From: a virus | IMG/VR virus record: IMGVR_UViG_3300011114_000387 | Coordinates: 1 to 54,075 of that record | Strand: one strand, 5' to 3' | Length of the DNA: 54,075 bases | Shown here: piece by piece, positions 1 to 54,075 of the stretch | Layout: each line of letters opens with the position of its first letter | How positions within the stretch are numbered: the first letter of the stretch is position 1 | Position numbers and translations under genes: made by a program | The notes under the pieces: generated by a model | Databases searched by the model: none | Told to the model about the DNA's origin: nothing | What the model saw: only the letters and a program-made list of their open reading frames with translations

Positions 1-200
1 GGCCAGCACCGGCACGACTTTGTATGTGTAACTGAAGAACGGCAACGCAAAGTCACGGGCCAAACGGGCGCCCGTGGGCAGGTCGTCGTAGGTAAAAATA
101 AATTGCTGCGAATAGTCGACCGCGTCGTCAATATCTAAACCACGTTTACGGGCATCGCGATAAATCAAATAGCGGAAGAACAAATCCTCAGCTTCGTATG
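1..200. repeat. Terminal direct repeat, left copy
   Basis: These 200 bases recur at the right end of the window. The only difference is at position 74 (G here, T at 53949), which changes a Thr codon to a Lys codon in the minus-strand gene covering both ends. The repeat shows that the molecule is circular or terminally redundant and that the window ends are arbitrary. Confidence 0.97.
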
Positions 201-3200
201 CTTTGCCAGCGGGCTTGCGCAAGAAGAATGACAGGGCATTGAACACACGGTCTGCTGCCATGCCGGTTTTAGACTCACTCATCTGAGCCATGGCTTTGAG
301 TTGTTCTGGCAACTGGTCCATCAACTCAGAACGGTTAAACGTTCCACCAAACAAGCCGGCTTCTTTGGCTTCGTCGACCATGGCGTCGCCCTTGATCAAG
401 TCGCGCACGGCGCCGGCGTACTTACCCGCGTCCCAATAGGACACGCCGGCAAAGTGGGCCATCGTCAAGTTAGACAATACGTTGTTGGCGTGCGAGACTG
501 GATTGAGAACGGTCTTGCCCTCTTTCCACATTGACAAACCTTTGAGGTACATCTTGAGCAAATCGTTTTGCATCGAGCTGTCAAAGGTGCTGAGCTGGTC
601 CATCACTTCTTTGGGCACCCACTTACCACCAAGCTTGCCGTAACGGCGAACGTTTGCGGTGTCTTCAATTGTGGTTGAAGGGACTTTTACATAGCCCGGC
701 TGCTCTGTGCGGCTGGCGTAATTGGCTGCTAGGTTTTCGTACAGACGGCCAAGCGCTAGATCGCGCTGTGACTTGTTGTAGCCCATGACAAAACGGAACA
801 TGGCATCGCGGATCTCGCCCATGTCGTCACGTTCGTCGCGTGTGTAGTCACGCCACATTGTCACGGTGTCGCTGGTCAAGGGGTCGAACGTGGCATCACG
901 AACTTCCCAGCCTAAGTCAAGCCAGTCTTGCACGTCAGCCACCGGCACGTTCTCAAACATACCGCGAGCCTTAAGACTGTTGCCAGTGATCCCCTGCATT
1001 GTGCGGGTGCGGCCCATCAAACTCTTGGCCGCTTTCATCCATGCTTTTGTTTCGTCGCCAATCTTGGACTCGTAGAAACGCGGCAAGTATTTGCCGTCCC
1101 AGCGACCAGCAGCTTCTGGTGTCAACATGCCAAGGCGTACCAGTTCTGCGGTCTGCTCAGACATGATTGATTGCATTGAGGCGGCCAGTTCCAGCACTCG
1201 CTTGGGCGGCTTGACGCCGCGTTTAAGTTCGCCTTCAATGACATCGCTGATCATCTGGCGCTCTTGCTCTGGCAGGTCTTTAAGTTTTTCGGCTACGTTG
1301 ACCGTAAGGTCTTGAGCCTTTTCAACCTCAGTCTTCATTTTGCGCAGCGCCCGGCTAAGCTCTGGGCTGACTGGCTTCATGCCGATTATGTCGAGAACAT
1401 TGTTGGCCACATCGGCCACAGCCCGATAGGCCTTGGCTCCTGCGCCGAAGCGGAAGCGGCCAGTCTCATCACGGCTAAGAATCCAACCCTCGGTCTGACG
1501 GTTGCTGAACATCATGTCAGCCGGGTTTTCTTGGCGCCACTGAGAAGCGGCTAGGACAAAGGCGTCAAAGTCTTTGTCGCCAAACTCGTCGATTGTTTTG
1601 TAGCCAGCCTCTTCGGCCTTCTGTTGCAGAAAGACTTGTTGTTGCTTGGCGTCTTCGGAAAGCTCGCGCTGCTTTACGGAGTATTGCGGCCCGCTAGGCT
1701 CTTGCCCTCTTTCAGCTTCTCGCTGATTGCGCTGGACATTCTGCTCAGCTTTAGTTTGGCCTCCATCTGCGCGGGACTTAAGCGTGTCGAGGGTTGCGTA
1801 GTAGACGCGTTGGCTGATTCGGCCTGCGTCGAATTCTTCTTCTGTTGCATCTTGGAACTTCTCCAGTAAGCCTTCCCTGCTTACGACGGGGAGATCTGCA
1901 ATATCGATCTCTGCATAGTTGCCTGAACCGCGTGAGTTATCAATCACGTGGATTTTGAATAGTGGGTTATTGCCAAACTCTTGTTGCAGTTGGCGGATAA
2001 CTTGGTTGGAACCAGCGTGCGTTTTAACCAGCGACTCAAGGGTCACTGTTCGTCCGTTCTTTGGGTCCATCGCGCGGTTGAACACGCCGTTTACCAACGC
2101 GTCTACCGGCTCGCGGTATACATGAGCAATTATAACAGACTGCTCTTTGTCGAGCGCGGCCTTGATGTTTCGCTTGGCCTTGTCAATGCTGGACAGCGTG
2201 CCGTCAAAGATTGTGTGCGACTCGTTGAGGATAGGCGCAAGCAAGGCTTCGGCTGAAGATTTACCAGCTCCGCCACCGCCAGACATAAACGTGATCACGC
2301 CGCCCGGCTTGGACTCCTCAAGGCGTTGGTCATACAGCATTTGACTGAATGCGCTGGACGCCTCATGCACTTGCGGTGCAAGGCTGCGGTCTGCGCGGTA
2401 CTCGGGGGACAGGTTGCGGATAAGGTCGACGTCAATCTTCTTACCCTTCTCGGTCCCCTCAATCTCGGAGTACTGCCGAACAGCACCGCCAAAGTCAGAC
2501 AAGATAAGCTGCTCAAGTTTGGCATTGATGTCGTTGGCCCCGCGAGGACTAAAAGCGATTGGCGCACCGGTGATGTCTTTGCCATCTTCGCTAAACGTAG
2601 CGTTCTTGGCCAACACCAGAGGGCCGATCTGAATTACCTCATCAGCCTTGAGCACAGGCTGCATGGTGTCACGGTCGTAGAAGTAGCTGTGTCGGAATGG
2701 GTCCATACCGACCTGTGTCCAAGCCGGGTCTTTGATAGCGGCATCAGCCCGAACCTTTGCGGCTTGGTTGCTAATGGGTTTCCACTTGCCAAGCATGGTG
2801 GCAATAGTGCCTTTGCTTGTACCCTGTGCAATTTTGGTTGCTGCCTTTTGGTTCATGCCAAAAGTTACATCGGTCATTGCTGCTACGGATTCGTAGCCAA
2901 TGACAGTGCCTGCGTCGTAGGCTGCTTGCACTTCACGGTTGGTGGACTTGGGTGTGTGAATGCTAACCACCCACGAGTCATGCTCTTGATACGAAGGAAT
3001 GTCCAAACGTAGCTGGGCAAAGTCGCCTTTGGTTAAGGTGTCTGATGGCAGGCCGTACTTGGCTGCCTTCTCTAGGCTTTGACCACGGCCATTGGCCAAG
3101 GCATATTTAGCGTCGGCTGGTGTTGTAAGCGCAGGGACTTTTTCGTACGGATAGACCGGGCGAAGGTTGTCGACCATGGCGTTGTATTCGTCTTGGGTAA

Positions 3201-4473
3201 TCTTGCCTTCTTGCAAGTCGGTGACGGCTTGCTGCAATTCGTCGGTGCGCTTAAAGCGATCAGAGCTGACATTGGATACGCGGCTTGCTGCTGCGTTCTT
3301 TTGTTCGCGGCGGCTAAGGCTAGGCGCAATTACTTTACGGGCTACAATGCCAAGGCCAACATCAAGCTCGGTTGCATATCGAACTGGGTTTTCTACGGGG
3401 TATAAATATTTAACGCCGCCCGGGGCAATGTCAAACTTGGAATCTTTGGGCACCAAAGTTTGATCTCGATATTGATCAAATTGTTTTTGAGTAGTTACTT
3501 TTATAGGCTCGCCAATTGTTACCGCGCCAATTGCTTTAGCAGGGCCGTCGCCAGTTCTAACAATAGCAACTCGTTTTCCTACATAAGGGCGGAGCGAATC
3601 CGAAGCCCTAGTTTCTAAAGTTTTTTGGCCGTCAACAATTTTATCTGCGTATTGATTTTCACCATCTTGATTGACGTTAATCCCAGTGCTTTCAGTTTGT
3701 TCGCGGCGGCTAAGGCTTATGCCTGCGCCAGCAAACGCGTCACGCAGCGCTTTGGCCCCGTCCTCGGTGCCAATGCGATCGAAGTTGCCCTTAAGCGCAG
3801 CCGCTTGTTCATCGGTCATAGGACCTTTGCTCCAAGGTGCTGCGTCTTCTTGCTCCCTTTCAATGGCTGCGGCCGCTTTGCGCACATCGGCCAAAGGAAC
3901 TGTGGCAAGAAGGTCGGCCTCTGTGCCCTCAGTGAATGAGTACCAGTAACCGCCGTAGCGCGCAGGTTGACGACCGGCTTTTGTAACAGCGCCGCCCCCT
4001 ACGGGTTTACCCGCACGCAGCAAGCTGTATTCACCAAAGCCGCCTTCAGGCACTTTGACTTTGTACACGTAGATGGTGTCTGAGTTAACGCCCTCTGATC
4101 CCGCGCCGGTCTCATCATCGTCGATCATAGAGATGTAGCTGGCCAAGCCTTCGACGCTGGCGGCGTTGGTATTTACGAGGCCTTCCATGTTGGCCAAGCG
4201 AATCACGGTAATAGAGTCACCGGGCTTGGCTTCAAAGACATCGGGTTTTTCTGTACGGGGCCAGTCTTTAACCGGCGTTTGTCGGCCGCTAAAGGCTACG
4301 TCAAAAGGAGCGCCCACATCTTCGTCAGCTTTAGGCGCCAGCATTTCTGCTGCACGACTGGGCAGGTATTGTTCAAGCGCGCCTTGAAGAAGAAATTCTT
4401 TAAGTGCGGGTATGCCCTCAACTGTGGTGCTCTTACCGTCAGCACCAGTGAACGTGTATTTACAGGTTGCCAT
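1..4473 (-). CDS. Giant polyvalent ejection protein (ASCH-like, zeta-toxin-like), N-terminal 1491 codons
   Basis: The frame opens at ATG 4473 and stays open to base 1. It continues from 53875 to a stop at 52988, giving about 1786 residues in the circular molecule. The protein is probably packaged and injected with the DNA, as are other phage polyvalent proteins. Around residues 275-360 there is an ASCH/PUA-like stretch with the motif VDGQKTLETR and YVGKRVAIVRTG. Around 720-900 there is a zeta-toxin-like kinase with P-loop SGGGGAGKSS (residues 731-740). Such kinases phosphorylate UDP-sugars or small molecules in toxin systems; activity here is inference. Near residue 1321 is NPVSHANNVLSN, typical of the long C-terminal region of these proteins. 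The motif SLSRREQ occurs twice. The gene starts 4 nt after the ferritin stop codon, so the two are co-translated. Confidence 0.9.
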   Translation of the reverse strand, partial: MATCKYTFTGADGKSTTVEGIPALKEFLLQGALEQYLPSRAAEMLAPKADEDVGAPFDVAFSGRQTPVKDWPRTEKPDVFEAKPGDSITVIRLANMEGLVNTNAASVEGLASYISMIDDDETGAGSEGVNSDTIYVYKVKVPEGGFGEYSLLRAGKPVGGGAVTKAGRQPARYGGYWYSFTEGTEADLLATVPLADVRKAAAAIEREQEDAAPWSKGPMTDEQAAALKGNFDRIGTEDGAKALRDAFAGAGISLSRREQTESTGINVNQDGENQYADKIVDGQKTLETRASDSLRPYVGKRVAIVRTGDGPAKAIGAVTIGEPIKVTTQKQFDQYRDQTLVPKDSKFDIAPGGVKYLYPVENPVRYATELDVGLGIVARKVIAPSLSRREQKNAAASRVSNVSSDRFKRTDELQQAVTDLQEGKITQDEYNAMVDNLRPVYPYEKVPALTTPADAKYALANGRGQSLEKAAKYGLPSDTLTKGDFAQLRLDIPSYQEHDSWVVSIHTPKSTNREVQAAYDAGTVIGYESVAAMTDVTFGMNQKAATKIAQGTSKGTIATMLGKWKPISNQAAKVRADAAIKDPAWTQVGMDPFRHSYFYDRDTMQPVLKADEVIQIGPLVLAKNATFSEDGKDITGAPIAFSPRGANDINAKLEQLILSDFGGAVRQYSEIEGTEKGKKIDVDLIRNLSPEYRADRSLAPQVHEASSAFSQMLYDQRLEESKPGGVITFMSGGGGAGKSSAEALLAPILNESHTIFDGTLSSIDKAKRNIKAALDKEQSVIIAHVYREPVDALVNGVFNRAMDPKNGRTVTLESLVKTHAGSNQVIRQLQQEFGNNPLFKIHVIDNSRGSGNYAEIDIADLPVVSREGLLEKFQDATEEEFDAGRISQRVYYATLDTLKSRADGGQTKAEQNVQRNQREAERGQEPSGPQYSVKQRELSEDAKQQQVFLQQKAEEAGYKTIDEFGDKDFDAFVLAASQWRQENPADMMFSNRQTEGWILSRDETGRFRFGAGAKAYRAVADVANNVLDIIGMKPVSPELSRALRKMKTEVEKAQDLTVNVAEKLKDLPEQERQMISDVIEGELKRGVKPPKRVLELAASMQSIMSEQTAELVRLGMLTPEAAGRWDGKYLPRFYESKIGDETKAWMKAAKSLMGRTRTMQGITGNSLKARGMFENVPVADVQDWLDLGWEVRDATFDPLTSDTVTMWRDYTRDERDDMGEIRDAMFRFVMGYNKSQRDLALGRLYENLAANYASRTEQPGYVKVPSTTIEDTANVRRYGKLGGKWVPKEVMDQLSTFDSSMQNDLLKMYLKGLSMWKEGKTVLNPVSHANNVLSNLTMAHFAGVSYWDAGKYAGAVRDLIKGDAMVDEAKEAGLFGGTFNRSELMDQLPEQLKAMAQMSESKTGMAADRVFNALSFFLRKPAGKAYEAEDLFFRYLIYRDARKRGLDIDDAVDYSQQFIFTYDDLPTGARLARDFALPFFSYTYKVVPVLA

Positions 4474-4477
4474 GTGG

Positions 4478-4969
4478 TCAGGCTCCCAGCTCCTGATCGA
4501 TCAAGAGCATGCCTGCCTTGTCGCCGTCCACTAACTGGATGCGGGCAAGCAAATCGCCGTACTCGCCAACGCTGGTGCGCTGAAGCTCCAAGAACTGCAG
4601 CAGGAACTGCTGAACCACGGGGTCGCTACTTGCTTGGGAGTAGTAGTCTTTGTAATTTTTGTAAAGCTCAAGCTCGGTTTCATAGGCCAATTCCATGGCG
4701 TCAGAAAACGACTTAACCGAGGCGGTCATAGCCTCAATCATGGGGACCTTAGCTACACAGCCAACGTCGTTTTGAAATTGGGCGTGCAGTTGGTAATGGT
4801 CCAACTCGGCTTCGCTTTCTTTTAAAAAGAATTTCATTGCACCAAGATAACCAAGGCGCTGCACCTGATTGGCAATGTGCTTGTACAGGTTTGAGGCGTA
4901 AAGCTCAGCGTGGATTGCGTCGTCTAGCATGCGCTTGAGGTCGGCAGAAATGATCATTGTTGGTGTCAT
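4478..4969 (-). CDS. Ferritin-like diiron protein
   Basis: A 163-residue four-helix protein close in length to bacterial ferritin FtnA (165). Residues that line up by spacing with the FtnA ferroxidase centre are E22, Y29, E55, H58, E99 and Q130 (FtnA E17, Y24, E50, H53, E94, Q127). The FtnA E130 position seems to be Ser133. Ferritins oxidise Fe(II) and store Fe(III) in a 24-subunit shell; whether this one assembles is unknown. The gene starts 9 nt after the stop of the 1957-residue polyvalent protein, with an AAGGG ribosome site that overlaps that stop, and ends 4 nt before the next giant gene. It therefore belongs to the late ejection module rather than a metabolic cassette. A rubrerythrin- or Dps-like protein is less likely because there is no CxxC or Dps inter-subunit pattern. 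Confidence 0.82.
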   Translation of the reverse strand: MTPTMIISADLKRMLDDAIHAELYASNLYKHIANQVQRLGYLGAMKFFLKESEAELDHYQLHAQFQNDVGCVAKVPMIEAMTASVKSFSDAMELAYETELELYKNYKDYYSQASSDPVVQQFLLQFLELQRTSVGEYGDLLARIQLVDGDKAGMLLIDQELGA

Positions 4970-4978
4970 GGTAAACCC

Positions 4979-7900
4979 TTATTTGCAATTGATTTCAACT
5001 AAGCCAGCGGTGTCCAGCTCGTCAAGGATGTCGAGGAAATTATCCTGCATGTATTGGATCTGAGCCGCATCTGACCGCCGCGCAATCACAGCCTCCGTGT
5101 TGGCCTTGGCCAATCCGCGCTTTTCTAATCCGGCGAAGATGTCTTTGAGGGAGATGCGGTTTCCGATGAAAGTTTCCCGCTCTTCTCCTTGGATCGGGCC
5201 AGCTGGCCCGCTCGGCTGGCCAGCCTGCTTATTTGTTCCCGCGACCGACTCGCCAGCCACTTGTCGTGTTGGTCTTGGTCCAGATTCGGCTGCTGTGCTG
5301 ATTCGTTTTCCATCAAAACCTTCTTTCGTAAGTAGTAATTCTGCCGCACCTGCGTAGTCTTGGCTAGTCACTTGCAGATCAACGCCCAGCTTTTTGTACA
5401 GCTCTTGTTCTGGATACCAGATCAAAGCCTGCAAAGCGGCCGGGGGTACGCGCTTGCCGGTTTGCTCTTCAACCAAAGTCACCAACTGACGGGTTACGTC
5501 ACGTAGACGCTGGCGTTCACCGCCGCTAGAGGGGGAGTCGGTAGGCTTGTCAGCCGATTTAATAATCCCGTTAGACGCACCTACCAAAGCGGTTTTAACG
5601 CGGGCGCCTGAGTCAAACGCAGCCCGCTCTTTGATAAATTGCCGGTTGTGTAGGCTGTATATTTTACGCGCCAAAGCAATTGCGCCCTCGTCGGTTTGTT
5701 GCGCAGCGGCAACATCTTCCGGCTTAAAGTCTGCGGCATAAAGGCCCCGGCTTGAATCGCCGGTCTCAGCCAAAGCGGCGCGCAGCTTGGCCACTTGCTT
5801 GGGAAACAGGACTGGGTCAAACGCTGGCAGCGTACCGCTAAGGCGGCCGATGGTGCGCATGAACCACATGTCCATGGTAATTGGTTCGAAGTTGCCGGTG
5901 AGATTACTGTAAAAGCCGAAGCCAATCTTGGGGCCAAAGATGGCCGAGCCAAGCATCTTCTCATCCATCGACTCAGAGCCAATTGGAAAACCAATAGATT
6001 CCAGCTCACGTTTGGTGAACTCAGTTTGCAAAAAGCGGCGCAGAAGATCCGGCCCCATATCGGCCATCACATCGTTGGCCAATGCAAAGTTCTTAGCCAT
6101 GGCCGGCGCAGATTTGCCTTTGCCGACTTCAGGGAATTTGCCTGTTGCGCGGAAGGCTTCGTATTGACTAGACGCGTAAGTCAGGTTGGCTTCCACGTTC
6201 ATTGTCTGAGAGGCGATGGCAACGGCCATCAAGAAAGCATTGCGTGCGTTCGGGTCCGTGTCCAACTCTGGGTATTTGACAGCCATGATGCGTAGCGTTT
6301 TAGCTACGGTCTCGTCGTACCATTCAACGGCATTGCCGGCGCTGCGGATTGCGCCAACAGCTTCAGCTGCCAACATGCGCGCCAGTGTGCTGCGGTCCTC
6401 GTCTTTGTTGATGTCAAGGGTCGGCATGCCTGAATCGCGGTATCGCTGATCCAGCCATTGAATGGTTTCTGGAATGCCGCCAATGTTGGGGGCGCGGAAG
6501 GTTTTGCCTTTCACACCGCCCAACATTAGGGGCAGAGCACTGGCGTTGTACTCTGCTTGGGAAAGACCGAAGGCGTCTGCAACAGAGCGATAAACGCCTG
6601 TGTCTATTTTGCGCCCGCCGGTACTTTCATCTTTCGCGAGTTCGGCTTCGATGGCGGCGCTGGCTTCTTCGCGGATGCGACGAGCCTCTGTCCGTTTTGC
6701 AAGAAGCTCGGGAGACCCTGTTCCCTCTTGACCATAGTCATACTCCTCTTTGGAGGGGAAGGCCATCTGGCCATCCCCGGTTTTTAAAATAAAGTTTTCC
6801 GGGCGATTGCCAAGAACGCTTTCTATTTTTGATGCAAGGTCGTCCATACTAGCAGAAGGAACGGCCAAAACCATCTCTTGCCCAACCGTTGTGTGGCCGC
6901 TGATGTTTTCTGGCGACACCTGCCGCAAGTCTTGATAAACGGCGTCGACTGATTTTTGATCGACCATGTTTTCTGGCAACGTGATCGTGATCAAACCGAT
7001 AGGTGATGAACCTTCAAAAGGTTTGGAATCCAAAACCATCATGCTGTCTTGAGCTAAACCAAACCCGCCTAACCGAGCAACATCCATGAGCTGCTGAGCA
7101 GATGCCGTGCTTGAAACAAGCGCAGCAAACGAAGGACTTGTTTTTTCAAGATAGCCGCCCAACTGCGGGGTCATCTTAGCCCTAACGCCGGCGAGCTTAA
7201 ACACTTGAGGCATGATCTTCTCAGCAACCCTTTGGCTGATTTCAATCTTGCGTTCAAAAGGCACTGCGTCCCAACGAGCGGTAAGCTCGGTATTGTTAGG
7301 ATCGGGGGCGACCTCAAACATAACCCTAGCGGGTGCTGTTTTCTTGCTGAACCTGACGTCACTGCCGATGCGTTCCAACTCTACGTTGGCTGCGTCGCGT
7401 GAAGTGGCGGGGATCTCCAGATTGCCAGCAGCAACGCGAGCACCCGGTACACGGGAAGCCTTGATGGCGGCCAACTCTTTGGAAAGAAGCCCCTTCTTCA
7501 GCGTTGTGGGTTCGGCTGGTGTAGGGGCTGGGGCACCGGCCACGCGACCCAAAGATCTTACGGGTACGGCAGAGTGGCGCGGGCCCAGCAACACGACGGC
7601 TGACTGGTTGTTCCCAAAGGGGGCCAGATAGCCGTCAAATCCGGCGTTGATTACAGCTGACTCAAAGGCATTGAAGCTGCCCTTTGGTGGAATCAGTTTT
7701 GTTTCGGGGTCGTAGATGTTGTTGAGCTTGGCTTCGTGGGCGATACCTCCGACTCCTGCTTCTGGTCTGACGCCGGAGCCTTGGTCAACATAGAAATAAA
7801 CGCGGTTTTTGAGGCGAGGATCTGGGCTACTGTCCAGCCGATCGCGCTCTGCACCTTTGAGGCCAGTCCCATAATAAGCTCCATTTAACGAGGTACGAGG

Positions 7901-10852
7901 TTGGGTTGAGAAGTGTTGGGCAACGACGGAGACCGCGCCTTGGCGGGCTGTTCCGTACTCTGGGGCTTGACCGCCCCCATCTCCACCAGCGAGTTGTCGA
8001 TTTGACGCTGCAAGTTGCGATATTCCTTGAGTTCCTGTGGTGTCTGCATTTAGGGTTCCTTTGCTGTACGCAATAAGCGCATCTCGAGCAATCACTTTTG
8101 CTTTGCTCAGATCTCGAATGTAAGTGTCAACCAAGGCCGATTCTTTTTGGCCTTGAGTTGGTGTGCCTTTAAGCACGCTCAGCATATTGTCAACGATGCC
8201 AAGCCACTTGTCGACAAAACCCTTGAATCCTTTGGGATCTGTAGCAGCAAGGTCTTTCCAGAATTCTTTGTCGGTGGACCTGTTGCCCAAGAAGTCGGCG
8301 ACCATTTCAGAGCGGGTAGTTGGGGACGCCATCAAGTCTTGAATGCGTTGCTCTTTTGCAACAGGATCTGTGATGCCGGCCAGCTCTTCCGCGTTCAAGA
8401 ACTTTACAAGGTAAGAGCGCTTGCCGTCTTCGGTCATGTCATCAAAGACCGTGTTCACACTGGCAACGTACTGCTGAGCAGGTGTGTCAACCAAACCCTG
8501 TCTGGCTTCGAGCTTAGCAATTTGCTCAACCGTGTGATGGAATTCGTGAATGCTGGTGCGAGCAACGTTGACGTCCACGTTGGCCGTGTTTACGAAAGCG
8601 GCGCCGCCAATGGCAACGCCGTTCAGCGCGTTGGGCCGTGGGTCTATGTAGGCGTAAAGCTTGCCGCCAAATTGGCTGTTGAGAGCTTCGCCAATTTGAT
8701 TGACTGCGCTATCCAGCTCGGCTGGGGCAGCGTTAAAAACCGCTGGGGTTTCTACACCGTTGGAAGTAGCCCACCGGTCGATAGCAACTTGTGCAATTGC
8801 TCTCGCTCCAGCGGCGGCAGACTCTCCTCCCACTGGCGCAATTGCGGTACTAGGCACTTGCGACTCTGGAAGGGCAAGGGTTTTGTCGGCAATGATGCCT
8901 GCGTTTTGGTTGGTTGGTGCATTAGCCAATGGTACGCTAGGAGCGGTTTCAAGTCCAGTGGCTAGGGTAGTATCAGCCACTTCGTTTTGACGCGCTGTAA
9001 GCTCAACTGATGCGCTACGGCGGGTAATTGCTGGGATGGTTTCGTCGCCTGCAATTGTTGTCAGTTGATCGTCTGTCAAGCTGGTAACAGGTTGGCCTTG
9101 GATCTTTTGTGGACGAGGTGGCGTCAAACGCAACTTGTCCAAACCAAACTGTTTTTCGGTAGCAACATCTGGTTGAAGGGGCGCGTTGGCATCAAACGTT
9201 GGTTCGCCCGTTGGCGGCAACGGAGGCAAAGCCAAGCCCGTTAAAGAGGGCTCAATTGCGCGAGGCAACGGGGGTAAGGCCAGATTTGTTAAAGTGGGTT
9301 CAATTTGGCCGGGCAAATTAAGCGGCTGCAAATTGATTGGGGGCAAGTTGACCGTTGGGATACCACCAGCCAACTCAGCTGCTGCCGTTGCTGCGCTGCT
9401 TGCGTCTGTGGCGGTAAAGATCGTGCTGGTATCGACCGGCTCGACGTTGATTTTGCCAATGTTTAGATTGGTTGGCGCGTTGCTAAAAGGACTCAGCTGC
9501 TGGCGGGCTAACTCATCTATTCCAGTAAACTGGGTGTTGGCCACGTTTTCATTGATGGCTTGCGCAATTTGATTTTGAGGCTCGTAGCGGCCGGTCAAAA
9601 TACCGGCTGTTTGTGGGGAGGAAATAAGGCCGCCGCTAACCGCGCCAACAATGGCTGCGTCTTTCAAACCCTTAGTCAGCTCGATGTCCTTGCCTTGGAA
9701 ATACTTGTCCAAAACATTGCCGCCAAATTGAGCAGCTGTTTCTTCAATGGCATTAGTCACGCTAACAATAGTCTGTTGGCCGCCGGCTTGCAAAAGTCTT
9801 TGACCGGCAACGGCCAAAACGGAACTTTGCTTAAGCGGCGATAAGCCTTTAAGCGCATCGCCAATTTTGTCAAAGGCTTTTAATGGCAGCATTTCGGTGC
9901 CAACTTCAACCAATCCTTTAGCCGCAGCAATCATTGCTGGGTCACCTTGGACATAGCTTTGGCCAGCTGAAGTGGCGCCCATAGAAGGCAACAAAACCGC
10001 ACGTAACGGCGGCGCAAACATGGCAGCCATTGACATGCCGGTTGATTGCAAATTAGCTGCAAGTTTGACGCCGAGCCACTTGCCAAATTCTTCTCTGGCA
10101 ATAGCGCCGTCCGATGAACGGCTGTTAATCTTTGGCATGTACTCAGCCGCTGTCTTTGTCAAATACTCAGTACCAAACATCTGGCCAACTTTAGGCAGTG
10201 GTTGCATGCCAGCAGCCTGAAGCAAAGGATTAACTGTAAAGTCGTTAAACAGTTGGGCGGCAACGGTCGGAGCATTGATTGTTCCTGCTAGGCTTGACGC
10301 CATGCCAGCTTGAAGAGCACCGGTCAGTGGGTTCTCTTCGCCAAAACGTTGACGACGCAAAGTCTCGGAGTTGCTTTCAAAGGTTTCGGCTTCTTTAGCC
10401 TTATCAACCAAATCAAAAAAGCTGGTTTCTTTAGCCTGCTCACGGGCCTTGGCCACGGTCAACACCGGACCCGGTTCGATCGGGATCATGCCGCGTCGCA
10501 TCTCGTCGGCCTTGGCCACGGTCTGCAAACTAACAGGACCAGCGCCGTAGCTCAAGCGTTTGTTAAGGTCGGCTTGCCGCTCTTCAACCGTGGGCTGATA
10601 GGTCTCCATCACGCTCTTGTAAGGCGTAAACTTTTCAGCAAGGGCAGCGGGGATGTTGGAAACAGTACCTTTGACCGTCTCAAACGCGCGTGAGATCAGG
10701 CCTTGGGGTTCAGGCGGTGGGGGCTCGGGCGCTTTGTAGCGCGCGGCCAAACGTGCGGCATCATCCCCGGTATCACGAACTTCAAAATCTTCGATTGGCC
10801 TAAACGTTAGGCCGCTATCTTTTTCAAAGTCTGAAAGCGGAATAAAGCGCAT
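4979..10852 (-). CDS. Giant polyvalent ejection protein with zincin metallopeptidase motif
   Basis: A 1957-residue protein, the largest complete gene in the window. Polyvalent proteins of this type are packaged in the capsid and injected, carrying several effector domains that protect the incoming genome. The N-terminal 600 residues are low complexity (Pro/Leu/Asn rich, with repeats such as LTNLALPPLPRAIEPSLTGL). An HEFHH zincin motif lies at residues 769-773. A segment at about 970-1105 (AQHFSTQP, YGTGLKGAE, YFYVDQGSG, GYLAPFGN) resembles toxin-like ADP-ribosyltransferase folds; this is tentative. A conserved helical region around 1480-1720 (WYDETVAKTLRIM, FEPITMDMWFMRTIG) is not one I can name. 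It follows the coiled-coil protein gene (stop 10855) with a GGGAAA ribosome site. Confidence 0.85.
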   Translation of the reverse strand: MRFIPLSDFEKDSGLTFRPIEDFEVRDTGDDAARLAARYKAPEPPPPEPQGLISRAFETVKGTVSNIPAALAEKFTPYKSVMETYQPTVEERQADLNKRLSYGAGPVSLQTVAKADEMRRGMIPIEPGPVLTVAKAREQAKETSFFDLVDKAKEAETFESNSETLRRQRFGEENPLTGALQAGMASSLAGTINAPTVAAQLFNDFTVNPLLQAAGMQPLPKVGQMFGTEYLTKTAAEYMPKINSRSSDGAIAREEFGKWLGVKLAANLQSTGMSMAAMFAPPLRAVLLPSMGATSAGQSYVQGDPAMIAAAKGLVEVGTEMLPLKAFDKIGDALKGLSPLKQSSVLAVAGQRLLQAGGQQTIVSVTNAIEETAAQFGGNVLDKYFQGKDIELTKGLKDAAIVGAVSGGLISSPQTAGILTGRYEPQNQIAQAINENVANTQFTGIDELARQQLSPFSNAPTNLNIGKINVEPVDTSTIFTATDASSAATAAAELAGGIPTVNLPPINLQPLNLPGQIEPTLTNLALPPLPRAIEPSLTGLALPPLPPTGEPTFDANAPLQPDVATEKQFGLDKLRLTPPRPQKIQGQPVTSLTDDQLTTIAGDETIPAITRRSASVELTARQNEVADTTLATGLETAPSVPLANAPTNQNAGIIADKTLALPESQVPSTAIAPVGGESAAAGARAIAQVAIDRWATSNGVETPAVFNAAPAELDSAVNQIGEALNSQFGGKLYAYIDPRPNALNGVAIGGAAFVNTANVDVNVARTSIHEFHHTVEQIAKLEARQGLVDTPAQQYVASVNTVFDDMTEDGKRSYLVKFLNAEELAGITDPVAKEQRIQDLMASPTTRSEMVADFLGNRSTDKEFWKDLAATDPKGFKGFVDKWLGIVDNMLSVLKGTPTQGQKESALVDTYIRDLSKAKVIARDALIAYSKGTLNADTTGTQGISQLAASNRQLAGGDGGGQAPEYGTARQGAVSVVAQHFSTQPRTSLNGAYYGTGLKGAERDRLDSSPDPRLKNRVYFYVDQGSGVRPEAGVGGIAHEAKLNNIYDPETKLIPPKGSFNAFESAVINAGFDGYLAPFGNNQSAVVLLGPRHSAVPVRSLGRVAGAPAPTPAEPTTLKKGLLSKELAAIKASRVPGARVAAGNLEIPATSRDAANVELERIGSDVRFSKKTAPARVMFEVAPDPNNTELTARWDAVPFERKIEISQRVAEKIMPQVFKLAGVRAKMTPQLGGYLEKTSPSFAALVSSTASAQQLMDVARLGGFGLAQDSMMVLDSKPFEGSSPIGLITITLPENMVDQKSVDAVYQDLRQVSPENISGHTTVGQEMVLAVPSASMDDLASKIESVLGNRPENFILKTGDGQMAFPSKEEYDYGQEGTGSPELLAKRTEARRIREEASAAIEAELAKDESTGGRKIDTGVYRSVADAFGLSQAEYNASALPLMLGGVKGKTFRAPNIGGIPETIQWLDQRYRDSGMPTLDINKDEDRSTLARMLAAEAVGAIRSAGNAVEWYDETVAKTLRIMAVKYPELDTDPNARNAFLMAVAIASQTMNVEANLTYASSQYEAFRATGKFPEVGKGKSAPAMAKNFALANDVMADMGPDLLRRFLQTEFTKRELESIGFPIGSESMDEKMLGSAIFGPKIGFGFYSNLTGNFEPITMDMWFMRTIGRLSGTLPAFDPVLFPKQVAKLRAALAETGDSSRGLYAADFKPEDVAAAQQTDEGAIALARKIYSLHNRQFIKERAAFDSGARVKTALVGASNGIIKSADKPTDSPSSGGERQRLRDVTRQLVTLVEEQTGKRVPPAALQALIWYPEQELYKKLGVDLQVTSQDYAGAAELLLTKEGFDGKRISTAAESGPRPTRQVAGESVAGTNKQAGQPSGPAGPIQGEERETFIGNRISLKDIFAGLEKRGLAKANTEAVIARRSDAAQIQYMQDNFLDILDELDTAGLVEINCK

Positions 10853-10854
10853 GT

Positions 10855-11907
10855 TTATTTCCCAACGTAACCACGAACTACACCGCTTGCGTCTTTGACT
10901 TCCCAGCCACGACTCGTGTAGCTACCAACAGTTGACCCGGCAGGCGCGCCCTTAATATTTGCAATGTTAGGTTTAGGGGGTGTTGTTTCAGCAGCAGGGG
11001 CCTCTTCTTCTTTGGCCGTTTTGGCTGTCCACTGGTCTAGCTTAGAACGAGCTGCTTTAAGCTGGTCTCGATTTTCTTGCAAATCTTCAAGCTTGGCTTT
11101 TGCTTTTGGATCTGTTGCGGCTTTCTTTTCAAGGCGCGCAATTTCTGGGTAAAGCTCTTTGGTTGACACACCCAATTTTTCAGACAAAGCATCTTTGGCC
11201 GATTCAACTTGGCGCTGCAAGTCAGCAGTAGTCTCGCGGGTGTTTCGAGTTTTACCTTCTTTGTTGGCACGAGTCTCAGCAGTAATTGCGTTCTTAGCCA
11301 TTGTTTCAGAGTTCTTAGCCAAGATGTCTAAACGCTCGGCAGTTTGACCGGTCACTGTTTCAAAACGATCTGCCCGAGCGGTTTCTTGTTTTTCTTTAAA
11401 CTCTTGTTTGATTTCGTCAAGAACTGCGGACCGTTGTTTTTGAAGATTGAGAATGGTGGTTGAATGAGAACCCGCCGACATAGCAGCAGCGATGGCGCCC
11501 TCAGTGCGCTCAAGGCTTTCGTTCTTTTTTGAAGCAACGCCAGCTTTCTCGTAGGCTTGTTTCAACTCAGGCCGCTCAGTTAGCATCTGCTTAATTTCGT
11601 CCTCTGACATGGAGGGCGTGCGGGATGCAACTTCTTTAACCACCCGGTTCATGGGTATATCTCTGGCAACTTCTTGTGCGGCAGCGGTTTCTTTGATCAC
11701 GCGCTGTTGCAACTCTTCTGCTTTTTTCTCAGCGGCTTCGTCTTTGATGCGCTGGGCTTCTTCCATCCGACGGATGTAGTTTTCTTCTTTACGGCCTTCG
11801 GCTTCTAGTTGACGTTGATACTCAAGGTCTTTCATCATGGCTCCGCCAATTGCTTGGCCAGCGCCCATGATTCCTTGGCCGATCCCGCTCCAAATAAGTC
11901 CGCCCAT
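10855..11907 (-). CDS. Internal virion / ejection protein, coiled coil
   Basis: A 350-residue protein with a short hydrophobic Gly-rich N-terminus (GIGQGIMGAGQAIGGAM) followed by about 270 residues of highly charged, Glu/Lys/Ala-rich helix predicted to form coiled coils. The C-terminal tail ends GSYTSRGWEVKDASGVVRGYVGK-like, a small beta segment. Helix-rich proteins with a membrane-active N-terminus are typical of podovirus ejection proteins that build a channel through the cell envelope. It lies between the Ala/Pro-rich protein and the giant polyvalent gene. ATG is preceded by GGAGG and sits directly at the previous stop (TTAAATG). Confidence 0.7.
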   Translation of the reverse strand: MGGLIWSGIGQGIMGAGQAIGGAMMKDLEYQRQLEAEGRKEENYIRRMEEAQRIKDEAAEKKAEELQQRVIKETAAAQEVARDIPMNRVVKEVASRTPSMSEDEIKQMLTERPELKQAYEKAGVASKKNESLERTEGAIAAAMSAGSHSTTILNLQKQRSAVLDEIKQEFKEKQETARADRFETVTGQTAERLDILAKNSETMAKNAITAETRANKEGKTRNTRETTADLQRQVESAKDALSEKLGVSTKELYPEIARLEKKAATDPKAKAKLEDLQENRDQLKAARSKLDQWTAKTAKEEEAPAAETTPPKPNIANIKGAPAGSTVGSYTSRGWEVKDASGVVRGYVGK

Positions 11908-12414
11908 TTAAGCCTCCTGTGCGGCCATGCGGTTGAACTCTTCTGGGTCCACCTGATCCATGGCTTGTTGCAGTTGTGTTGTGTCGACGCCTTGCTCACC
12001 GAGGAATCGCAAGATCATTTGTTTTAAGGCCAGCGCAAGATCGGAGGGCTTGACAGGAATATTTGCAGCTTCCGCAATTGAAGCAATCTCTTCCAAAATG
12101 TTGGTGGCCAACAAGGCCAACAACTCATCTGGCACGGCGCCTTCTGTGCGCTCGTCAATGATGGACATCATTTCGTATGCGGTGTTGCTTAAAGCATCAA
12201 CGGGATTTTTGTTTGCCCGCAAACTTATTGCAATATCTTTGGCGGCTTTCTTTGAGTAAAGAGCCGTCATTGCAAGCTCAAGCGCAGCTTGATAGCCCGG
12301 GTCCGAAGCGTCCTTCTCAGGCGCAGGAGCCGCCTGTTGCTCGGGCGCAGGCATAGGCGCAGGAGCCGCCTGTTGGTCAGGCATAGGCATATTTTGTTGA
12401 ATGAGTCCAGCCAT
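11908..12414 (-). CDS. Ejection-module protein with Ala/Pro repeats
   Basis: A 168-residue protein of unknown function. Residues 14-33 hold two tandem copies of a QQAAPAPxPAPE unit, a flexible Pro/Ala linker. The rest is acidic and helical. It begins with MAGLIQQNMPM after an AAGGAAG ribosome site and ends at the start of the coiled-coil ejection protein. Its position among internal virion genes suggests a structural or chaperone role (inference). Confidence 0.72.
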   Translation of the reverse strand: MAGLIQQNMPMPDQQAAPAPMPAPEQQAAPAPEKDASDPGYQAALELAMTALYSKKAAKDIAISLRANKNPVDALSNTAYEMMSIIDERTEGAVPDELLALLATNILEEIASIAEAANIPVKPSDLALALKQMILRFLGEQGVDTTQLQQAMDQVDPEEFNRMAAQEA

Positions 12415-12426
12415 GATGACTTCCTT

Positions 12427-13176
12427 TTAACCAAAGAGGCGAGTATTGATATTTTTGTTGTAACGGGCACGTGCGTCGGCCGACAGCTTCTCTTGACGCT
12501 GGGCTTCTTGCTGAGCACCGTAGCCTTGCATTGCACCACCGATAAGCTGAGTGCCGCCAGAGATAGCGGCGTACTGGCCATAAGGACCTAAGCCGCTCCA
12601 AAAACCAGATGACGCTGGCGCAGCTGCCGTGTTAAGGGCTGAAAGAGTTGAGCCCACTGGAAGAGTACTGGCTACACCGGCAGAATTTAAACCGGCTGAA
12701 GCGGGAATGTTTAAACTTGCTGCGCCGGGTACTGTTGTGCCACTGGTCAACGCTCCGGGTGTGGACGTCAAGCCCGTTGCACCGCCGGTGCCGGCAGTCA
12801 GACCGGTTCCGCCTCCCATAGCACCGGTTACCAAGCCGGCAGGCGCTGTGGTTGCAGCACCAGCAGCGCTTGCACCAGTAAAGCCTGAGCCAAGAGCCGA
12901 GCCAGCCGCGCCAACATTACCGGCCATTAAAGAGCCCCACGCGGTTGAAACCCCCGTGGCCGCCCCCGATAGCCCAGCGGAGGCCCCTGTAAGGAAGCTG
13001 CCTCCCGCAGCGGAAGCACCAAAGCCCCCCATCAAAGCGGCACCGCCAAAATAAACAGCTGCTGCGGTTAATAAAATTTTGCCCAAACTAGAACTGGCGA
13101 CGCTTTTAACAACGTTTACTACACCGTTAACAACGCCGGAAATGGCTCGGCCAATTCCTTTAACAACTTGACTCAT
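12427..13176 (-). CDS. Internal virion protein, Ala/Gly-rich, membrane-active candidate
   Basis: A 249-residue protein made of small residues (Ala, Gly, Ser, Thr) over residues 10-200, with hydrophobic segments such as ILLTAAAVYFGGAALMGGF. It ends in a charged helix (AQQEAQRQEKLSADARARYNK). The pattern resembles T7 gp14-type internal virion proteins, which enter the outer membrane during ejection. No sequence motif proves this. ATG overlaps the GNAT stop codon (ATGA), so the two genes are translationally coupled. Confidence 0.7.
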   Translation of the reverse strand: MSQVVKGIGRAISGVVNGVVNVVKSVASSSLGKILLTAAAVYFGGAALMGGFGASAAGGSFLTGASAGLSGAATGVSTAWGSLMAGNVGAAGSALGSGFTGASAAGAATTAPAGLVTGAMGGGTGLTAGTGGATGLTSTPGALTSGTTVPGAASLNIPASAGLNSAGVASTLPVGSTLSALNTAAAPASSGFWSGLGPYGQYAAISGGTQLIGGAMQGYGAQQEAQRQEKLSADARARYNKNINTRLFG

Positions 13177-13625
13177 ACAGCAACCTTTCTTATGTAGGAG
13201 AGATTTAAGGATTCACGCTCAAATCCCGCCCGTTTTAAAAACTTTACAAGCCGAGGATCGGCACTTGGCTCCAGCTCCAATACAGCTACTTTAATGGCTG
13301 ATCGGCTTTTAACCCATCTAGCAAACTCACGCAACAACGGCAGCCCAGCTCCGGGTACCCGGCTGTAGTACAGCAGCACAGAGCACTGAAGCTTTTCAAA
13401 CCAGAACGACGGTTGGACCACGGCACCTACTGCGGCGACCACCTTGCCCTCGACCTCCGCAACCCACACGAAATGGGCCGGATTGATTGCAGCTCTGGTG
13501 GTCTGCTCCATGGCTGCACGATCAATCTTGACGGGCAACGGGTTTTGAGACACAGACTCCACCGCCAAATCGACGATAGCCGGAACATCGTCTAATTTGG
13601 CTTTGCGGCAAACAATTTTGGTCAT
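13173..13625 (-). CDS. GNAT-fold acetyltransferase-like protein
   Basis: A 150-residue protein with the order of elements of a GCN5-related N-acetyltransferase: an N-terminal strand and helix (VCRKAKLDDVPAIVDLA), strands around HFVWVAEVEGKVVAAVGA, a loop and helix (VPGAGLPLLREFARWVK), then AVLELEPSADPRLVKFLKRAGF, the usual C-terminal beta-bulge region. The acetyl-CoA loop is weakly conserved. GNAT-fold proteins occur in the internal virion modules of several podoviruses, where they may help assembly rather than acetylate. It is coupled on both sides by ATGA overlaps. Confidence 0.75.
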   Translation of the reverse strand: MTKIVCRKAKLDDVPAIVDLAVESVSQNPLPVKIDRAAMEQTTRAAINPAHFVWVAEVEGKVVAAVGAVVQPSFWFEKLQCSVLLYYSRVPGAGLPLLREFARWVKSRSAIKVAVLELEPSADPRLVKFLKRAGFERESLNLSYIRKVAV

Positions 13626-15445
13626 GGTGCACCGCCGCCATCGCCGCCTTGACCTGCGGCGCTATACGAATCGTCGGTCGTTGTAGCTCCTCTACCGGCA
13701 ACCTTGGTAGTTGCGGCATCCGTGGTCGCTGTAGATCCACCACCTGAGGTCGTTGTAGATCCACCGCCTGTGGTCGTTGTAAAATTAAGCTTTGTCACGG
13801 GAGTGTTGTAAACCGTTGCGGCCCAAGAAAGGGTAGCGTTGCCAGCATCTATGGCATTTTGAACAGCCGTTGCTTTAGCTGCCGCATCCAAGTCCCCATT
13901 TAGGGCAATAGCGTTGATGGAATTAAGCGTTGCTGCGGCGGTGTTCAAATTAAAGGCTGTTCCAACGTTGGTTGCATTTGCAGCAATTTGCAAATCTGCA
14001 ATTGCTTTTTGTTGAGTACGGTCTAGCTGATTTTGCGTAGTAGTGTAAGTCTGTTGGGCTGTTTGCAACGCGCTGTTGGCCGTGATTTGTTTATCAGCAA
14101 TTGCTGATTGTTGAGTGCGGTCCAGCGCGTTCTGCGCACTGGTAAAGGTCTGTTGAGCCGTGGCCAAATCTTGTTGAGCCTTGATGCTTTTGTCTGTAAG
14201 GACAACCTCTTGAGCACGGGTCAAATCGTTTTGCGCACTGGTAAAAGTTTGTTGGGCTGTTTGCAAAGCTGCGTTGGCCGCGATCTGACCTGCTTGCAAA
14301 GAGGCGTTGGCCGCAATTTGGCTTGCTTGCAAATTTTGACTAGACGTAATTTGAGCGTTAGAAATAGCGGTTTGCTGCGCGCGATCCAAAGCGTTTTGCG
14401 CAGAGGTAAAGGTTTGTTGAGCTGTGGCCAAAGCTTGCTGGGCCGCAATGCTTTTGTCTGCAAGAACTACTTCTTGAGCACGAGCTAAACCGTTTTCTGC
14501 ACTGGTAAAAACTTGCTGGGCTGTTTGCAAAGAAACTTGCTGCGCGCGGTCCAAAACGTTTTGCGCACTAACAAAAGTTTGTTGAGCTGTTTGCAAATCG
14601 CTTTGAGCCTTGATACTTTTGTCTGTAAGGGCAATCTCTTGAGCACGAGCCAAACCGCTTTCTGCGCTGGTAAAAACCTGCTGGGCTGTTTGCAAGTCTT
14701 TATTAGCTGTGATTTGTTTATCAACAATTGCTGTTTGCTGCGTACGGTCCAGCGCGCTTTGCGTGCCGGTAAAGGTTTGCTGCGATTCTTGCAAAGCTTT
14801 TTGGTTTACACGTTCAAGTTCGTTTTGAGCCCCAGTAAAAACCTGCTGCGCATTTTGCAAAGACTTTTGGGCTTCGATGCTTTTATCTGTAAGAGAAACT
14901 TCTTGGGCACGGTCTAAAGCTTTTTGAGCACTGGTGAAATTTTGTGTTGCTAGATTTTGCTCAGACGAAAAAGTCTGACCGCCCAAACGCTCAGCCGTTT
15001 GAAACTCGCGGCCAGCTAAATTTTCAGCTGCTGCGAATTTCTGTGCACCCAACTGCAACCCGTATTTGTTTTGCTCACCAGCATTGGCCAAGCCTGTCGT
15101 ATTGACAGCGCCCATGTTGGCAAGAGCTCGGTTGGAATAGATCTCAGCATCTTGCTGAGCAATGGGCGTGGCGCGGTCGATCATGGCGGCGACACCGGCA
15201 CCGGCTGACATGGAGCTGTTGATCAGCCCGCGCTGGTTCATATCTTGCAATGCTTGCGTGCGGGCACGCTGCATCAAGGGGCTGTCTTGGGCAAGGATAG
15301 ACTCAAGTTGACCGGCTGCGGTCTCAGTACCGGCTTGCACTGCGCGCTCTTGCGCGGTGTATTGGGCAGCGGCTGTGTCCGTGGCCGGAGTCAAAGCTCC
15401 GCCAGAGATTCCGGTCCGAATATCAAAAGGATTTGCTGTTGCCAT
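13622..15445 (-). CDS. Internal virion protein with ten 33-residue helical repeats
   Basis: A 607-residue protein. From about residue 165 to 495 it has about ten units of roughly 33 residues with the core QTAQQTFTSAQNALDRAQ, alternating between a unit ending TDKSIKAQ and a unit ending DKQITAN. One unit is shortened to 22 residues and one carries a small insertion of SLQAGQIAANA-type repeats. Thirty-three is three times eleven, the hendecad period of right-handed coiled coils, so a long rod is likely. The C-terminus is a Thr/Gly/Ser tail with GGGSTTTS repeats. As the first gene of the ejection module, after a terminator hairpin, it is probably an ejection protein or a spacer rod. ATG has a GGAG site 6 nt upstream. 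Confidence 0.78.
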   Translation of the reverse strand: MATANPFDIRTGISGGALTPATDTAAAQYTAQERAVQAGTETAAGQLESILAQDSPLMQRARTQALQDMNQRGLINSSMSAGAGVAAMIDRATPIAQQDAEIYSNRALANMGAVNTTGLANAGEQNKYGLQLGAQKFAAAENLAGREFQTAERLGGQTFSSEQNLATQNFTSAQKALDRAQEVSLTDKSIEAQKSLQNAQQVFTGAQNELERVNQKALQESQQTFTGTQSALDRTQQTAIVDKQITANKDLQTAQQVFTSAESGLARAQEIALTDKSIKAQSDLQTAQQTFVSAQNVLDRAQQVSLQTAQQVFTSAENGLARAQEVVLADKSIAAQQALATAQQTFTSAQNALDRAQQTAISNAQITSSQNLQASQIAANASLQAGQIAANAALQTAQQTFTSAQNDLTRAQEVVLTDKSIKAQQDLATAQQTFTSAQNALDRTQQSAIADKQITANSALQTAQQTYTTTQNQLDRTQQKAIADLQIAANATNVGTAFNLNTAAATLNSINAIALNGDLDAAAKATAVQNAIDAGNATLSWAATVYNTPVTKLNFTTTTGGGSTTTSGGGSTATTDAATTKVAGRGATTTDDSYSAAGQGGDGGGAP

Positions 15446-15466
15446 ATTTGCTCCACAAATGAGAAA

Positions 15467-15481
15467 GCCGCTTTAAGCGGC
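15467..15481 (-). terminator. Hairpin terminator between lysozyme and ejection module
   Basis: The inverted repeat GCCGCT...AGCGGC has a 3-nt loop and is followed on the minus strand by TTTCTC. It lies in the 72-bp gap after the lysozyme stop, so it may reduce read-through from the lysis genes into the ejection genes. Confidence 0.5.
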
Positions 15482-15517
15482 CTCTTGCGGGCGCACGGGC
15501 CCCGCAAAGATTTTACG

Positions 15518-15967
15518 TCAAGAATCGTTTAACAACAAGCATTCTGCTTGTCGGCGTTTTAGAAGGCCGGGTAATACTTTACCCCCACCTCTGGTCCAAA
15601 GCATGAGCTGTTCCTTGGCGCCTTCCCAGTCTTGAGCATTGATTTTGCGTTTCAGGGTAGAAGTCTGGAGACGGCCAATCCCAAGGTTGTAACAGAAGTC
15701 AACGGCCGCGTTGCACTTGCGAACGTCAGTAATTAAGCCGGGGCAGTTACGCAAAACACCGGGTAAGTACGTATGCTCCAGCTCAATCATCAGCAGCGCT
15801 CGTGCTGTGGGCTCATCCATGGGGGCGTCCTCTAGGGTCACCTTGCGCTTGTCTGCGTAGTACGTTGAGCCGTACCCGATCGTGGCCACTCCGGCTGGAC
15901 ATAGGTACGGCTTGGCCCGGTAGCCCTCAAACTGTCGGCACAGAGCAGCGGCTAACTCTAAGTTCAT
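15518..15967 (-). CDS. Endolysin, GH24 lysozyme (muramidase)
   Basis: A 149-residue lysozyme that cleaves the N-acetylmuramic acid beta-1,4 bond of peptidoglycan. The family signature is intact: E14, eight residues, C23, five residues, T29 (E-x8-C-x5-T), followed by IGYGSTY. The Cys in place of Asp is common in phage GH24 enzymes. There is no signal peptide or N-terminal membrane anchor, so release depends on the holin just upstream. ATG overlaps the holin stop codon (ATGA). Confidence 0.93.
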   Translation of the reverse strand: MNLELAAALCRQFEGYRAKPYLCPAGVATIGYGSTYYADKRKVTLEDAPMDEPTARALLMIELEHTYLPGVLRNCPGLITDVRKCNAAVDFCYNLGIGRLQTSTLKRKINAQDWEGAKEQLMLWTRGGGKVLPGLLKRRQAECLLLNDS

Positions 15968-16458
15968 ATTCCGCGCTGCTTGAGAGTTCTATCAAGGAAC
16001 CAATAATTTATCGTTCCGGATAGAAGGGCTGAGAAGTCAGGTGTCATCATGGTCTTAAACACTTCTACGGCCGGAGCACCGGCAAGCCATGCGTTCCATG
16101 CAAACCATACGTGGATGAAAGACCAAACAAACAACACCCAGTATGTGACTACGGGGCGCACGGAAGCTGACAGGCTGGCTACCCAGCCACCAGCGGCTTT
16201 GACCATCTCTGCTTGTTGTGTAATGGCGTTGTTGAAGGCATCCATGACCCCGACGTCAATGGCGGCTTCGCGTTGAGCGCCTATTTCTGCAAGTTTCATT
16301 TGACCGCGCATTTGCTCTAAATCACATTGGCGAGAGAACATTAAGGCCTCGTGCTGCCTCTCGTTCTTCTTATCAAAAAACTTGAGCACCTCGGGGGCCA
16401 TACGGAACACCCCGCCAAAGATGGAACCGAGTAAGCCCCCAGAAAGAATGTCAAGCAT
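15964..16458 (-). CDS. Holin, 3-TM GTA-type
   Basis: A 164-residue protein with a short hydrophobic N-terminus (ILSGGLLGSIFGGVF), a charged amphipathic middle (KKNERQHEALMF), and two or more C-terminal membrane segments (VVTYWVLFVWSFIHVWFAW). The layout fits the GTA_holin_3TM family, which releases endolysin through the inner membrane. It is coupled to the lysozyme downstream and has an AAGGAG ribosome site. Confidence 0.82.
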   Translation of the reverse strand: MLDILSGGLLGSIFGGVFRMAPEVLKFFDKKNERQHEALMFSRQCDLEQMRGQMKLAEIGAQREAAIDVGVMDAFNNAITQQAEMVKAAGGWVASLSASVRPVVTYWVLFVWSFIHVWFAWNAWLAGAPAVEVFKTMMTPDFSALLSGTINYWFLDRTLKQRGI

Positions 16459-16467
16459 AGTCGCTCC

Positions 16468-17193
16468 TTATTTAGCCATCTCAGTGGCAGCTAGGTTAAT
16501 ACGTGTTTTAACGGTTCCAAGGTCTTGCGGTTCTTTAGTAAAGCCTACAGAAATGTAGCCCTCAAAGGTACCCACTTCGGGTGGTATAGAACCTCTGCAA
16601 ATAAAGCCTACGCCTTGCTTTTCTTCCCACTCTGCCGTTTTTCCAGAAGGGGTCAGTTTGTCGCAGTAAACCTCACCGTTCATCATTGCAACAATTGCGG
16701 CATTACGGGCGGGGTCTTTGCCAAACAAAGAAGCAATATAACCATCAAGGATCGCATCTCGACCTTTGGGGCCGTACGCAAGTAGCGTAGTCCTGCTGTT
16801 AACAGCAAGCACTACTTTGTGAACTAGCACTGTTTCAGCCTCTAAATCTTTTTTCAATTTTTCGGCTACCTGCTCCAGCACTTTAATTTCTTTGAGCTCG
16901 GGCTGGTGGCTTGAGTTTGTAATGGCGTTCAAGATGACTGTCCGTGAATCCCAAGCAAAGTACCCAGCAAAAAACAAAAACGACAACAAGATAACGGTAA
17001 ACAACTTGAAAGGATTGTCAACCCACTCAATCAAGCCAATCACTTTGCCAACAGTGCTGTCGTCCTTTTTGGCTTCAGTTTTTGGAGCTGGGGCTGGCGC
17101 AGCAACAGACACGTTGATTGTCTGTTCTGCTTTGGGTTTGGGTGTACGCCGTTTGACCGGCGCCACTTTTGCTGGGGGTTTCTTTGTGACCAT
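16468..17193 (-). CDS. Single-pass membrane protein, lysis region
   Basis: A 241-residue protein with a basic Pro/Ala/Lys-rich N-terminus (residues 1-45), one strong transmembrane helix near residues 62-80 (LFTVILLSFLFFAGYFAW), a helical segment and a C-terminal domain with two Cys residues (GEVYCDKL, GFICRG) that could form a disulfide outside the membrane. I do not recognise the family. The topology (short positively charged cytoplasmic tail, one helix, external domain) would fit an inner-membrane lysis helper or spanin-like protein, but this is inference. Confidence 0.7.
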   Translation of the reverse strand: MVTKKPPAKVAPVKRRTPKPKAEQTINVSVAAPAPAPKTEAKKDDSTVGKVIGLIEWVDNPFKLFTVILLSFLFFAGYFAWDSRTVILNAITNSSHQPELKEIKVLEQVAEKLKKDLEAETVLVHKVVLAVNSRTTLLAYGPKGRDAILDGYIASLFGKDPARNAAIVAMMNGEVYCDKLTPSGKTAEWEEKQGVGFICRGSIPPEVGTFEGYISVGFTKEPQDLGTVKTRINLAATEMAK

Positions 17194-17194
17194 G

Positions 17195-17434
17195 TTAAAT
17201 CATTATGTCCAATTTACGATTTGTAAAAATTTCTAAACGTAATTGATTCTGTTCTGCCCTTTTAACGTACAACTCAAAGTCAAGATCTTCAAGTTTGTTT
17301 ATCTCTTTTTTCATTTTCAGCGCTTGCTTGTATTCTTCTTCAAGGCGCTCTGCCCTGCGTTCAAGCGCATCTGTTTTGTCCGGGTAACCAGAGGCCTCTA
17401 CCTTTGGATACCATTTGTTTAATGGCGGAATCAT
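17195..17434 (-). CDS. Small coiled-coil protein, lysis region
   Basis: A 79-residue charged protein. Residues 20-60 form a likely coiled coil (ERRAERLEEEYKQALKMKKEINKLEDLD). There is no signal or membrane segment. ATG overlaps the stop of the upstream membrane-anchored gene (ATGA). Function unknown; it could partner the adjacent membrane proteins. Confidence 0.65.
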   Translation of the reverse strand: MIPPLNKWYPKVEASGYPDKTDALERRAERLEEEYKQALKMKKEINKLEDLDFELYVKRAEQNQLRLEIFTNRKLDIMI

Positions 17435-17724
17435 TTCTTTTCCCGTTCAAGAGCTTCTTTGTATCCATGAATAACTAGGCCTCTAGTTTCTGCTGAATCT
17501 GCCGAACCCGCCCATTCGGACAAATTGTTCCAAATCACCACATAGTCTGAAGATTTGCAATATGGCGCATTGTTTTTAAGCCACTGAATCATTTGAAGAT
17601 GGCGCTCTGAAGGGTTGTGGATTTTGTAAGCTATTCCATAAAACTCGCGCACGTGACAGCCACTTTTGGCTGTGGCTCCAACTAGCCCCCCAACAATTAA
17701 CAGTAATATTATGAGCCAGCGCAT
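17431..17724 (-). CDS. Small exported or membrane-anchored protein
   Basis: A 97-residue protein with an N-terminal hydrophobic helix (WLIILLLIVGGLVGA) that looks like a signal anchor, followed by a soluble domain with two Cys residues. No lipobox is clear. It starts at the stop of the 31-residue membrane peptide. Its place in the lysis cassette makes an envelope role plausible; the family is not recognised. Confidence 0.68.
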   Translation of the reverse strand: MRWLIILLLIVGGLVGATAKSGCHVREFYGIAYKIHNPSERHLQMIQWLKNNAPYCKSSDYVVIWNNLSEWAGSADSAETRGLVIHGYKEALEREKK

Positions 17725-17820
17725 TTACCATATCCCAGCCCATGCAATCATGTAAGAACAAAATACCACAAAGCAGAAGATTGCGGCGGCGGCTACGATA
17801 GCTTCCACCCAATCCCACAT
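17725..17820 (-). CDS. 31-residue membrane peptide
   Basis: A short frame encoding mostly one transmembrane helix (WVEAIVAAAAIFCFVVFC). It begins 1 nt after the XhlA-like gene's stop and ends at the next start. Tight packing and clear hydrophobicity support it as a real gene, perhaps an antiholin or a holin-modulating peptide (inference). Confidence 0.62.
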   Translation of the reverse strand: MWDWVEAIVAAAAIFCFVVFCSYMIAWAGIW

Positions 17821-17821
17821 G

Positions 17822-18031
17822 CTATAGCCCCAAGATCTTTTTGACAAATTCGGCTGCTACTCCGGGGCCAAAAAGCACGCATGCAATTACACCGTACAAA
17901 AGATACTCAATCTTATTCATGCGCTTTGAACCTTCGTCAAAGCGAGTCTGAATAACCTCATAACGCTGGGCGCAAATTTGCTCATGCGTAGCCAGCTTGG
18001 CTTCCGTTTCGCTAATCATTTTTTCGGTCAT
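17822..18031 (-). CDS. XhlA-like small membrane protein
   Basis: A 69-residue protein with an N-terminal coiled coil (residues 1-42) and a C-terminal transmembrane helix (YLLYGVIACVLFGPGVAAEFV). The layout resembles the haemolysin XhlA family, which acts with holins in lysis. ATG overlaps the upstream stop (ATGA). Confidence 0.68.
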   Translation of the reverse strand: MTEKMISETEAKLATHEQICAQRYEVIQTRFDEGSKRMNKIEYLLYGVIACVLFGPGVAAEFVKKILGL

Positions 18032-18288
18032 GATGTACTAGGCTTTGGATACTTAGCCTTCACAGCAAGACACGCATCAATGTACGCTTGTATTTGTGCT
18101 TGGTCACCTTTGACTACGCCATCAATGTAGTTATTGATTGACGGGTATTCAGCGGCTCTGTCACGTTGATATTGTGTTTTAGCAAGTTCCGCTAGTTCTG
18201 CTTGGCGAGCAATTGCCATTGCATCAAATTCGGCTTCGTCAGCTTCAGTAAATGCAACTATGCCATTGTCAGTTGTTTTGAATCTCAT
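18028..18288 (-). CDS. Tail-fibre associated small protein
   Basis: An 86-residue helical protein following the second tail fibre and coupled to it by ATGA. The motif [18 protein letters not shown] is typical of small phage tail-assembly proteins encoded after fibres (YPSI...D...GD). It is probably a fibre chaperone or attachment factor (inference). Confidence 0.65.
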
Positions 18289-19403
18289 TTCTGTACCCCA
18301 AAAAGTTGAATAGTGCCGCTTGCAATTTGAAGCCCATCATCGGGTTCATAAAATTGTATTGCGTTATTTGCTTCTTCATTTTTTCTAAAACCACCACCAA
18401 CATAAGAATTAAAACTGTATGAATCAGCGTCATTAGCTGATGCGCTTCCCCAAAATTGTGTTCCTAGACCGCTATTCAATGGGGCAGCCATATACAAAAT
18501 ACCATTGAAAGATGACTCTGGGGGGGCAAATGTATTACCAACACTCACCGTGTCAAAAACACGGATGAAAGTTGCTGAATTATTATAATAAGGCCCACTT
18601 CCAGAACTAGCTCGCATCATTTGAAACGTCCAGCTGTAACTCCCTGCCGCTGATATAAAAGTTGCCCCATTATCAGTAGACACCCTCATACCTAAACCTC
18701 TATTGTGATTCACAAATTTTATACTATTAAAAACAAATAAATACAAATCGTAAGTAGATGTAATACTTGTATTTGTAAATGTTAATGTTGTCGAATTAGA
18801 TGCGGTTAATGTAGTTATTAAAGTTAAACCACTTGCACTAGCTGCTGGTGCAGTTGACTGCCAAGTTGTCCCGTTGCTGGTCAACAAATTCCCGCTAGTG
18901 CTAGGCGCAACAAACAAAGGTGCGCTTGTGCCATTGCCAAGAATGACATTGTTTGCCGTCAATGTTGCAAGGCTTGTTCCACCATTAGCAACTGGCAAAG
19001 TACCTGTTACATTTGTTGCGGCATTAACAAAGGTTGTTGAAGTTGTGCCTGTTCCACCGTTAGCAATAGGCAAGGTACCCGTTACACCTGTGCTTAAAGG
19101 CAACCCAGTAGCACTAGTCAAAGTGCCGCTAGACGGCGTGCCCAAAGCCCCGCCATTAACAACAGCGGCGCCAGCAGAACCGACGTTAACTGCTAACGCT
19201 GTAGCCACCCCAGTGCCAAGCCCAGACACACCGGTACCAATTGGCAAACCAGTGGCGTTGGTTAAGGTACCGCTTGCTGGGGTTCCCAATACGGGAGCAG
19301 TCAACACAGGAGCAGTTAATGTTTTGTTTGTTAACGTTTCGGTGCTTGTCGCCGTAACAAGATTGCTAGGTGTGACGATTCCGGATAACGGTATTGTGGC
19401 CAT
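18285..19403 (-). CDS. Tail fibre protein 2
   Basis: A 372-residue fibre. Residues 1-190 are Thr/Gly/Leu-rich repeats ([57 protein letters not shown]). Residues 190-372 are a distinct beta-rich C-terminal domain, probably the receptor-binding head, ending TIQLFGVQK. The repeat part is clearly related to the C-terminal half of the larger fibre encoded upstream, so the two genes are paralogous in their shafts but differ in their tips. Confidence 0.82.
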
Positions 19404-19406
19404 GAT

Positions 19407-19637
19407 TTATTCCAAAAGTTGAATTTTTACTGTCAACGCCTGCAACTCAGCAAGTAGTTGTTCTTTGGTTGGCGTAGCTAAAGTAGCTTCTAAAACAGGT
19501 CTTGTAAATACGCCATTAGCGTAAGTCCAACCGGGGCCAGCTTCAGGGCACTCGACCCATCCTTCGGCGTTTGCAAATTCAGCGTCGGCAAGAACAACAT
19601 TGTCTACCACACCGTTTTTAATGATTGCGTATCTCAT
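19407..19637 (-). CDS. Small protein between the tail fibre genes
   Basis: A 76-residue protein, MRYAIIKNGVVDNVVLAD at the N-terminus, with GPGWTYANGVF in the middle and a helical C-terminus. This pattern is common next to phage fibre genes, where such proteins are taken as fibre assembly or host-specificity factors. I use ATG 19637, with an AGGA ribosome site, because the frame upstream of it lies inside the fibre gene. Confidence 0.7.
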   Translation of the reverse strand: MRYAIIKNGVVDNVVLADAEFANAEGWVECPEAGPGWTYANGVFTRPVLEATLATPTKEQLLAELQALTVKIQLLE

Positions 19638-19645
19638 GTTAATCC

Positions 19646-22600
19646 TTACCAAGTGTAAACAATGCAACGACCCGCGCCGCCAGCGCCGCTAGTAGCCGCG
19701 CCCGCGTTGGTATTTACTCCGCCGCCGCCACCGCCCGGTGCTGTTCCTGCTGTAGCGTTTCCAGTAAAAGACCCTGCACCGCCATTACCCCCAAACGATG
19801 ACACGCCTCCCGCGCCAGCGTTTGACCCGCTGGCTGAACCGCCACCCCCACCACCCATTAAAGATGCGCCGCCAGCACCAGACGAGGCGTTTGCGCCACC
19901 CGCACCACTAGCATCAAAAGGGCCACTTATACCTGTATAACCATTAGCCGCCACACCTCCTAATGTAAAGGCACCTCCAATACCGCCACCTTGCCCAACA
20001 ATAGGCCCAAATTTGCCGCCTAATCCAGTAGCATACGAACCAAAAGTTGTGTTGCCGCCACTATTACCAACAGTGTCATTAGTACTTTGTCCAACTCCAC
20101 CAGCACCAATAGTTACGGTGACTGTGCTTGTTAAACTTGAAGCGGGGAAAATTTGTTGAAAGTACATTCCGCCGCCGCCCCCATTACCGGAGCTGCCAGA
20201 GGAAGCCCAGTTTCCACCACTACCGCCAGCGCCCCACATTACAACTTGCACCCAAGAAGCACCAGAAGGTTTTGTCCAAGTACCGGACGACGTAAAAGTT
20301 TGTGTGTCGGTTAAAACACCGGTAGGTGCAGCCCAACTCCCGTCACCTCGCCAAAACGTAGATGCGCTTGCAGAAGTTCCGCTGTTTAAATTTCCGACAG
20401 GAAGATTACCAGTTACACCAGTTGACAATGGCAAACCAGTAGCGCTGGTCAGGACAGCGGCAGATGGTGTGCCAAGATTAGGAGTAGTCAGTATTGGGCT
20501 TGTCAGAGTCTTGTTAGTCAGAGTTTGTGTACCAGTTAAGGTAACTGCTGTCCCGCCATTGCCGCCAACCTGTGCAGAAACATTCCAACCATAAGTTGCA
20601 CCTGTGTAAACTAGCGTAACAGTCGCACCCGTAATGTCACAGGTCAAGGTGCTGCCAGCAGTATTGCCAGCGATCTTAATTAGTGCCGTAGGATCAATTA
20701 TTAAATTGTTTGTTCCCCATTGGCTAAACGAGTCAATGACAACAACAACGTTGCCCACCGATGGGCTTGTAGGCAAAGTAACTGTAAAAGCACCGCCCGT
20801 TGTATTGGTTAGAACACCGTCATTGTTTGCGGCTGTGTAGTTGGCTGTTTTTACTGCTGTGTAAACAATACCACCAGCGGCTGGGAGAGAACTTATCCAA
20901 GTCGTACCATTGGAGGTCAGCACGTTACCTGCTGTGCTGGGTGCTACAAAAGTTGGGGCTGAAGTGCCGTTGCCCAAAAGGACGTTGTTGGCTGTAAGAG
21001 TTGTCAGGCTTGTGCCGCCATTGGCAACAGACACAAGCTGTGCGGCTGCAAATGTAATTGCGCCGGTCATGGTGCCGCCGGAAAGGGCTAGGTAGCCGGT
21101 GGCGGGCAAATATGCGGTCAGCCAAGTTGCGCCGGTATACACGCGCATTTCGCTTGTCGTGGTGTTGAAATACAAAGCACCCGTCAGCAAAGCATTGCCG
21201 TCGTTGTCCAGAGTTGGGTCAGTAGCTTTTGGGCCAAGGTATCGGTCATCAAACGAATCGTATGACGCGGCCGCTGCTGTAGCGCTTCCTGCGGCTGCCG
21301 TGGCGCTGCTGGCCGCTGCCGTGGCGCTGTTGCCCGCGTTGGTTGCGCTTGTTGCTGCGGCAGAAGCCGAAGCCGCCGCGCTGGTAGCGCTGCCCAGAAT
21401 GCCGTCTACGTAGGTCTTGGTCGTGGCATCTTGGGCAAGCGTAGGGTCGGCCATGCCGGTAATCTTGTTTGCACCCATGGCGATAACACCGGACATCGTG
21501 CCGCCAGCCAAATCAAGCTTAAGCGCAAGAGCAGTGTTAACTTGCGTTTGTGTATACGCATCGGTGATGCCAAAACCAGACAACGTCGTGGGATTTGTGC
21601 CGGCAGTCACGCGGCCGTAAGTATCTACGGTCACGGACTTATATGTGCTGGCGCCGACGCCGGTGGTGGCCAAATCGATGTCGTTAGCGTTGACAACAAT
21701 TCGGCTGCTAGACGCGGTGCCAACATCCAAAGTGTTGCCGCTTTTAGTTAAGCCAGCGCCTGCGGTAATTTGGCCAGCGCCTGAGAACTGGACCCAAGTC
21801 ACGGCCGTAGAACCTAAAGTGCCGCCGGCATCGATCGTGCAAACAAAACCGTTGTCTCCGTTAACTGTGCCCGCTTCAACAAACGTAAACGCTGATGTCA
21901 ACTCCACCCAAGTGTCGGCGTCTGTGGATCGGCTCCAAGTGCCGGCGGCTACTACGTAAATGCCGTTATTGGCCGTGGTGGTTTGGTCTTTAACCAATAC
22001 CCGGTCCCCTGAAAGAACCGACACGCCGTCAATTGTTTGAGGGGCCGACAAGGTAATGTTGGCCGTAGTGGCCGCAACGCAAGATGCTTTTGCATCCAGC
22101 CCTTGTGCGGTGTTGTCAACGTAGTTCTTGGTTGCCGCATCTTGGGCAGATGTTGGATCGCCCATACCAGTAATCTTGCTGGTGTTCATGGCAATAGCAC
22201 CCGACATCGTGCCGCCAGCCAAGGCCAATTTGAGCGCCAAGCCAGTGTCTACGTAGCCCTTAGTGGCCGCATCGCCTGAGTTAGTTGGCGTGGCCAAATT
22301 GGTAATAGTGGCTACGGTACCGGCATCCATGTCCAAGCCACCGGAAATCGTCACGTTGTTAAACGTCGACGTGCCGGAACTGGCGGTCACATTACCTGTC
22401 AAATTGCCGGTAACGTTGCCGACGACGTTACCGGTCACGTTGCCAATAACGTTACCCGTAATGTTGCCAGTAAATCCAGAGCTGGCGCTAACGGTTGTGA
22501 AAGCGCCTGTTGAAGCAGTTGTTCCACCGATCGGCGTACTGTTTATTGTGCCCCCGGTAATCACAACGCTGGAGCCAAGAATTGCGTTGCCGGTAACTGT

Positions 22601-22873
22601 CAGATTGGTGAACGTGCCGGCCGCAGCCGAACTTGCGCCAATCGGCGTGCTGTTCAAAGTGCTGGCCGTAATTGCTAAAGCTTGAAGAGCCGCTGATGCA
22701 ATCAAAGCCGTGCCGGCCGAATTAACCATGGCGACTTTGTATCCATTAGCAGCCAAAGTGGGCAAAAGATCAAAGGCGTCGGTAATTGCTTCCAACTCAG
22801 CCCGCAAGGAGGCTGACGAGCCCGGCGAGTTGGGCGTTGGGTAGGTGGCGTGATTGTAGTAACTATTGCTCAT
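19646..22873 (-). CDS. Tail fibre protein 1 with polyglycine tip
   Basis: A 1075-residue fibre. The N-terminus ([20 protein letters not shown]) is the usual virion-attachment type. The shaft contains several copies of DAATKxYVD and [12 protein letters not shown] repeats, a run of NVTGN repeats near residue 140, and an Ala/Thr/Ser stretch near 520-545. From about residue 900 the tip is a Gly-rich domain with runs of five or six Gly, like the polyglycine adhesin tips that bind outer-membrane receptors. ATG overlaps the tail-hub stop (ATGA). Confidence 0.88.
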
Positions 22874-24915
22874 CGAAGTCCTCGGCGCAAAGTGTAGTGA
22901 ATAATAATGCTATTCACTGTAAAAGGTTGAAGAAGATCGGACGTTGACGAAATACGGATTGACATATTTTCAGCCGTTCCTGTGATGCCAATCTCTGAAG
23001 GGGTGACATCTGATCCATCCCAAACAAAGTTGTCCCAGATCATGCTGTCCCAATACGAAGATCTCAAATCAACGTCATAAGTTTCGTCAAGCGGCTGGGT
23101 TAAGTAGTCCGTACGGTAACCTAAATCATAACCAAATTCAATCTGGGCGTAGTAGTCGCCGGTCATCTCAACACTGCTATGCCGGTATCGCTTAAGCACG
23201 CGGGGGGATCTGGTGCTGTTATAAACTAGGTTGAAGCTGGCCGCAATAGGATCACCGTCAAAACTAGTACCTTTGTCAAGCTGATAAACCACACCGTTGT
23301 CAGATCCAAAATATTGGACCGCTGAACCGGCGGTTGTCTCACCTTCAACTGCGCAAAGCACGGGGTCCAACATTTGAATAGGCATTGTGCCCAACAGCTT
23401 GCCATTCAATATCGTCATGTAAAGCGCAGTGCCATCGCTGAAGAACACGCGGTACTGGCCTTTCTCTCGGCTAAGCGTGCTGGCCGTAGCCAAATTGATT
23501 CGGTCAATCAAAAATGGGCGCAACGTCATGGTCAGCGTTGCCGGTGTAAAATTACCAAAGTTTAACGACGTACCCAAACTAACAATACCGCGATCGTCCA
23601 ACACATAGGACTGATCCATGTTCTGGGCTGAGTAAGGCATAGCGCCCGTTCCGGTGTTGAACGTAGATAGCGCAAAGTTTGCTGAGCTAGTTCCGTACAG
23701 AACCGACGTATCGTGCCGGGTATAGACTGCTAAGGCGCCGCTTGACTGGTCACCCGGCAAAGCAATCATATTGCTGATTGGGCCATTCATTGCAATCTCG
23801 CCCGCGCCCAGCACCGGGCTCCATTGGTAGGGATTGCCAATTGCTGAAAATTGCAAGGAGGCGCCAAAGCTCAAAAACAGGTGCTGTTTGTGAACAACGA
23901 CGTGCACTGGGGTGTCCGTTGTCATTGTGGTCGGGATGGGCGCAAACACGGTGCCGTCAAATTCAAAAGCTTTGTTTACGCCATCAGCCCCGTACATTTT
24001 GGCGTTAGCTGTGCCTCCGCCAAAGTTGGCAATTACTGTTTCAAATCTGCCGTTAGGAAGCAAAGTAATTTGAACGGGCACCGAAACTACTACCGCATAA
24101 ACCGTTGCGCCAATGCGAATGTTTTCGCCAATTGTAAACACGCCGGTAACGCTGGATAGAACCAATTGGCCGGCTGCCGTGCCTGCGGAATAGCTCCCGG
24201 ACGCAAGCATGGTGCGAGATACCACCGCCGTAGCGCCACTGGTTTGGCCGTTAATTGTGGAGCCGTCAGGTATTGCAATAACACCCAAGTTAAAGCGCAT
24301 TGTTTTGCCAAAGGTTACTAGGGTCCAACCAGAGGACGTGGCTTTGTACATAACGGCCGCTGTAGCGCCCACGTTATTGCGCCAAGCGTACAAAATGCCG
24401 GCATGGATTCCAACTCCTAAGATGTTGCCGGAACCGGGCACAGCAGTAATGTCAGCTCGGTAGTCATCGGCTGCAAGGTTGCGATAAACCGCATCTTGAT
24501 AACCATCTGAATCGACGCCTTGAATTGTGGTTATCGTACCAACGGGTGTCGCGCCAACTCGGATACCTTCAGTTGCTACAAACGTTCCGACTTCACGGGT
24601 GATAACAACAGTACTACCGTCAAGCGCGATGACTTTGCCCGTGGCAGCAGAAGACTGGCCAATGATGGTATTGCCTACCGCAACAGTGCCTGTCAAGCTG
24701 CATACCAAGATAAGGTAGATTGCAGAAGAAGGACTTGGCCTTCCGTCGTAACGTTCGTATCCAACAATGCGCGTGTAGCCCCCAGTAATGGAGGCTTCAA
24801 AATTAGCGGCCTTGCGAGCAAAGCCGGGAGGCAAAGAAAGTGTGGGAGTGACTTGATCCAAACCGCCGCCAAGGCGTATCAAATCATACTGAACTGGAGG
24901 GGTCTTGAGTGGCAT
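22870..24915 (-). CDS. Tail hub / DNA stabilisation protein, beta-propeller type
   Basis: A 681-residue protein. The N-terminus ([31 protein letters not shown]) and the central segment [28 protein letters not shown] and [14 protein letters not shown] are typical of podovirus hub/nozzle proteins such as P22 gp10-type and T7 gp12-type proteins, which close the tail channel. An inserted beta region around 80-260 ([24 protein letters not shown]) looks like a bead-on-string repeat. It lies between the adaptor and the fibres, as expected. Confidence 0.75.
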
Positions 24916-24925
24916 CGCGCCTCCT

Positions 24926-25618
24926 TTAAGCCAAAGGCGGACCGCTTACCATGGTCGGGAGTTGATCGATATTCAAACGATTCATGAGACGTTTAAATTC
25001 AAACTCACCGCGCGAATAAACCTCGGGTGCTGCTTCGTATCCACCGTAAAACATCATGGCTCGGTAGACAATCATCATGTGAAAACGATCAGGAAACACA
25101 GAGGGCGGTGCGTCTGTGTTTGCTGCAAACGTAACTGGTACTTTGTAGTACTCACCTACAATCACGTAGGGTTGGTCAGGGACTGAACCAAAGCCTAAGT
25201 TTTTATCTGGATCGACTGTAACAACGACAGGACGCGCATACGTGTAACGCATGTTTCCGTAGACGTACAAATTTCTAAAAATTGACCAATCCATGTAGTT
25301 CAACAACTGCTCGTCGGCGTAGTTCTGTCCTACAGACGAAGCTCGAAAGCTATCGCGCTTCCAATTTCCAAAGGTAGTCCCCACACCGGCTTCGGTGGGG
25401 GTGTAGATTTGCTGCTGAGTAATGGTGTTAAATTGAAAAGTGTCCCGCAACCATTGCCAGTCTTCCTTCGACGTTTGAATATCCTCCCAAGCCGAATTGA
25501 CCCAGTTGGCAATCCTTGCAGACTCGCCAGTTAGGCCGACAACGCTAGTCAAGGGTGTGCCGGCGCCAGAGACGCCGCACTCTACTCGTGCGCGATTAAC
25601 AAGCTGAAGGAAGTTCAC
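24926..25618 (-). CDS. Head-to-tail adaptor protein
   Basis: A 230-residue helical protein starting MNFLQLVNRARVECGV, a pattern shared by adaptor proteins that sit below the portal. A conserved core follows (WVNSAWEDIQTSKEDWQWL, YADEQLLNYMDWSIFRN). Position between the head genes and the tail hub supports the call. The start is a GTG at 25618 with GGAG upstream. Confidence 0.72.
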   Translation of the reverse strand: MNFLQLVNRARVECGVSGAGTPLTSVVGLTGESARIANWVNSAWEDIQTSKEDWQWLRDTFQFNTITQQQIYTPTEAGVGTTFGNWKRDSFRASSVGQNYADEQLLNYMDWSIFRNLYVYGNMRYTYARPVVVTVDPDKNLGFGSVPDQPYVIVGEYYKVPVTFAANTDAPPSVFPDRFHMMIVYRAMMFYGGYEAAPEVYSRGEFEFKRLMNRLNIDQLPTMVSGPPLA

Positions 25619-25632
25619 AGAGCAGCTCCGGT

Positions 25633-26055
25633 TTAAGCTGGTTCAGCCAATACGTTTTGAAGCCATGCACGGCCACGAGGATTGTCGTCGTGCATCAACT
25701 CAAAAGGATACGCCAAACCATGGCGCGCGATCATGTCAATCTGATCAGGCGCTGCTGGGTTGCGAGTTACTTGGCTGTATTTGGTTTCCTTCATACGGGC
25801 CAAGATCTCAACGTACTTGCGACGAACGCGCATTGGCACGCCGCGCATGATCGGTTGATTGGTTCCGTTGCAGTTAAGGATCACATGAGGAGATTGGTTT
25901 TCGTCAGTGCTGGCGTGCACCATGACTTCAACCATTTCGTTCATAAACGCTTCGCTTGCTGCAAGCTCACGAAAATCTACAACTTGGGAAACCGGATCAA
26001 CTGTTGGTGTGTCGTCAATGATTTCAATTCCTGCGACTACTTGTTTTTTTGCCAT
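25633..26055 (-). CDS. Conserved head or tail assembly protein
   Basis: A 140-residue protein of unknown function with a conserved-looking core (ELAASEAFMNEMVEVMVH, RGVPMRVRRKYVEILARMKE). I choose ATG 26055 over ATG 26061 because GGAG lies 7 nt from the former but only 1 nt from the latter. It follows a strong hairpin terminator and precedes the adaptor, so a role in head completion is likely (inference). Confidence 0.72.
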   Translation of the reverse strand: MAKKQVVAGIEIIDDTPTVDPVSQVVDFRELAASEAFMNEMVEVMVHASTDENQSPHVILNCNGTNQPIMRGVPMRVRRKYVEILARMKETKYSQVTRNPAAPDQIDMIARHGLAYPFELMHDDNPRGRAWLQNVLAEPA

Positions 26056-26099
26056 CTTCATTCTCCGTTAGGTTTAAAAAAAAATCGGTCTGCCAAAAA

Positions 26100-26123
26100 G
26101 CAGGCTGCCCGAAGGCAACCTGC
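26100..26123 (-). terminator. Intrinsic terminator with UUCG tetraloop
   Basis: GCAGG and CCTGC arms with an inner GCC/GGC stem close a TTCG loop on the minus strand. TTTTTGG follows, and a nine-T tract lies 12 nt further on. It sits in the gap after the gene ending at 26153 and probably limits transcript flow from the abundant head genes to the tail genes. Confidence 0.75.
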
Positions 26124-26152
26124 AAAACCCTCTGTTAAGAGAGGATGGCAAC

Positions 26153-26590
26153 TTACTGGGCAGTGCCGGGCATGTCCATGCAATCGGAGTACGCGGCTGT
26201 GATGCCAGTGGCAGACAAGTCGGTAGTAGCTGGCGTGAACGTAACGGCAGAACTGGTAGTGACTTTGATCAAACCGACCAAAGTTGTGTTGGCCGTAACT
26301 TGACCGGGCACTGGGCATGGATCGCCAGCGGCAACAATAGGACCTTGACTGGTCGATACCGTGCCGCCAGATGTAATCCACACTGCAAACAAGCAAGCCT
26401 GTGATGCAGCCAAAGCTGTACCGGCAGTGAATGTCAAGTTGTCAGTAGCAGCCTTAGACTTAAAAATACCGTTGCTTGTAAAAGTCAAAGTATTAGCAGT
26501 CTTAAAAGTTGCGGTGTTAGTGCCTTCAGCTAAGCCGGCAGCGGTCAGGGAGAGATAGCCACTATTGGCTTGTTCGATGTTGTATGACAT
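26153..26590 (-). CDS. Putative head decoration protein
   Basis: A 145-residue Thr/Ala/Ser-rich beta protein (LTAAGLAEGTNTATFKTANTL, LTFTAGTALAASQACLFAVW). It has no catalytic motif. The composition and the site just after the capsid gene suggest a surface decoration or head-fibre protein. Start has an AAAGGAA site. Confidence 0.65.
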   Translation of the reverse strand: MSYNIEQANSGYLSLTAAGLAEGTNTATFKTANTLTFTSNGIFKSKAATDNLTFTAGTALAASQACLFAVWITSGGTVSTSQGPIVAAGDPCPVPGQVTANTTLVGLIKVTTSSAVTFTPATTDLSATGITAAYSDCMDMPGTAQ

Positions 26591-26610
26591 GATTTATTCC
26601 TTTAGGAAAA

Positions 26611-27111
26611 TTAGGAGACAGTTGCTGAGAACGGTGTGGCTTCTGTGCCAGTCGCAGCGGTAAACACACGGACGGCAAAGGTGCCGGTGATGGCATCGAT
26701 GATCTCGATGTGATCGCCAGCAAGGCCGCCCAATGTTGTGCCGTTAAGCGTAATGGTGTCGCTTGTAGAAGTCGTGGCATAACCCAAGACCGCTGCCGTG
26801 TTATCACTGACCACAAACGCCCGACCAGACATCACATCGATTGCGTTAGCAACTTTGATGGTTGTCGAGTTAGACGTTATGGCTGCACCAATGACGAAGC
26901 GGTAGACAGAACCCGTGCCGGTTGCGGCCGGCAGAGTAACTGCGCAACCTGCCGCAGCGGTAATCACGATAGTGCGCCCCGCATGCACATCTTTTGTGCA
27001 AGTAAGCGTTGCGCCGGTGACGCTGATTGGCGTTGTGGACAGCACGGAGCCGTTCATATTGCCAAGCAGCACACCGTCGTTGACGATGCTATATAAAGCT
27101 GTATTGCTCAT
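26611..27111 (-). CDS. Putative head fibre or decoration protein
   Basis: A 166-residue beta-rich protein (DVHAGRTIVITAAAGCAVTLPAA, GSVYRFVIGAAITSNSTTIKV). The segment TLPAATGTGSVYRFVIG is typical of phage capsid-associated trimeric beta proteins. It lies next to the capsid gene and has a GGAG ribosome site. Exact role not established. Confidence 0.66.
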   Translation of the reverse strand: MSNTALYSIVNDGVLLGNMNGSVLSTTPISVTGATLTCTKDVHAGRTIVITAAAGCAVTLPAATGTGSVYRFVIGAAITSNSTTIKVANAIDVMSGRAFVVSDNTAAVLGYATTSTSDTITLNGTTLGGLAGDHIEIIDAITGTFAVRVFTAATGTEATPFSATVS

Positions 27112-27121
27112 AAGGTTCTCC

Positions 27122-28180
27122 TTACAGAGCGGTCACACCGGCTTCGATACGGGCCATGAAGGCGTCGTTCAGACGCACAGTCGCGAACCATGTAGAAGCG
27201 CCCACGTAGCCGAATTGGCCCAATGGGTTGGCGTGGTTGGTCTGTGAGGCTTTGAGGACCACAGGCTTGATGGCAGACATGCCCTTGAGGGCGACTTGGC
27301 CCCAGCAGTCTTCACCAATAATGATGAAGGGATATACGTCAACGTTAGCAGCGCCAACAGACAACATGCCATTCAAGGTTGCAGAACCAGCAGCAGCAAA
27401 GGATTTCAACAGGGGTGAGCTGATGAAACGGAAGTCTTCGCAAGCACCGATTTCGCGGTCATGGATTGGCTTGAATGAACCGTACTCTTCCACGCGGGTG
27501 AAACCGGGCAAGTTACGAATGTCGCTGACAGCGTCAGTGTGGCAGAAGATAACGTATGCGGGCTGCACAGCGCGAGTGCCGAAGTTGACACCGGGAGCCA
27601 GACGGCTGGTCACGCGGCGTGAACGGTTGGACTCAAGTGTACGAGCTGCTTTACGAATTGCGTTCAAGCTGATCGCTGTGTTGATTGCAGAGCGGCTAGA
27701 ACCGTTTGCATAGATCACAGTAGAGCCGGCTTTCAACACACCGTAACGAACCATCTCCATCACCTCAGCCAGTGTCTCGCCTGTGAGCTTGACCATTTCG
27801 CCGGGGATGTCATCTTCATACAGCTGCTCAACTTTGCTGGAGTACTTGAACAGCACGCCATATTGTTGCAACTGGACAGACACGTCTTGGAAAGAGATCG
27901 TGTTTGCGTTAGGTGTCACACCTTCAGCCAACACGAAGTTGGAAGCGGTGATGTCAGGAGTACCAACATAGCGAGAAGAGTTCTCGATTGTCGTACCAGC
28001 AGTAGATGCGCCAAAAGGCAGAGTACGACGGAACACCAAGGTGTCTGTCGAATTCTGTGGCATCTCACGTTGAGTACCGAAGTCGCCCAAAACAGTAATG
28101 GGCTGTGCGTGTTCAAGCATACCTTGGGCAGCGCGGATAAGGTTTCGCGATGCTACGGTGCCGTAATTTTGAATAGACAT
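27122..28180 (-). CDS. Major capsid protein, N4 gp56-like
   Basis: A 352-residue HK97-fold capsid protein of the N4 gp56 type. Recognisable parts are the N-terminal region (TLVFRRTLPFGA), the long spine helix region (MVKLTGETLAEVMEMVRYGVL), ARTLESNRSRRVTSR, and the late P-domain strands (FGTRAVQPAYVIFCHTD, PFIIIGEDCWGQVALKG). It follows the scaffold gene as usual. It has a GGAAA ribosome site and codons typical of a highly expressed gene. Confidence 0.9.
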   Translation of the reverse strand: MSIQNYGTVASRNLIRAAQGMLEHAQPITVLGDFGTQREMPQNSTDTLVFRRTLPFGASTAGTTIENSSRYVGTPDITASNFVLAEGVTPNANTISFQDVSVQLQQYGVLFKYSSKVEQLYEDDIPGEMVKLTGETLAEVMEMVRYGVLKAGSTVIYANGSSRSAINTAISLNAIRKAARTLESNRSRRVTSRLAPGVNFGTRAVQPAYVIFCHTDAVSDIRNLPGFTRVEEYGSFKPIHDREIGACEDFRFISSPLLKSFAAAGSATLNGMLSVGAANVDVYPFIIIGEDCWGQVALKGMSAIKPVVLKASQTNHANPLGQFGYVGASTWFATVRLNDAFMARIEAGVTAL

Positions 28181-28208
28181 GGTCTAGTTTCCTTTTTTGA
28201 AAATTGAT

Positions 28209-29096
28209 TTAGTAGCCGCGTTCTTTGAGCTCTCGCTCACGTTTCTTGGCTTCGTAGTTCCACAGTTCTGCCGGTGACATGTCGCCAATTGTTTTAGGCG
28301 GCGGTGTCTGGCCGGGTCGAGTTGTCGCGGCTGCAGCGAGACGTGCTCCGCGCTCTTGCCGAATATCCGATGCTGAACGCGTTCGAGAATCGCTGAACAT
28401 GTCCAGCATCTTGATTGCGTCTTTGCTTTGTGGGCTTTCTGCCAAGGCTTTGACATCAAAGGATTGCACGGCAAACCATGCGGCAAACTCCGGAGTATTT
28501 ACCGTTGTTTTCCAGTCTTCGTACTTACCTTCAATCCTAGCCTCTTCAATGTTGGCCATCATCTCTGCTTTGGTCTGACTCACTTGTTGCTGCACAAGCT
28601 GTGATACCTGTTCGGGTGTCAAGCCTGTTTGCTGTGTGCCGATCTTGGCAGCGACATACTCCTCCATCGCTCCTGCCCACTCGGGGAAATCCTGCTTAAG
28701 CTGATCCCACTTCTCTGGGTTTTTAGCGGCGCTGGCGATGGCCGTCTGCGATGGCGCGTCTTGTACTGCTACTTGACGGGCCTGCTGGGCTTCTCGTTGC
28801 ATCGCTGCCACGCGACCTTCGGTAGTCTTAACGTGGTGCAGCAATTGAGCATTTGCTTGGGCTAACTCATCGATCTGAGCCAATTTGGCTCGAAGCGTTG
28901 GCGATAGTCCAGCGTATGGGTCTTCCTCTTGTTCCGGTTGTCGCGCTTCAGGTTCTAACTGGAGTTCAGCTTGCGGCGTTTCCGGCGCAGTGGCTATAGG
29001 GTCAGCCGCGAGTGAGTCATCACCGGCAGTTAACTTTGAAGCCTCTTCGTTCCATAAGTTTTGTGCTTCTTCCGAAGTCAATTGGTTTTCTTCCAC
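28209..29096 (-). CDS. Scaffolding protein
   Basis: A 295-residue acidic, Gln/Glu/Ala-rich, mostly helical protein located directly upstream of the capsid gene, the standard place for a scaffold. The central region (LAQIDELAQANAQLLHHVKTTEGRVAAMQRE, cut here in pieces by predicted breaks) is coiled coil, and the C-terminus is basic (NYEAKKRERELKERGY), as needed to bind capsid protein. The start is GTG 29096 with a GGAGAG site. Confidence 0.78.
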   Translation of the reverse strand: MEENQLTSEEAQNLWNEEASKLTAGDDSLAADPIATAPETPQAELQLEPEARQPEQEEDPYAGLSPTLRAKLAQIDELAQANAQLLHHVKTTEGRVAAMQREAQQARQVAVQDAPSQTAIASAAKNPEKWDQLKQDFPEWAGAMEEYVAAKIGTQQTGLTPEQVSQLVQQQVSQTKAEMMANIEEARIEGKYEDWKTTVNTPEFAAWFAVQSFDVKALAESPQSKDAIKMLDMFSDSRTRSASDIRQERGARLAAAATTRPGQTPPPKTIGDMSPAELWNYEAKKRERELKERGY

Positions 29097-29111
29097 TTTT
29101 GCTCTCCAAAC

Positions 29112-29133
29112 AAAAACCGCCTCTCAGCGGTTT
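29112..29133 (-). terminator. Intrinsic terminator upstream of the scaffold gene
   Basis: A 7-bp stem (AAACCGC with GCGGTTT), a 6-nt loop and a TTTTTGTTT run on the minus strand. It lies 16 nt before the scaffold GTG and may set the ratio of portal to capsid transcripts, unless an internal promoter lies between. Confidence 0.72.
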
Positions 29134-29155
29134 ACTTACAAGGCCAAGCGGGAAT

Positions 29156-29356
29156 TTACTCCGGCTCGACCGCCACACCCCGAGTTGCCTCATTAGGCAA
29201 GTCGAGAAATCTTTTCAGTGCTCTGATCTCACCCCTCAACGCTGCCGTCTCTGTGTCGGAGAGCCCGACGGCATCGTTTTTCTTGCGCGCAAGATCAAGC
29301 TGAGCTTCTGCCCATTTGCGTAATCTGTGCCAAGTATCGGAGGAGTAATCAGTCAT
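29156..29356 (-). CDS. Small conserved protein after the portal gene
   Basis: A 66-residue helical protein (DTWHRLRKWAEAQLDLARKK, ALRGEIRALKRFLDLP). Similar short proteins occur between portal and scaffold in related podoviruses; function unknown. The start has no ribosome-binding site. Instead a terminator-like hairpin with a six-T tract ends just 5 nt before the ATG. Confidence 0.68.
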   Translation of the reverse strand: MTDYSSDTWHRLRKWAEAQLDLARKKNDAVGLSDTETAALRGEIRALKRFLDLPNEATRGVAVEPE

Positions 29357-29361
29357 TTACG

Positions 29362-29382
29362 AAAAAACCAGCGAGTAGCTGG
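29362..29382 (-). terminator. Intrinsic terminator after the portal gene (second hairpin)
   Basis: CCAGC and GCTGG arms, a 5-nt loop and TTTTTTCG on the minus strand. It is the second of two tandem hairpins after the portal stop codon. Confidence 0.72.
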
Positions 29383-29392
29383 CTTGGTAAAT

Positions 29393-29413
29393 TTTGGGCG
29401 CACTTCGCCCAAA
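29393..29413 (-). terminator. Hairpin after the portal gene (first hairpin)
   Basis: A perfect 8-bp stem TTTGGGCG/CGCCCAAA with a 5-nt loop, followed by a short ATTT. Together with the hairpin at 29362-29382 it makes a tandem structure that could stop transcription or protect the portal mRNA 3' end. Confidence 0.6.
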
Positions 29414-29453
29414 GAAATTGTAGATCAAAGCGTATGGTTTGTGCAACACTTTT

Positions 29454-31676
29454 TTAAATGCCTGATCCGACCCGTAATTTAAGGTCCTGCTCAGCGGAGA
29501 ACAGCTCTTTGCGGCTGCGTTCCTTGATCGCCGTATCAGCCAATTTGGCCTTAATGGTCTCAAGGCTGATGTTCTGGTTGTTGGACATCTTGAGCATTTC
29601 GATCTCGCGAGACATCTGCAGTTCGGCCATGCGCATCTCGGCTTCTTGCTGGGCCAATTGCTGGCGCAACTGAATCTCTGCGGCATCGGCTTCATTCTGT
29701 GCTTTGGCTTTGGCCATATCAGACTCAGCCCTGATCTGCGCAGCTTGGATGCGTGGGTCTGGCGCTTGCTGCTGGCCTTGGCCTGCCTGCTCTTTGATTT
29801 TTTCCAGCTCATCCTCAGACTTAAATATTTCTGCTGGGTCAATGTGCTGGGCTTGCAGCGCCTTCTCAAACAGCTTCTGCGCGTCGATGTACACGCCAAA
29901 CACTGGGTTGGTGGCCGCAGCCAACAAGTTCAGGAAGGCTTGGTTCTGTACGTCACGAACCAGCAAGGCTGATGAGCCGCGAGCGTCAATGTTGAAATCG
30001 CCCTTGATCTCTTCATCTTCGTTGTACAACATGTTGAAGTCGTAATAACGGCGAATGTGGGGGCGGGTGATCATGTCGTCATACTGTTTGACCAAACGGC
30101 GCAGGACCACGTTGGCTGAGTTCATCAGCATTTGCATGCCACCGACAGTGTCTGGCGCTGCACCCTGCTCGCCCTGCATGATGGCAGGCACCCCGGTCTC
30201 TTGGTCTGCCAGCTCCATCGCCATCTTGATGATGTTGGCCAACTCGGCTTGGTGCGAATCAAACTCGAACGTCGCAAAAGCTTTGCTCACGTCGTCCACG
30301 TCGTCCGTGGCGTACCAGATCTTGCGGGCTGATAGCTGCCACTGCTTGTCGGCTGGTTGAATCGTGTTGGGCTTGACAACAATCTGAGGACCGCTGGACA
30401 CACCAGCGTTGTCCATCATCTGGCGCCATGCGGCGTTCAGGACCTTTTGCTGCGCGCGCATAAGGTAGGGGATACCATAGCCCCAGACGCTGTCGGCTAC
30501 CTTCTCCCAAACGAAGAAGTCGTAGGGGAGGTCTCCGCCTTCCAGCGGATTAGGGAATGCCTTAACAACCGTGTTGTTGATCATGACCACACAGCCGCTG
30601 ACGCTGCGCAGCACATCCTTCTCGCCCATCTTGACGCCGGCTGATTCAAGGTCGTCGTGGTCAACTTCGCCCCAGTAGGTCCACATCTCAAACGTGGCAC
30701 GAGCCACATCGCGCTGGTCGTCGTCTCGCATCTCTTGGAACACGGCTGCACGCTTAGGCCCCTCTTCGAGCACCTTGCGCAACTGGTCCTTCATGAAGCC
30801 GGGTTGCTTGGCCAGCTCACGGACCTGACGGCCTGTAATCTGCTCACGCTCATAGATGCCTTTGCCATTATGGATCGACTCGCCGCAAGCTGGGTCAGGC
30901 CATACGTTACGCGGGTCAATGCGGAACGAAGCTGGGCTGGCCTCCTTGACAATCTCCAGCTGGTGCACTGTCTCGCCGTTGGCGTCAGTCAGTGGCTGCC
31001 AAGCCTTGCGAGTGCGGTTAGTGACAATCGGGCCCTTGATCACACCAGTGCCCAGCACTGCTGCGTCATGGATCAGTTTGCGCACCTCGCCGTTGTAGTC
31101 ACACTCGACAAGCTGGTCCTCGATTGTGGTCTGCATGGCCTTGGCTTTTTCCCGTGCAGTCTGCATGGCAGCGCGGGCAATATCCTTCATGCGTAAAGGC
31201 TCACCGGTCTCCGGGTTCATGAGCTGCTCGCCCGTGTACTTGTCACCGGCCATGCGTGTATCGCGCCCCATCTCAGCGACGTCGGGCTTAGGCGTTGGTT
31301 GAATGCCCCAGTTGCGATCGTCCGTTGGAAGCAAGATGTCCGCTATGCGGGCTTCGGCTGAGTTGGTCTTCTGACGTGTCAAGCCGATGAACACTGTTGA
31401 GCGGTGGGGCTTAGCGTTCTGTGTGGTCACAGGGTAGCCCTGCTCAACCGACGTCATCATTTGGCTGGCTGCCTTGTTGACGTTGTCTTTGGCATTGTAT
31501 TGATCCTCGTCCTCCAACCAGCGTTTGTCAACGCCGTAGCTGTAGCGCGAACGAATCCATTCGTCGCGTTGCTGACCAAGGCTGTGGCCAAAAGCCTGCA
31601 AGCGCTCAGTCTGCTTGGCTTGAAGGTCCTCTTCGGTCACGACCTCGACGTCGATTTGTTGTGGTTGAAAGTCCAT
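29454..31676 (-). CDS. Portal protein, P22-like
   Basis: A 740-residue portal, the dodecameric ring through which DNA is packaged and ejected. The size and the long helical C-terminus match P22-type portals (about 725 residues). Recognisable parts are the N-terminal VFIGLTRQKTNSAEARIADIL and LLPTDDRNWGIQPTP, the wing (WPDPACGESIHNGKGIYERE), and the stem region FFVWEKVADSVWGYGIPYLM. The C-terminal 120 residues are a Gln/Glu/Ala coiled coil, like the P22 barrel. It has a GAGGATC site. Confidence 0.92.
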   Translation of the reverse strand: MDFQPQQIDVEVVTEEDLQAKQTERLQAFGHSLGQQRDEWIRSRYSYGVDKRWLEDEDQYNAKDNVNKAASQMMTSVEQGYPVTTQNAKPHRSTVFIGLTRQKTNSAEARIADILLPTDDRNWGIQPTPKPDVAEMGRDTRMAGDKYTGEQLMNPETGEPLRMKDIARAAMQTAREKAKAMQTTIEDQLVECDYNGEVRKLIHDAAVLGTGVIKGPIVTNRTRKAWQPLTDANGETVHQLEIVKEASPASFRIDPRNVWPDPACGESIHNGKGIYEREQITGRQVRELAKQPGFMKDQLRKVLEEGPKRAAVFQEMRDDDQRDVARATFEMWTYWGEVDHDDLESAGVKMGEKDVLRSVSGCVVMINNTVVKAFPNPLEGGDLPYDFFVWEKVADSVWGYGIPYLMRAQQKVLNAAWRQMMDNAGVSSGPQIVVKPNTIQPADKQWQLSARKIWYATDDVDDVSKAFATFEFDSHQAELANIIKMAMELADQETGVPAIMQGEQGAAPDTVGGMQMLMNSANVVLRRLVKQYDDMITRPHIRRYYDFNMLYNEDEEIKGDFNIDARGSSALLVRDVQNQAFLNLLAAATNPVFGVYIDAQKLFEKALQAQHIDPAEIFKSEDELEKIKEQAGQGQQQAPDPRIQAAQIRAESDMAKAKAQNEADAAEIQLRQQLAQQEAEMRMAELQMSREIEMLKMSNNQNISLETIKAKLADTAIKERSRKELFSAEQDLKLRVGSGI

Positions 31677-31693
31677 GGATTCTGATCCTCAGC

Positions 31694-32059
31694 TTAGTAA
31701 GGTGCTTTGGCGTAGCGTGCGTGGATGGCCATGACGCCTTTGATTACAACGCTTGTGCCGCTGGTGACTGCGGGACGAACCCACGCTGGGTTCTCGTTGG
31801 CTGTGTGAACTGCGGCCGCTGTAAAGGCCATGTCAGTTCCAACAGACCGGCGGGTCAAAGGGTGCCAGTTGGTATTGTCATTAGACCCTTGCCACGTAAT
31901 CGTGCCGCCGCCAAAGGTGCCGGTCGCTTGACCAGTTAGGTCGGCCGCATAGGCAATGGGCACGCCCGCGCCGACGTCGCCGGTAGCCATGGCATCCCAC
32001 GTAGCCAGTACGGCGCCGGGGACTGAGTCGCGATCGATTGTTGGTGTGATAGTAGCCAT
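31694..32059 (-). CDS. Small virion protein between terminase and portal
   Basis: A 121-residue beta-rich protein (VPIAYAADLTGQATGTFGGG, TITWQGSNDNTNWHPL). The segment ITWQGSNDNTNW recalls phage head-associated beta-sandwich proteins that describe repeated surface subunits. Function unknown. It has a GAGGAAA ribosome site. Confidence 0.68.
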   Translation of the reverse strand: MATITPTIDRDSVPGAVLATWDAMATGDVGAGVPIAYAADLTGQATGTFGGGTITWQGSNDNTNWHPLTRRSVGTDMAFTAAAVHTANENPAWVRPAVTSGTSVVIKGVMAIHARYAKAPY

Positions 32060-32083
32060 GAAAGTTTCCTCTGTTAAGGTTAA

Positions 32084-33553
32084 TCAATATCCAGTTGTCT
32101 CGTCAAAGACGCTGAAGGATAAGACTGGCGCCATGCGCCCCGGTCTCAATCTTGTCTCAGCTTCTTCCTGCGTCTTGGCAAAGCGGCGCATCATCATGCC
32201 GTACCTCGTTGCACTCATCAAGTCGTCGCTGATTTTAACGACCATACCGTCCTTGCGGTGGTACAGCCTGAATTCTTCGAACCAGTCTTCCAAATGCGAG
32301 AACACGCGCAGGCGCATTGTTTGCATGCGGGTCAGCATCTCGGACAAGCCGGCCTCGACACCGTTGCTGCCATCCTCGAACGTAGCCCGATTGGCAAGCA
32401 TATTTAGACCTTGGTCTTTGTACTGCTTGGCCAACTGCTCACCGCTGCCGCCCTTGTCGCGCTGCAAGCCGTCATGCGGCCATGCCAGAGGAACCCATTC
32501 GCCTCGTGCACGCACAGCCATGGCGTGGCCAGCAATGCCGGGCTCGCTGCGTCTGTAGCAGTCAGTCACATAAAGCGTATCGCTGTCCTTGTCCCAAGCC
32601 ATCCACACGACGGCTGTCGGGTGGTCAACCCCGAAGTCAATAGCGGCAATGCGCGCCCAGTGCGGCGGGATCGGGAAGGCCCTGATCTTGATCGCTTCCT
32701 CGACCACGGGAAACACGCGACCCGATCCTAAGATCGGTATGCCTTTGGCCCGAGCCTCGCGCTCGTGCTCAGGGTAGCTGGCGATGATCGCTGCAGCCTG
32801 CTCGGGCGTGTAGTGCTCGGCGTCGCTGATCGTCATGTTGATGACCGTTGATGACGCCGGCTTTTCCAGCAGGAATCGTTTGACTACTTCGGACATGCCA
32901 AGCAAAGGCGTGAAGGTCACAAAGACCTGACCGGCCGTTGCCTGCGTACGGGTCAAGCCCTCAGAATAAATTGACAGCGGTGGCTCTTCGTCAAACCAGA
33001 CTAGGTCCACTGTGTCGGCCTGCCACTTGGTGCGGCCTTGGTCGTAGCTGTTGAACTGGATTACGCTGTCTTCGCCGCATTCGTGGCGGACCACAATGCT
33101 TGAGACCGCATCGGGCACGCCCTGCTTCATGCTGGTATCGCGCACGCAGTCAAACGGAATGGCGCCAGTGCCCCACTCTTCCCGCATCTCTGGCGGACCA
33201 AGCAGCAAGCGCTGGATACCCTTGCGGGTCAACTCGGCCGATTCAGATCCAACCATGCAGCGAATAGCGTAGTTGTATCGCTTACCTTTCCACCATGATG
33301 GGTAGCGGCCTGTCGTGTGCATCGCGACCTCGAAGGCCCCGGCCCACGTTTTGCCAAGCTGGTTGCCTGCCATGAACAAGCGCTCTCGAAAGTCAGCGCC
33401 AGCGTTGTGAAAGTCGATCTGCTTCTTGTAGGCCGCATAGCTCAACAAGCGATTGCGCTTGGCCCTGATGTCTTTCAGGCGCAGCAGCTCGTACAGCTCG
33501 CGCTTCTCGTCGTCGTCTAACAGCGCTGTGTCTATGCGATCGAGCTTGATCAT
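32084..33553 (-). CDS. terL: Terminase large subunit
   Basis: A 489-residue packaging ATPase and nuclease. The Walker A motif AGNQLGKT is at residues 62-69, Walker B VDLVWFDEE at 182-190, the coupling motif FTPL near 214, and the RNase H-like nuclease begins AAIDFGVDHP with the first catalytic Asp at about 307. It drives DNA into the prohead through the portal and cuts the concatemer. ATG overlaps the upstream stop (ATGA), coupling it to the putative small subunit. Confidence 0.95.
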   Translation of the reverse strand: MIKLDRIDTALLDDDEKRELYELLRLKDIRAKRNRLLSYAAYKKQIDFHNAGADFRERLFMAGNQLGKTWAGAFEVAMHTTGRYPSWWKGKRYNYAIRCMVGSESAELTRKGIQRLLLGPPEMREEWGTGAIPFDCVRDTSMKQGVPDAVSSIVVRHECGEDSVIQFNSYDQGRTKWQADTVDLVWFDEEPPLSIYSEGLTRTQATAGQVFVTFTPLLGMSEVVKRFLLEKPASSTVINMTISDAEHYTPEQAAAIIASYPEHEREARAKGIPILGSGRVFPVVEEAIKIRAFPIPPHWARIAAIDFGVDHPTAVVWMAWDKDSDTLYVTDCYRRSEPGIAGHAMAVRARGEWVPLAWPHDGLQRDKGGSGEQLAKQYKDQGLNMLANRATFEDGSNGVEAGLSEMLTRMQTMRLRVFSHLEDWFEEFRLYHRKDGMVVKISDDLMSATRYGMMMRRFAKTQEEAETRLRPGRMAPVLSFSVFDETTGY

Positions 33554-34014
33554 CTTGCAGCCTTGGCAAGCAACATGTTTAGCCGATTGTCCAGCTGCTC
33601 ACTGGTCAGGTCCAGCGTGCCGGACATCTTGACCTCAATGCTTTTGAGCTTTGGTTGCGTGTATTGCAGAAACTCATTGAGCGTTCGCATGCGCGTGTCA
33701 ACGTCAAGCAACGGGACCATGATGTTCTTGCCGTCAGAGTCAAGCACTGGCATGCCGCTGCGCATCATTGGGATTGTGGCCTTCAAGGCCTTGGCAATCT
33801 CCACCGCAGGATCGAGCCCTTCCTCGATGCAAGCCTCGGCAACAGCGCGAAGGTTGATTCGATGCGGCGCTCGGCTCGTGCTGGCACTCTTGCTCACTGG
33901 GTGAGCGCGACCAGTCTTGGCCGCTGTCGGAATCGCCAAATCATCCATGGTCGCCAGCTTAGGTGGCGCCCCGGCTAAGTCGGCGTTACGACTTGGGTTT
34001 CTTCTGCTTGCCAT
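33550..34014 (-). CDS. Putative terminase small subunit
   Basis: A 154-residue basic protein directly upstream of and coupled to the large terminase. The N-terminal 55 residues are disordered and rich in Arg/Ala/Pro. The C-terminal part is helical (AVAEACIEEGLDPAVEIAKAL, LNEFLQYTQPKLKSIEV). Position is the main evidence; no clear helix-turn-helix motif is visible, so it could instead be another packaging accessory. Confidence 0.6.
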   Translation of the reverse strand: MASRRNPSRNADLAGAPPKLATMDDLAIPTAAKTGRAHPVSKSASTSRAPHRINLRAVAEACIEEGLDPAVEIAKALKATIPMMRSGMPVLDSDGKNIMVPLLDVDTRMRTLNEFLQYTQPKLKSIEVKMSGTLDLTSEQLDNRLNMLLAKAAR

Positions 34015-34324
34015 CGTTCATTGCCTTTCGCACCAGTCCTTCGTTTCTCGCGCTAATCGCCTTTGCCTTGGCCTTGGCGTCAGCTTTGCTGCTGGCACCC
34101 CAAGCTTTGAGGCTGAGCAGCAAACGCGTTGGCTCCCCGTTCTTACGTTCAGGGCCGGGCATATTGCCCATGCGCGCCAAAAAGGAAGCACGGCGAGGAT
34201 TGTCGCCGGACTTGACTGGAGCTTTGAGGTTCATCCCCTCAGCCTTTGCGCTGGCACGGCCCTTTTCGTTCAAGCCACCTGACGGTGACTTGCCCTCTTT
34301 GCGTTGCCAAGCGGGGCTCTTCAC
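33986..34324 (-). CDS. Conserved phage protein, DUF6321-like
   Basis: A 112-residue, strongly basic protein. The pattern SPAWQRKEGKSPSGGLNEKG, then GDNPRRASFLARMGNMPGPE and TRLLLSLKAWGASSK, is highly conserved among packaging-region genes of podoviruses. Its function is unknown. The start is GTG 34324, overlapping the upstream stop (GTGA). Confidence 0.8.
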   Translation of the reverse strand: MKSPAWQRKEGKSPSGGLNEKGRASAKAEGMNLKAPVKSGDNPRRASFLARMGNMPGPERKNGEPTRLLLSLKAWGASSKADAKAKAKAISARNEGLVRKAMNDGKQKKPKS

Positions 34325-34491
34325 TTCATCGCCCTTTTGATCAGGCCGGTCTTAGCCGTCTTGGCGGACTCTTTAAAGTCCGCTTTTGTCGGGGCGCCCT
34401 TATCGCCGGGCTGGCGCATGCGCTCACCCGAGCCAGAGGCTATGCGTGCCCTCTTGGCTTGGATGTTGGCGTACAAGCCGGGCTTGGCCAT
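34321..34491 (-). CDS. Small basic conserved phage protein
   Basis: A 56-residue protein beginning MAKPGLYANIQAKRARIASG with a basic Lys/Ala-rich tail ending IKRAMK. This short sequence type recurs upstream of terminase genes in many phages. ATG 34491 overlaps the upstream stop (TAATG) and its own stop overlaps the next GTG (GTGA), so it is fully embedded in a translationally coupled chain. Confidence 0.82.
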   Translation of the reverse strand: MAKPGLYANIQAKRARIASGSGERMRQPGDKGAPTKADFKESAKTAKTGLIKRAMK

Positions 34492-34742
34492 TAGATCATT
34501 CCGTTGATGATGCCGTTGTTAAAACCAACAGGTGCCTTGGCCACGCCGCCTTTGTAGGCTGGCTGCGTAGCGTTCGTGCCGGGCATTGGTACAGACACCT
34601 TGCCGGGGATCTCGCCCTTGCCTTGAGTCTGATTGCCGCCGCCGCCGCCGATAGCTGCGCCGGGCATCTTGGCTGCATTGCCCGTCATGCCGCCGGCTGC
34701 GCGCATTTTGTTACGTGATTCTGGGTTTGAGTAGTCTTGCAT
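34491..34742 (-). CDS. Small Gly-rich phage protein
   Basis: An 83-residue Gly/Pro/Asn-rich protein (MQDYSNPESRNKMRAAGGMT, GGGGGNQTQGKGEIPGK) with no known domain. ATG 34742 has a perfect AGGAG site 6 nt upstream; longer reading frames that extend past it are not supported. Confidence 0.72.
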   Translation of the reverse strand: MQDYSNPESRNKMRAAGGMTGNAAKMPGAAIGGGGGNQTQGKGEIPGKVSVPMPGTNATQPAYKGGVAKAPVGFNNGIINGMI

Positions 34743-34758
34743 GTGTAGCTCCTTGCGA

Positions 34759-35001
34759 TTAGGCCATAAGGCCCGGTTGGGGTTTGCGGCTGGCCGCCTC
34801 TTCATTCCACATCTGGCCGTAGTCTTCGGGTCCTTCTGTGGCTTGCTCTTCCGGACTCTCGCCGGCTTCTTCAGCCAGCATATTGTCCACGTACTGACGG
34901 CACTCATCAATGCTCTTGCACTGATAAGGCTCTTTGCCTTCGCTGCTTGTAACCATGATTGTGCCGTCGTCGGCCATTTCGATCGTAATTGTCTTGGCCA
35001 T
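34759..35001 (-). CDS. First gene of the late operon, small acidic protein
   Basis: An 80-residue acidic protein (MAKTITIEMADDGTIMVTSS, then a Glu/Asp-rich C-terminus). Function unknown. ATG 35001 with GGAG upstream is preferred to the longer frame starting at 35148, since the latter would run through the terminator hairpin and promoter. It is the first gene after the late leader. Confidence 0.75.
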   Translation of the reverse strand: MAKTITIEMADDGTIMVTSSEGKEPYQCKSIDECRQYVDNMLAEEAGESPEEQATEGPEDYGQMWNEEAASRKPQPGLMA

Positions 35002-35019
35002 GAGGGCTCCAAATGTGCA

Positions 35020-35045
35020 AAAAGCCGTGCAAATTGACGGCTTTT
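35020..35045 (-). terminator. Intrinsic terminator in the late-operon leader
   Basis: AAAAGCCG and CGGCTTTT arms with a 10-nt loop, followed by TTTTTGC on the minus strand. It is 18 nt upstream of the first late ATG and about 45 nt downstream of the predicted late promoter. Because of the A and T runs it could act on both strands. In this position it is an attenuator expected to need antitermination. Confidence 0.75.
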
Positions 35046-35089
35046 CTTGGGGTTTGTTCGCCTTTAAGCGGGCGCACCTGCGCACGCAG

Positions 35090-35118
35090 AGAATAAACCA
35101 ACCAGATTTCGAGGTCAA
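35090..35118 (-). promoter_or_regulatory. Predicted late promoter (sigma70-like)
   Basis: TTGACC (35118-35113), a 17-nt spacer and TATTCT (35095-35090). It points to the late genes. Predicted from sequence only. Confidence 0.55.
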
Positions 35119-35204
35119 GTGGCAAAACCCAACTATTTTCAGTTGCATAAAAACAACGCTTTTAAATTATTTTAGTTGTATTTGCGCAACATTAAAGAAA
35201 GTAG

Positions 35205-35232
35205 TTGACAGTGCCTGTCACCGTGCTACATT
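35205..35232 (+). promoter_or_regulatory. Predicted early rightward promoter (sigma70-like)
   Basis: Perfect TTGACA (35205-35210), a 16-nt spacer and TACATT (35227-35232). It would start the transcript that carries the structured leader at 35284-35406 and the early operon. It lies about 86 bp from the late promoter and points the other way; the AT-rich DNA between them contains TTGCGCAA (35182-35189). Confidence 0.62.
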
Positions 35233-35283
35233 TGAGTTGTTGGTTGATTGTTCTTTGTTCTTGCTTCCCCGCCCAGCCAACAA

Positions 35284-35406
35284 GGGGATACGTTCCAGAC
35301 GACCGAGAGATGTTCTGGTGAGACAGAGTCCAAGAGGGCAAGAGTCTTGAGGCGGTGAGCTAAACCGGTACGTAAAGGTCCTTAATCGGGCACGTAGGTA
35401 ATCCCC
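35284..35406 (+). ncRNA. Candidate structured leader RNA of the early operon
   Basis: The ends pair over about 115 nt: GGGGA-TACG (35284-35292) with CGTA (35393-35396) and TCCCC (35402-35406), leaving a 5-nt bulge. Inside are local hairpins CCAGA/TCTGG, CCAAGA/TCTTGaGG and CGGT/ACCG. There is no open reading frame with a ribosome site here. The region lies between the early promoter and the first early gene. It may be a regulatory leader or a small RNA; no known family was recognised. Confidence 0.45.
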
Positions 35407-35417
35407 CGCCCACAACT

Positions 35418-35439
35418 AATGCCAAGCGTGCTTGGCATT
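35418..35439 (+). promoter_or_regulatory. Perfect palindrome in the early leader
   Basis: Ten-base arms AATGCCAAGC and GCTTGGCATT around GT. It is not followed by a T run, so it is unlikely to be a terminator. It could be a protein-binding operator or an mRNA hairpin. It is 51 nt before the first early ATG. Confidence 0.55.
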
Positions 35440-35489
35440 GGCGGCGTATTCAGGCGGCCGTGACAGCTTGATATTTTTAGGAGTTTTAT

Positions 35490-35753
35490 ATGGCAAATAG
35501 ATTAACTCTCAAGCAGCTTTACCTTGGTCAATTGATTGTGCGCGGCCCACACGCTGACGCTCAGGTCTACACCGTGGCTGCAATTCGGGGCTTCAACATT
35601 TACGTTGTTTGGTTCGAAGGCAAGCGTATGAGTGGCCAGTGGACAGACTACGGTGACTGCTACAAGCCAACGCTCGCTCAGATTGAGTACAGCATTGCTG
35701 CTAACGGTCGTTTGGCTTCAGGCCAAGACATCAAGGACCTTGATTTGGTCTAA
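35490..35753 (+). CDS. Early protein of unknown function
   Basis: An 87-residue protein, first gene of the rightward early operon, with an AGGAG ribosome site. The sequence is beta-rich (VYTVAAIRGFNIYVVWFEG) with a Trp/Tyr-rich core, perhaps an SH3-like barrel. As the first early gene it is a candidate host-takeover factor (inference). Confidence 0.75.
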   Translation: MANRLTLKQLYLGQLIVRGPHADAQVYTVAAIRGFNIYVVWFEGKRMSGQWTDYGDCYKPTLAQIEYSIAANGRLASGQDIKDLDLV

Positions 35754-35769
35754 CTTTTTGGAGATTGAT

Positions 35770-35964
35770 ATGCCAGTTGTTTTTCTGACCATCAAAATTG
35801 TTTACGGTGTTCCAAAGATCTACCCTGATCCAAACAACGCCACTGCGTTGCGGCTTGCCAAGTTGATTGGCGCTAAGACTTTCAACGCTCAGCAAGTTGC
35901 TGACATCAAGGCTCTTGGCTTTGAAATTCAATACAGCGACGCTTATGCCGCTGCTCAGGTTTAA
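35770..35964 (+). CDS. Small early protein
   Basis: A 64-residue protein (MPVVFLTIKIVYGVPKIYPD). I choose ATG 35770, which has GGAGATTGAT directly upstream, rather than the longer frame that overlaps the previous gene. Unknown function. Confidence 0.7.
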   Translation: MPVVFLTIKIVYGVPKIYPDPNNATALRLAKLIGAKTFNAQQVADIKALGFEIQYSDAYAAAQV

Positions 35965-35976
35965 CAGGAGATCACC

Positions 35977-36156
35977 ATGGACATTACTACCGCAATCCAA
36001 ATCATCAACGACAGATGCGACATCTACGGCATGAGCTTGCTCGACACCGTGATCGTGATGAGAGAGCTGTTGGACAACGATGAGTTGGACAACAGAGAAG
36101 CTGCGGCTCTTCGCGTGTTTATGCGCGAAGGTCGTGCAATGTTTGCCCCCGTTTGA
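35977..36156 (+). CDS. Small early helical protein
   Basis: A 59-residue acidic helical protein (MDITTAIQIINDRCDIYGMS, ending MREGRAMFAPV) with a GGAG site 8 nt upstream. Not recognised. Codon use and tight spacing match its neighbours. Confidence 0.68.
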   Translation: MDITTAIQIINDRCDIYGMSLLDTVIVMRELLDNDELDNREAAALRVFMREGRAMFAPV

Positions 36157-36168
36157 TAGGAGATTGAT

Positions 36169-36378
36169 ATGAGATACCGCAACGAACCGATCGTTGTCCA
36201 GCTTGTCAAGTTGGACATGCCGCTGGTTGAGCTGGGTGGTAAACGCTTCGACACTTTGCGCGAAGACTTCTACGACAACGCGGTCAACCTGACCTGCAAT
36301 GCTCGTCGGTTTATCCCAGTCTTTTCACCGTACGACATCGCGCTCAGCGGTGGCGAACCTTATTCTGTTTGGAGTTAA
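36169..36378 (+). CDS. Small early protein
   Basis: A 69-residue protein (MRYRNEPIVVQLVKLDMPLV) with the same GGAGATTGATATG start cassette as the gene at 35770. Unknown function. Confidence 0.7.
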   Translation: MRYRNEPIVVQLVKLDMPLVELGGKRFDTLREDFYDNAVNLTCNARRFIPVFSPYDIALSGGEPYSVWS

Positions 36379-36380
36379 TT

Positions 36381-36476
36381 ATGGAAACTTTGCAATCGCG
36401 TTATCAAATCTATGTGGCTTGTGCCGAGTCGCTCGGCTTGCCAATCAAATCTTTTGAAGAGTGGCTCAACTCTTAA
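36381..36476 (+). CDS. 31-residue early protein
   Basis: A very short frame (METLQSRYQIYVACAESLGL, ending FEEWLNS) with GGAG 8 nt upstream. It ends exactly 4 nt before the first three-hairpin element, as the upstream genes of the other two copies do, which supports it as a real gene. Confidence 0.62.
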   Translation: METLQSRYQIYVACAESLGLPIKSFEEWLNS

Positions 36477-36480
36477 TCCC

Positions 36481-36545
36481 AGCGTGCTGCACCGTGACAG
36501 GGTGTAGTGCAGTGTGATTAACACTCCGATCCAGCCGGATGCTGG
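36481..36545 (+). ncRNA. Three-hairpin intercistronic RNA element, copy A
   Basis: AGCGTG starts 4 nt after the stop at 36476. Hairpin 1 pairs 36484-36493 with 36501-36510 (10 bp including G-T wobbles). Hairpin 2 follows with no gap: AGTGT/ACACT (36511-36525). Hairpin 3 is CCAGC/GCTGG with loop CGGAT (36531-36545). The next ATG is 19 nt later. Stems differ from copies B and C by compensating changes. Confidence 0.82.
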
Positions 36546-36564
36546 TGTGCCTTTGGAGATCATC

Positions 36565-36852
36565 ATGGCAAAAGCAATCATTCAGGCGATCACCGCCGAC
36601 GACATCGATACCTTGGGTATCTTGCTGGCTGACATCAGCCGCTTGACCAAGGAAGCTGACGCAATCAAATTGCGTTTGAAAGAAGGTGGTTTGGATAGCT
36701 ACGACGGCGAGGTGTTTAGCGCTGTTGTGGTTAAGCAGGACCGCACCAGCTACGACCCACGCAAGGTCGAAGAGCTGCTAGGTGACTTGGTCAGCCAAGT
36801 CGAAAGAGTCAGCAAAGTGACCAGTGTCAAAGTCACTGCTCGCAAAGCATAA
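36565..36852 (+). CDS. Early helical protein
   Basis: A 95-residue protein with a long N-terminal helix (LADISRLTKEADAIKLRL) and a beta segment (VFSAVVVKQDRTSYDPRKVE). The C-terminus reads VTSVKVTARKA. The layout resembles small phage proteins linked to recombination or siphoning of host factors, but no family is certain. It is the gene controlled by element A and has GGAG 9 nt upstream of its ATG. Confidence 0.72.
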   Translation: MAKAIIQAITADDIDTLGILLADISRLTKEADAIKLRLKEGGLDSYDGEVFSAVVVKQDRTSYDPRKVEELLGDLVSQVERVSKVTSVKVTARKA

Positions 36853-36863
36853 GGGTGGCAGTC

Positions 36864-37058
36864 ATGGAATACAAAGTCGATGACTGCCCGGGCGACGACG
36901 ATCGCCTGCCCTGCTGGTTCGTTTACAAATCAATTGCTGGTTCAAATATTTCGCCCATCATTGAGAAGTTTTACGGACCCGACGCTGAGTTTGACGCCCG
37001 TCTTTACGCTGACTGGCTTAACAACGCACCCATAGAAGTAGGGTGCGAGTTTGATTGA
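36864..37058 (+). CDS. Small early acidic protein
   Basis: A 64-residue protein starting MEYKVDDCPGDDDRLPCWFV. The ATG at 36864, with AAGGG upstream, is preferred to the in-frame GTG at 36855. Unknown function. Its last 60 residues include SPIIEKFYGPDAEFD and a Trp-Leu-Asn motif. Confidence 0.65.
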   Translation: MEYKVDDCPGDDDRLPCWFVYKSIAGSNISPIIEKFYGPDAEFDARLYADWLNNAPIEVGCEFD

Positions 37059-37068
37059 GGAGTGCATC

Positions 37069-37239
37069 ATGAGAGTTGTTTTTAGGGCCCCTTCGGCCAC
37101 CGTGTTCTACGAATTCGAATACGAAGAATTCGTTGTGAAGTTTTATCGCGAAGGCGTCTACCTTGCAGAGGCTGACTACTTCACCACAGATCGCGCTGAA
37201 GCGATCGAAACCGCATTGTCTTTTACTGAGGAGGTTTGA
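37069..37239 (+). CDS. Small early protein
   Basis: A 56-residue acidic beta-rich protein (MRVVFRAPSATVFYEFEYEE). ATG 37069 has GAGGAG 7 nt upstream and is chosen over the upstream in-frame start inside the previous gene. Not recognised. Confidence 0.66.
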   Translation: MRVVFRAPSATVFYEFEYEEFVVKFYREGVYLAEADYFTTDRAEAIETALSFTEEV

Positions 37240-37240
37240 A

Positions 37241-37423
37241 ATGACACGCGCTGAGTTTTATGAAACCTACGGTTCAATGAGCTTTCCGTATTATCCAAAA
37301 GAGCTTCGGGCTGTAAGCCCTGTGACTGGTGCTTTCGAGACTTTCAAAATCGAAAGTGGTTTGGCCATGACCTTCCGTCGCATTCTGGAAGAAGAAGGTT
37401 ACATAAGAGTGGAGGCGATATGA
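37241..37423 (+). CDS. Small early protein
   Basis: A 60-residue protein (MTRAEFYETYGSMSFPYYPK) with GAGGAGG upstream. It overlaps the next gene by ATGA. Unknown function. Confidence 0.67.
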   Translation: MTRAEFYETYGSMSFPYYPKELRAVSPVTGAFETFKIESGLAMTFRRILEEEGYIRVEAI

Positions 37424-37605
37424 TTTTCAGAACTTATCTTGTGACTGTGATGCCCAAGTTTATATCTTGGAATTGCAACCCCTACACAACGCCAGTCAGT
37501 GCTACCAGCCGCAGTGCTGCAATCAAAATCGTTCGTCGCGAATACAACGAAAACTGTGGCTGGACCAACGGTCCTGCTACCTACACCGCGTGCCTTGAGA
37601 AATGA
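37420..37605 (+). CDS. Small early protein, coupled
   Basis: A 61-residue protein (MIFRTYLVTVMPKFISWNCN) with pattern T-V-VMP-F-W followed by ATSRSAAIKIVRREY, seen in small phage proteins of unknown role. Start overlaps the previous stop (ATGA). Confidence 0.68.
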   Translation: MIFRTYLVTVMPKFISWNCNPYTTPVSATSRSAAIKIVRREYNENCGWTNGPATYTACLEK

Positions 37606-37622
37606 AAAAGAAAAGAGGAAAT

Positions 37623-37835
37623 ATGACTAAAGAAATGATTATGTATGGTTGCGACATTGACGCCTTCTTCGATAACGTTGAAAGGTCAATCACTTACAAA
37701 ACCGCTGGCCCTTTGATGGTGGTCGCTGGTTTGATGTCCGACGCTCAAGAGATGATGGCCTTTGGCGACGTTGAGTCTGCCCGGCAAGCACTCAACAGGG
37801 CCAAGGCTTTGCTGTTCCGCGAGATGCGGGGCTGA
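37623..37835 (+). CDS. Small early protein
   Basis: A 70-residue helical protein (MTKEMIMYGCDIDAFFDNVE). ATG 37623 is chosen because AGAGGA lies 5 nt upstream; an earlier ATG at 37602 overlaps the previous stop and could be used as well. The stop is 4 nt before RNA element B. Confidence 0.66.
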   Translation: MTKEMIMYGCDIDAFFDNVERSITYKTAGPLMVVAGLMSDAQEMMAFGDVESARQALNRAKALLFREMRG

Positions 37836-37839
37836 TCAC

Positions 37840-37896
37840 AGCGTGCAGGGCATGACGTGCCCTGTGCAGTGCGATCCGCACTCTGGCTTACGCCAG
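37840..37896 (+). ncRNA. Three-hairpin intercistronic RNA element, copy B
   Basis: AGCGTG begins 4 nt after the stop at 37835. Hairpin 1 pairs 37843-37852 with 37858-37867 (GTG/TGC base plus a perfect CAGGGCA/TGCCCTG stem). Hairpin 2 abuts it: AGTGC/GCACT, loop GATCC. Hairpin 3 is CTGGC/GCCAG with loop TTAC. The ATG of the DUF932 gene is 26 nt later. Confidence 0.84.
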
Positions 37897-37900
37897 TATC

Positions 37901-37918
37901 TAAACCAACCTAAAGGAA
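37901..37918 (+). promoter_or_regulatory. Shared translation leader, copy 1
   Basis: TAAACCAACCTAAAGGAA occurs just before ATG 37923 and contains its AAGGA ribosome site. Near-identical sequences precede ATG 46166 and ATG 49037. Confidence 0.6.
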
Positions 37919-37922
37919 ATTT

Positions 37923-38879
37923 ATGTCTCACGAACTCACCACTCACGCTGATGGCCGCGTCGAATTTGCATACCTCGCTTCGGACGGAACACCATGGCAC
38001 GGTTTGGGTCAAGCACTCGAAGATGGCACTAGCCTCGATGCTTGGCGCGTAGCCGCTGGCATGGACTGGAAGATCAAACGCGGTATCGTTCGCTACAACA
38101 CTGACTTCGACGGCTCTCAGTTGGAGTTGCCAGAACAGCACGTTCTGTTCCGCTCTGACACAAAGGCGCCGCTCGGTGTCGTGTCCAATCGCTACCAAGT
38201 TGTTCAGCCCGGTGATGTTGTGGAATTCTTCCGCGACATTGCACGCGCTGGTGGCTTGGAGTTGTCAGCAGCAGGAACCATCTACGGTGGCAAGCGCTTC
38301 TGGGCAACGGCCAAGATTGGCGAAGCTGCTCCCACTTCGGTGGCAGACACGATCGGCGGCTACATCCTGATCAGCACAAGCGCTGACGGATCGCTGGCCA
38401 CTGAGGTACGTCGTACCACCGTGCGCACCGTGTGCAAAAACACACTGGCCATGGCGTTGGCTGAGAAGTCAACAATCAAGGTTACTCACCGCTCTGTGTT
38501 TGATCCAGATTCTGTTAAAGAATTCATGGGCCTGAACACTGCAGCTTGGGACGCCTTCCGCCACAACGTTGTCAAGTTGTCCAACATCGAGTTGTTTGAA
38601 GAAGAGGCCGGTGAGATCACCGCCAACATCTTTGGCAACGGCGAGAAGGTCCGCGAAGCTGCTGGCTTCAAGAAGGTCCTGTCGTTGTTCAACGGCGCCG
38701 GCATGGGCGCTCAGATGGACGGCGTGATGGGCACACGTTGGGGCTTGCTCAACGCGTTCACAGAGTACGCTGACCACCACGTCCGTGCTCGCTCTGACGA
38801 GAACCGCTTCGTGGCTTCTCAGTGGGGCGCTGGCGCTGACCTCAAGCAGCGCGCTCTGTCTGCTTTGATGCCTGCTTGA
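37923..38879 (+). CDS. DUF932 phage/plasmid-like protein
   Basis: A 318-residue protein of the DUF932 (TIGR03299) family: PWHGLGQALEDGTSLDAWRV near the N-terminus, LGVVSNRYQVVQPGDVVEFF, and the conserved VRRTTVRTVCKNTLAMAL. The family is widespread in phages and plasmids; its biochemical role is not established. It is the largest gene of the early operon and is framed by RNA elements B and C. Confidence 0.88.
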   Translation: MSHELTTHADGRVEFAYLASDGTPWHGLGQALEDGTSLDAWRVAAGMDWKIKRGIVRYNTDFDGSQLELPEQHVLFRSDTKAPLGVVSNRYQVVQPGDVVEFFRDIARAGGLELSAAGTIYGGKRFWATAKIGEAAPTSVADTIGGYILISTSADGSLATEVRRTTVRTVCKNTLAMALAEKSTIKVTHRSVFDPDSVKEFMGLNTAAWDAFRHNVVKLSNIELFEEEAGEITANIFGNGEKVREAAGFKKVLSLFNGAGMGAQMDGVMGTRWGLLNAFTEYADHHVRARSDENRFVASQWGAGADLKQRALSALMPA

Positions 38880-38883
38880 TCGT

Positions 38884-38951
38884 AGCGTGTAGGGCACCCG
38901 CTGGGTGCTCTATGCAGTGCGATCGCACTACCGATCTGACCGGATGTCAGA
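38884..38951 (+). ncRNA. Three-hairpin intercistronic RNA element, copy C
   Basis: AGCGTG begins 4 nt after the DUF932 stop. Hairpin 1 is the longest copy (13 bp, 38887-38899 with 38903-38915). Hairpin 2 is AGTGC/GCACT with loop GATC, directly abutting. Hairpin 3 is TCTGAC/GTCAGA with loop CGGAT, the same loop as copy A. ATG 38970 is 18 nt later. Confidence 0.84.
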
Positions 38952-38969
38952 ACCTTTTGGAGATTGACC

Positions 38970-39308
38970 ATGGAAACACTTATTCGCCGTGAACGTTGGG
39001 GCAACAAAAGCTGGACAGCTGAGACCAAGGAATCTTTTGATTTGAACGGCCGCCCTGCTCGGCTTAGCATTACAACTTCAAAAAATTCTGTTGGTGACTT
39101 GGCCACCTACGCCAGCATTGGTTTTGTAAACCAGCCCGGCATTGTGACGTTTGCCGTCTTTGCCGATTACTTTAAGGTCCTTGAGATCGGCAAGAAAGTT
39201 CGCTGCACCGACAAGAATGTCGAAGCTCAACAGGCCCGCGCCGTTGCGCGTTGGGCTGAAATCAAGCAAGACGTCTTTGCCTTTTACGCTTTGAAGGAGG
39301 TTGCATGA
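38970..39308 (+). CDS. Early protein of unknown function
   Basis: A 112-residue protein with a beta-rich core (RPARLSITTSKNSVGDLATY, FAVFADYFKVLEIGKKVRC) and a helical C-terminus with AVARWAEIKQDVFAFYALKE. ATG 38970 with GGAGATTGACC is chosen over TTG 38964. It is the gene behind RNA element C and overlaps the next gene by ATGA. Confidence 0.72.
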   Translation: METLIRRERWGNKSWTAETKESFDLNGRPARLSITTSKNSVGDLATYASIGFVNQPGIVTFAVFADYFKVLEIGKKVRCTDKNVEAQQARAVARWAEIKQDVFAFYALKEVA

Positions 39309-39508
39309 ACTACAACAACCACTACGCGGTCTTTGCCAACAAGGCAAAGGCCTACGACTTTTACACCTGCCGCCGGGCTTTGTTTGATTGCCACGACACC
39401 CTCAATATCTGGGGTGAAGACATCAACCCTGACTACGCAGTCAAGCTCTGGGCGGAGATCGACGCCCTTCGAGATCGTCAAATGAAATTGAAAGGAGAGA
39501 CATCATGA
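39305..39508 (+). CDS. Small early protein, coupled
   Basis: A 67-residue protein (MNYNNHYAVFANKAKAYDFY) with two Cys residues. Both ends overlap neighbours by ATGA, marking a translationally coupled series from 38970 to 39858. Unknown function. Confidence 0.7.
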   Translation: MNYNNHYAVFANKAKAYDFYTCRRALFDCHDTLNIWGEDINPDYAVKLWAEIDALRDRQMKLKGETS

Positions 39509-39858
39509 GTACATACTGGGAAAGTAAAGGCCTGTATCAGGCCGAAGCAGATGCGCTTGAAAAACTGCTGCCAAGTTTTGGTGAAGTGCCTGACAACAAG
39601 GTGACCAACAAATACCTTGAGAAGTTTCGCAAGGCCGTGAACTGCTACTACGATCTGTACAACAACGGCCTGTGCAATCGGGCTCGTGAATTCAGCACCG
39701 TGTTTCGCATACCCGGTGTGCCCCGGGAGATCAAACAGAACTACGGGTCCAACTTCTTGGTGTCCTCGGCGACTGAAGACGCTATCGACGCAAAGATGGA
39801 TCAGATCATTTTGCTTGCTTACGAAGAACAACTGCTCTTGAAAAAGGTAAAACCATGA
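39505..39858 (+). CDS. Early helical protein, coupled
   Basis: A 117-residue mainly helical protein (YQAEADALEKLLPSFGEVPD, NCYYDLYNNGLCNRAREFS). It is not a family I can name. Start and stop overlap neighbours by ATGA. Confidence 0.72.
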   Translation: MSTYWESKGLYQAEADALEKLLPSFGEVPDNKVTNKYLEKFRKAVNCYYDLYNNGLCNRAREFSTVFRIPGVPREIKQNYGSNFLVSSATEDAIDAKMDQIILLAYEEQLLLKKVKP

Positions 39859-40127
39859 ACGTCAAAAGACGCAAAGAACTACACGCCCTCATCGACCGGC
39901 TACGTGCTGCGGCCGATGAGGCCTCAAACATTTACACTGACTTTAGCATCACTGTTGACGAAGAACGTGAAGCCTTTGACAACATGCCCGAAAGCCTGCA
40001 GCAGTCAGAAAAAGGAGAGGCCGCAAGCGAAGGCCTTAACACCCTTGACTCGGCTTTGGACATGCTCGACACCGTCATAGATGACCTCAATCAAATTGCA
40101 GACAACATTCAGGAGACCTTAGATTGA
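39855..40127 (+). CDS. Small coiled-coil early protein
   Basis: A 90-residue acidic helical protein (MNVKRRKELHALIDRLRAAA, LDSALDMLDTVIDDLNQIAD), likely a coiled coil. Its stop overlaps the TTG start of the following micropeptide. Confidence 0.7.
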   Translation: MNVKRRKELHALIDRLRAAADEASNIYTDFSITVDEEREAFDNMPESLQQSEKGEAASEGLNTLDSALDMLDTVIDDLNQIADNIQETLD

Positions 40128-40204
40128 ACTACGCATACGCAACCGTCTACGCCCTCGCAATTATCGTCCTCTTCATGGACCTCATGATATGGAGGCCATT
40201 TTGA
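40124..40204 (+). CDS. 26-residue membrane micropeptide
   Basis: TTG start overlapping the previous stop (TTGA), with GGAG 9 nt upstream, encodes one hydrophobic helix (ATVYALAIIVLFMDLMIW). Overlaps the next gene. Small size makes this uncertain, though spacing, ribosome site and hydrophobicity agree. Confidence 0.45.
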   Translation: MNYAYATVYALAIIVLFMDLMIWRPF

Positions 40205-40380
40205 TTGACGACCTTGCCAAGGCCCTCGAGGCTTTGCTTAACATGCCTCCGTATGATGGCTTCACCGAGACCTCCCGTGTTCGGTTGCGAATTAAGAACC
40301 GGGCTAAAAAAGTTTTAAAGGAATATAAAGATGAACGCTTGGCAAAAGTGCGACGCGTGCAACAAGAGTCGGCTGATTGA
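40189..40380 (+). CDS. Small basic early protein
   Basis: A 63-residue protein (MEAILIDDLAKALEALLNMP) with a basic helical C-terminus. A TTG at 40201, 5 nt after GGAGG and overlapping the micropeptide stop as TTGA, may be the real start; it would shorten the protein by 4 residues. Confidence 0.6.
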   Translation: MEAILIDDLAKALEALLNMPPYDGFTETSRVRLRIKNRAKKVLKEYKDERLAKVRRVQQESAD

Positions 40381-40459
40381 AGGCGGCTGTGAAATCTCAA
40401 GCCTCAAGTGGATCTGTGCCGCTTGCTGGTCCAAATACATACAAAGGAAATTCAAATGA
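40331..40459 (+). CDS. Small zinc-ribbon protein
   Basis: A 42-residue protein with two CxxC knuckles, CDAC at residues 7-10 and CAAC near residues 32-35, a minimal zinc ribbon. AAGGA lies upstream. It overlaps the previous gene by 50 bp in another frame and overlaps the next ATG (ATGA). Too short for a family call; likely nucleic-acid or protein binding. Confidence 0.6.
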   Translation: MNAWQKCDACNKSRLIEGGCEISSLKWICAACWSKYIQRKFK

Positions 40460-40851
40460 AACATCAAACTCTTGACGAGTTTTTGCAAACCAACAACTGG
40501 TCAACTAATCTCAAAAACAAACTTCGCGAAACATCAGAAAACCCAGACGTTAAATACCTTGTTGCTTGGGACAACGCTGGCCAGATCTCTGCTTCGGCTT
40601 ACACGACCAAGCCCGATGAATGGCCCGAAACTGCGGTGGCTGTTTGGGCCAAAGAGAAAGACCTTGACCCTGCTACCAAGTCACGAACCATGATGGCTGT
40701 TGATCTTGTCGAGAAAGACAGCATGACCGTCTACGCAGCAGCCAAGGCTCTTGGCATCAACCAGTCCGCTGTTCACCGCGCCATCAAACGGCGTGAAGAC
40801 AAGGACGTTTGCCCCCACTGCAACCAAGTAATCAGAACTCAATCTGCCTAG
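40456..40851 (+). CDS. DNA-binding protein with helix-turn-helix and zinc knuckle
   Basis: A 131-residue protein. The C-terminus has a helix-turn-helix (SMTVYAAAKALGINQSAVHR, residues about 89-108) followed by a CPHC knuckle. ATG 40456 overlaps the zinc-ribbon stop. It is the last gene of the early operon, and its end overlaps by 20 bp the convergent Q-like gene. It may regulate the switch to the leftward operon (inference). Confidence 0.7.
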   Translation: MKHQTLDEFLQTNNWSTNLKNKLRETSENPDVKYLVAWDNAGQISASAYTTKPDEWPETAVAVWAKEKDLDPATKSRTMMAVDLVEKDSMTVYAAAKALGINQSAVHRAIKRREDKDVCPHCNQVIRTQSA

Positions 40852-41290
40852 CTAACTTCTTCATGATGGCCGCTGCGATCTCCTGCTCCATGCGGGTGAT
40901 TGCGGCGGCCAATTTTGTTTCTGCTTCGCCTTTTAGTTCTTTGCGGCCTGCACCCCTGCAATCCAAACAAATCTCATCACTCAAGACCGGCGCGCCCTTG
41001 ATGACGTTGTAACCCCTGCCATGGCACACCGGGCACACGTCTTTGGACAAGTGGTGCATCACGTTGTAAACCACCAAGGGCTCGTGACCCATGTCAACCA
41101 AAGCCTCTGCAATGCGAAACACTTCTCGTGTATCGCCCGCATATCGCCACCGCCAAATCGCCAGCCCCAGCGGGTTGGCTGCGCCAGCCATCCCACATGC
41201 CCTCACCAAGTCAATGTCGCCAATCTCGTTGACCGGGACCTCACCCAAATTCTTTGACACTTGCGCCTTTGTGATCCGCTCTTTAAACAT
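40832..41290 (-). CDS. Q-like antiterminator candidate, DnaJ-type zinc finger
   Basis: A 152-residue protein with CPVCHGRGY and CLDCRGAGRK, a pair of CxxCxGxG repeats 24 residues apart, as in lambdoid antitermination proteins of the Q82/Q21 type. The N-terminal part (EIGDIDLVRACGMAGAANPLGL, in part) and HLSKDVCP fit a late-gene regulator of this class. It is the last gene of the leftward replication operon, the normal place for a late activator. ATG 41290 overlaps the helicase stop (TGATG) with GGGGA upstream; a GTG at 41293 is the alternative. Confidence 0.66.
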   Translation of the reverse strand: MFKERITKAQVSKNLGEVPVNEIGDIDLVRACGMAGAANPLGLAIWRWRYAGDTREVFRIAEALVDMGHEPLVVYNVMHHLSKDVCPVCHGRGYNVIKGAPVLSDEICLDCRGAGRKELKGEAETKLAAAITRMEQEIAAAIMKKLARQIEF

Positions 41291-42603
41291 CACTTCCCCT
41301 TTGCTTCGTTGACCGCGTCAATCAGTGCTTGCTGCATGTTGCCCTTGCTTGCAAGTACCGCCATGATTCTTTCGTCGATTGTGCCAACAGCCACAAGGTG
41401 ATGCACGACAACCTCATTCTTTTGTCCTGACCTGTGAAGCCTTGCGTTGGCCTGCTCGTACAGGTCCAAGCTAAAAGGCAGACCAAACCAAACAGCCACA
41501 TTGCCGCCCACCTGAAGGCCGTCCACGCCGTGACCGCCGCTTGCTGGGTGCATCACCATCAACTTGATCTCTCCGGCCTGCCAGCGGGCCAATGAAGCCT
41601 CGCCGTCAAACTGCACCGCGTCCGGAAACCTTGCTTTGATCCGGTCCATGTCGTGCACGTACGCCGTGAAGCAAAGCACCGGCTCTCCCTGATCCACGAT
41701 CTCTTCGAGTGCATCCAGCTTGGCGTCATGTATCGGGTGCACAACCCGGTTGTCGTCGTACACCGCGCCGTTGGCCATCTGGCCCAGCTTGCCGGCCAGC
41801 ACTGCAGCGTTGACCGCCATCACGGCTCCGCTCACCATGGTCTGTTCCATGTCGCGGTATTGCTTCATGTCAAAAGTCACTTGGACCACGTTGTCGATCC
41901 GCTCTGGCATCTCAACACCGCTGTCCACGCTGACCATCACATCCCTTACCGCTTCTTGGATCTCTTGCCTCGCACCCTTCCTGAGTTTCCAGCTGTAGAT
42001 CGTTTGGCCATTGCGTTTGTCTGGCACGTACCACTTGTCCCGGTACTTGGTGATCCCGGTGCCCAGTCTTTTGCCGTTGTCCATGATGCTGATCTGAGCC
42101 CACAGGTCCAACAAATCGCCGTTGGGATCTGGTGTGCCTGTAAGGATGTACAGCTTTTGGATCTGCTTGCGCACCGACTTCAACGCCTGCCACGCTTTGC
42201 TGGCCCGGTCCTTGAAACCCCGGTTTTCGTCAATCACCACGCACTCAAACGGCCAAGGCTCTTTGCTCTCTTTGACCAAATCCACCAGCCAACGGAAGTT
42301 CTCCCGGTTAATCACGTACACGTCCGCGTCCTGCAATAACCCCTCCATTCGTTGTTTAACGGGCCCCAGCACCTTCGAAACACGCAAGGTGGATAGGTGG
42401 TCCCACTTAGCCGCTTCCGTGTGCCACACGAGCTCTGCGACCCGTTTAGGCGCCACCACAAGGGTCTTCATCTCCAACCGCATGACCGCAGTCAAGGTGG
42501 CCACCGTCTTTCCGGCGCCCATGCGAAGGGCAATTAGCTGGTAAGTCTCGTCCAGCATTCTCTGAATTGTCACGGCTTGCGCCGGTCTAGCGGAAAATTT
42601 CAT
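41290..42603 (-). CDS. SNF2-family DNA helicase/ATPase
   Basis: A 437-residue SF2 enzyme. Motif I is ALRMGAGKTVATLT near residues 24-37, motif II is VVIDENRGFK (DEN in place of DEAH), motif III is LYILTGTPDPNG, and the C-terminal domain has GHGVDGLQVGGNVAVWFGLP and ARLHRSGQKNEV, the Q-R box region of SNF2 proteins. It probably remodels or translocates on DNA during replication or recombination. It is encoded next to a VRR-NUC nuclease, overlapping it by 17 bp, a common pair in phages. Confidence 0.92.
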   Translation of the reverse strand: MKFSARPAQAVTIQRMLDETYQLIALRMGAGKTVATLTAVMRLEMKTLVVAPKRVAELVWHTEAAKWDHLSTLRVSKVLGPVKQRMEGLLQDADVYVINRENFRWLVDLVKESKEPWPFECVVIDENRGFKDRASKAWQALKSVRKQIQKLYILTGTPDPNGDLLDLWAQISIMDNGKRLGTGITKYRDKWYVPDKRNGQTIYSWKLRKGARQEIQEAVRDVMVSVDSGVEMPERIDNVVQVTFDMKQYRDMEQTMVSGAVMAVNAAVLAGKLGQMANGAVYDDNRVVHPIHDAKLDALEEIVDQGEPVLCFTAYVHDMDRIKARFPDAVQFDGEASLARWQAGEIKLMVMHPASGGHGVDGLQVGGNVAVWFGLPFSLDLYEQANARLHRSGQKNEVVVHHLVAVGTIDERIMAVLASKGNMQQALIDAVNEAKGK

Positions 42604-42853
42604 CTACCTTCTCCATCGAGTCGACCACGCGCACATCGGCGCCCAGCCCCCTCAGCATTTCAATAATTCGGTTTTGAAGTGGCGTTGGCTTTTCGCCCGG
42701 CCGCTTCAGCTCCACAAAAATAATCTTGCCCCCCGGCAGAAAAACAATCCGGTCAGGCACCCCGCTCATGGACGGCGACACCCACTTGGCCGCCAGCCCA
42801 CCAGCCTCTTTGGCCTTCTTCCTCAGTCGCTCCTCAATCTTCTTCTCCAACAT
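42587..42853 (-). CDS. VRR-NUC Holliday-junction-type nuclease
   Basis: An 88-residue single-domain VRR-NUC nuclease: SGVPDRIVFLPGGKIIFVEL followed by KRPGEKPTPLQ, the PD-(D/E)xK core with D, E and K in place. Stand-alone viral VRR-NUC proteins cut branched DNA. ATG 42853 with GGAAA upstream is preferred; the upstream ATG 42883 lies in the iteron region and lacks a ribosome site. Confidence 0.88.
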   Translation of the reverse strand: MLEKKIEERLRKKAKEAGGLAAKWVSPSMSGVPDRIVFLPGGKIIFVELKRPGEKPTPLQNRIIEMLRGLGADVRVVDSMEKVDEIFR

Positions 42854-42867
42854 CACTTTTCCAATCG

Positions 42868-43086
42868 CAGGGTAATAGGGCATTACAGGGCAATTGATTT
42901 CCTATATATACCTTTGGGAAACACTAACATTTGCCACAACTGTCAAGTATCATCTTCCTAAAATATGTATATCTTTTTCTATTACCCTTATTACCCTAAC
43001 TACTATATTCTTCAATGATTTCAAAGACTTAAGTCAGGGTAATAGGGCAGGGTAATAGGCAGGGTAATAGACCCCCTATTACCCTG
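42868..43086. repeat. Iteron cluster, probable replication origin
   Basis: Seven copies of the 9-mer AGGGTAATA: plus orientation at 42869-42877, 43036-43044, 43049-43057 and 43061-43069; inverted at 42980-42988, 42989-42997 and 43077-43085. The stretch from 42891 to 43030 between copies is very AT-rich. The cluster lies between the VRR-NUC and primase genes; the last copy covers the primase stop codon. Iterons beside an AT-rich segment and a primase-helicase gene are the usual layout of an origin. Confidence 0.72.
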
Positions 43087-45394
43087 AAAACTCAGGCTCA
43101 TCGGCAGGAACCAAGAAAACCACACGTCCGTTCGTCTTTTTGCGCTGACCGCCGTTCAACTTCTTCAATGCCCTGCCGGCCGTAATCGTCTGCCCTTTTG
43201 ACGGATCGCGCACCCCAATCTTCATTAGCGCATCGGTTGCCGTCACCCACAAATCGCTTCCAAGCCCCAATTCCGACCAGTTAAATGCGGCCGCCACGCG
43301 CTCCTCGATCGGATCGACCACCGTAAATTCCTCGTTGTGGGTGTTCAACTCGCCCATCTCTTGCATGTTCAGGGCCCAGTTCTCGCCCCCAACCCACAAC
43401 CCCTTCACTTCGGCCCAAAGCTGCTGAATGTCAATACCGCTGTCCAAATCAAACCCGTCAACCTCGATCGACCAAAACCTGCGGTTGCCTGTTGGGTCAC
43501 TCAGGTATTGAGATTCGTTGACCGTTCCGCCAAACACGGTGCGGCGACCAAAGTTCGATTCTGTTGCGGCGTATGGCCGGCGCAGCTTGTCCATGGCCTG
43601 CGTTGTGAATGACTTCAACGCGCTAATCTCAGACTTTGAGAACGTCGCGTCAAGCTCACCCAGCTCGACAATCCAATAGGACAGGGCAATGAAGATCGAG
43701 TCCTTGGAACGCATGTCAAGCGTGTGGCCTGTCAGCACCGCGTCAAGGTGGGCCGGCGCCAGCCTCTGGAACCAAGTTGTTTTGCCGATGTTCTGTGGGC
43801 CAACGAAAGTCAGGATGCCTTGGCCGGCAATGCCGTCAGGGCTGAACGCTGCAGCCACCGCTTGGATGAGCCACTTGCGCATGAGCTTGCGCTTCATCTT
43901 CTCGCCCCCGGCCGGCACCCGCACAGTGGCATAAAAGTCGTCAAGCCGCGACACACCGTCCCACCCCCTTGAATCGATCCATGTGGCCACGGGGTTGTAT
44001 TGGTTCTTGTCTGCGAGGGTGATCAGGAATTGAGCAACGTGCTTGGTCGGCATGCGCACCTTCTCGCACTCAGACAGGACGTGTGAGATGGCCGCGTTGT
44101 CACGGTTGTCACGTGTGAAGGCGCTCCCCGGTATAAGCAGCTCGATTGCCTTCTTGATCACGTTGTATCTGACCGAATACTGCAACTTGTCCATCAGCAC
44201 ATAGAAGTTGTCAAGCGTGCATAAGGGATAACCCTCATCGTTCAAGTTGACGAAGCCGCCCGAGACTTTGACCCTTGCCCGAACCCACCCCCGTACAGTT
44301 GACAGGGGCAGCTTCGTGCCAAGGTCCTTCGCCCGCATCTGGATCGCAACTGCGATCTGTTCGCGCTCCACGTCCGACACTTCGGCAGTGTGTGCAATGC
44401 CAGCCGCGATCTTTTCTTGCAGTTGGCGCACGTCTGTGCACGCAGCCACCATGTCCATCACCGCACTCAGAGCCACATCGCGCTTGTCCAGCTTGGCCAC
44501 ATCCCGCTTGTCTTTAGTCATGTGCAGCAGCGACGCAAGCGTCACTGCTCCTCGACCCGTCGCGCGCTGCTGGCTAAACGTCCCCCACTTTTCAGCGCAG
44601 TAACCAGATACCCACTTGTCAGAGACCGCGCTCCAGTTATCCCAAGCCTCAAGCCACTCAGGGTCGCCGCCGCTCTGGTGGTGCAGTGCCGCACCGACCT
44701 TGAGCCACTCGCCGTACCCCACATCAGGGTCAAGGTGCACGAGCACTTCATCGACCACGCGGTCAAGCTCCCAGCCGTCAAGAGCGAACTTCAGGTTGGC
44801 AAAGCCGTCTTCGTCGTCACCGCCTGCCGCGCCCATCTCTTCGTCCCACACCTTTGCAATCATCCAGCCTAGGTCCTGCGGCAGCACCGGCAGCGACGCG
44901 TGGCCGTTGATCGCATGGCCAGTCACTGTGAAATAACGGCCGTCTTTGTACAGCTCAACGCCAGCCTCTTTTTTGGTCCGACTCCCGTCAAGGTTTGTCT
45001 GTGTGAAGATCTTCAGGCCAGTGCCAGACGGCGATACCTCGGCGTAGCCCTCGACTCTGTCGAGCGTCTCTTGCGCCAGATCCGACAACACCCCGGTGAC
45101 CGGGTCGCGGCAGTCGTCTAGGTCGATGCCGTGCAGCATGCCACCAAGCACAATGCCAATACCGTCGTAGTCGCCAAGCGGGTATTCGTCTACGGCCGCA
45201 CCGAATGAAGCCCATGTGGCCGCATCGGTTGAGCTGCCTGCGCCGCCCTTGGCAGAGAGCGGCATCTTGGCCCAGACCTTCTCGCCGTTGGGCTTGCTGC
45301 GCTGCACGTTCTTCCACAGGACCCAGCGGTCCAGCGCTTGCAGGTCTTGGGGTATGTTGTCTAGGCTGAGCGCCAGTACTTCGGGGCGAGTCAT
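43079..45394 (-). CDS. Primase-polymerase with VirE/D5-type helicase
   Basis: A 771-residue replication protein. The N-terminal 170 residues look like an archaeo-eukaryotic primase-polymerase: GIDLDDC (catalytic Asp pair) and EVSPSGTGLKIF. A PriCT-like helical linker follows. The C-terminal helicase of the VirE/D5 type has Walker A GPQNIGKTTW near residue 531 and FGGTVNESQYLSDPTGNRRF. It should prime and unwind at the origin directly downstream. A short duplication, DKRDVA twice near residue 300, is visible. Start overlaps the upstream stop (ATGA). Confidence 0.9.
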   Translation of the reverse strand: MTRPEVLALSLDNIPQDLQALDRWVLWKNVQRSKPNGEKVWAKMPLSAKGGAGSSTDAATWASFGAAVDEYPLGDYDGIGIVLGGMLHGIDLDDCRDPVTGVLSDLAQETLDRVEGYAEVSPSGTGLKIFTQTNLDGSRTKKEAGVELYKDGRYFTVTGHAINGHASLPVLPQDLGWMIAKVWDEEMGAAGGDDEDGFANLKFALDGWELDRVVDEVLVHLDPDVGYGEWLKVGAALHHQSGGDPEWLEAWDNWSAVSDKWVSGYCAEKWGTFSQQRATGRGAVTLASLLHMTKDKRDVAKLDKRDVALSAVMDMVAACTDVRQLQEKIAAGIAHTAEVSDVEREQIAVAIQMRAKDLGTKLPLSTVRGWVRARVKVSGGFVNLNDEGYPLCTLDNFYVLMDKLQYSVRYNVIKKAIELLIPGSAFTRDNRDNAAISHVLSECEKVRMPTKHVAQFLITLADKNQYNPVATWIDSRGWDGVSRLDDFYATVRVPAGGEKMKRKLMRKWLIQAVAAAFSPDGIAGQGILTFVGPQNIGKTTWFQRLAPAHLDAVLTGHTLDMRSKDSIFIALSYWIVELGELDATFSKSEISALKSFTTQAMDKLRRPYAATESNFGRRTVFGGTVNESQYLSDPTGNRRFWSIEVDGFDLDSGIDIQQLWAEVKGLWVGGENWALNMQEMGELNTHNEEFTVVDPIEERVAAAFNWSELGLGSDLWVTATDALMKIGVRDPSKGQTITAGRALKKLNGGQRKKTNGRVVFLVPADEPEFSG

Positions 45395-45588
45395 GACCGG
45401 TCACCCCGCTGCATCACAAACGTGGGGCTTGTCGCTTGCAGCATTGCTTTGCGTATACCGTTGTAGCTGTCGGACTGGATCAGCGCTGCAATCACAACAC
45501 CTTGGTGCTCTTCGCTAATTTTCATTTGATCAACCGCGTCTATGCAGTCGGCCAAAAGATCCTTGTAATACTCAACGCGAGTAAACAT
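45391..45588 (-). CDS. Small protein upstream of the primase
   Basis: A 65-residue helical protein (MFTRVEYYKDLLADCIDAVD) with an AGGAG site upstream of ATG 45588. An in-frame start further upstream is less likely since it lacks such a site. Overlaps the primase start. Unknown function. Confidence 0.68.
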   Translation of the reverse strand: MFTRVEYYKDLLADCIDAVDQMKISEEHQGVVIAALIQSDSYNGIRKAMLQATSPTFVMQRGDRS

Positions 45589-45629
45589 AACATCTCCTAA
45601 ATACAACACCGGCATCCGGCCGGCTCGGT

Positions 45630-45824
45630 TTAATTCGGCATGTCGCTGATAGGCAACATGTGCAGGAGCGCCCGCTGTACCTGTGTGTGAAAAGCGTTGA
45701 CCGCTTCATCATCACAAGACACAAACATGCGCACACCTTCCTCTTCCACATCAAACACCAACTCCGCCCCCTCAGCAATCGCGCGCATCGCTTGAAGGGA
45801 CAAGGCTAATCTAAGTTCTATCAC
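45630..45824 (-). CDS. Small protein coupled to the repressor
   Basis: A 64-residue protein (MIELRLALSLQAMRAIAEGA) starting at GTG 45824, which overlaps the repressor stop (GTGA) with AAGGGG upstream. Function unknown; could modulate the repressor. Confidence 0.65.
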   Translation of the reverse strand: MIELRLALSLQAMRAIAEGAELVFDVEEEGVRMFVSCDDEAVNAFHTQVQRALLHMLPISDMPN

Positions 45825-46042
45825 CGGCGCCCCTTGAGGGCGTCCCAATCAATGTCAGGCCTCATGTCTTCAGCACGCAGGCCAAGGCGCAGCAACCGCG
45901 AGACACGTACCAATTCAGGTACGCGCGCCATGGGTATGCGATCCTTGCTGGCCCACAGTGACACGGCTTGAGAGCGTATGCCAAGGTAGTGGGCTAGATT
46001 AACGGGGCCGCCGAAGCGGCTGATGATTTCACTTGTAGTCAT
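45821..46042 (-). CDS. Cro/YdaS-like repressor
   Basis: A 73-residue helix-turn-helix protein: MTTSEIISRFGGPVNLAHYL then GIRSQAVSLWASKDRIPMAR, the typical Cro-like layout where G-I-R-S-Q-A-V-S-L-W is the recognition helix. It probably binds the palindromes between the divergent promoters at 46.05-46.13 kb. The predicted transcription start is next to its ATG, so its mRNA may be leaderless, as for lambda cI from PRM. Confidence 0.86.
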   Translation of the reverse strand: MTTSEIISRFGGPVNLAHYLGIRSQAVSLWASKDRIPMARVPELVRVSRLLRLGLRAEDMRPDIDWDALKGRR

Positions 46043-46050
46043 GGGCTGCC

Positions 46051-46080
46051 ATGATAGCGTTGTTTACATGTAACATGCAA
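46051..46080 (-). promoter_or_regulatory. Leftward promoter of the repressor/replication operon
   Basis: TTGCAT (46080-46075), an 18-nt spacer and TATCAT (46056-46051). The spacer contains the palindrome TTACATGTAA. Its -10 box and flanks GCTATCATG mirror those of the rightward promoter. Confidence 0.62.
46064..46073. promoter_or_regulatory. Palindromic operator candidate TTACATGTAA
   Basis: A perfect 10-bp palindrome in the spacer of the leftward promoter. It is a likely site for the Cro-like repressor encoded just beside it. Confidence 0.5.
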
Positions 46081-46100
46081 TAAATTTATTTTTCACAGGT

Positions 46101-46127
46101 GCATTGCAAACGCGATGAAAGCAATGC
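46101..46127. promoter_or_regulatory. Inverted-repeat operator candidate over the rightward promoter
   Basis: GCATTGC (46101-46107) and GCAATGC (46121-46127) are perfect inverted repeats 13 nt apart. They cover the -35 region and the end of the spacer of the rightward promoter, so a bound protein would block it. Confidence 0.55.
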
Positions 46128-46133
46128 TATCAT
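46104..46133 (+). promoter_or_regulatory. Rightward promoter of the replication operon
   Basis: TTGCAA (46104-46109), an 18-nt spacer and TATCAT (46128-46133), with GCTATCATG context. It mirrors the leftward promoter at 46051-46080. Confidence 0.62.
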
Positions 46134-46140
46134 GAGGGTT

Positions 46141-46158
46141 CTAAACCAACCTAAAGGA
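46141..46158 (+). promoter_or_regulatory. Shared translation leader, copy 2
   Basis: CTAAACCAACCTAAAGGA precedes ATG 46166 and supplies its AAGGA site. It matches the leader upstream of ATG 37923 in another operon. Confidence 0.6.
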
Positions 46159-46165
46159 CTAAACC

Positions 46166-46375
46166 ATGAATGATCTTTACCAAGGGTTCTTGAATTTCTT
46201 CAAGGCACCCAGCGCGATAGTGATTGCTGCACGCGAGCTTGAAGAAGCGCGCCGGCAGTTACTTCAATCGCAAAGCGCAGCCGAGTACGCAATCCGAATT
46301 TCATCTTATCACCAAGACCGCATCAAGCGTTTGTCTGCTTTCCTTGTCGATGCCAACAAGGAGTCAGCAGAATGA
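46166..46375 (+). CDS. First gene of the rightward replication operon
   Basis: A 69-residue helical protein (MNDLYQGFLNFFKAPSAIVI, then ARELEEARRQLLQSQSA), probably coiled coil. Function unknown. Coupled to the next gene by ATGA. Confidence 0.74.
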   Translation: MNDLYQGFLNFFKAPSAIVIAARELEEARRQLLQSQSAAEYAIRISSYHQDRIKRLSAFLVDANKESAE

Positions 46376-46548
46376 AATACCCAAACGAAGCAGTTCGCCA
46401 GTACATGGCCAAGCGCCGCGCCGAGTTGCGCAAGCCATGCCCAAGACTTTATCCCAAGAACGGTGATGTTCTCACGACCAAAGAATACGTGGCCAGATAC
46501 TGGGCCGCAAATTTTATCAACCAGAAACCAGAGGAGTTTTTTCAATGA
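46372..46548 (+). CDS. Small basic protein
   Basis: A 58-residue basic protein (MKYPNEAVRQYMAKRRAELR, ending NQKPEEFFQ). Unknown function. Both ends overlap neighbours by ATGA, which supports the frame. Confidence 0.68.
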   Translation: MKYPNEAVRQYMAKRRAELRKPCPRLYPKNGDVLTTKEYVARYWAANFINQKPEEFFQ

Positions 46549-46892
46549 TCACGATTACCTTTAACCCCCAGAACGCAGATCAAGTTCAGATCTTGGCTTG
46601 GGCTATGACCAAGCTCTTGGAGGCCACACCCGCCCCCGCCCCCGCCACTGAGTCGGAGGCGCCAGCCAAGAAGCCCAAGGCAGTCAAGGCCGCACCGGCT
46701 CTGGCCGTTGAGCCAGAGACGCCGCCTGCTGCACCCGCTATCACGCTTGAGGAAGTGCGCGCCAAGCTGGTGGCCTACAAAGAAAAGGGCAAGCCACTCA
46801 AAGAATTGTTTGAGACCGTTGGCTGCGCCAACCTGAGCGCAGTGCCGCCCGAGCGCTACGCTGAGTTGCTAGGCAACATGGGGGCAGCGTAA
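46545..46892 (+). CDS. Phage recombination/SSB-associated helical protein (rrp5-type annotation)
   Basis: A 115-residue protein in three parts: an N-terminal strand-helix (MITITFNPQNADQVQILAWA), a Pro/Ala/Lys linker (residues 27-63), and a C-terminal helical domain (TLEEVRAKLVAYKEKGKPLK, ERYAELLGNM). The C-terminal pattern is common in phage proteins often labelled rRNA-biogenesis-like and encoded near single-stranded DNA-binding genes. It probably has no rRNA role here. Confidence 0.68.
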   Translation: MITITFNPQNADQVQILAWAMTKLLEATPAPAPATESEAPAKKPKAVKAAPALAVEPETPPAAPAITLEEVRAKLVAYKEKGKPLKELFETVGCANLSAVPPERYAELLGNMGAA

Positions 46893-46894
46893 AC

Positions 46895-46987
46895 ATGAAT
46901 GCGTGCCAACATCGTTGGGAGCCCGTTGAGGGCCAACCAATGTACAAATGCGCTAGGTGTAATGCTTTTATGAGGATCATCACGTGA
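46895..46987 (+). CDS. 30-residue zinc-knuckle protein
   Basis: MNACQHRWEPVEGQPMYKCA continues with RCNAF: ligands C4, H6, C19 and C22 would bind one zinc. Starts 3 nt after the previous stop and overlaps the next GTG start (GTGA). Small phage zinc knuckles of this type (CxH..CxxC) are common beside replication genes. Confidence 0.6.
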   Translation: MNACQHRWEPVEGQPMYKCARCNAFMRIIT

Positions 46988-47613
46988 GCTACATCATTGC
47001 ATCGCTGCCACCAATTAAATGCTTTGTGAAGCGCGAGTTTTTGTACAACGACCACAAGGGTCACGGCGAGTTGGAGCCGGCCATTTGGGTCAGCCTTAAA
47101 GCCTTGCGTGGCCAAGTGTTCCGCATTGAATCGTTGCTGCCCAACTATGGCGCGCTGTACGACAAGCTGCCGATACATGCGTACGTCTGGCACGCTGACG
47201 CCGGCAACTTGCCCATTGACACGTTGCAATTGTGGGACTGCATGGGCTATCGATTCACAATCGTTGAGAAGATTGGCCTGCGCAATTTGGGTGTGAAGTT
47301 CTTGGGCAAAAACAAAGAGTGGCATTTTGGTCGATACATGTTTACCGTAGACTTCTGCGCCGACGGTATGGACCTAGACACTGGTTTCACTGAGACGGCT
47401 GAAGAGCACAAGAGCTTTAACTTTATCCAACTAGACAACGGCCAGTTTGCTTGTCAGCCAAACAACCGTTGCCTGTGGTACGACCAGTCTTTGATTCCTG
47501 CTGAGACAAAGCACCCGGACTTTCAAGCAGCGCAAAGACTATGGACTGTTGACGGCACGCGCAAGTGGGCTGCCGGAGACGATTGGTTTTATGACATAGA
47601 GGAGAAAAAGTAA
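46984..47613 (+). CDS. Conserved phage protein of unknown function
   Basis: A 209-residue protein (MSYIIASLPPIKCFVKREFL) with DTLQLWDCMGYRFTIVEKIG and a C-terminal AQRLWTVDGTRKWAAGDDWF. It is not a named family to me, though its site upstream of the DUF2800 gene is typical of conserved phage replication operons. Start is GTG 46984 overlapping the previous stop. Confidence 0.74.
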   Translation: MSYIIASLPPIKCFVKREFLYNDHKGHGELEPAIWVSLKALRGQVFRIESLLPNYGALYDKLPIHAYVWHADAGNLPIDTLQLWDCMGYRFTIVEKIGLRNLGVKFLGKNKEWHFGRYMFTVDFCADGMDLDTGFTETAEEHKSFNFIQLDNGQFACQPNNRCLWYDQSLIPAETKHPDFQAAQRLWTVDGTRKWAAGDDWFYDIEEKK

Positions 47614-47858
47614 TGGCAAAAGTAACGATCATCATTGAGGACAAGGAAGACGAGGTCATGGTTCATGGCAGCGTTGAGCCTTTCATGACTGAGGACAAGC
47701 TGGTATTTACTACAGCGGAAATCATTGGCCTGTACATGCAAGACAACATTGCAAAGATCATGGCCGACGCGGTCAAGTGGTCGCAGACGCCGGACCCAGT
47801 GGAAGAAGTGGCCGTCAAAGAACCAAGCCGCATCATCTTGCCGGGCGCCGAGCTATGA
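47613..47858 (+). CDS. Small acidic protein
   Basis: An 81-residue protein (MAKVTIIIEDKEDEVMVHGS) with a helical middle and a C-terminal tail. Unknown function. Overlaps the next gene by ATGA. Confidence 0.7.
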   Translation: MAKVTIIIEDKEDEVMVHGSVEPFMTEDKLVFTTAEIIGLYMQDNIAKIMADAVKWSQTPDPVEEVAVKEPSRIILPGAEL

Positions 47859-49027
47859 CCATCGAACTAGCACACGCCAAACTGTCCGCATCTGGCAGTG
47901 AGAAGTGGATGACCTGCACGCCAAGCGCGCGCATGGAAGAAGCGTTCCCAGACGAGGGCAGCGAGTTTGCCCGCGAAGGTACGTTTGCCCATGCAGTGTT
48001 TGAGCAGGAGCTGCTGCACTACCTTGGCCGCGAGGTCGAGCCTTTGCCAAACGAGCTGATGCACTTTGATTCACCAGCGCTTGTCGACTACGTGCGCGAG
48101 TCGGTGGACTATTGCATCGAGCGGATCAAGGCGGCGCGTGCTAGGTGCAAGGACCCGGTGTTCTACGTTGAGCGCAGGCTTGACTTCAGCCGTTGGGTGC
48201 CAGAAGGTTTCGGCACTGGCGACTTTGTGATCATCACTGACGAGCTTGTCGAGGTGCTGGATTTGAAATACGGCAAGGGCATCTTTGTTGACGCGAAGAG
48301 CAACAGCCAAATGCGTTTGTATGGTCTCGGTGCTTACAACGAGTTGGCCGACCTGTACGACATACAGAAAGTGCGCATGACCGTATTGCAGCCACGCCTT
48401 GGCAACTACAGCAGCGAAGAGCTTTCAATAGCCGAGCTGCTCAAGTGGGCGGACGAGGCAGTTGTGCCAGCAGCCAAGCTGGCTTGGGATGGCGAGGGTA
48501 CGTTTGTCCCCGGGCCTCATTGCACAAGCAGTTTTTGCAAAGCAAGGTACACATGCCCTGCACGCGCAGAAGGCGCGCTTGCTGTAGCAAGGCAAGAGTT
48601 CAGTTCGCTGCCACCGGCAGTGGACACATTGACACTGGACCGCATCGCCCAGTTGCTGCCTAGCGCAGACGCTGTGATCGATTGGTTTACAGACCTGAAG
48701 GCCCATGCACTCAAGCAGGCCGAGAAAGGTACGACAGTCCCCGGCTACAAGCTGGTCGAGGGCCGAAGCAATCGCAAGTACAGCGACCAAGACGCCGTGG
48801 CCAAAGCGCTGCGCGACGCCGAGGTCCCTGACGAAATTGCATACGAGCGCAGCCTGCTTGGCATCACTGCCATGGAGAAGGCGATCGGTAAAAAGAAATT
48901 TGTTGAGGTGCTGGGGGATCTGATCACCAAGCCCGAAGGCAAACCAACGCTGGTGCCCGAAGGGGACAAGAGGCCAGCACTTACATCTCGTGTATCCGCA
49001 CTTGATGATTTTTCTAAACCAGTCTAA
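47855..49027 (+). CDS. DUF2800 protein, PD-(D/E)xK nuclease-like
   Basis: A 390-residue DUF2800 protein. The N-terminus LSASGSEKWMTCTPSARMEE, then FAREGTFAHAVFEQELL, FGTGDFVIITDELVEVLDLK and YGKGIFVDAKSNSQMRLYGL carry the D...DLKYG core of the Cas4/AddB-like PD-(D/E)xK fold. A Cys cluster (CTSSFCKARYTCPARAEG) may hold an iron-sulfur cluster, as in Cas4. It probably acts in DNA end processing or recombination with the downstream SSB and polymerase. Confidence 0.86.
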   Translation: MTIELAHAKLSASGSEKWMTCTPSARMEEAFPDEGSEFAREGTFAHAVFEQELLHYLGREVEPLPNELMHFDSPALVDYVRESVDYCIERIKAARARCKDPVFYVERRLDFSRWVPEGFGTGDFVIITDELVEVLDLKYGKGIFVDAKSNSQMRLYGLGAYNELADLYDIQKVRMTVLQPRLGNYSSEELSIAELLKWADEAVVPAAKLAWDGEGTFVPGPHCTSSFCKARYTCPARAEGALAVARQEFSSLPPAVDTLTLDRIAQLLPSADAVIDWFTDLKAHALKQAEKGTTVPGYKLVEGRSNRKYSDQDAVAKALRDAEVPDEIAYERSLLGITAMEKAIGKKKFVEVLGDLITKPEGKPTLVPEGDKRPALTSRVSALDDFSKPV

Positions 49028-49031
49028 AGGA
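49014..49031 (+). promoter_or_regulatory. Shared translation leader, copy 3
   Basis: CTAAACCAGTCTAAAGGA at the end of the DUF2800 gene precedes ATG 49037, with the same AAGGA site as copies 1 and 2. Here the leader also encodes the last DUF2800 codons. Confidence 0.55.
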
Positions 49032-49036
49032 CAAAC

Positions 49037-49576
49037 ATGACTACCGACTACAAAGTTATCACAGGCAAAGTTCGCCTCTCTTTCACCAAGAACGTTTTCA
49101 CACCTGATGAAAAAGGTTCTTACTCAATCATGATTTTGATTGACAAGAAAGACAAAGAGACCTTGGCCAAAATCAACGGCGCTGTTGACAAGTTTAAGAC
49201 TGACCCCAAGGCAGTAACCATTTGGGGTTCTAAGTTCTTGGCCAGCTTCAAGACGCCTTTGCGTGACGGCGACACAGACCGCGACACTGAGAAGTACCCA
49301 GAGTACAAGGGCCACTACTTCATCAATGCCAATACGTACAACAGGCCCGGCGTTGTTGATGCTCAAAAGAACGACATCATCGACAAGTCAGAGTTGTACA
49401 GCGGTTGCTACGGCCGTGTGTCCATCATGCCTGCGGCGTACAACGTCGACGGCAACAAGGGCATCAAGTTCTATTTGAACAACGTGCAGAAGCTGGCCGA
49501 CGGCGAGCCTCTAGGTGGCAGCGTGTCCAACGCAGCCGACGACTTCACTGCTGTTGAAGACGATTTCCTGAATTGA
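49037..49576 (+). CDS. Single-stranded DNA-binding protein, Enc34-like (DUF2815)
   Basis: A 179-residue protein of the DUF2815/Enc34 type, a single-stranded DNA-binding OB-fold family of phages. Conserved parts are TGKVRLSFTKNVFTPDEKGS, YSIMILIDKKDKETLAKI, YKGHYFINANTYNRPGVVD and CYGRVSIMPAAYNVDGNKGI. The C-terminus is acidic (DFTAVEDDFLN), as for SSB partner-binding tails. It is encoded between DUF2800 and the polymerase, its usual neighbours. Confidence 0.9.
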   Translation: MTTDYKVITGKVRLSFTKNVFTPDEKGSYSIMILIDKKDKETLAKINGAVDKFKTDPKAVTIWGSKFLASFKTPLRDGDTDRDTEKYPEYKGHYFINANTYNRPGVVDAQKNDIIDKSELYSGCYGRVSIMPAAYNVDGNKGIKFYLNNVQKLADGEPLGGSVSNAADDFTAVEDDFLN

Positions 49577-49588
49577 TTAACGGGGCTG

Positions 49589-49606
49589 TAGCAGGCCCTG
49601 CTTTTG
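49589..49606 (+). terminator. Weak hairpin terminator after the SSB gene
   Basis: AGCAG and CTGCT arms with a GCC loop followed by TTTTG. It lies in the 40-bp gap between the SSB gene and the next gene and may lower downstream expression relative to the SSB. Confidence 0.42.
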
Positions 49607-49616
49607 AAAGAACAAT

Positions 49617-49832
49617 ATGACCGAACAAACTAAACCCCCAGTCCTGTCAATCAAGATGGTCCCCGCCGGCGTTGAGCTGGTGTTGGCCGCATTGGCAAAG
49701 TTGCCGCACGAGCAGGTGGCGGATCTCTTCATGGAGATTCGCGGCCAAGCAATGTATCAAATGGAAGAGCTGCAAAAGACGCAAGTCTTAGCAGTAGAAC
49801 CAGATGACGCAACAGACGTCACACCTGTCTAA
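49617..49832 (+). CDS. Small protein upstream of the DNA polymerase
   Basis: A 71-residue acidic helical protein (PVLSIKMVPAGVELVLAALA). Unknown function; its site between SSB and polymerase suggests a replication role. Confidence 0.68.
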   Translation: MTEQTKPPVLSIKMVPAGVELVLAALAKLPHEQVADLFMEIRGQAMYQMEELQKTQVLAVEPDDATDVTPV

Positions 49833-49917
49833 CGAAGAGCTTTGGATCTTGGTGCGTCATTACGAGCACCTGATCCAATTACTTCTGGAACAATTAGATG
49901 ACAACCCTACGAATTGA
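49804..49917 (+). CDS. 37-residue overlapping micropeptide
   Basis: MTQQTSHLSNEELWILVRHY then EHLIQLLLEQ, a helical peptide overlapping the previous gene by 29 bp and the polymerase start by 20 bp. The ribosome site is weak. It fills the only gap in the operon and is plausible, not proven. Confidence 0.45.
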   Translation: MTQQTSHLSNEELWILVRHYEHLIQLLLEQLDDNPTN

Positions 49918-51955
49918 CCTTGAGACGTACAGCGATGTCGACTTGAAAAAGTGTGGCGTGCACAAGTACGTTGAGTCGGACAACTTCGAAGTGCTGTTGT
50001 TTGCTTACGCGTTTGGCGACAGTGACGTTAACGTCATCGACTTGGCAGCAGGTGAGAAGCTACCCTACTGGCTTTTACTTAAACTGTACGACCCGGCGGT
50101 TACCAAGACCGCGTACAACGCAGCGTTTGAGATAGCCTGCTTGAACAGGATACTTGACGCAAACCTTGAGCGAGAGCAATGGCGTTGCACCAGCGTGCAT
50201 GCGCTTTATCTTGGCTTGCCCGGCAGCCTCGGTGAAGTAGGCAAGGTGTTAGGCCTCGGAGCCGACAAGCAAAAGCTGATGTCGGGCTGGGCGCTGATCC
50301 GTTACTTTTGCCTGCCATGCAAACCGACATTGAAGAACGGCGGCCGCGTGCGCAACCTACCGCAGCACGACCCTGACAAGTGGGCGCTGTTTAAAGAATA
50401 CTGCGCCCGCGACGTTGAGTCAGAGCGCGAGATCGCAACACGGATTGCAAAGTTTCCCGTGCCCGACAAAGAGTGGAAGCTGTGGCACCTTGATCAACGG
50501 ATGATGAGCATTGGGATTAAGGTTGACCGCGAGTTGGTCAACGCAGCCATTGAGTGCGACAACATTTTCAAAGCGCGGATGACCGCAGAGGCCATTGCTC
50601 TTACAGGTTTAGACAACCCCAACTCTCGGGACCAATTGCTCAAGTGGTTGCAGACTGAAGAGGACGACGACACGATCGTCGACCTGACCAAGAAGAGCGT
50701 GCCCAAGGTTCTTGAATCTACGGACAGTGCGACGGTGCGCCGCGTGCTGGAGCTGCGCCAAGAGATGGCCAAGACCAGCGTGTCCAAGTACCACGCCATG
50801 GCCCGAGCCATGTGCGACACCGACGACGCGGTCAAAGGCTTGACCCAGTTCTACGGCGCGAACCGCACAGGCCGTTGGGCTGGTCGTCTGGTGCAGGTGC
50901 AGAACCTACCGCAGAACAAACTGCGTGACATCGACTTGGCCCGCAACCTGTTGAAGAAGCGAGACTACGAAACACTTGAGCTGCTGTTTGGCAATGTGCC
51001 TGACACGCTGTCACAGCTCATCAGGACGGCGTTCGTTGCTCGGGAGGGGTGCAGGTACATCATCGTCGACTTCAGCGCCATTGAGGCCCGTGTGATCGCT
51101 TGGATGGCATGGTGCCAGTGGCGGCTGGATGTGTTTGCCACACACGGCAAGATCTACGAAGCGTCGGCCGAACAAATGTTTAACTTGCCGGCCGGCAGCG
51201 TCACGAAGAAAAGTCCGTACCGGCAGAAGGGCAAGATCTCTGAGCTGGCTTTGGGATACCAAGGCGGAGCCGGCGCACTCAAGACCATGGGCGCTTTGGA
51301 GATGGGGCTCACAGAGGATGAGCTTGAGCCTATCAAAGAAGCGTGGCGCGGGGCCAACCCTGAGATCGTTCAGTTCTGGTACGCGTGCGAGCGCTCGGCC
51401 AAGGAAGCGGTGCTGGGCAAGAGGTCTGTTGTCCTACCCATTGCGGGCCAGATGGTTGCGTTTTATGAAGACGGCCGCCCAGTTAAAAACTCCCGGGCTT
51501 GGCTAGTGTTTGCCTATGAGTCAGGGTTCCTGACGATCCAGTTGCCAAGCAAGCGCAAACTGTTCTACGTAAAACCACGTATTGAGGTTGAAGACCTTGT
51601 GCGTGAGACCAGCTCAGGCGGCAAGTTCATTGCGGCCAGAGCGGGGTCCTTGACGTACGAAGGGCAGGACCAGAAGACCAAACAGTGGACGCGCTTGTCT
51701 ACGTACGGCGGCAAGCTGGTGGAGAACATCACTCAGGCGGTGGCTCGTGATTGTTTAGCCGAGTCGATGCTGGCGCTAGACTATGTAGGCTACACGCAGC
51801 TGGCCACGGTGCACGACGAGATCATCATGGAGATGAAAGGCGGCACGTTGAAAGAAGCCGAAAAGATTATGGGCGAAGCTATTACATGGGCGCCCGGCTT
51901 GCCGTTGCGAGGCGACGGCTTTGAGACCAAGTACTACATGAAGGAGATTGACTGA
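49898..51955 (+). CDS. DNA polymerase, family A
   Basis: A 685-residue polymerase. The exonuclease starts with RIDLETYSDVDLKKCGVHKY (the DxE motif). Polymerase motif A is IIVDFSAIEARVIAWMA near residue 386, motif B is RQKGKISELALGYQGGAGAL, and motif C is LATVHDEIIMEM near the C-terminus. It replicates the phage genome with the primase-helicase and SSB. Stop overlaps the next start. Confidence 0.96.
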   Translation: MTTLRIDLETYSDVDLKKCGVHKYVESDNFEVLLFAYAFGDSDVNVIDLAAGEKLPYWLLLKLYDPAVTKTAYNAAFEIACLNRILDANLEREQWRCTSVHALYLGLPGSLGEVGKVLGLGADKQKLMSGWALIRYFCLPCKPTLKNGGRVRNLPQHDPDKWALFKEYCARDVESEREIATRIAKFPVPDKEWKLWHLDQRMMSIGIKVDRELVNAAIECDNIFKARMTAEAIALTGLDNPNSRDQLLKWLQTEEDDDTIVDLTKKSVPKVLESTDSATVRRVLELRQEMAKTSVSKYHAMARAMCDTDDAVKGLTQFYGANRTGRWAGRLVQVQNLPQNKLRDIDLARNLLKKRDYETLELLFGNVPDTLSQLIRTAFVAREGCRYIIVDFSAIEARVIAWMAWCQWRLDVFATHGKIYEASAEQMFNLPAGSVTKKSPYRQKGKISELALGYQGGAGALKTMGALEMGLTEDELEPIKEAWRGANPEIVQFWYACERSAKEAVLGKRSVVLPIAGQMVAFYEDGRPVKNSRAWLVFAYESGFLTIQLPSKRKLFYVKPRIEVEDLVRETSSGGKFIAARAGSLTYEGQDQKTKQWTRLSTYGGKLVENITQAVARDCLAESMLALDYVGYTQLATVHDEIIMEMKGGTLKEAEKIMGEAITWAPGLPLRGDGFETKYYMKEID

Positions 51956-52437
51956 TGAGAAAGCGCAGCAAGTACAGGCCCAAGGGCGTGCGCCTTGACA
52001 CAATTGCTTATGTTATGTCGGGCCTTCAAAGGTTTGATGACGTCAGCGTAGCGCTGGATTTGCGAATTAAAAATCACACTGCGTTAGATCTTCTTTGCAC
52101 AGGCAAGGCCGGCAAAGCGCACATTGATGTTTTGATTGGCGCGTTCAATATGGTCGAGGCGCTTGCCCGGCTTCGGGATGAAATGGGCGCTGACTGGGTC
52201 AAAGAAATTAAGCAGGCTCAGGATGCGCTGCTTGCCGTAGCGCAAAGAGGCGTGGCAACCGAACACTTTATTTGCAGGGGCCCTGAAATGGTAGCGCTTA
52301 AATTAGCCATGGAAATTCACGACGCCCAGCTTGATGCGGCTACGGTGCTTGACATTGAGCGGGCCGTAGATCTTATTCAAAAAGAAATCCGGGGTGGCAA
52401 AGCCCGGCCGATTGTTAAACTAACGGTGGCAGCATGA
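51955..52437 (+). CDS. Conserved phage protein after the polymerase
   Basis: A 160-residue protein that starts MRKRSKYRPKGVRLDTIAYV, a signature I associate with phages of betaproteobacteria, then two helical regions (GAFNMVEALARLRDEMGADW, EIHDAQLDAATVLDIERAVD). Function unknown. Coupled at both ends by overlaps. Confidence 0.75.
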   Translation: MRKRSKYRPKGVRLDTIAYVMSGLQRFDDVSVALDLRIKNHTALDLLCTGKAGKAHIDVLIGAFNMVEALARLRDEMGADWVKEIKQAQDALLAVAQRGVATEHFICRGPEMVALKLAMEIHDAQLDAATVLDIERAVDLIQKEIRGGKARPIVKLTVAA

Positions 52438-52622
52438 AATCCGAAACCAAACGAATCACACTACCGGTGTCTGAAAGCATCGACGACATACGCGATCAAC
52501 TGGCCAAAGACACGGGCATCCGAATGACGTACACCCAGATATTCAATTATTTGGTTCACTTTTATCTGTCACGCACAGAACAACCCGCTGCCCCGCGCAC
52601 GCAATGGAGGCGCGCACAATGA
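52434..52622 (+). CDS. Ribbon-helix-helix-like small DNA-binding protein
   Basis: A 62-residue protein: a strand (KRITLPVSESI), then helices DDIRDQLAKDTGIRMTYTQI and FNYLVHFYLSR. Size and order fit Arc/MetJ-type ribbon-helix-helix repressors. It could be a late regulator (inference). Confidence 0.65.
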   Translation: MKSETKRITLPVSESIDDIRDQLAKDTGIRMTYTQIFNYLVHFYLSRTEQPAAPRTQWRRAQ

Positions 52623-52807
52623 GCAACAAAGTAATTTATTTTTTTGTGTTTGTTTTCATTGCTTTGTTTTGGGGCGGGGTAATTTATTTGGTGCAAATGG
52701 ACCCGCAGCACGAGGTGCGGCGCGACTGTTCAATAGCAGCATTCCACCCGGACTTTACACCTGAGATGAAAGCAAAATGTCGCGAACTACTGAGGCACAA
52801 ACTATGA
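52619..52807 (+). CDS. Small membrane protein
   Basis: A 62-residue protein with one N-terminal transmembrane helix (VIYFFVFVFIALFWGGVIYL) and a short soluble domain with two Cys residues. ATG 52619 has GGAGG upstream and overlaps the previous stop. It may act on the host envelope or in lysis control. Confidence 0.7.
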   Translation: MSNKVIYFFVFVFIALFWGGVIYLVQMDPQHEVRRDCSIAAFHPDFTPEMKAKCRELLRHKL

Positions 52808-53028
52808 AGATATGGACCGAAGACTTTGTGTTGGCCAATCCAAAACTAGCAGCCGATGCAATTGGCTGTCTTATTGAATTGGCCACTGACACACGCAACG
52901 ATACACTAGATGAGATCTCAAAGAAAATAGCCGCCATGCCCGGAGACACGGCGGCTGGCATTGCCCTCTGGGTCAGGGATCAGAAAACTATTTCCGCTCC
53001 TCACCCTCTACCGTCAGACCAGCCTTGA
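52804..53028 (+). CDS. Last gene of the rightward operon
   Basis: A 74-residue protein (MKIWTEDFVLANPKLAADAI, LIELATDTRNDTLDEISKKI) of unknown function. ATG 52804 overlaps the membrane-protein stop; the earlier in-frame start at 52777 lies inside that gene. Its 3' end overlaps the convergent giant gene by 41 bp with no terminator visible. Confidence 0.66.
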   Translation: MKIWTEDFVLANPKLAADAIGCLIELATDTRNDTLDEISKKIAAMPGDTAAGIALWVRDQKTISAPHPLPSDQP

Positions 53029-54075
53029 CGTTCTCGATCTTCTCGCGCTGTCGTTCGCGTTGCTTTTCAGCAGCTTCTTCACCGATAGCGCCTTTTCTTT
53101 CAAGGCGATCAAGCTGACGAATCTCGGCCTCCATGTCCCGGATCAACTTGAGTTGCTGGGACTTGTTGATCTGCTCTGACAAGTCAAGGTCGATCGGTCT
53201 TGCTTTAATGCCCAAGGTTTGCATTGCCGCAAAGCCGGGCTGTACTGGCAGGCCGTCTTTGCCCGTGCCGGTGTAGCCAAGGATCTCTTGGCCAGTCACG
53301 TTAGCCATCACGTTAAGGGCACGATCCCAGTGGTAGTTGCCAATTGCAATTGCTGGGGCAAACTGTTGCCACAACCACTTGCCGCGTTTGGCTGCAGCCT
53401 CTGCGCTGGTGTCGTTCTTGTCGACAATGTCTTTGCCAAAGAACGGGTCTTTGTTCCAGATCATTGCGCCAACAGTGTTGAGCACTGGGTTGCTTGGCGT
53501 GATTGGTTGCAAAAGCGGGACGCCGCCAGCGTTGGCGCTTGCATCTAACAAGTCGCCGCCCGGGAAGATCCGGCTTACGTCCAAAAACACGGGCAGGTTG
53601 GTCACGTCGTCCATGCCAAGGCGGATAGCCTTTGGCGTAGCCAACGTGGCGCTGGCGCCCTTCATCCAAGGCGGCAAGTTCTCACGCTCTTGCTTCTCCA
53701 TGGCGCGTGCGCTATTGCGGAACTCAGGGTCTGTTACGTATCGGCGGATGACGGTCCACCAGTCTTCGTCCTCACCGCCGCCAAGGCTGGCAGCCATGGC
53801 GTACATAAGCGCGTTGACTGTGTAGAGTGCAGCAGCTGGGGCAGCGTATCGCATCGGGTGCTCAAGCGCTGTACGGGCCAGCACCGGCACGACTTTGTAT
53901 GTGTAACTGAAGAACGGCAACGCAAAGTCACGGGCCAAACGGGCGCCCTTGGGCAGGTCGTCGTAGGTAAAAATAAATTGCTGCGAATAGTCGACCGCGT
54001 CGTCAATATCTAAACCACGTTTACGGGCATCGCGATAAATCAAATAGCGGAAGAACAAATCCTCAGCTTCGTATG
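52988..54075 (-). CDS. Giant polyvalent ejection protein, C-terminal part
   Basis: This is the continuation of the gene that starts at 4473 and runs off the left edge. It is open to the right edge and ends at 52988. An in-frame TTG at 54058 is not a real start. The C-terminal 360 residues include a hydrophobic helical stretch (YAAPAAALYTVNALMYAMA), a region rich in Trp and Pro, and a highly charged coiled-coil tail ending in EGEERK. The hydrophobic helix would suit a protein that crosses a membrane during ejection (inference). Its 3' end overlaps by 41 bp the 3' end of the convergent gene ending at 53028. Confidence 0.9.
   Translation of the reverse strand, partial: YEAEDLFFRYLIYRDARKRGLDIDDAVDYSQQFIFTYDDLPKGARLARDFALPFFSYTYKVVPVLARTALEHPMRYAAPAAALYTVNALMYAMAASLGGGEDEDWWTVIRRYVTDPEFRNSARAMEKQERENLPPWMKGASATLATPKAIRLGMDDVTNLPVFLDVSRIFPGGDLLDASANAGGVPLLQPITPSNPVLNTVGAMIWNKDPFFGKDIVDKNDTSAEAAAKRGKWLWQQFAPAIAIGNYHWDRALNVMANVTGQEILGYTGTGKDGLPVQPGFAAMQTLGIKARPIDLDLSEQINKSQQLKLIRDMEAEIRQLDRLERKGAIGEEAAEKQRERQREKIENVKAGLTVEGEERK
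53876..54075. repeat. Terminal direct repeat, right copy
   Basis: Second copy of the 200-base terminal repeat. Joining the copies gives about 53,875 unique bases and restores one uninterrupted giant minus-strand gene. Confidence 0.97.

Follow-up and report, generated by a model that had tools for sequence, protein, structure and literature searches.

The presence of an apparent ferritin gene between two giant genes in the late region of a phage raises the question of whether its product is a true ferritin, why the gene sits at this particular place, and whether the protein could travel in the phage particle. The window analysed here is the whole 54,075-base IMG/VR record IMGVR_UViG_3300011114_000387, for which an earlier note, made from the letters alone, had proposed a ferritin encoded within a module of ejection proteins. 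A direct repeat at the two ends of the record (1-200 and 53876-54075, 199/200 positions identical, 99.5%) means that the genome is closed (~53.9 kb), though the record is treated as linear. The genes for head, portal/connector and tail share the strand of the ferritin gene, which is located inside a late structural operon, as the note had placed it. The portal is distantly like the portals of HMO-2011-type and Pseudoalteromonas podoviruses. No tRNA that could serve as a host clue was found in the window, and a weak pointer to the host comes from two contigs with a matching ferritin that fall in Burkholderiales MAG bins, one of them Rhodoferax.

Table 1. Position of the ferritin gene, its flanking giants (G1 upstream, G2 downstream) and associated signals in the window.
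Feature	Position	Strand	Basis or remark
Ferritin, 163 aa	4478-4969	-	ATG at 4969 to TGA at 4478; Pfam, AlphaFold, Foldseek, ligand alignment
AAGGG, ribosome-binding-like site for ferritin	4976-4980	-	Sequence inspection; overlaps the G1 stop codon
GGGAG, ribosome-binding-like site for G2	4483-4487	-	Sequence inspection; within the end of the ferritin gene
G1, upstream half of the giant, 1,957 aa	4979-10852	-	ORF; dozens of loci have a homologue immediately before ferritin
G1 C-terminal tail, last 42 aa, ...QDNFLDILDELDTAGLVEINCK	4982-5107	-	Seen only in giants that ferritin splits
G2, downstream half of the giant, first 1,491 aa	1-4473	-	ORF; Zeta_toxin and L5 gp82-like domains; ferritin directly followed by a homologue in other loci
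G2 N-terminal head, first 38 aa, MATCKYTFTGADGKSTTVEGIPALKEFL...	4360-4473	-	Only where the giant is split
Rest of G2 across the closed-genome ends, 361 aa (~66 repeat the terminal overlap)	52988-54075	-	Terminal repeat; identity to relatives

The ferritin, its fold and its iron site

The plus strand of the ferritin interval is broken by stops and the gene is on the minus strand (Table 1). Its ORF matches the Pfam Ferritin family at 5.1e-16 (59 bits against a cut-off of 24.5), and a sequence search of the PDB aligned nearly its whole length with ferritins at ~1e-8, the matches shown being non-haem ferritins. The AlphaFold monomer model (pLDDT 93.5) contains the five ferritin helices A-E (residues 9-38, 42-68, 88-112, 117-146 and 151-162), so that the predicted protein has the four-helix bundle and short fifth helix E of the ferritin class. 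Foldseek aligned this model with 24-mer bacterial and archaeal ferritins at TM 0.93-0.95, and the FtnA-type proteins of E. coli (1eum), Thermotoga maritima (1vlg) and Archaeoglobus fulgidus (1s3q) share with it the same length, helices A-E and the A/B-site ligands. With 24-mer ferritins as the best PDB matches in both sequence and fold, and with helix E predicted, the protein does not belong with the 12-mer Dps proteins. The four-helix fold expected from the letters is borne out, and the gene at this position is a genuine ferritin gene.

Three scans of viral sequences reported 53, 113 and 163 relatives, from which ~118 non-redundant loci were analysed. The diiron ligand set of ferritins (Glu, Glu, His, Glu, Gln) is present in every phage copy compared, residues E22, E55, H58, E99 and Q130 being invariant in 116/116 homologues. 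Position 29 is Y in 73 of these and W in 43, with the metal ligands unchanged. All six ferroxidase residues named in the earlier note, Y29 included, were found at the positions claimed and are invariant in the 53 nearest viral homologues; in the phmmer alignment, the ferritin ligand pairs with E99 and not with E97. The third (C) site of bacterial FtnA, built from three extra Glu, is found in 33/33 bacterial ferritins and in none of the phage copies, which have I/L/F/T, S/A and V/I at the corresponding positions 129, 133 and 134. The phage protein, although a ferritin, is thus no typical bacterial FtnA. It further differs from FtnA-type ferritins in an identity of only ~20-25%, a separate long-branch clade and a setting in phage virion modules.

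When the phage copies were placed in a tree together with 33 Pseudomonadota ferritins, a very long branch with full support set them apart from the bacterial sequences. As this was the one bacterial phylum sampled, the donor may lie elsewhere. A search for a recent host source gave no match besides the phage contig in 301 genomes of the family of the Rhodoferax MAG, and the best cellular match in 398 genomes of the same phylum reached 79 bits against 215 for the phage contig. Between the window ferritin and its near kin, dN/dS is 0.05-0.13, a sign of purifying selection, and the gene is therefore not a chance ORF. Among isolated phages (INPHARED), no match to the window ferritin was obtained at 1e-3 and two weak ones at E up to 10, while PHROG 16594, a family whose function is not annotated, is a detectable relative (3.8e-8). 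Judged from these comparisons of sequence, the phage copies appear to form a deep, phage-only ferritin branch that has kept the ferroxidase centre and not the bacterial third iron site.

The spacing given in the earlier note agrees with the ORF coordinates: the upstream giant stops at 4979, leaving a gap of 9 nt, and the ATG of the downstream giant at 4473 follows the ferritin gene after 4 nt. The AAGGG lies six bases ahead of the ferritin ATG, and its placement, like that of the GGGAG ahead of G2, is typical of translational coupling. Programmed readthrough producing a G1-ferritin fusion was considered, the 9-nt gap being in frame in the window, but the gaps vary among relatives and several are out of frame, and this candidate was rejected. 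No fusion-length ferritin ORF, that is, none longer than 174 aa, occurs among the ~118 non-redundant viral loci.

One giant gene divided at the ferritin

The giants on either side have the make-up of polyvalent proteins, in which a single chain, encoded close to virion genes, brings together a number of unrelated effector domains. Such proteins have been argued to be packaged and injected, are encoded among late virion genes and can be fused to MuF or portal domains (PMC5512222). The likeness extends to the domains themselves, with Zeta_toxin and L5 gp82-like domains in the G2 of the window and ART-PolyVal in the G2 of locus L031. The published survey of 131 polyvalent-protein domains makes no mention of ferritin or iron (PMC5512222), and unlike the fused domains described there, the ferritin of the window is a chain of its own, encoded between the two halves of the giant. 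The likeness of G1 and G2 to podovirus ejection proteins comes from their position after the tail genes only. The window edge cuts the G2 ORF, whose full length is ~1,786 aa across the genome ends; the product of the distal segment is 89-90% identical to the G2 C-termini of L004, L005 and L009. A fold-based identity for the C-terminal core of G2 was not obtained, the AlphaFold model reaching a pLDDT of 47.7. An (F/L)SxR motif recurs between the giant domains, at residues 61, 254, 386, 641 and 989 of the window G2 (5 copies against 0.6 expected) and also in the giants of L134 and L081, and perhaps marks linkers or processing sites.

Relatives without ferritin were found by a search with the G2 C-terminal core. 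Wherever they included enough upstream sequence, the giant was a single ORF, of 2,505-4,057 aa, whereas in all the ferritin-bearing G2-core relatives it was cut into G1 and G2 at the ferritin. In the window lineage the ferritin marks the precise point at which a single giant gene is divided, which is new here; the earlier note had missed that its two giants are one split gene with conserved ends. Three loci are exceptions (L167, L171 and L177), with a ferritin that follows an unsplit giant and no G1-type tail. A ferritin hidden inside the unsplit giants was also considered and was rejected, as they gave no ferritin-HMM match and no tail or head motif, and Pfam ferritin (PF00210) was absent from four ferritin-less records of 46-58 kb. 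Absence of the gene from close relatives with the same giant module had been named beforehand as a point that would refute the earlier reading. Some of these relatives do lack it, so the point applies in part and the gene is accessory.

Presence and absence of the ferritin have alternated at least twice on the tree of the G2 core. The giants of L074, with ferritin, and L134, without it, are 88% identical over the last 806 residues and 45-75% identical over most of G1; at the junction, the reading frame of L134 continues unbroken past the point at which L074 has the G1 tail, a stop, the ferritin and the G2 head. This pair is compatible with gain or loss of a ferritin cassette alike. The G2 of L059 ends in a core that matches the C-termini of the unsplit giants phrog_14770, 616 and 10691, with tail, ferritin and head retained, which we read as a modular swap of the G2 core behind a tail-ferritin-head cassette. 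The usual G2 core was below its usual level or swapped for another type, with the cassette kept, in L006, L008, L010, L059, L064 and L070.

The ends at the split are themselves conserved. G1 closes on the consensus ...NFLDILxELDDSGxVKINC(K/D) and G2 opens on MxxCxYxF...G...K.FL, and HMMs of the tail and the head matched only next to a ferritin and never in ferritin-less loci. A Cys was found within the last five residues of 68/71 upstream giants and within the first eight of 73/74 downstream giants, as compared with 15-17% of long ORFs generally. These counts take in distant lineages (L083 type), in which the head motif is recognisable by profile comparison (hhalign 93%, E 3e-7); a common origin of the tail motif in the same lineages was set aside as weak (hhalign probability 43%). 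Since L167, L171 and L177 have a ferritin with neither split nor tail, the ends accompany the splitting of the giant and not simply the presence of a ferritin. The Cys-bearing ends may join the G1 and G2 halves to each other, to the ferritin, or both.

Gene neighbours in other phages

In the window group, wherever a contig is long enough to judge, the ferritin is almost without exception flanked by a giant on each side. Over all the loci analysed, giants neighbour it in ~78. Elsewhere it follows a portal gene, of the phrog_6547 type in 26 loci and of phrog_21 in L079, or comes after a phrog_12082 portal and one small gene (L051 and L052). In L156 it has a MuF-type minor head protein on one side and a virion morphogenesis protein on the other. 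In L159-L161 the gene stands at the start of the structural module after a Cpn10-domain gene and adjoins neither portal nor giant; the protein encoded directly upstream (9126-9989, 287 aa) has its GroES-like (Cpn10) domain at the C-terminus. A few short or odd contigs, such as L058 and L053, were not classifiable by neighbourhood.

IMG/VR favours contigs with structural genes. However, a giant or a portal neighbours the ferritin in 34/35 contigs of at least 45 kb, and bacterial-type FtnA genes taken as a control from the same collection (23 loci) were within 5 kb of a contig end in 22 cases, as expected of host DNA at prophage borders. The long contigs and this control answer most of the bias. 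The synteny anticipated in the earlier note, a ferritin beside polyvalent-type giants, is seen in dozens of phages, with portal and MuF neighbours in other lineages. None of the accessible papers searched was found to describe an FtnA-type ferritin next to portal or ejection genes. That giants, portals and MuF proteins adjoin the ferritin across unrelated phages, within a structural operon, favours a role tied to the particle. The earlier interpretation, that the protein is made with the virion and perhaps packaged in it, is to this extent partly supported.

What the ferritin may do

We propose, with a probability of about one half, that the protein is an active ferroxidase, made late, that is packaged and delivered with the giants or portal proteins and holds iron around the incoming genome. 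The phage-specific ferritin would be made late in translational coupling with proteins of the portal vertex or ejection apparatus, and it would probably travel in the particle with the giant polyvalent-type proteins and enter with the DNA. The G1 tail and G2 head, each with its near-terminal Cys, may attach the halves to one another, to the ferritin or to both, and so permit joint packaging. Loaded with iron as an oligomer or cage, the protein would oxidise and hold ferrous iron around the incoming genome, giving protection from Fenton damage and/or control of iron at the start of infection. A ferritin cage measures 12 nm. The nozzle of T7 is described as opening to ~30 angstrom (PMC8954989), so the whole cage could not pass and delivery through the portal would need subunits. 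We prefer this model because polyvalent proteins have been argued to be packaged and injected and the neighbours of the ferritin belong to the same classes. Against it stand the fact that a gene neighbourhood indicates co-expression and not packaging, the close relatives that do without ferritin, the absence of the tail in L167, L171 and L177, the module-border position in L159-L161 and the size of the cage. The broader proposition of a family of virion-packaged, injected ferritins across unrelated tailed phages, built in one lineage into a split giant tied by its Cys-bearing ends, is more tentative, and we place it a little short of even odds.

If the packaged model is correct, some phages would carry the means of handling iron into the cell from the very start of infection, the old question of iron in virions would gain a genetic footing, and a giant injected protein divided around another protein would have a well-defined example. 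The protein family is a known one, and its setting here is new, conserved and mechanistically suggestive. L074 and L134, close relatives of which only the first has the cassette, allow its function to be tested directly.

The main rival is a ferritin made late that stays in the cytosol as the product of an auxiliary metabolic gene, storing iron or limiting oxidative damage and never packaged, with the structural operon serving for expression only. We take this possibility seriously, although the odds lean against it. An intact iron site under purifying selection would be expected from it as well, translational coupling needs late expression only, and one lineage has the gene at a module border beside the Cpn10-domain gene. 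The Dps and Mn-catalase genes of gut phages (Gratiaviridae and Lactobacillus phages) are seen as protection from oxidative stress (PMC8008677). Those are also ferritin-superfamily proteins encoded by phages, but they are of other families than the FtnA-type fold with its E helix and are not described as splitting an ejection gene. A cytosolic role does not readily account for the repeated portal, MuF-type and giant neighbours in unrelated phages, when the gene could be anywhere in the late region, nor for its precise position inside the giant gene with end motifs co-conserved on both flanking proteins.

Those same end motifs, which co-occur with the ferritin, and the adjoining portals could instead point to a ferritin fold used as structure, in which a helical bundle would serve as an adaptor, either linking the two halves of the giant or seated on the portal, and iron chemistry would be secondary. 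Phage-specific invariant positions of surface type that differ from bacterial ferritins (N67, D68, P76, G135, Y137, D139 and E51) would suit such a part. We regard this as improbable, as a purely structural role does not need five ligands that are invariant in 116 copies and as L167-type phages have the ferritin without the split ends.

Far less probable is entry of the Ferrojan-horse kind, in which iron in the particle exploits the iron-uptake receptors of the host. The earlier note had raised such a role, and we found no support for it. The idea has been put forward for phages generally and for Vi01-like phages, where gp217 of Sajous1, encoded near a tail gene and detected by mass spectrometry of particles, was assigned as a ferritin by Phyre2 only, and where TonB and FeoB mutants were infected normally (PMC10892097). 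The type phage Vi01 gave no PF00210 match even at E up to 10, and a Vi01 homologue of gp217 was looked for and not identified. Both gp217 and the window protein have been put forward as phage ferritins; the window family has no INPHARED sequence counterpart at 1e-3. In addition, the gene lies beside portal and internal-protein genes and not beside tail-fibre genes, and a ferritin keeps its iron inside the shell.

An artefact (host DNA, misassembly or a decaying gene) might be suspected from the lack of an isolated-phage match at 1e-3 and from the rearranged look of the L053 contig end, but it is already refuted by the identical arrangement in dozens of independent contigs, to which can be added a clade far from the Pseudomonadota FtnA proteins, intact ORFs with low dN/dS and a closed window genome. 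In L053, positions 1-6254 hold a ferritin fragment and the start of G2 followed by G1 on the opposite strand, probably an assembly inversion or chimera.

The structural operon of the window also contains a GNAT acetyltransferase gene (13173-13625, minus strand), conserved at 61-70% in many relatives and at 95% in L053. The replication genes of the window encode a DUF2800/PD-(D/E)XK nuclease (47777-49024), an Enc34-type ssDNA-binding protein (49037-49573) and a family A DNA polymerase (49898-51952) on the plus strand, and a VapE-like primase-helicase (43082-45394) on the minus strand.

Follow-up and report, generated by a model that had tools for sequence, protein, structure and literature searches.

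Mirrored divergent promoters, paired putative operators and a probably leaderless Cro-type repressor in a cI-less region of uncultured phages

In the OR region of phage lambda, divergent promoters are overlain by operators, and the cI regulator is translated from a leaderless message. Comparable arrangements have been described in two other systems. In the immB region of the telomere phage PY54, the cI and cro messages are both leaderless, as mapped by RACE, and Cro binds a single 16-bp palindrome; according to the part of that report drawn on here, PY54 possesses a cI gene, which its Cro represses, while apparently not repressing itself (PMC4488713). In the paaR2-ydaS region of CP-933P from E. 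coli O157:H7, divergent promoters carry palindromes over both, a YdaS-family protein takes part and one regulator is leaderless, namely the cI-like paaR2; the relevant sections of the report describe two antagonistic regulators in competition (PMC8630535). Judging from these portions of the two reports, leaderless regulators and palindromes over divergent promoters are thus already known.

The window analyzed here is a viral contig of 54,075 bases, in which the structural genes run leftward and the leftward and rightward operons part at positions 46043-46165 (a 123-bp gap). The leftward replication operon encodes a repressor, two small proteins, a primase, a small resolvase-type nuclease and a helicase. 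It is headed by the gene of a 73-aa Cro/YdaS-type helix-turn-helix (HTH) repressor (45821-46042, minus strand), which starts with ATG and has no Shine-Dalgarno sequence, followed on the same strand (43079-45848) by the two small genes (45630-45848 and 45391-45615) and the primase gene (43079-45394). The rightward operon opens with small early genes. The first of these (46166-46375, plus strand) encodes 69 amino acids of no assigned family, has relatives at the equivalent position in the other mirrored loci described below, and is preceded by the Shine-Dalgarno sequence AAAGGA (46153-46158, plus strand; duplex energy -5.3 kcal/mol). The remainder of the operon (46372-51955, plus strand) leads on to a DUF2800 exonuclease, an Enc34-type ssDNA-binding protein and DNA polymerase A. 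A 19-nt exact repeat (46140-46158 and 37899-37917) comprises the leader and Shine-Dalgarno sequence at two genes, the first rightward early gene and a DUF932 gene at 37923.

The phage group to which the window belongs is known solely from metagenomes. No DNA relatives were found among named phages, and no Rfam match was found. Rhizobium phages RHph_N2 and RHEph18 have the terminases nearest to that of the window (32084-33553; about 61%). In the related record G003 (53,927 bases, containing loci L020 and L024), the repressor gene is divided between the two record ends, pointing to a genome of ∼54 kb that is circular or circularly permuted; the window is therefore probably near complete.

By sequence and predicted structure, the repressor is a P22/Xfaso-type Cro. 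It matches both PF14549, P22_Cro (E 7e-9; 35.8 bits against a cut-off of 30.2), and PF15943, YdaS (E 3e-11; 43.4 bits against a cut-off of 30). Among sequences of solved structures, a 9-row profile matched only Xfaso 1 Cro, XPH1 and P22 Cro at E values up to 1, and a 23-row profile added N15 Cro; the matches to Xfaso 1 Cro (3BD1) had E values of 3e-8 and 3e-10. The AlphaFold2 model of the repressor (mean pLDDT 94) is predicted to adopt the Cro fold with its helix-turn-helix, and 3BD1 is its nearest solved structure according to both Foldseek (E 1.1e-3, TM 0.67/0.74) and VIA-align (Z 8.7, rmsd 2.0 over 64). The next structural matches, in which Cro proteins are mixed with other proteins (Z 6-7), carry little weight by themselves. 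The named Cro relatives are less than 50% identical to the repressor. The Cro of the Sf11-like phage Sa179lw was considered as a named counterpart and set aside, since it is without the mirrored, leaderless layout, and no divergent Cro-like gene adjoining the primase was seen in the three named primase relatives inspected.

Relatives were collected as 17 close loci by repressor, 25 by primase, the best 80 of 214 by repressor alignment, and 10 in bacterial genomes. The working set consists of the window, 64 of those best 80 of 214 relatives (at least 45% identity; L046-L109) and one of the 10 loci from bacterial genomes (L126), i.e., 66 loci of 45-100% identity, which form 25 clusters at about 90%. 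One of the 25, L069, is a copy of the window's own cluster that is cut off at a contig end, and L059 has only 38 nt of upstream sequence, so that its right-hand site was not scored.

The original prediction held that the repressor message is probably leaderless, the leftward -10 box ending close to the ATG (about 9 nt), and comparison strongly supports this, the start itself being a predicted one. In the window the distance is 8 nt, measured from the hexamer TATCAT (46056-46051, minus strand) to the ATG at 46042. In all 66 loci the start codon is ATG and a hexamer of the form TA(T/A)CAT ends 6-10 nt before it (8 nt in 50 loci, 6 in seven, 9 in five, 7 in three and 10 in one), while shuffled upstream sequence yields such a hexamer in 0.35% of draws per locus. 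A -10-like box occupies that place in 25 of 25 cluster representatives versus 1 of 41 other genes of the window. Conversely, an anti-Shine-Dalgarno duplex energy of -4 or lower was obtained for none of the 25 repressor starts (mean -0.03), versus 28 of 41 control starts (mean -5.68). The usual discriminator measures 6-8 nt. Given this length and the observed -10 spacing, the message is predicted to start at the AUG or within two bases of it, and the spacing together with the missing Shine-Dalgarno sequence makes it very probable that the repressor message is leaderless. Among the distant YdaS-type relatives, some have Shine-Dalgarno-like leaders and some a -10-like box near the ATG, as judged by eye and uncounted. 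In five distant Cro/YdaS relatives (L112, L118, L122, L124 and L125), an apparent box, again judged by eye, is located 6-8 nt upstream of the ATG, and leaderless starts may be common among Cro genes.

Both promoters of the window were found in the single form originally proposed, the leftward one as TTGCAT-N18-TATCAT (46075-46080 and 46051-46056, minus strand) and the rightward one as TTGCAA-N18-TATCAT (46104-46109 and 46128-46133, plus strand). The -10 regions also constitute the long inverted repeat described there: positions 46050-46069 and 46115-46134 are complementary at 17 of 20 positions, with 45 nt separating the arms, a match reached by none of 300 Markov shuffles of the 123-bp gap (shuffle maximum, 16). 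Comparison with the relatives strongly supports mirrored divergent promoters at the sequence level. The -35-like elements are less constant. Conservation of the leftward one is poor beyond the close group, and in most clusters the leftward -35 box agrees at only 2-3 of 6 positions; the rightward one is not kept in close relatives that have a 12-nt deletion. The rightward -10 is of the extended type (TGC-TATCAT), and TGn precedes it in 12 of 12 mirrored clusters, versus 8 of 25 clusters for the left promoter.

Each of the two -10 boxes is overlapped by a 15-bp imperfect dyad that is a putative operator. The left one, GTAAACAACGCTATC (46053-46067, minus strand), overlaps the leftward -10, and the right one, GAAAGCAATGCTATC (46117-46131, plus strand), mirrors it, with centers 64 bp apart. 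In this the region resembles, at the sequence level, a lambda-type immunity region, two divergent promoters each being overlapped by a putative operator. When the upstream regions were compared, a dyad of approximately GNNAGY-N3-GCTATC was found to span the leftward -10 in every cluster, apart from a few single-base departures; over each -10 box, the conserved dyad can also be summarized as approximately GATAGC-N3-GCTATC or GWWAGY-N3-GCTATC. With a matrix derived from the left sites alone, the cluster being tested left out each time, a further site was detected in 12 of 25 clusters; it lies on the other strand and covers the rightward -10, and in each of the 12 it scored better than all 300 shuffles (floor p 1/301). 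When whole records were searched, each of the 13 mirrored ones had one copy of the pattern GNNANYNNNGNTAWCAT on each strand and no more, with 40-66 nt between the two, whereas the control, the pattern read backwards, was absent from all 19 records searched. As the pattern was derived from these sites, its presence there is by construction, and its absence elsewhere is the result. In the window, no further operator copies without mismatch were found beyond the two. The centers of the two sites are 35-65 bp apart overall and 52-64 bp within the window's cluster; since the spacing varies freely, the sites would likely be bound independently, and cooperative looping between them is unsupported.

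The palindromes that had been assigned to the two promoters, TTACATGTAA (46064-46073) and GCATTGC/GCAATGC (46101-46107 and 46121-46127), are indeed present, but do not stand as operators. Within the window's cluster, TTACATGTAA is present in 14 of 17 loci, but the representatives of all other clusters lack it; the GCATTGC..GCAATGC pair is found in the window only (1 of the 65 loci whose upstream sequence sufficed), its GCATTGC arm being deleted in many close relatives. The notion that each promoter has its own palindrome thus gives way to a single, shared 15-bp type of putative operator, present in one copy per promoter. This operator is not shared by the distant YdaS-type relatives of 24-42% identity (16 loci, L110-L125, and nine loci, L127-L135).

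The gene facing the repressor is not the same in all clusters. In 10 of 25, it encodes a cI-like HTH protein of one homologous family, assigned as cI-like by its place and HTH only. The mirrored site was found in none of these 10 cI-bearing clusters, versus 12 of the 15 others (Fisher p 1.1e-4 by cluster); when L069 is merged with the window's cluster, the counts become 0 of 10 and 11 of 14. The three clusters of L074, L094 and L099 have neither a cI-like gene nor a close mirrored site, while L102 has the mirrored site and no BLAST match to the early-gene queries. An operator-like dyad was, however, detected within 90 nt before the early gene in all nine testable cI-bearing and all three "neither" clusters (p 0.002-0.034 each), using a symmetric matrix trained on left sites only, and, of the control windows (26-35 per locus), not one attained its score. 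Several early-gene starts of cI-bearing loci were set by hand in this test, and L088 was omitted, its early gene being unrecognizable; the pooled p of 2e-16 is too small, as related loci were treated as independent. In the clearest case, L100, the dyad GTCAGCTCCGCTATCAT follows the cI-like gene and precedes the early gene, which has a Shine-Dalgarno sequence. Operator-like dyads thus flank the cI-like gene on both sides, and the mirrored pair resembles these two operators with no cI-like gene separating them.

The original prediction saw a compact switch although no integrase was present. The absence of the PF00589 integrase from the window is borne out; the mirrored state, rather than coexisting oddly with this absence, accompanies the lack of both integrase and cI-like gene, and for this reason a Cro-type early shut-off is likelier than a lysis-lysogeny decision. 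Among the 14 records longer than 50 kb, PF00589 was detected in five and HTH_3 in those same five, while neither was detected in the eight long mirrored records (the window included) or in that of L074, records that may be incomplete. ParA (PF13614) was found in none of the 14. No cI-type repressor gene divergent from cro was found, there being no HTH_3 in the window and none adjoining the repressor. In another set of 43 records, mostly short and again including the window, integrase was present in three: those of L092 (cI-bearing) and L099, and the bacterial genome carrying L126. The record of L099 (G046) thus combines an integrase with weak operator-like sites and no cI-like gene beside the repressor. 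A possible operator at the integrase gene was considered for the temperate relatives: in two of them, an operator-like site (L136:265-281 and L137:267-283) lies upstream of this gene but on the other strand, pointing away from it.

The mirrored state requires one change on the repressor tree (weak support, 45/70) and two on the concatenated four-protein tree, whereas the presence of cI requires 4-5 changes. The independent-pairs test had too few pairs, and the link between the mirrored state and the absence of cI rests on very few events. The cI-less loci are scattered within the cI-bearing part of the unrooted tree, a distribution that tends to favor loss over gain, and cI may have been lost from these loci.

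From the sequence-level features described above (the form of the promoters, the conservation and mirror symmetry of the operators, the absent Shine-Dalgarno sequence, the Cro family and predicted fold, and the distribution of cI-like and integrase genes), we infer protein binding, dimerisation, occlusion, transcript starts and timing as follows. The small HTH protein would be made from a leaderless transcript, initiated at a promoter with a poor -35. A repressor dimer would bind two copies of the 15-bp dyad, one over the -10 of its own leftward replication operon and the other over the extended -10 of the rightward early operon, each site acting alone. Bound repressor would keep RNA polymerase off, and both operons would be shut. 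The region would then represent a lambda-type immunity region minus cI, the temperate relatives having a cI-like gene between the operators. This reading, in which an immunity region without cI relies on Cro alone to shut down both early operons and thereby acts as a Cro-type governor of early genes, is considered probable.

Several other readings were weighed against it. The Cro-like protein might also be the maintenance repressor of a non-integrating prophage, in a one-repressor lysogeny or carrier-state switch. Repression of both early operons (itself presumed), a leaderless message resembling those of lambda cI and PaaR2, and the weaker appearance of the repressor promoter all point that way, and yet the integrase and ParA families are absent from the eight long mirrored records, both -10 boxes are covered by operators with no obvious room for self-activation, the 73-aa Cro lacks a cooperativity domain and the spacing of the sites is variable; a lysogeny switch is thus unlikely. 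A bolder proposal, which we regard as doubtful, is that a tailed-phage clade pared the lambda-type immunity region down to Cro alone. The loss of cI would have brought operators once about 700-1150 bp apart together as a mirrored pair, and the leaderless Cro, unaided by cI, integrase or partition genes, would maintain infected cells in a reversible state of low expression (carrier state).

Ordinary -10 boxes account in part for the TATCAT-containing sites, and the dyads might be bound by another host or phage protein, with the Cro-like protein acting elsewhere; this is very unlikely, given that none of the 66 loci lacks the dyad at the promoter of the repressor itself, that dyad and helix QAVS-W are retained together, and that the 13 mirrored records contain no copies elsewhere. 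We give equally little credence to a repressor message that has a leader and originates at a distant upstream promoter: the poor leftward -35 boxes would be in keeping with it, while the fixed spacing, the invariant ATG and the lack of a Shine-Dalgarno sequence in all 25 representatives speak against it. The name of PF15943 ("Bacterial toxin YdaS") would make the repressor the toxin in a YdaS-type toxin-antitoxin pair; this is scarcely credible, since no antitoxin-like partner gene was recognized, the structure is nearest to Cro and, in the sections of the CP-933P report considered here, YdaS binds and represses promoters of the cI/cro type (PMC8630535).

Under the favored reading of a Cro-type governor of early genes, a Cro that operates with no CI partner emerges as a conserved design found in nature, and its putative operator can be read from 66 sequences. 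The relatives, temperate and cI-less alike, share this putative operator, which flanks a cI-like gene in the former; with them, the step between temperate and virulent states can be studied by sequence and promoter reporters. Uncultured phages here also contribute many naturally occurring regulator genes that are probably leaderless.

In the open-access literature, no paper was found on a conserved cI-less region with a leaderless Cro and one mirrored operator per early promoter. The Cro proteins of the Xfaso 1 prophage (3BD1) and P22 (1RZS) share the small Cro fold and sequence family of the repressor; the gene described here, however, is the first of a replication operon and stands opposite the early operon, and no cI gene intervenes. 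In contrast to PY54, there are two mirrored sites, one of them at the repressor's own promoter, and no cI. In contrast to CP-933P, there is a single regulator, which stands on the YdaS/Cro side and is itself probably leaderless. With lambda OR, the region shares divergent promoters overlain by putative operators and a probably leaderless regulator, but it has neither cI nor a three-operator cluster, one site per promoter being present instead. It is a real, conserved regulatory region, and a variant of the known cI/cro kind.
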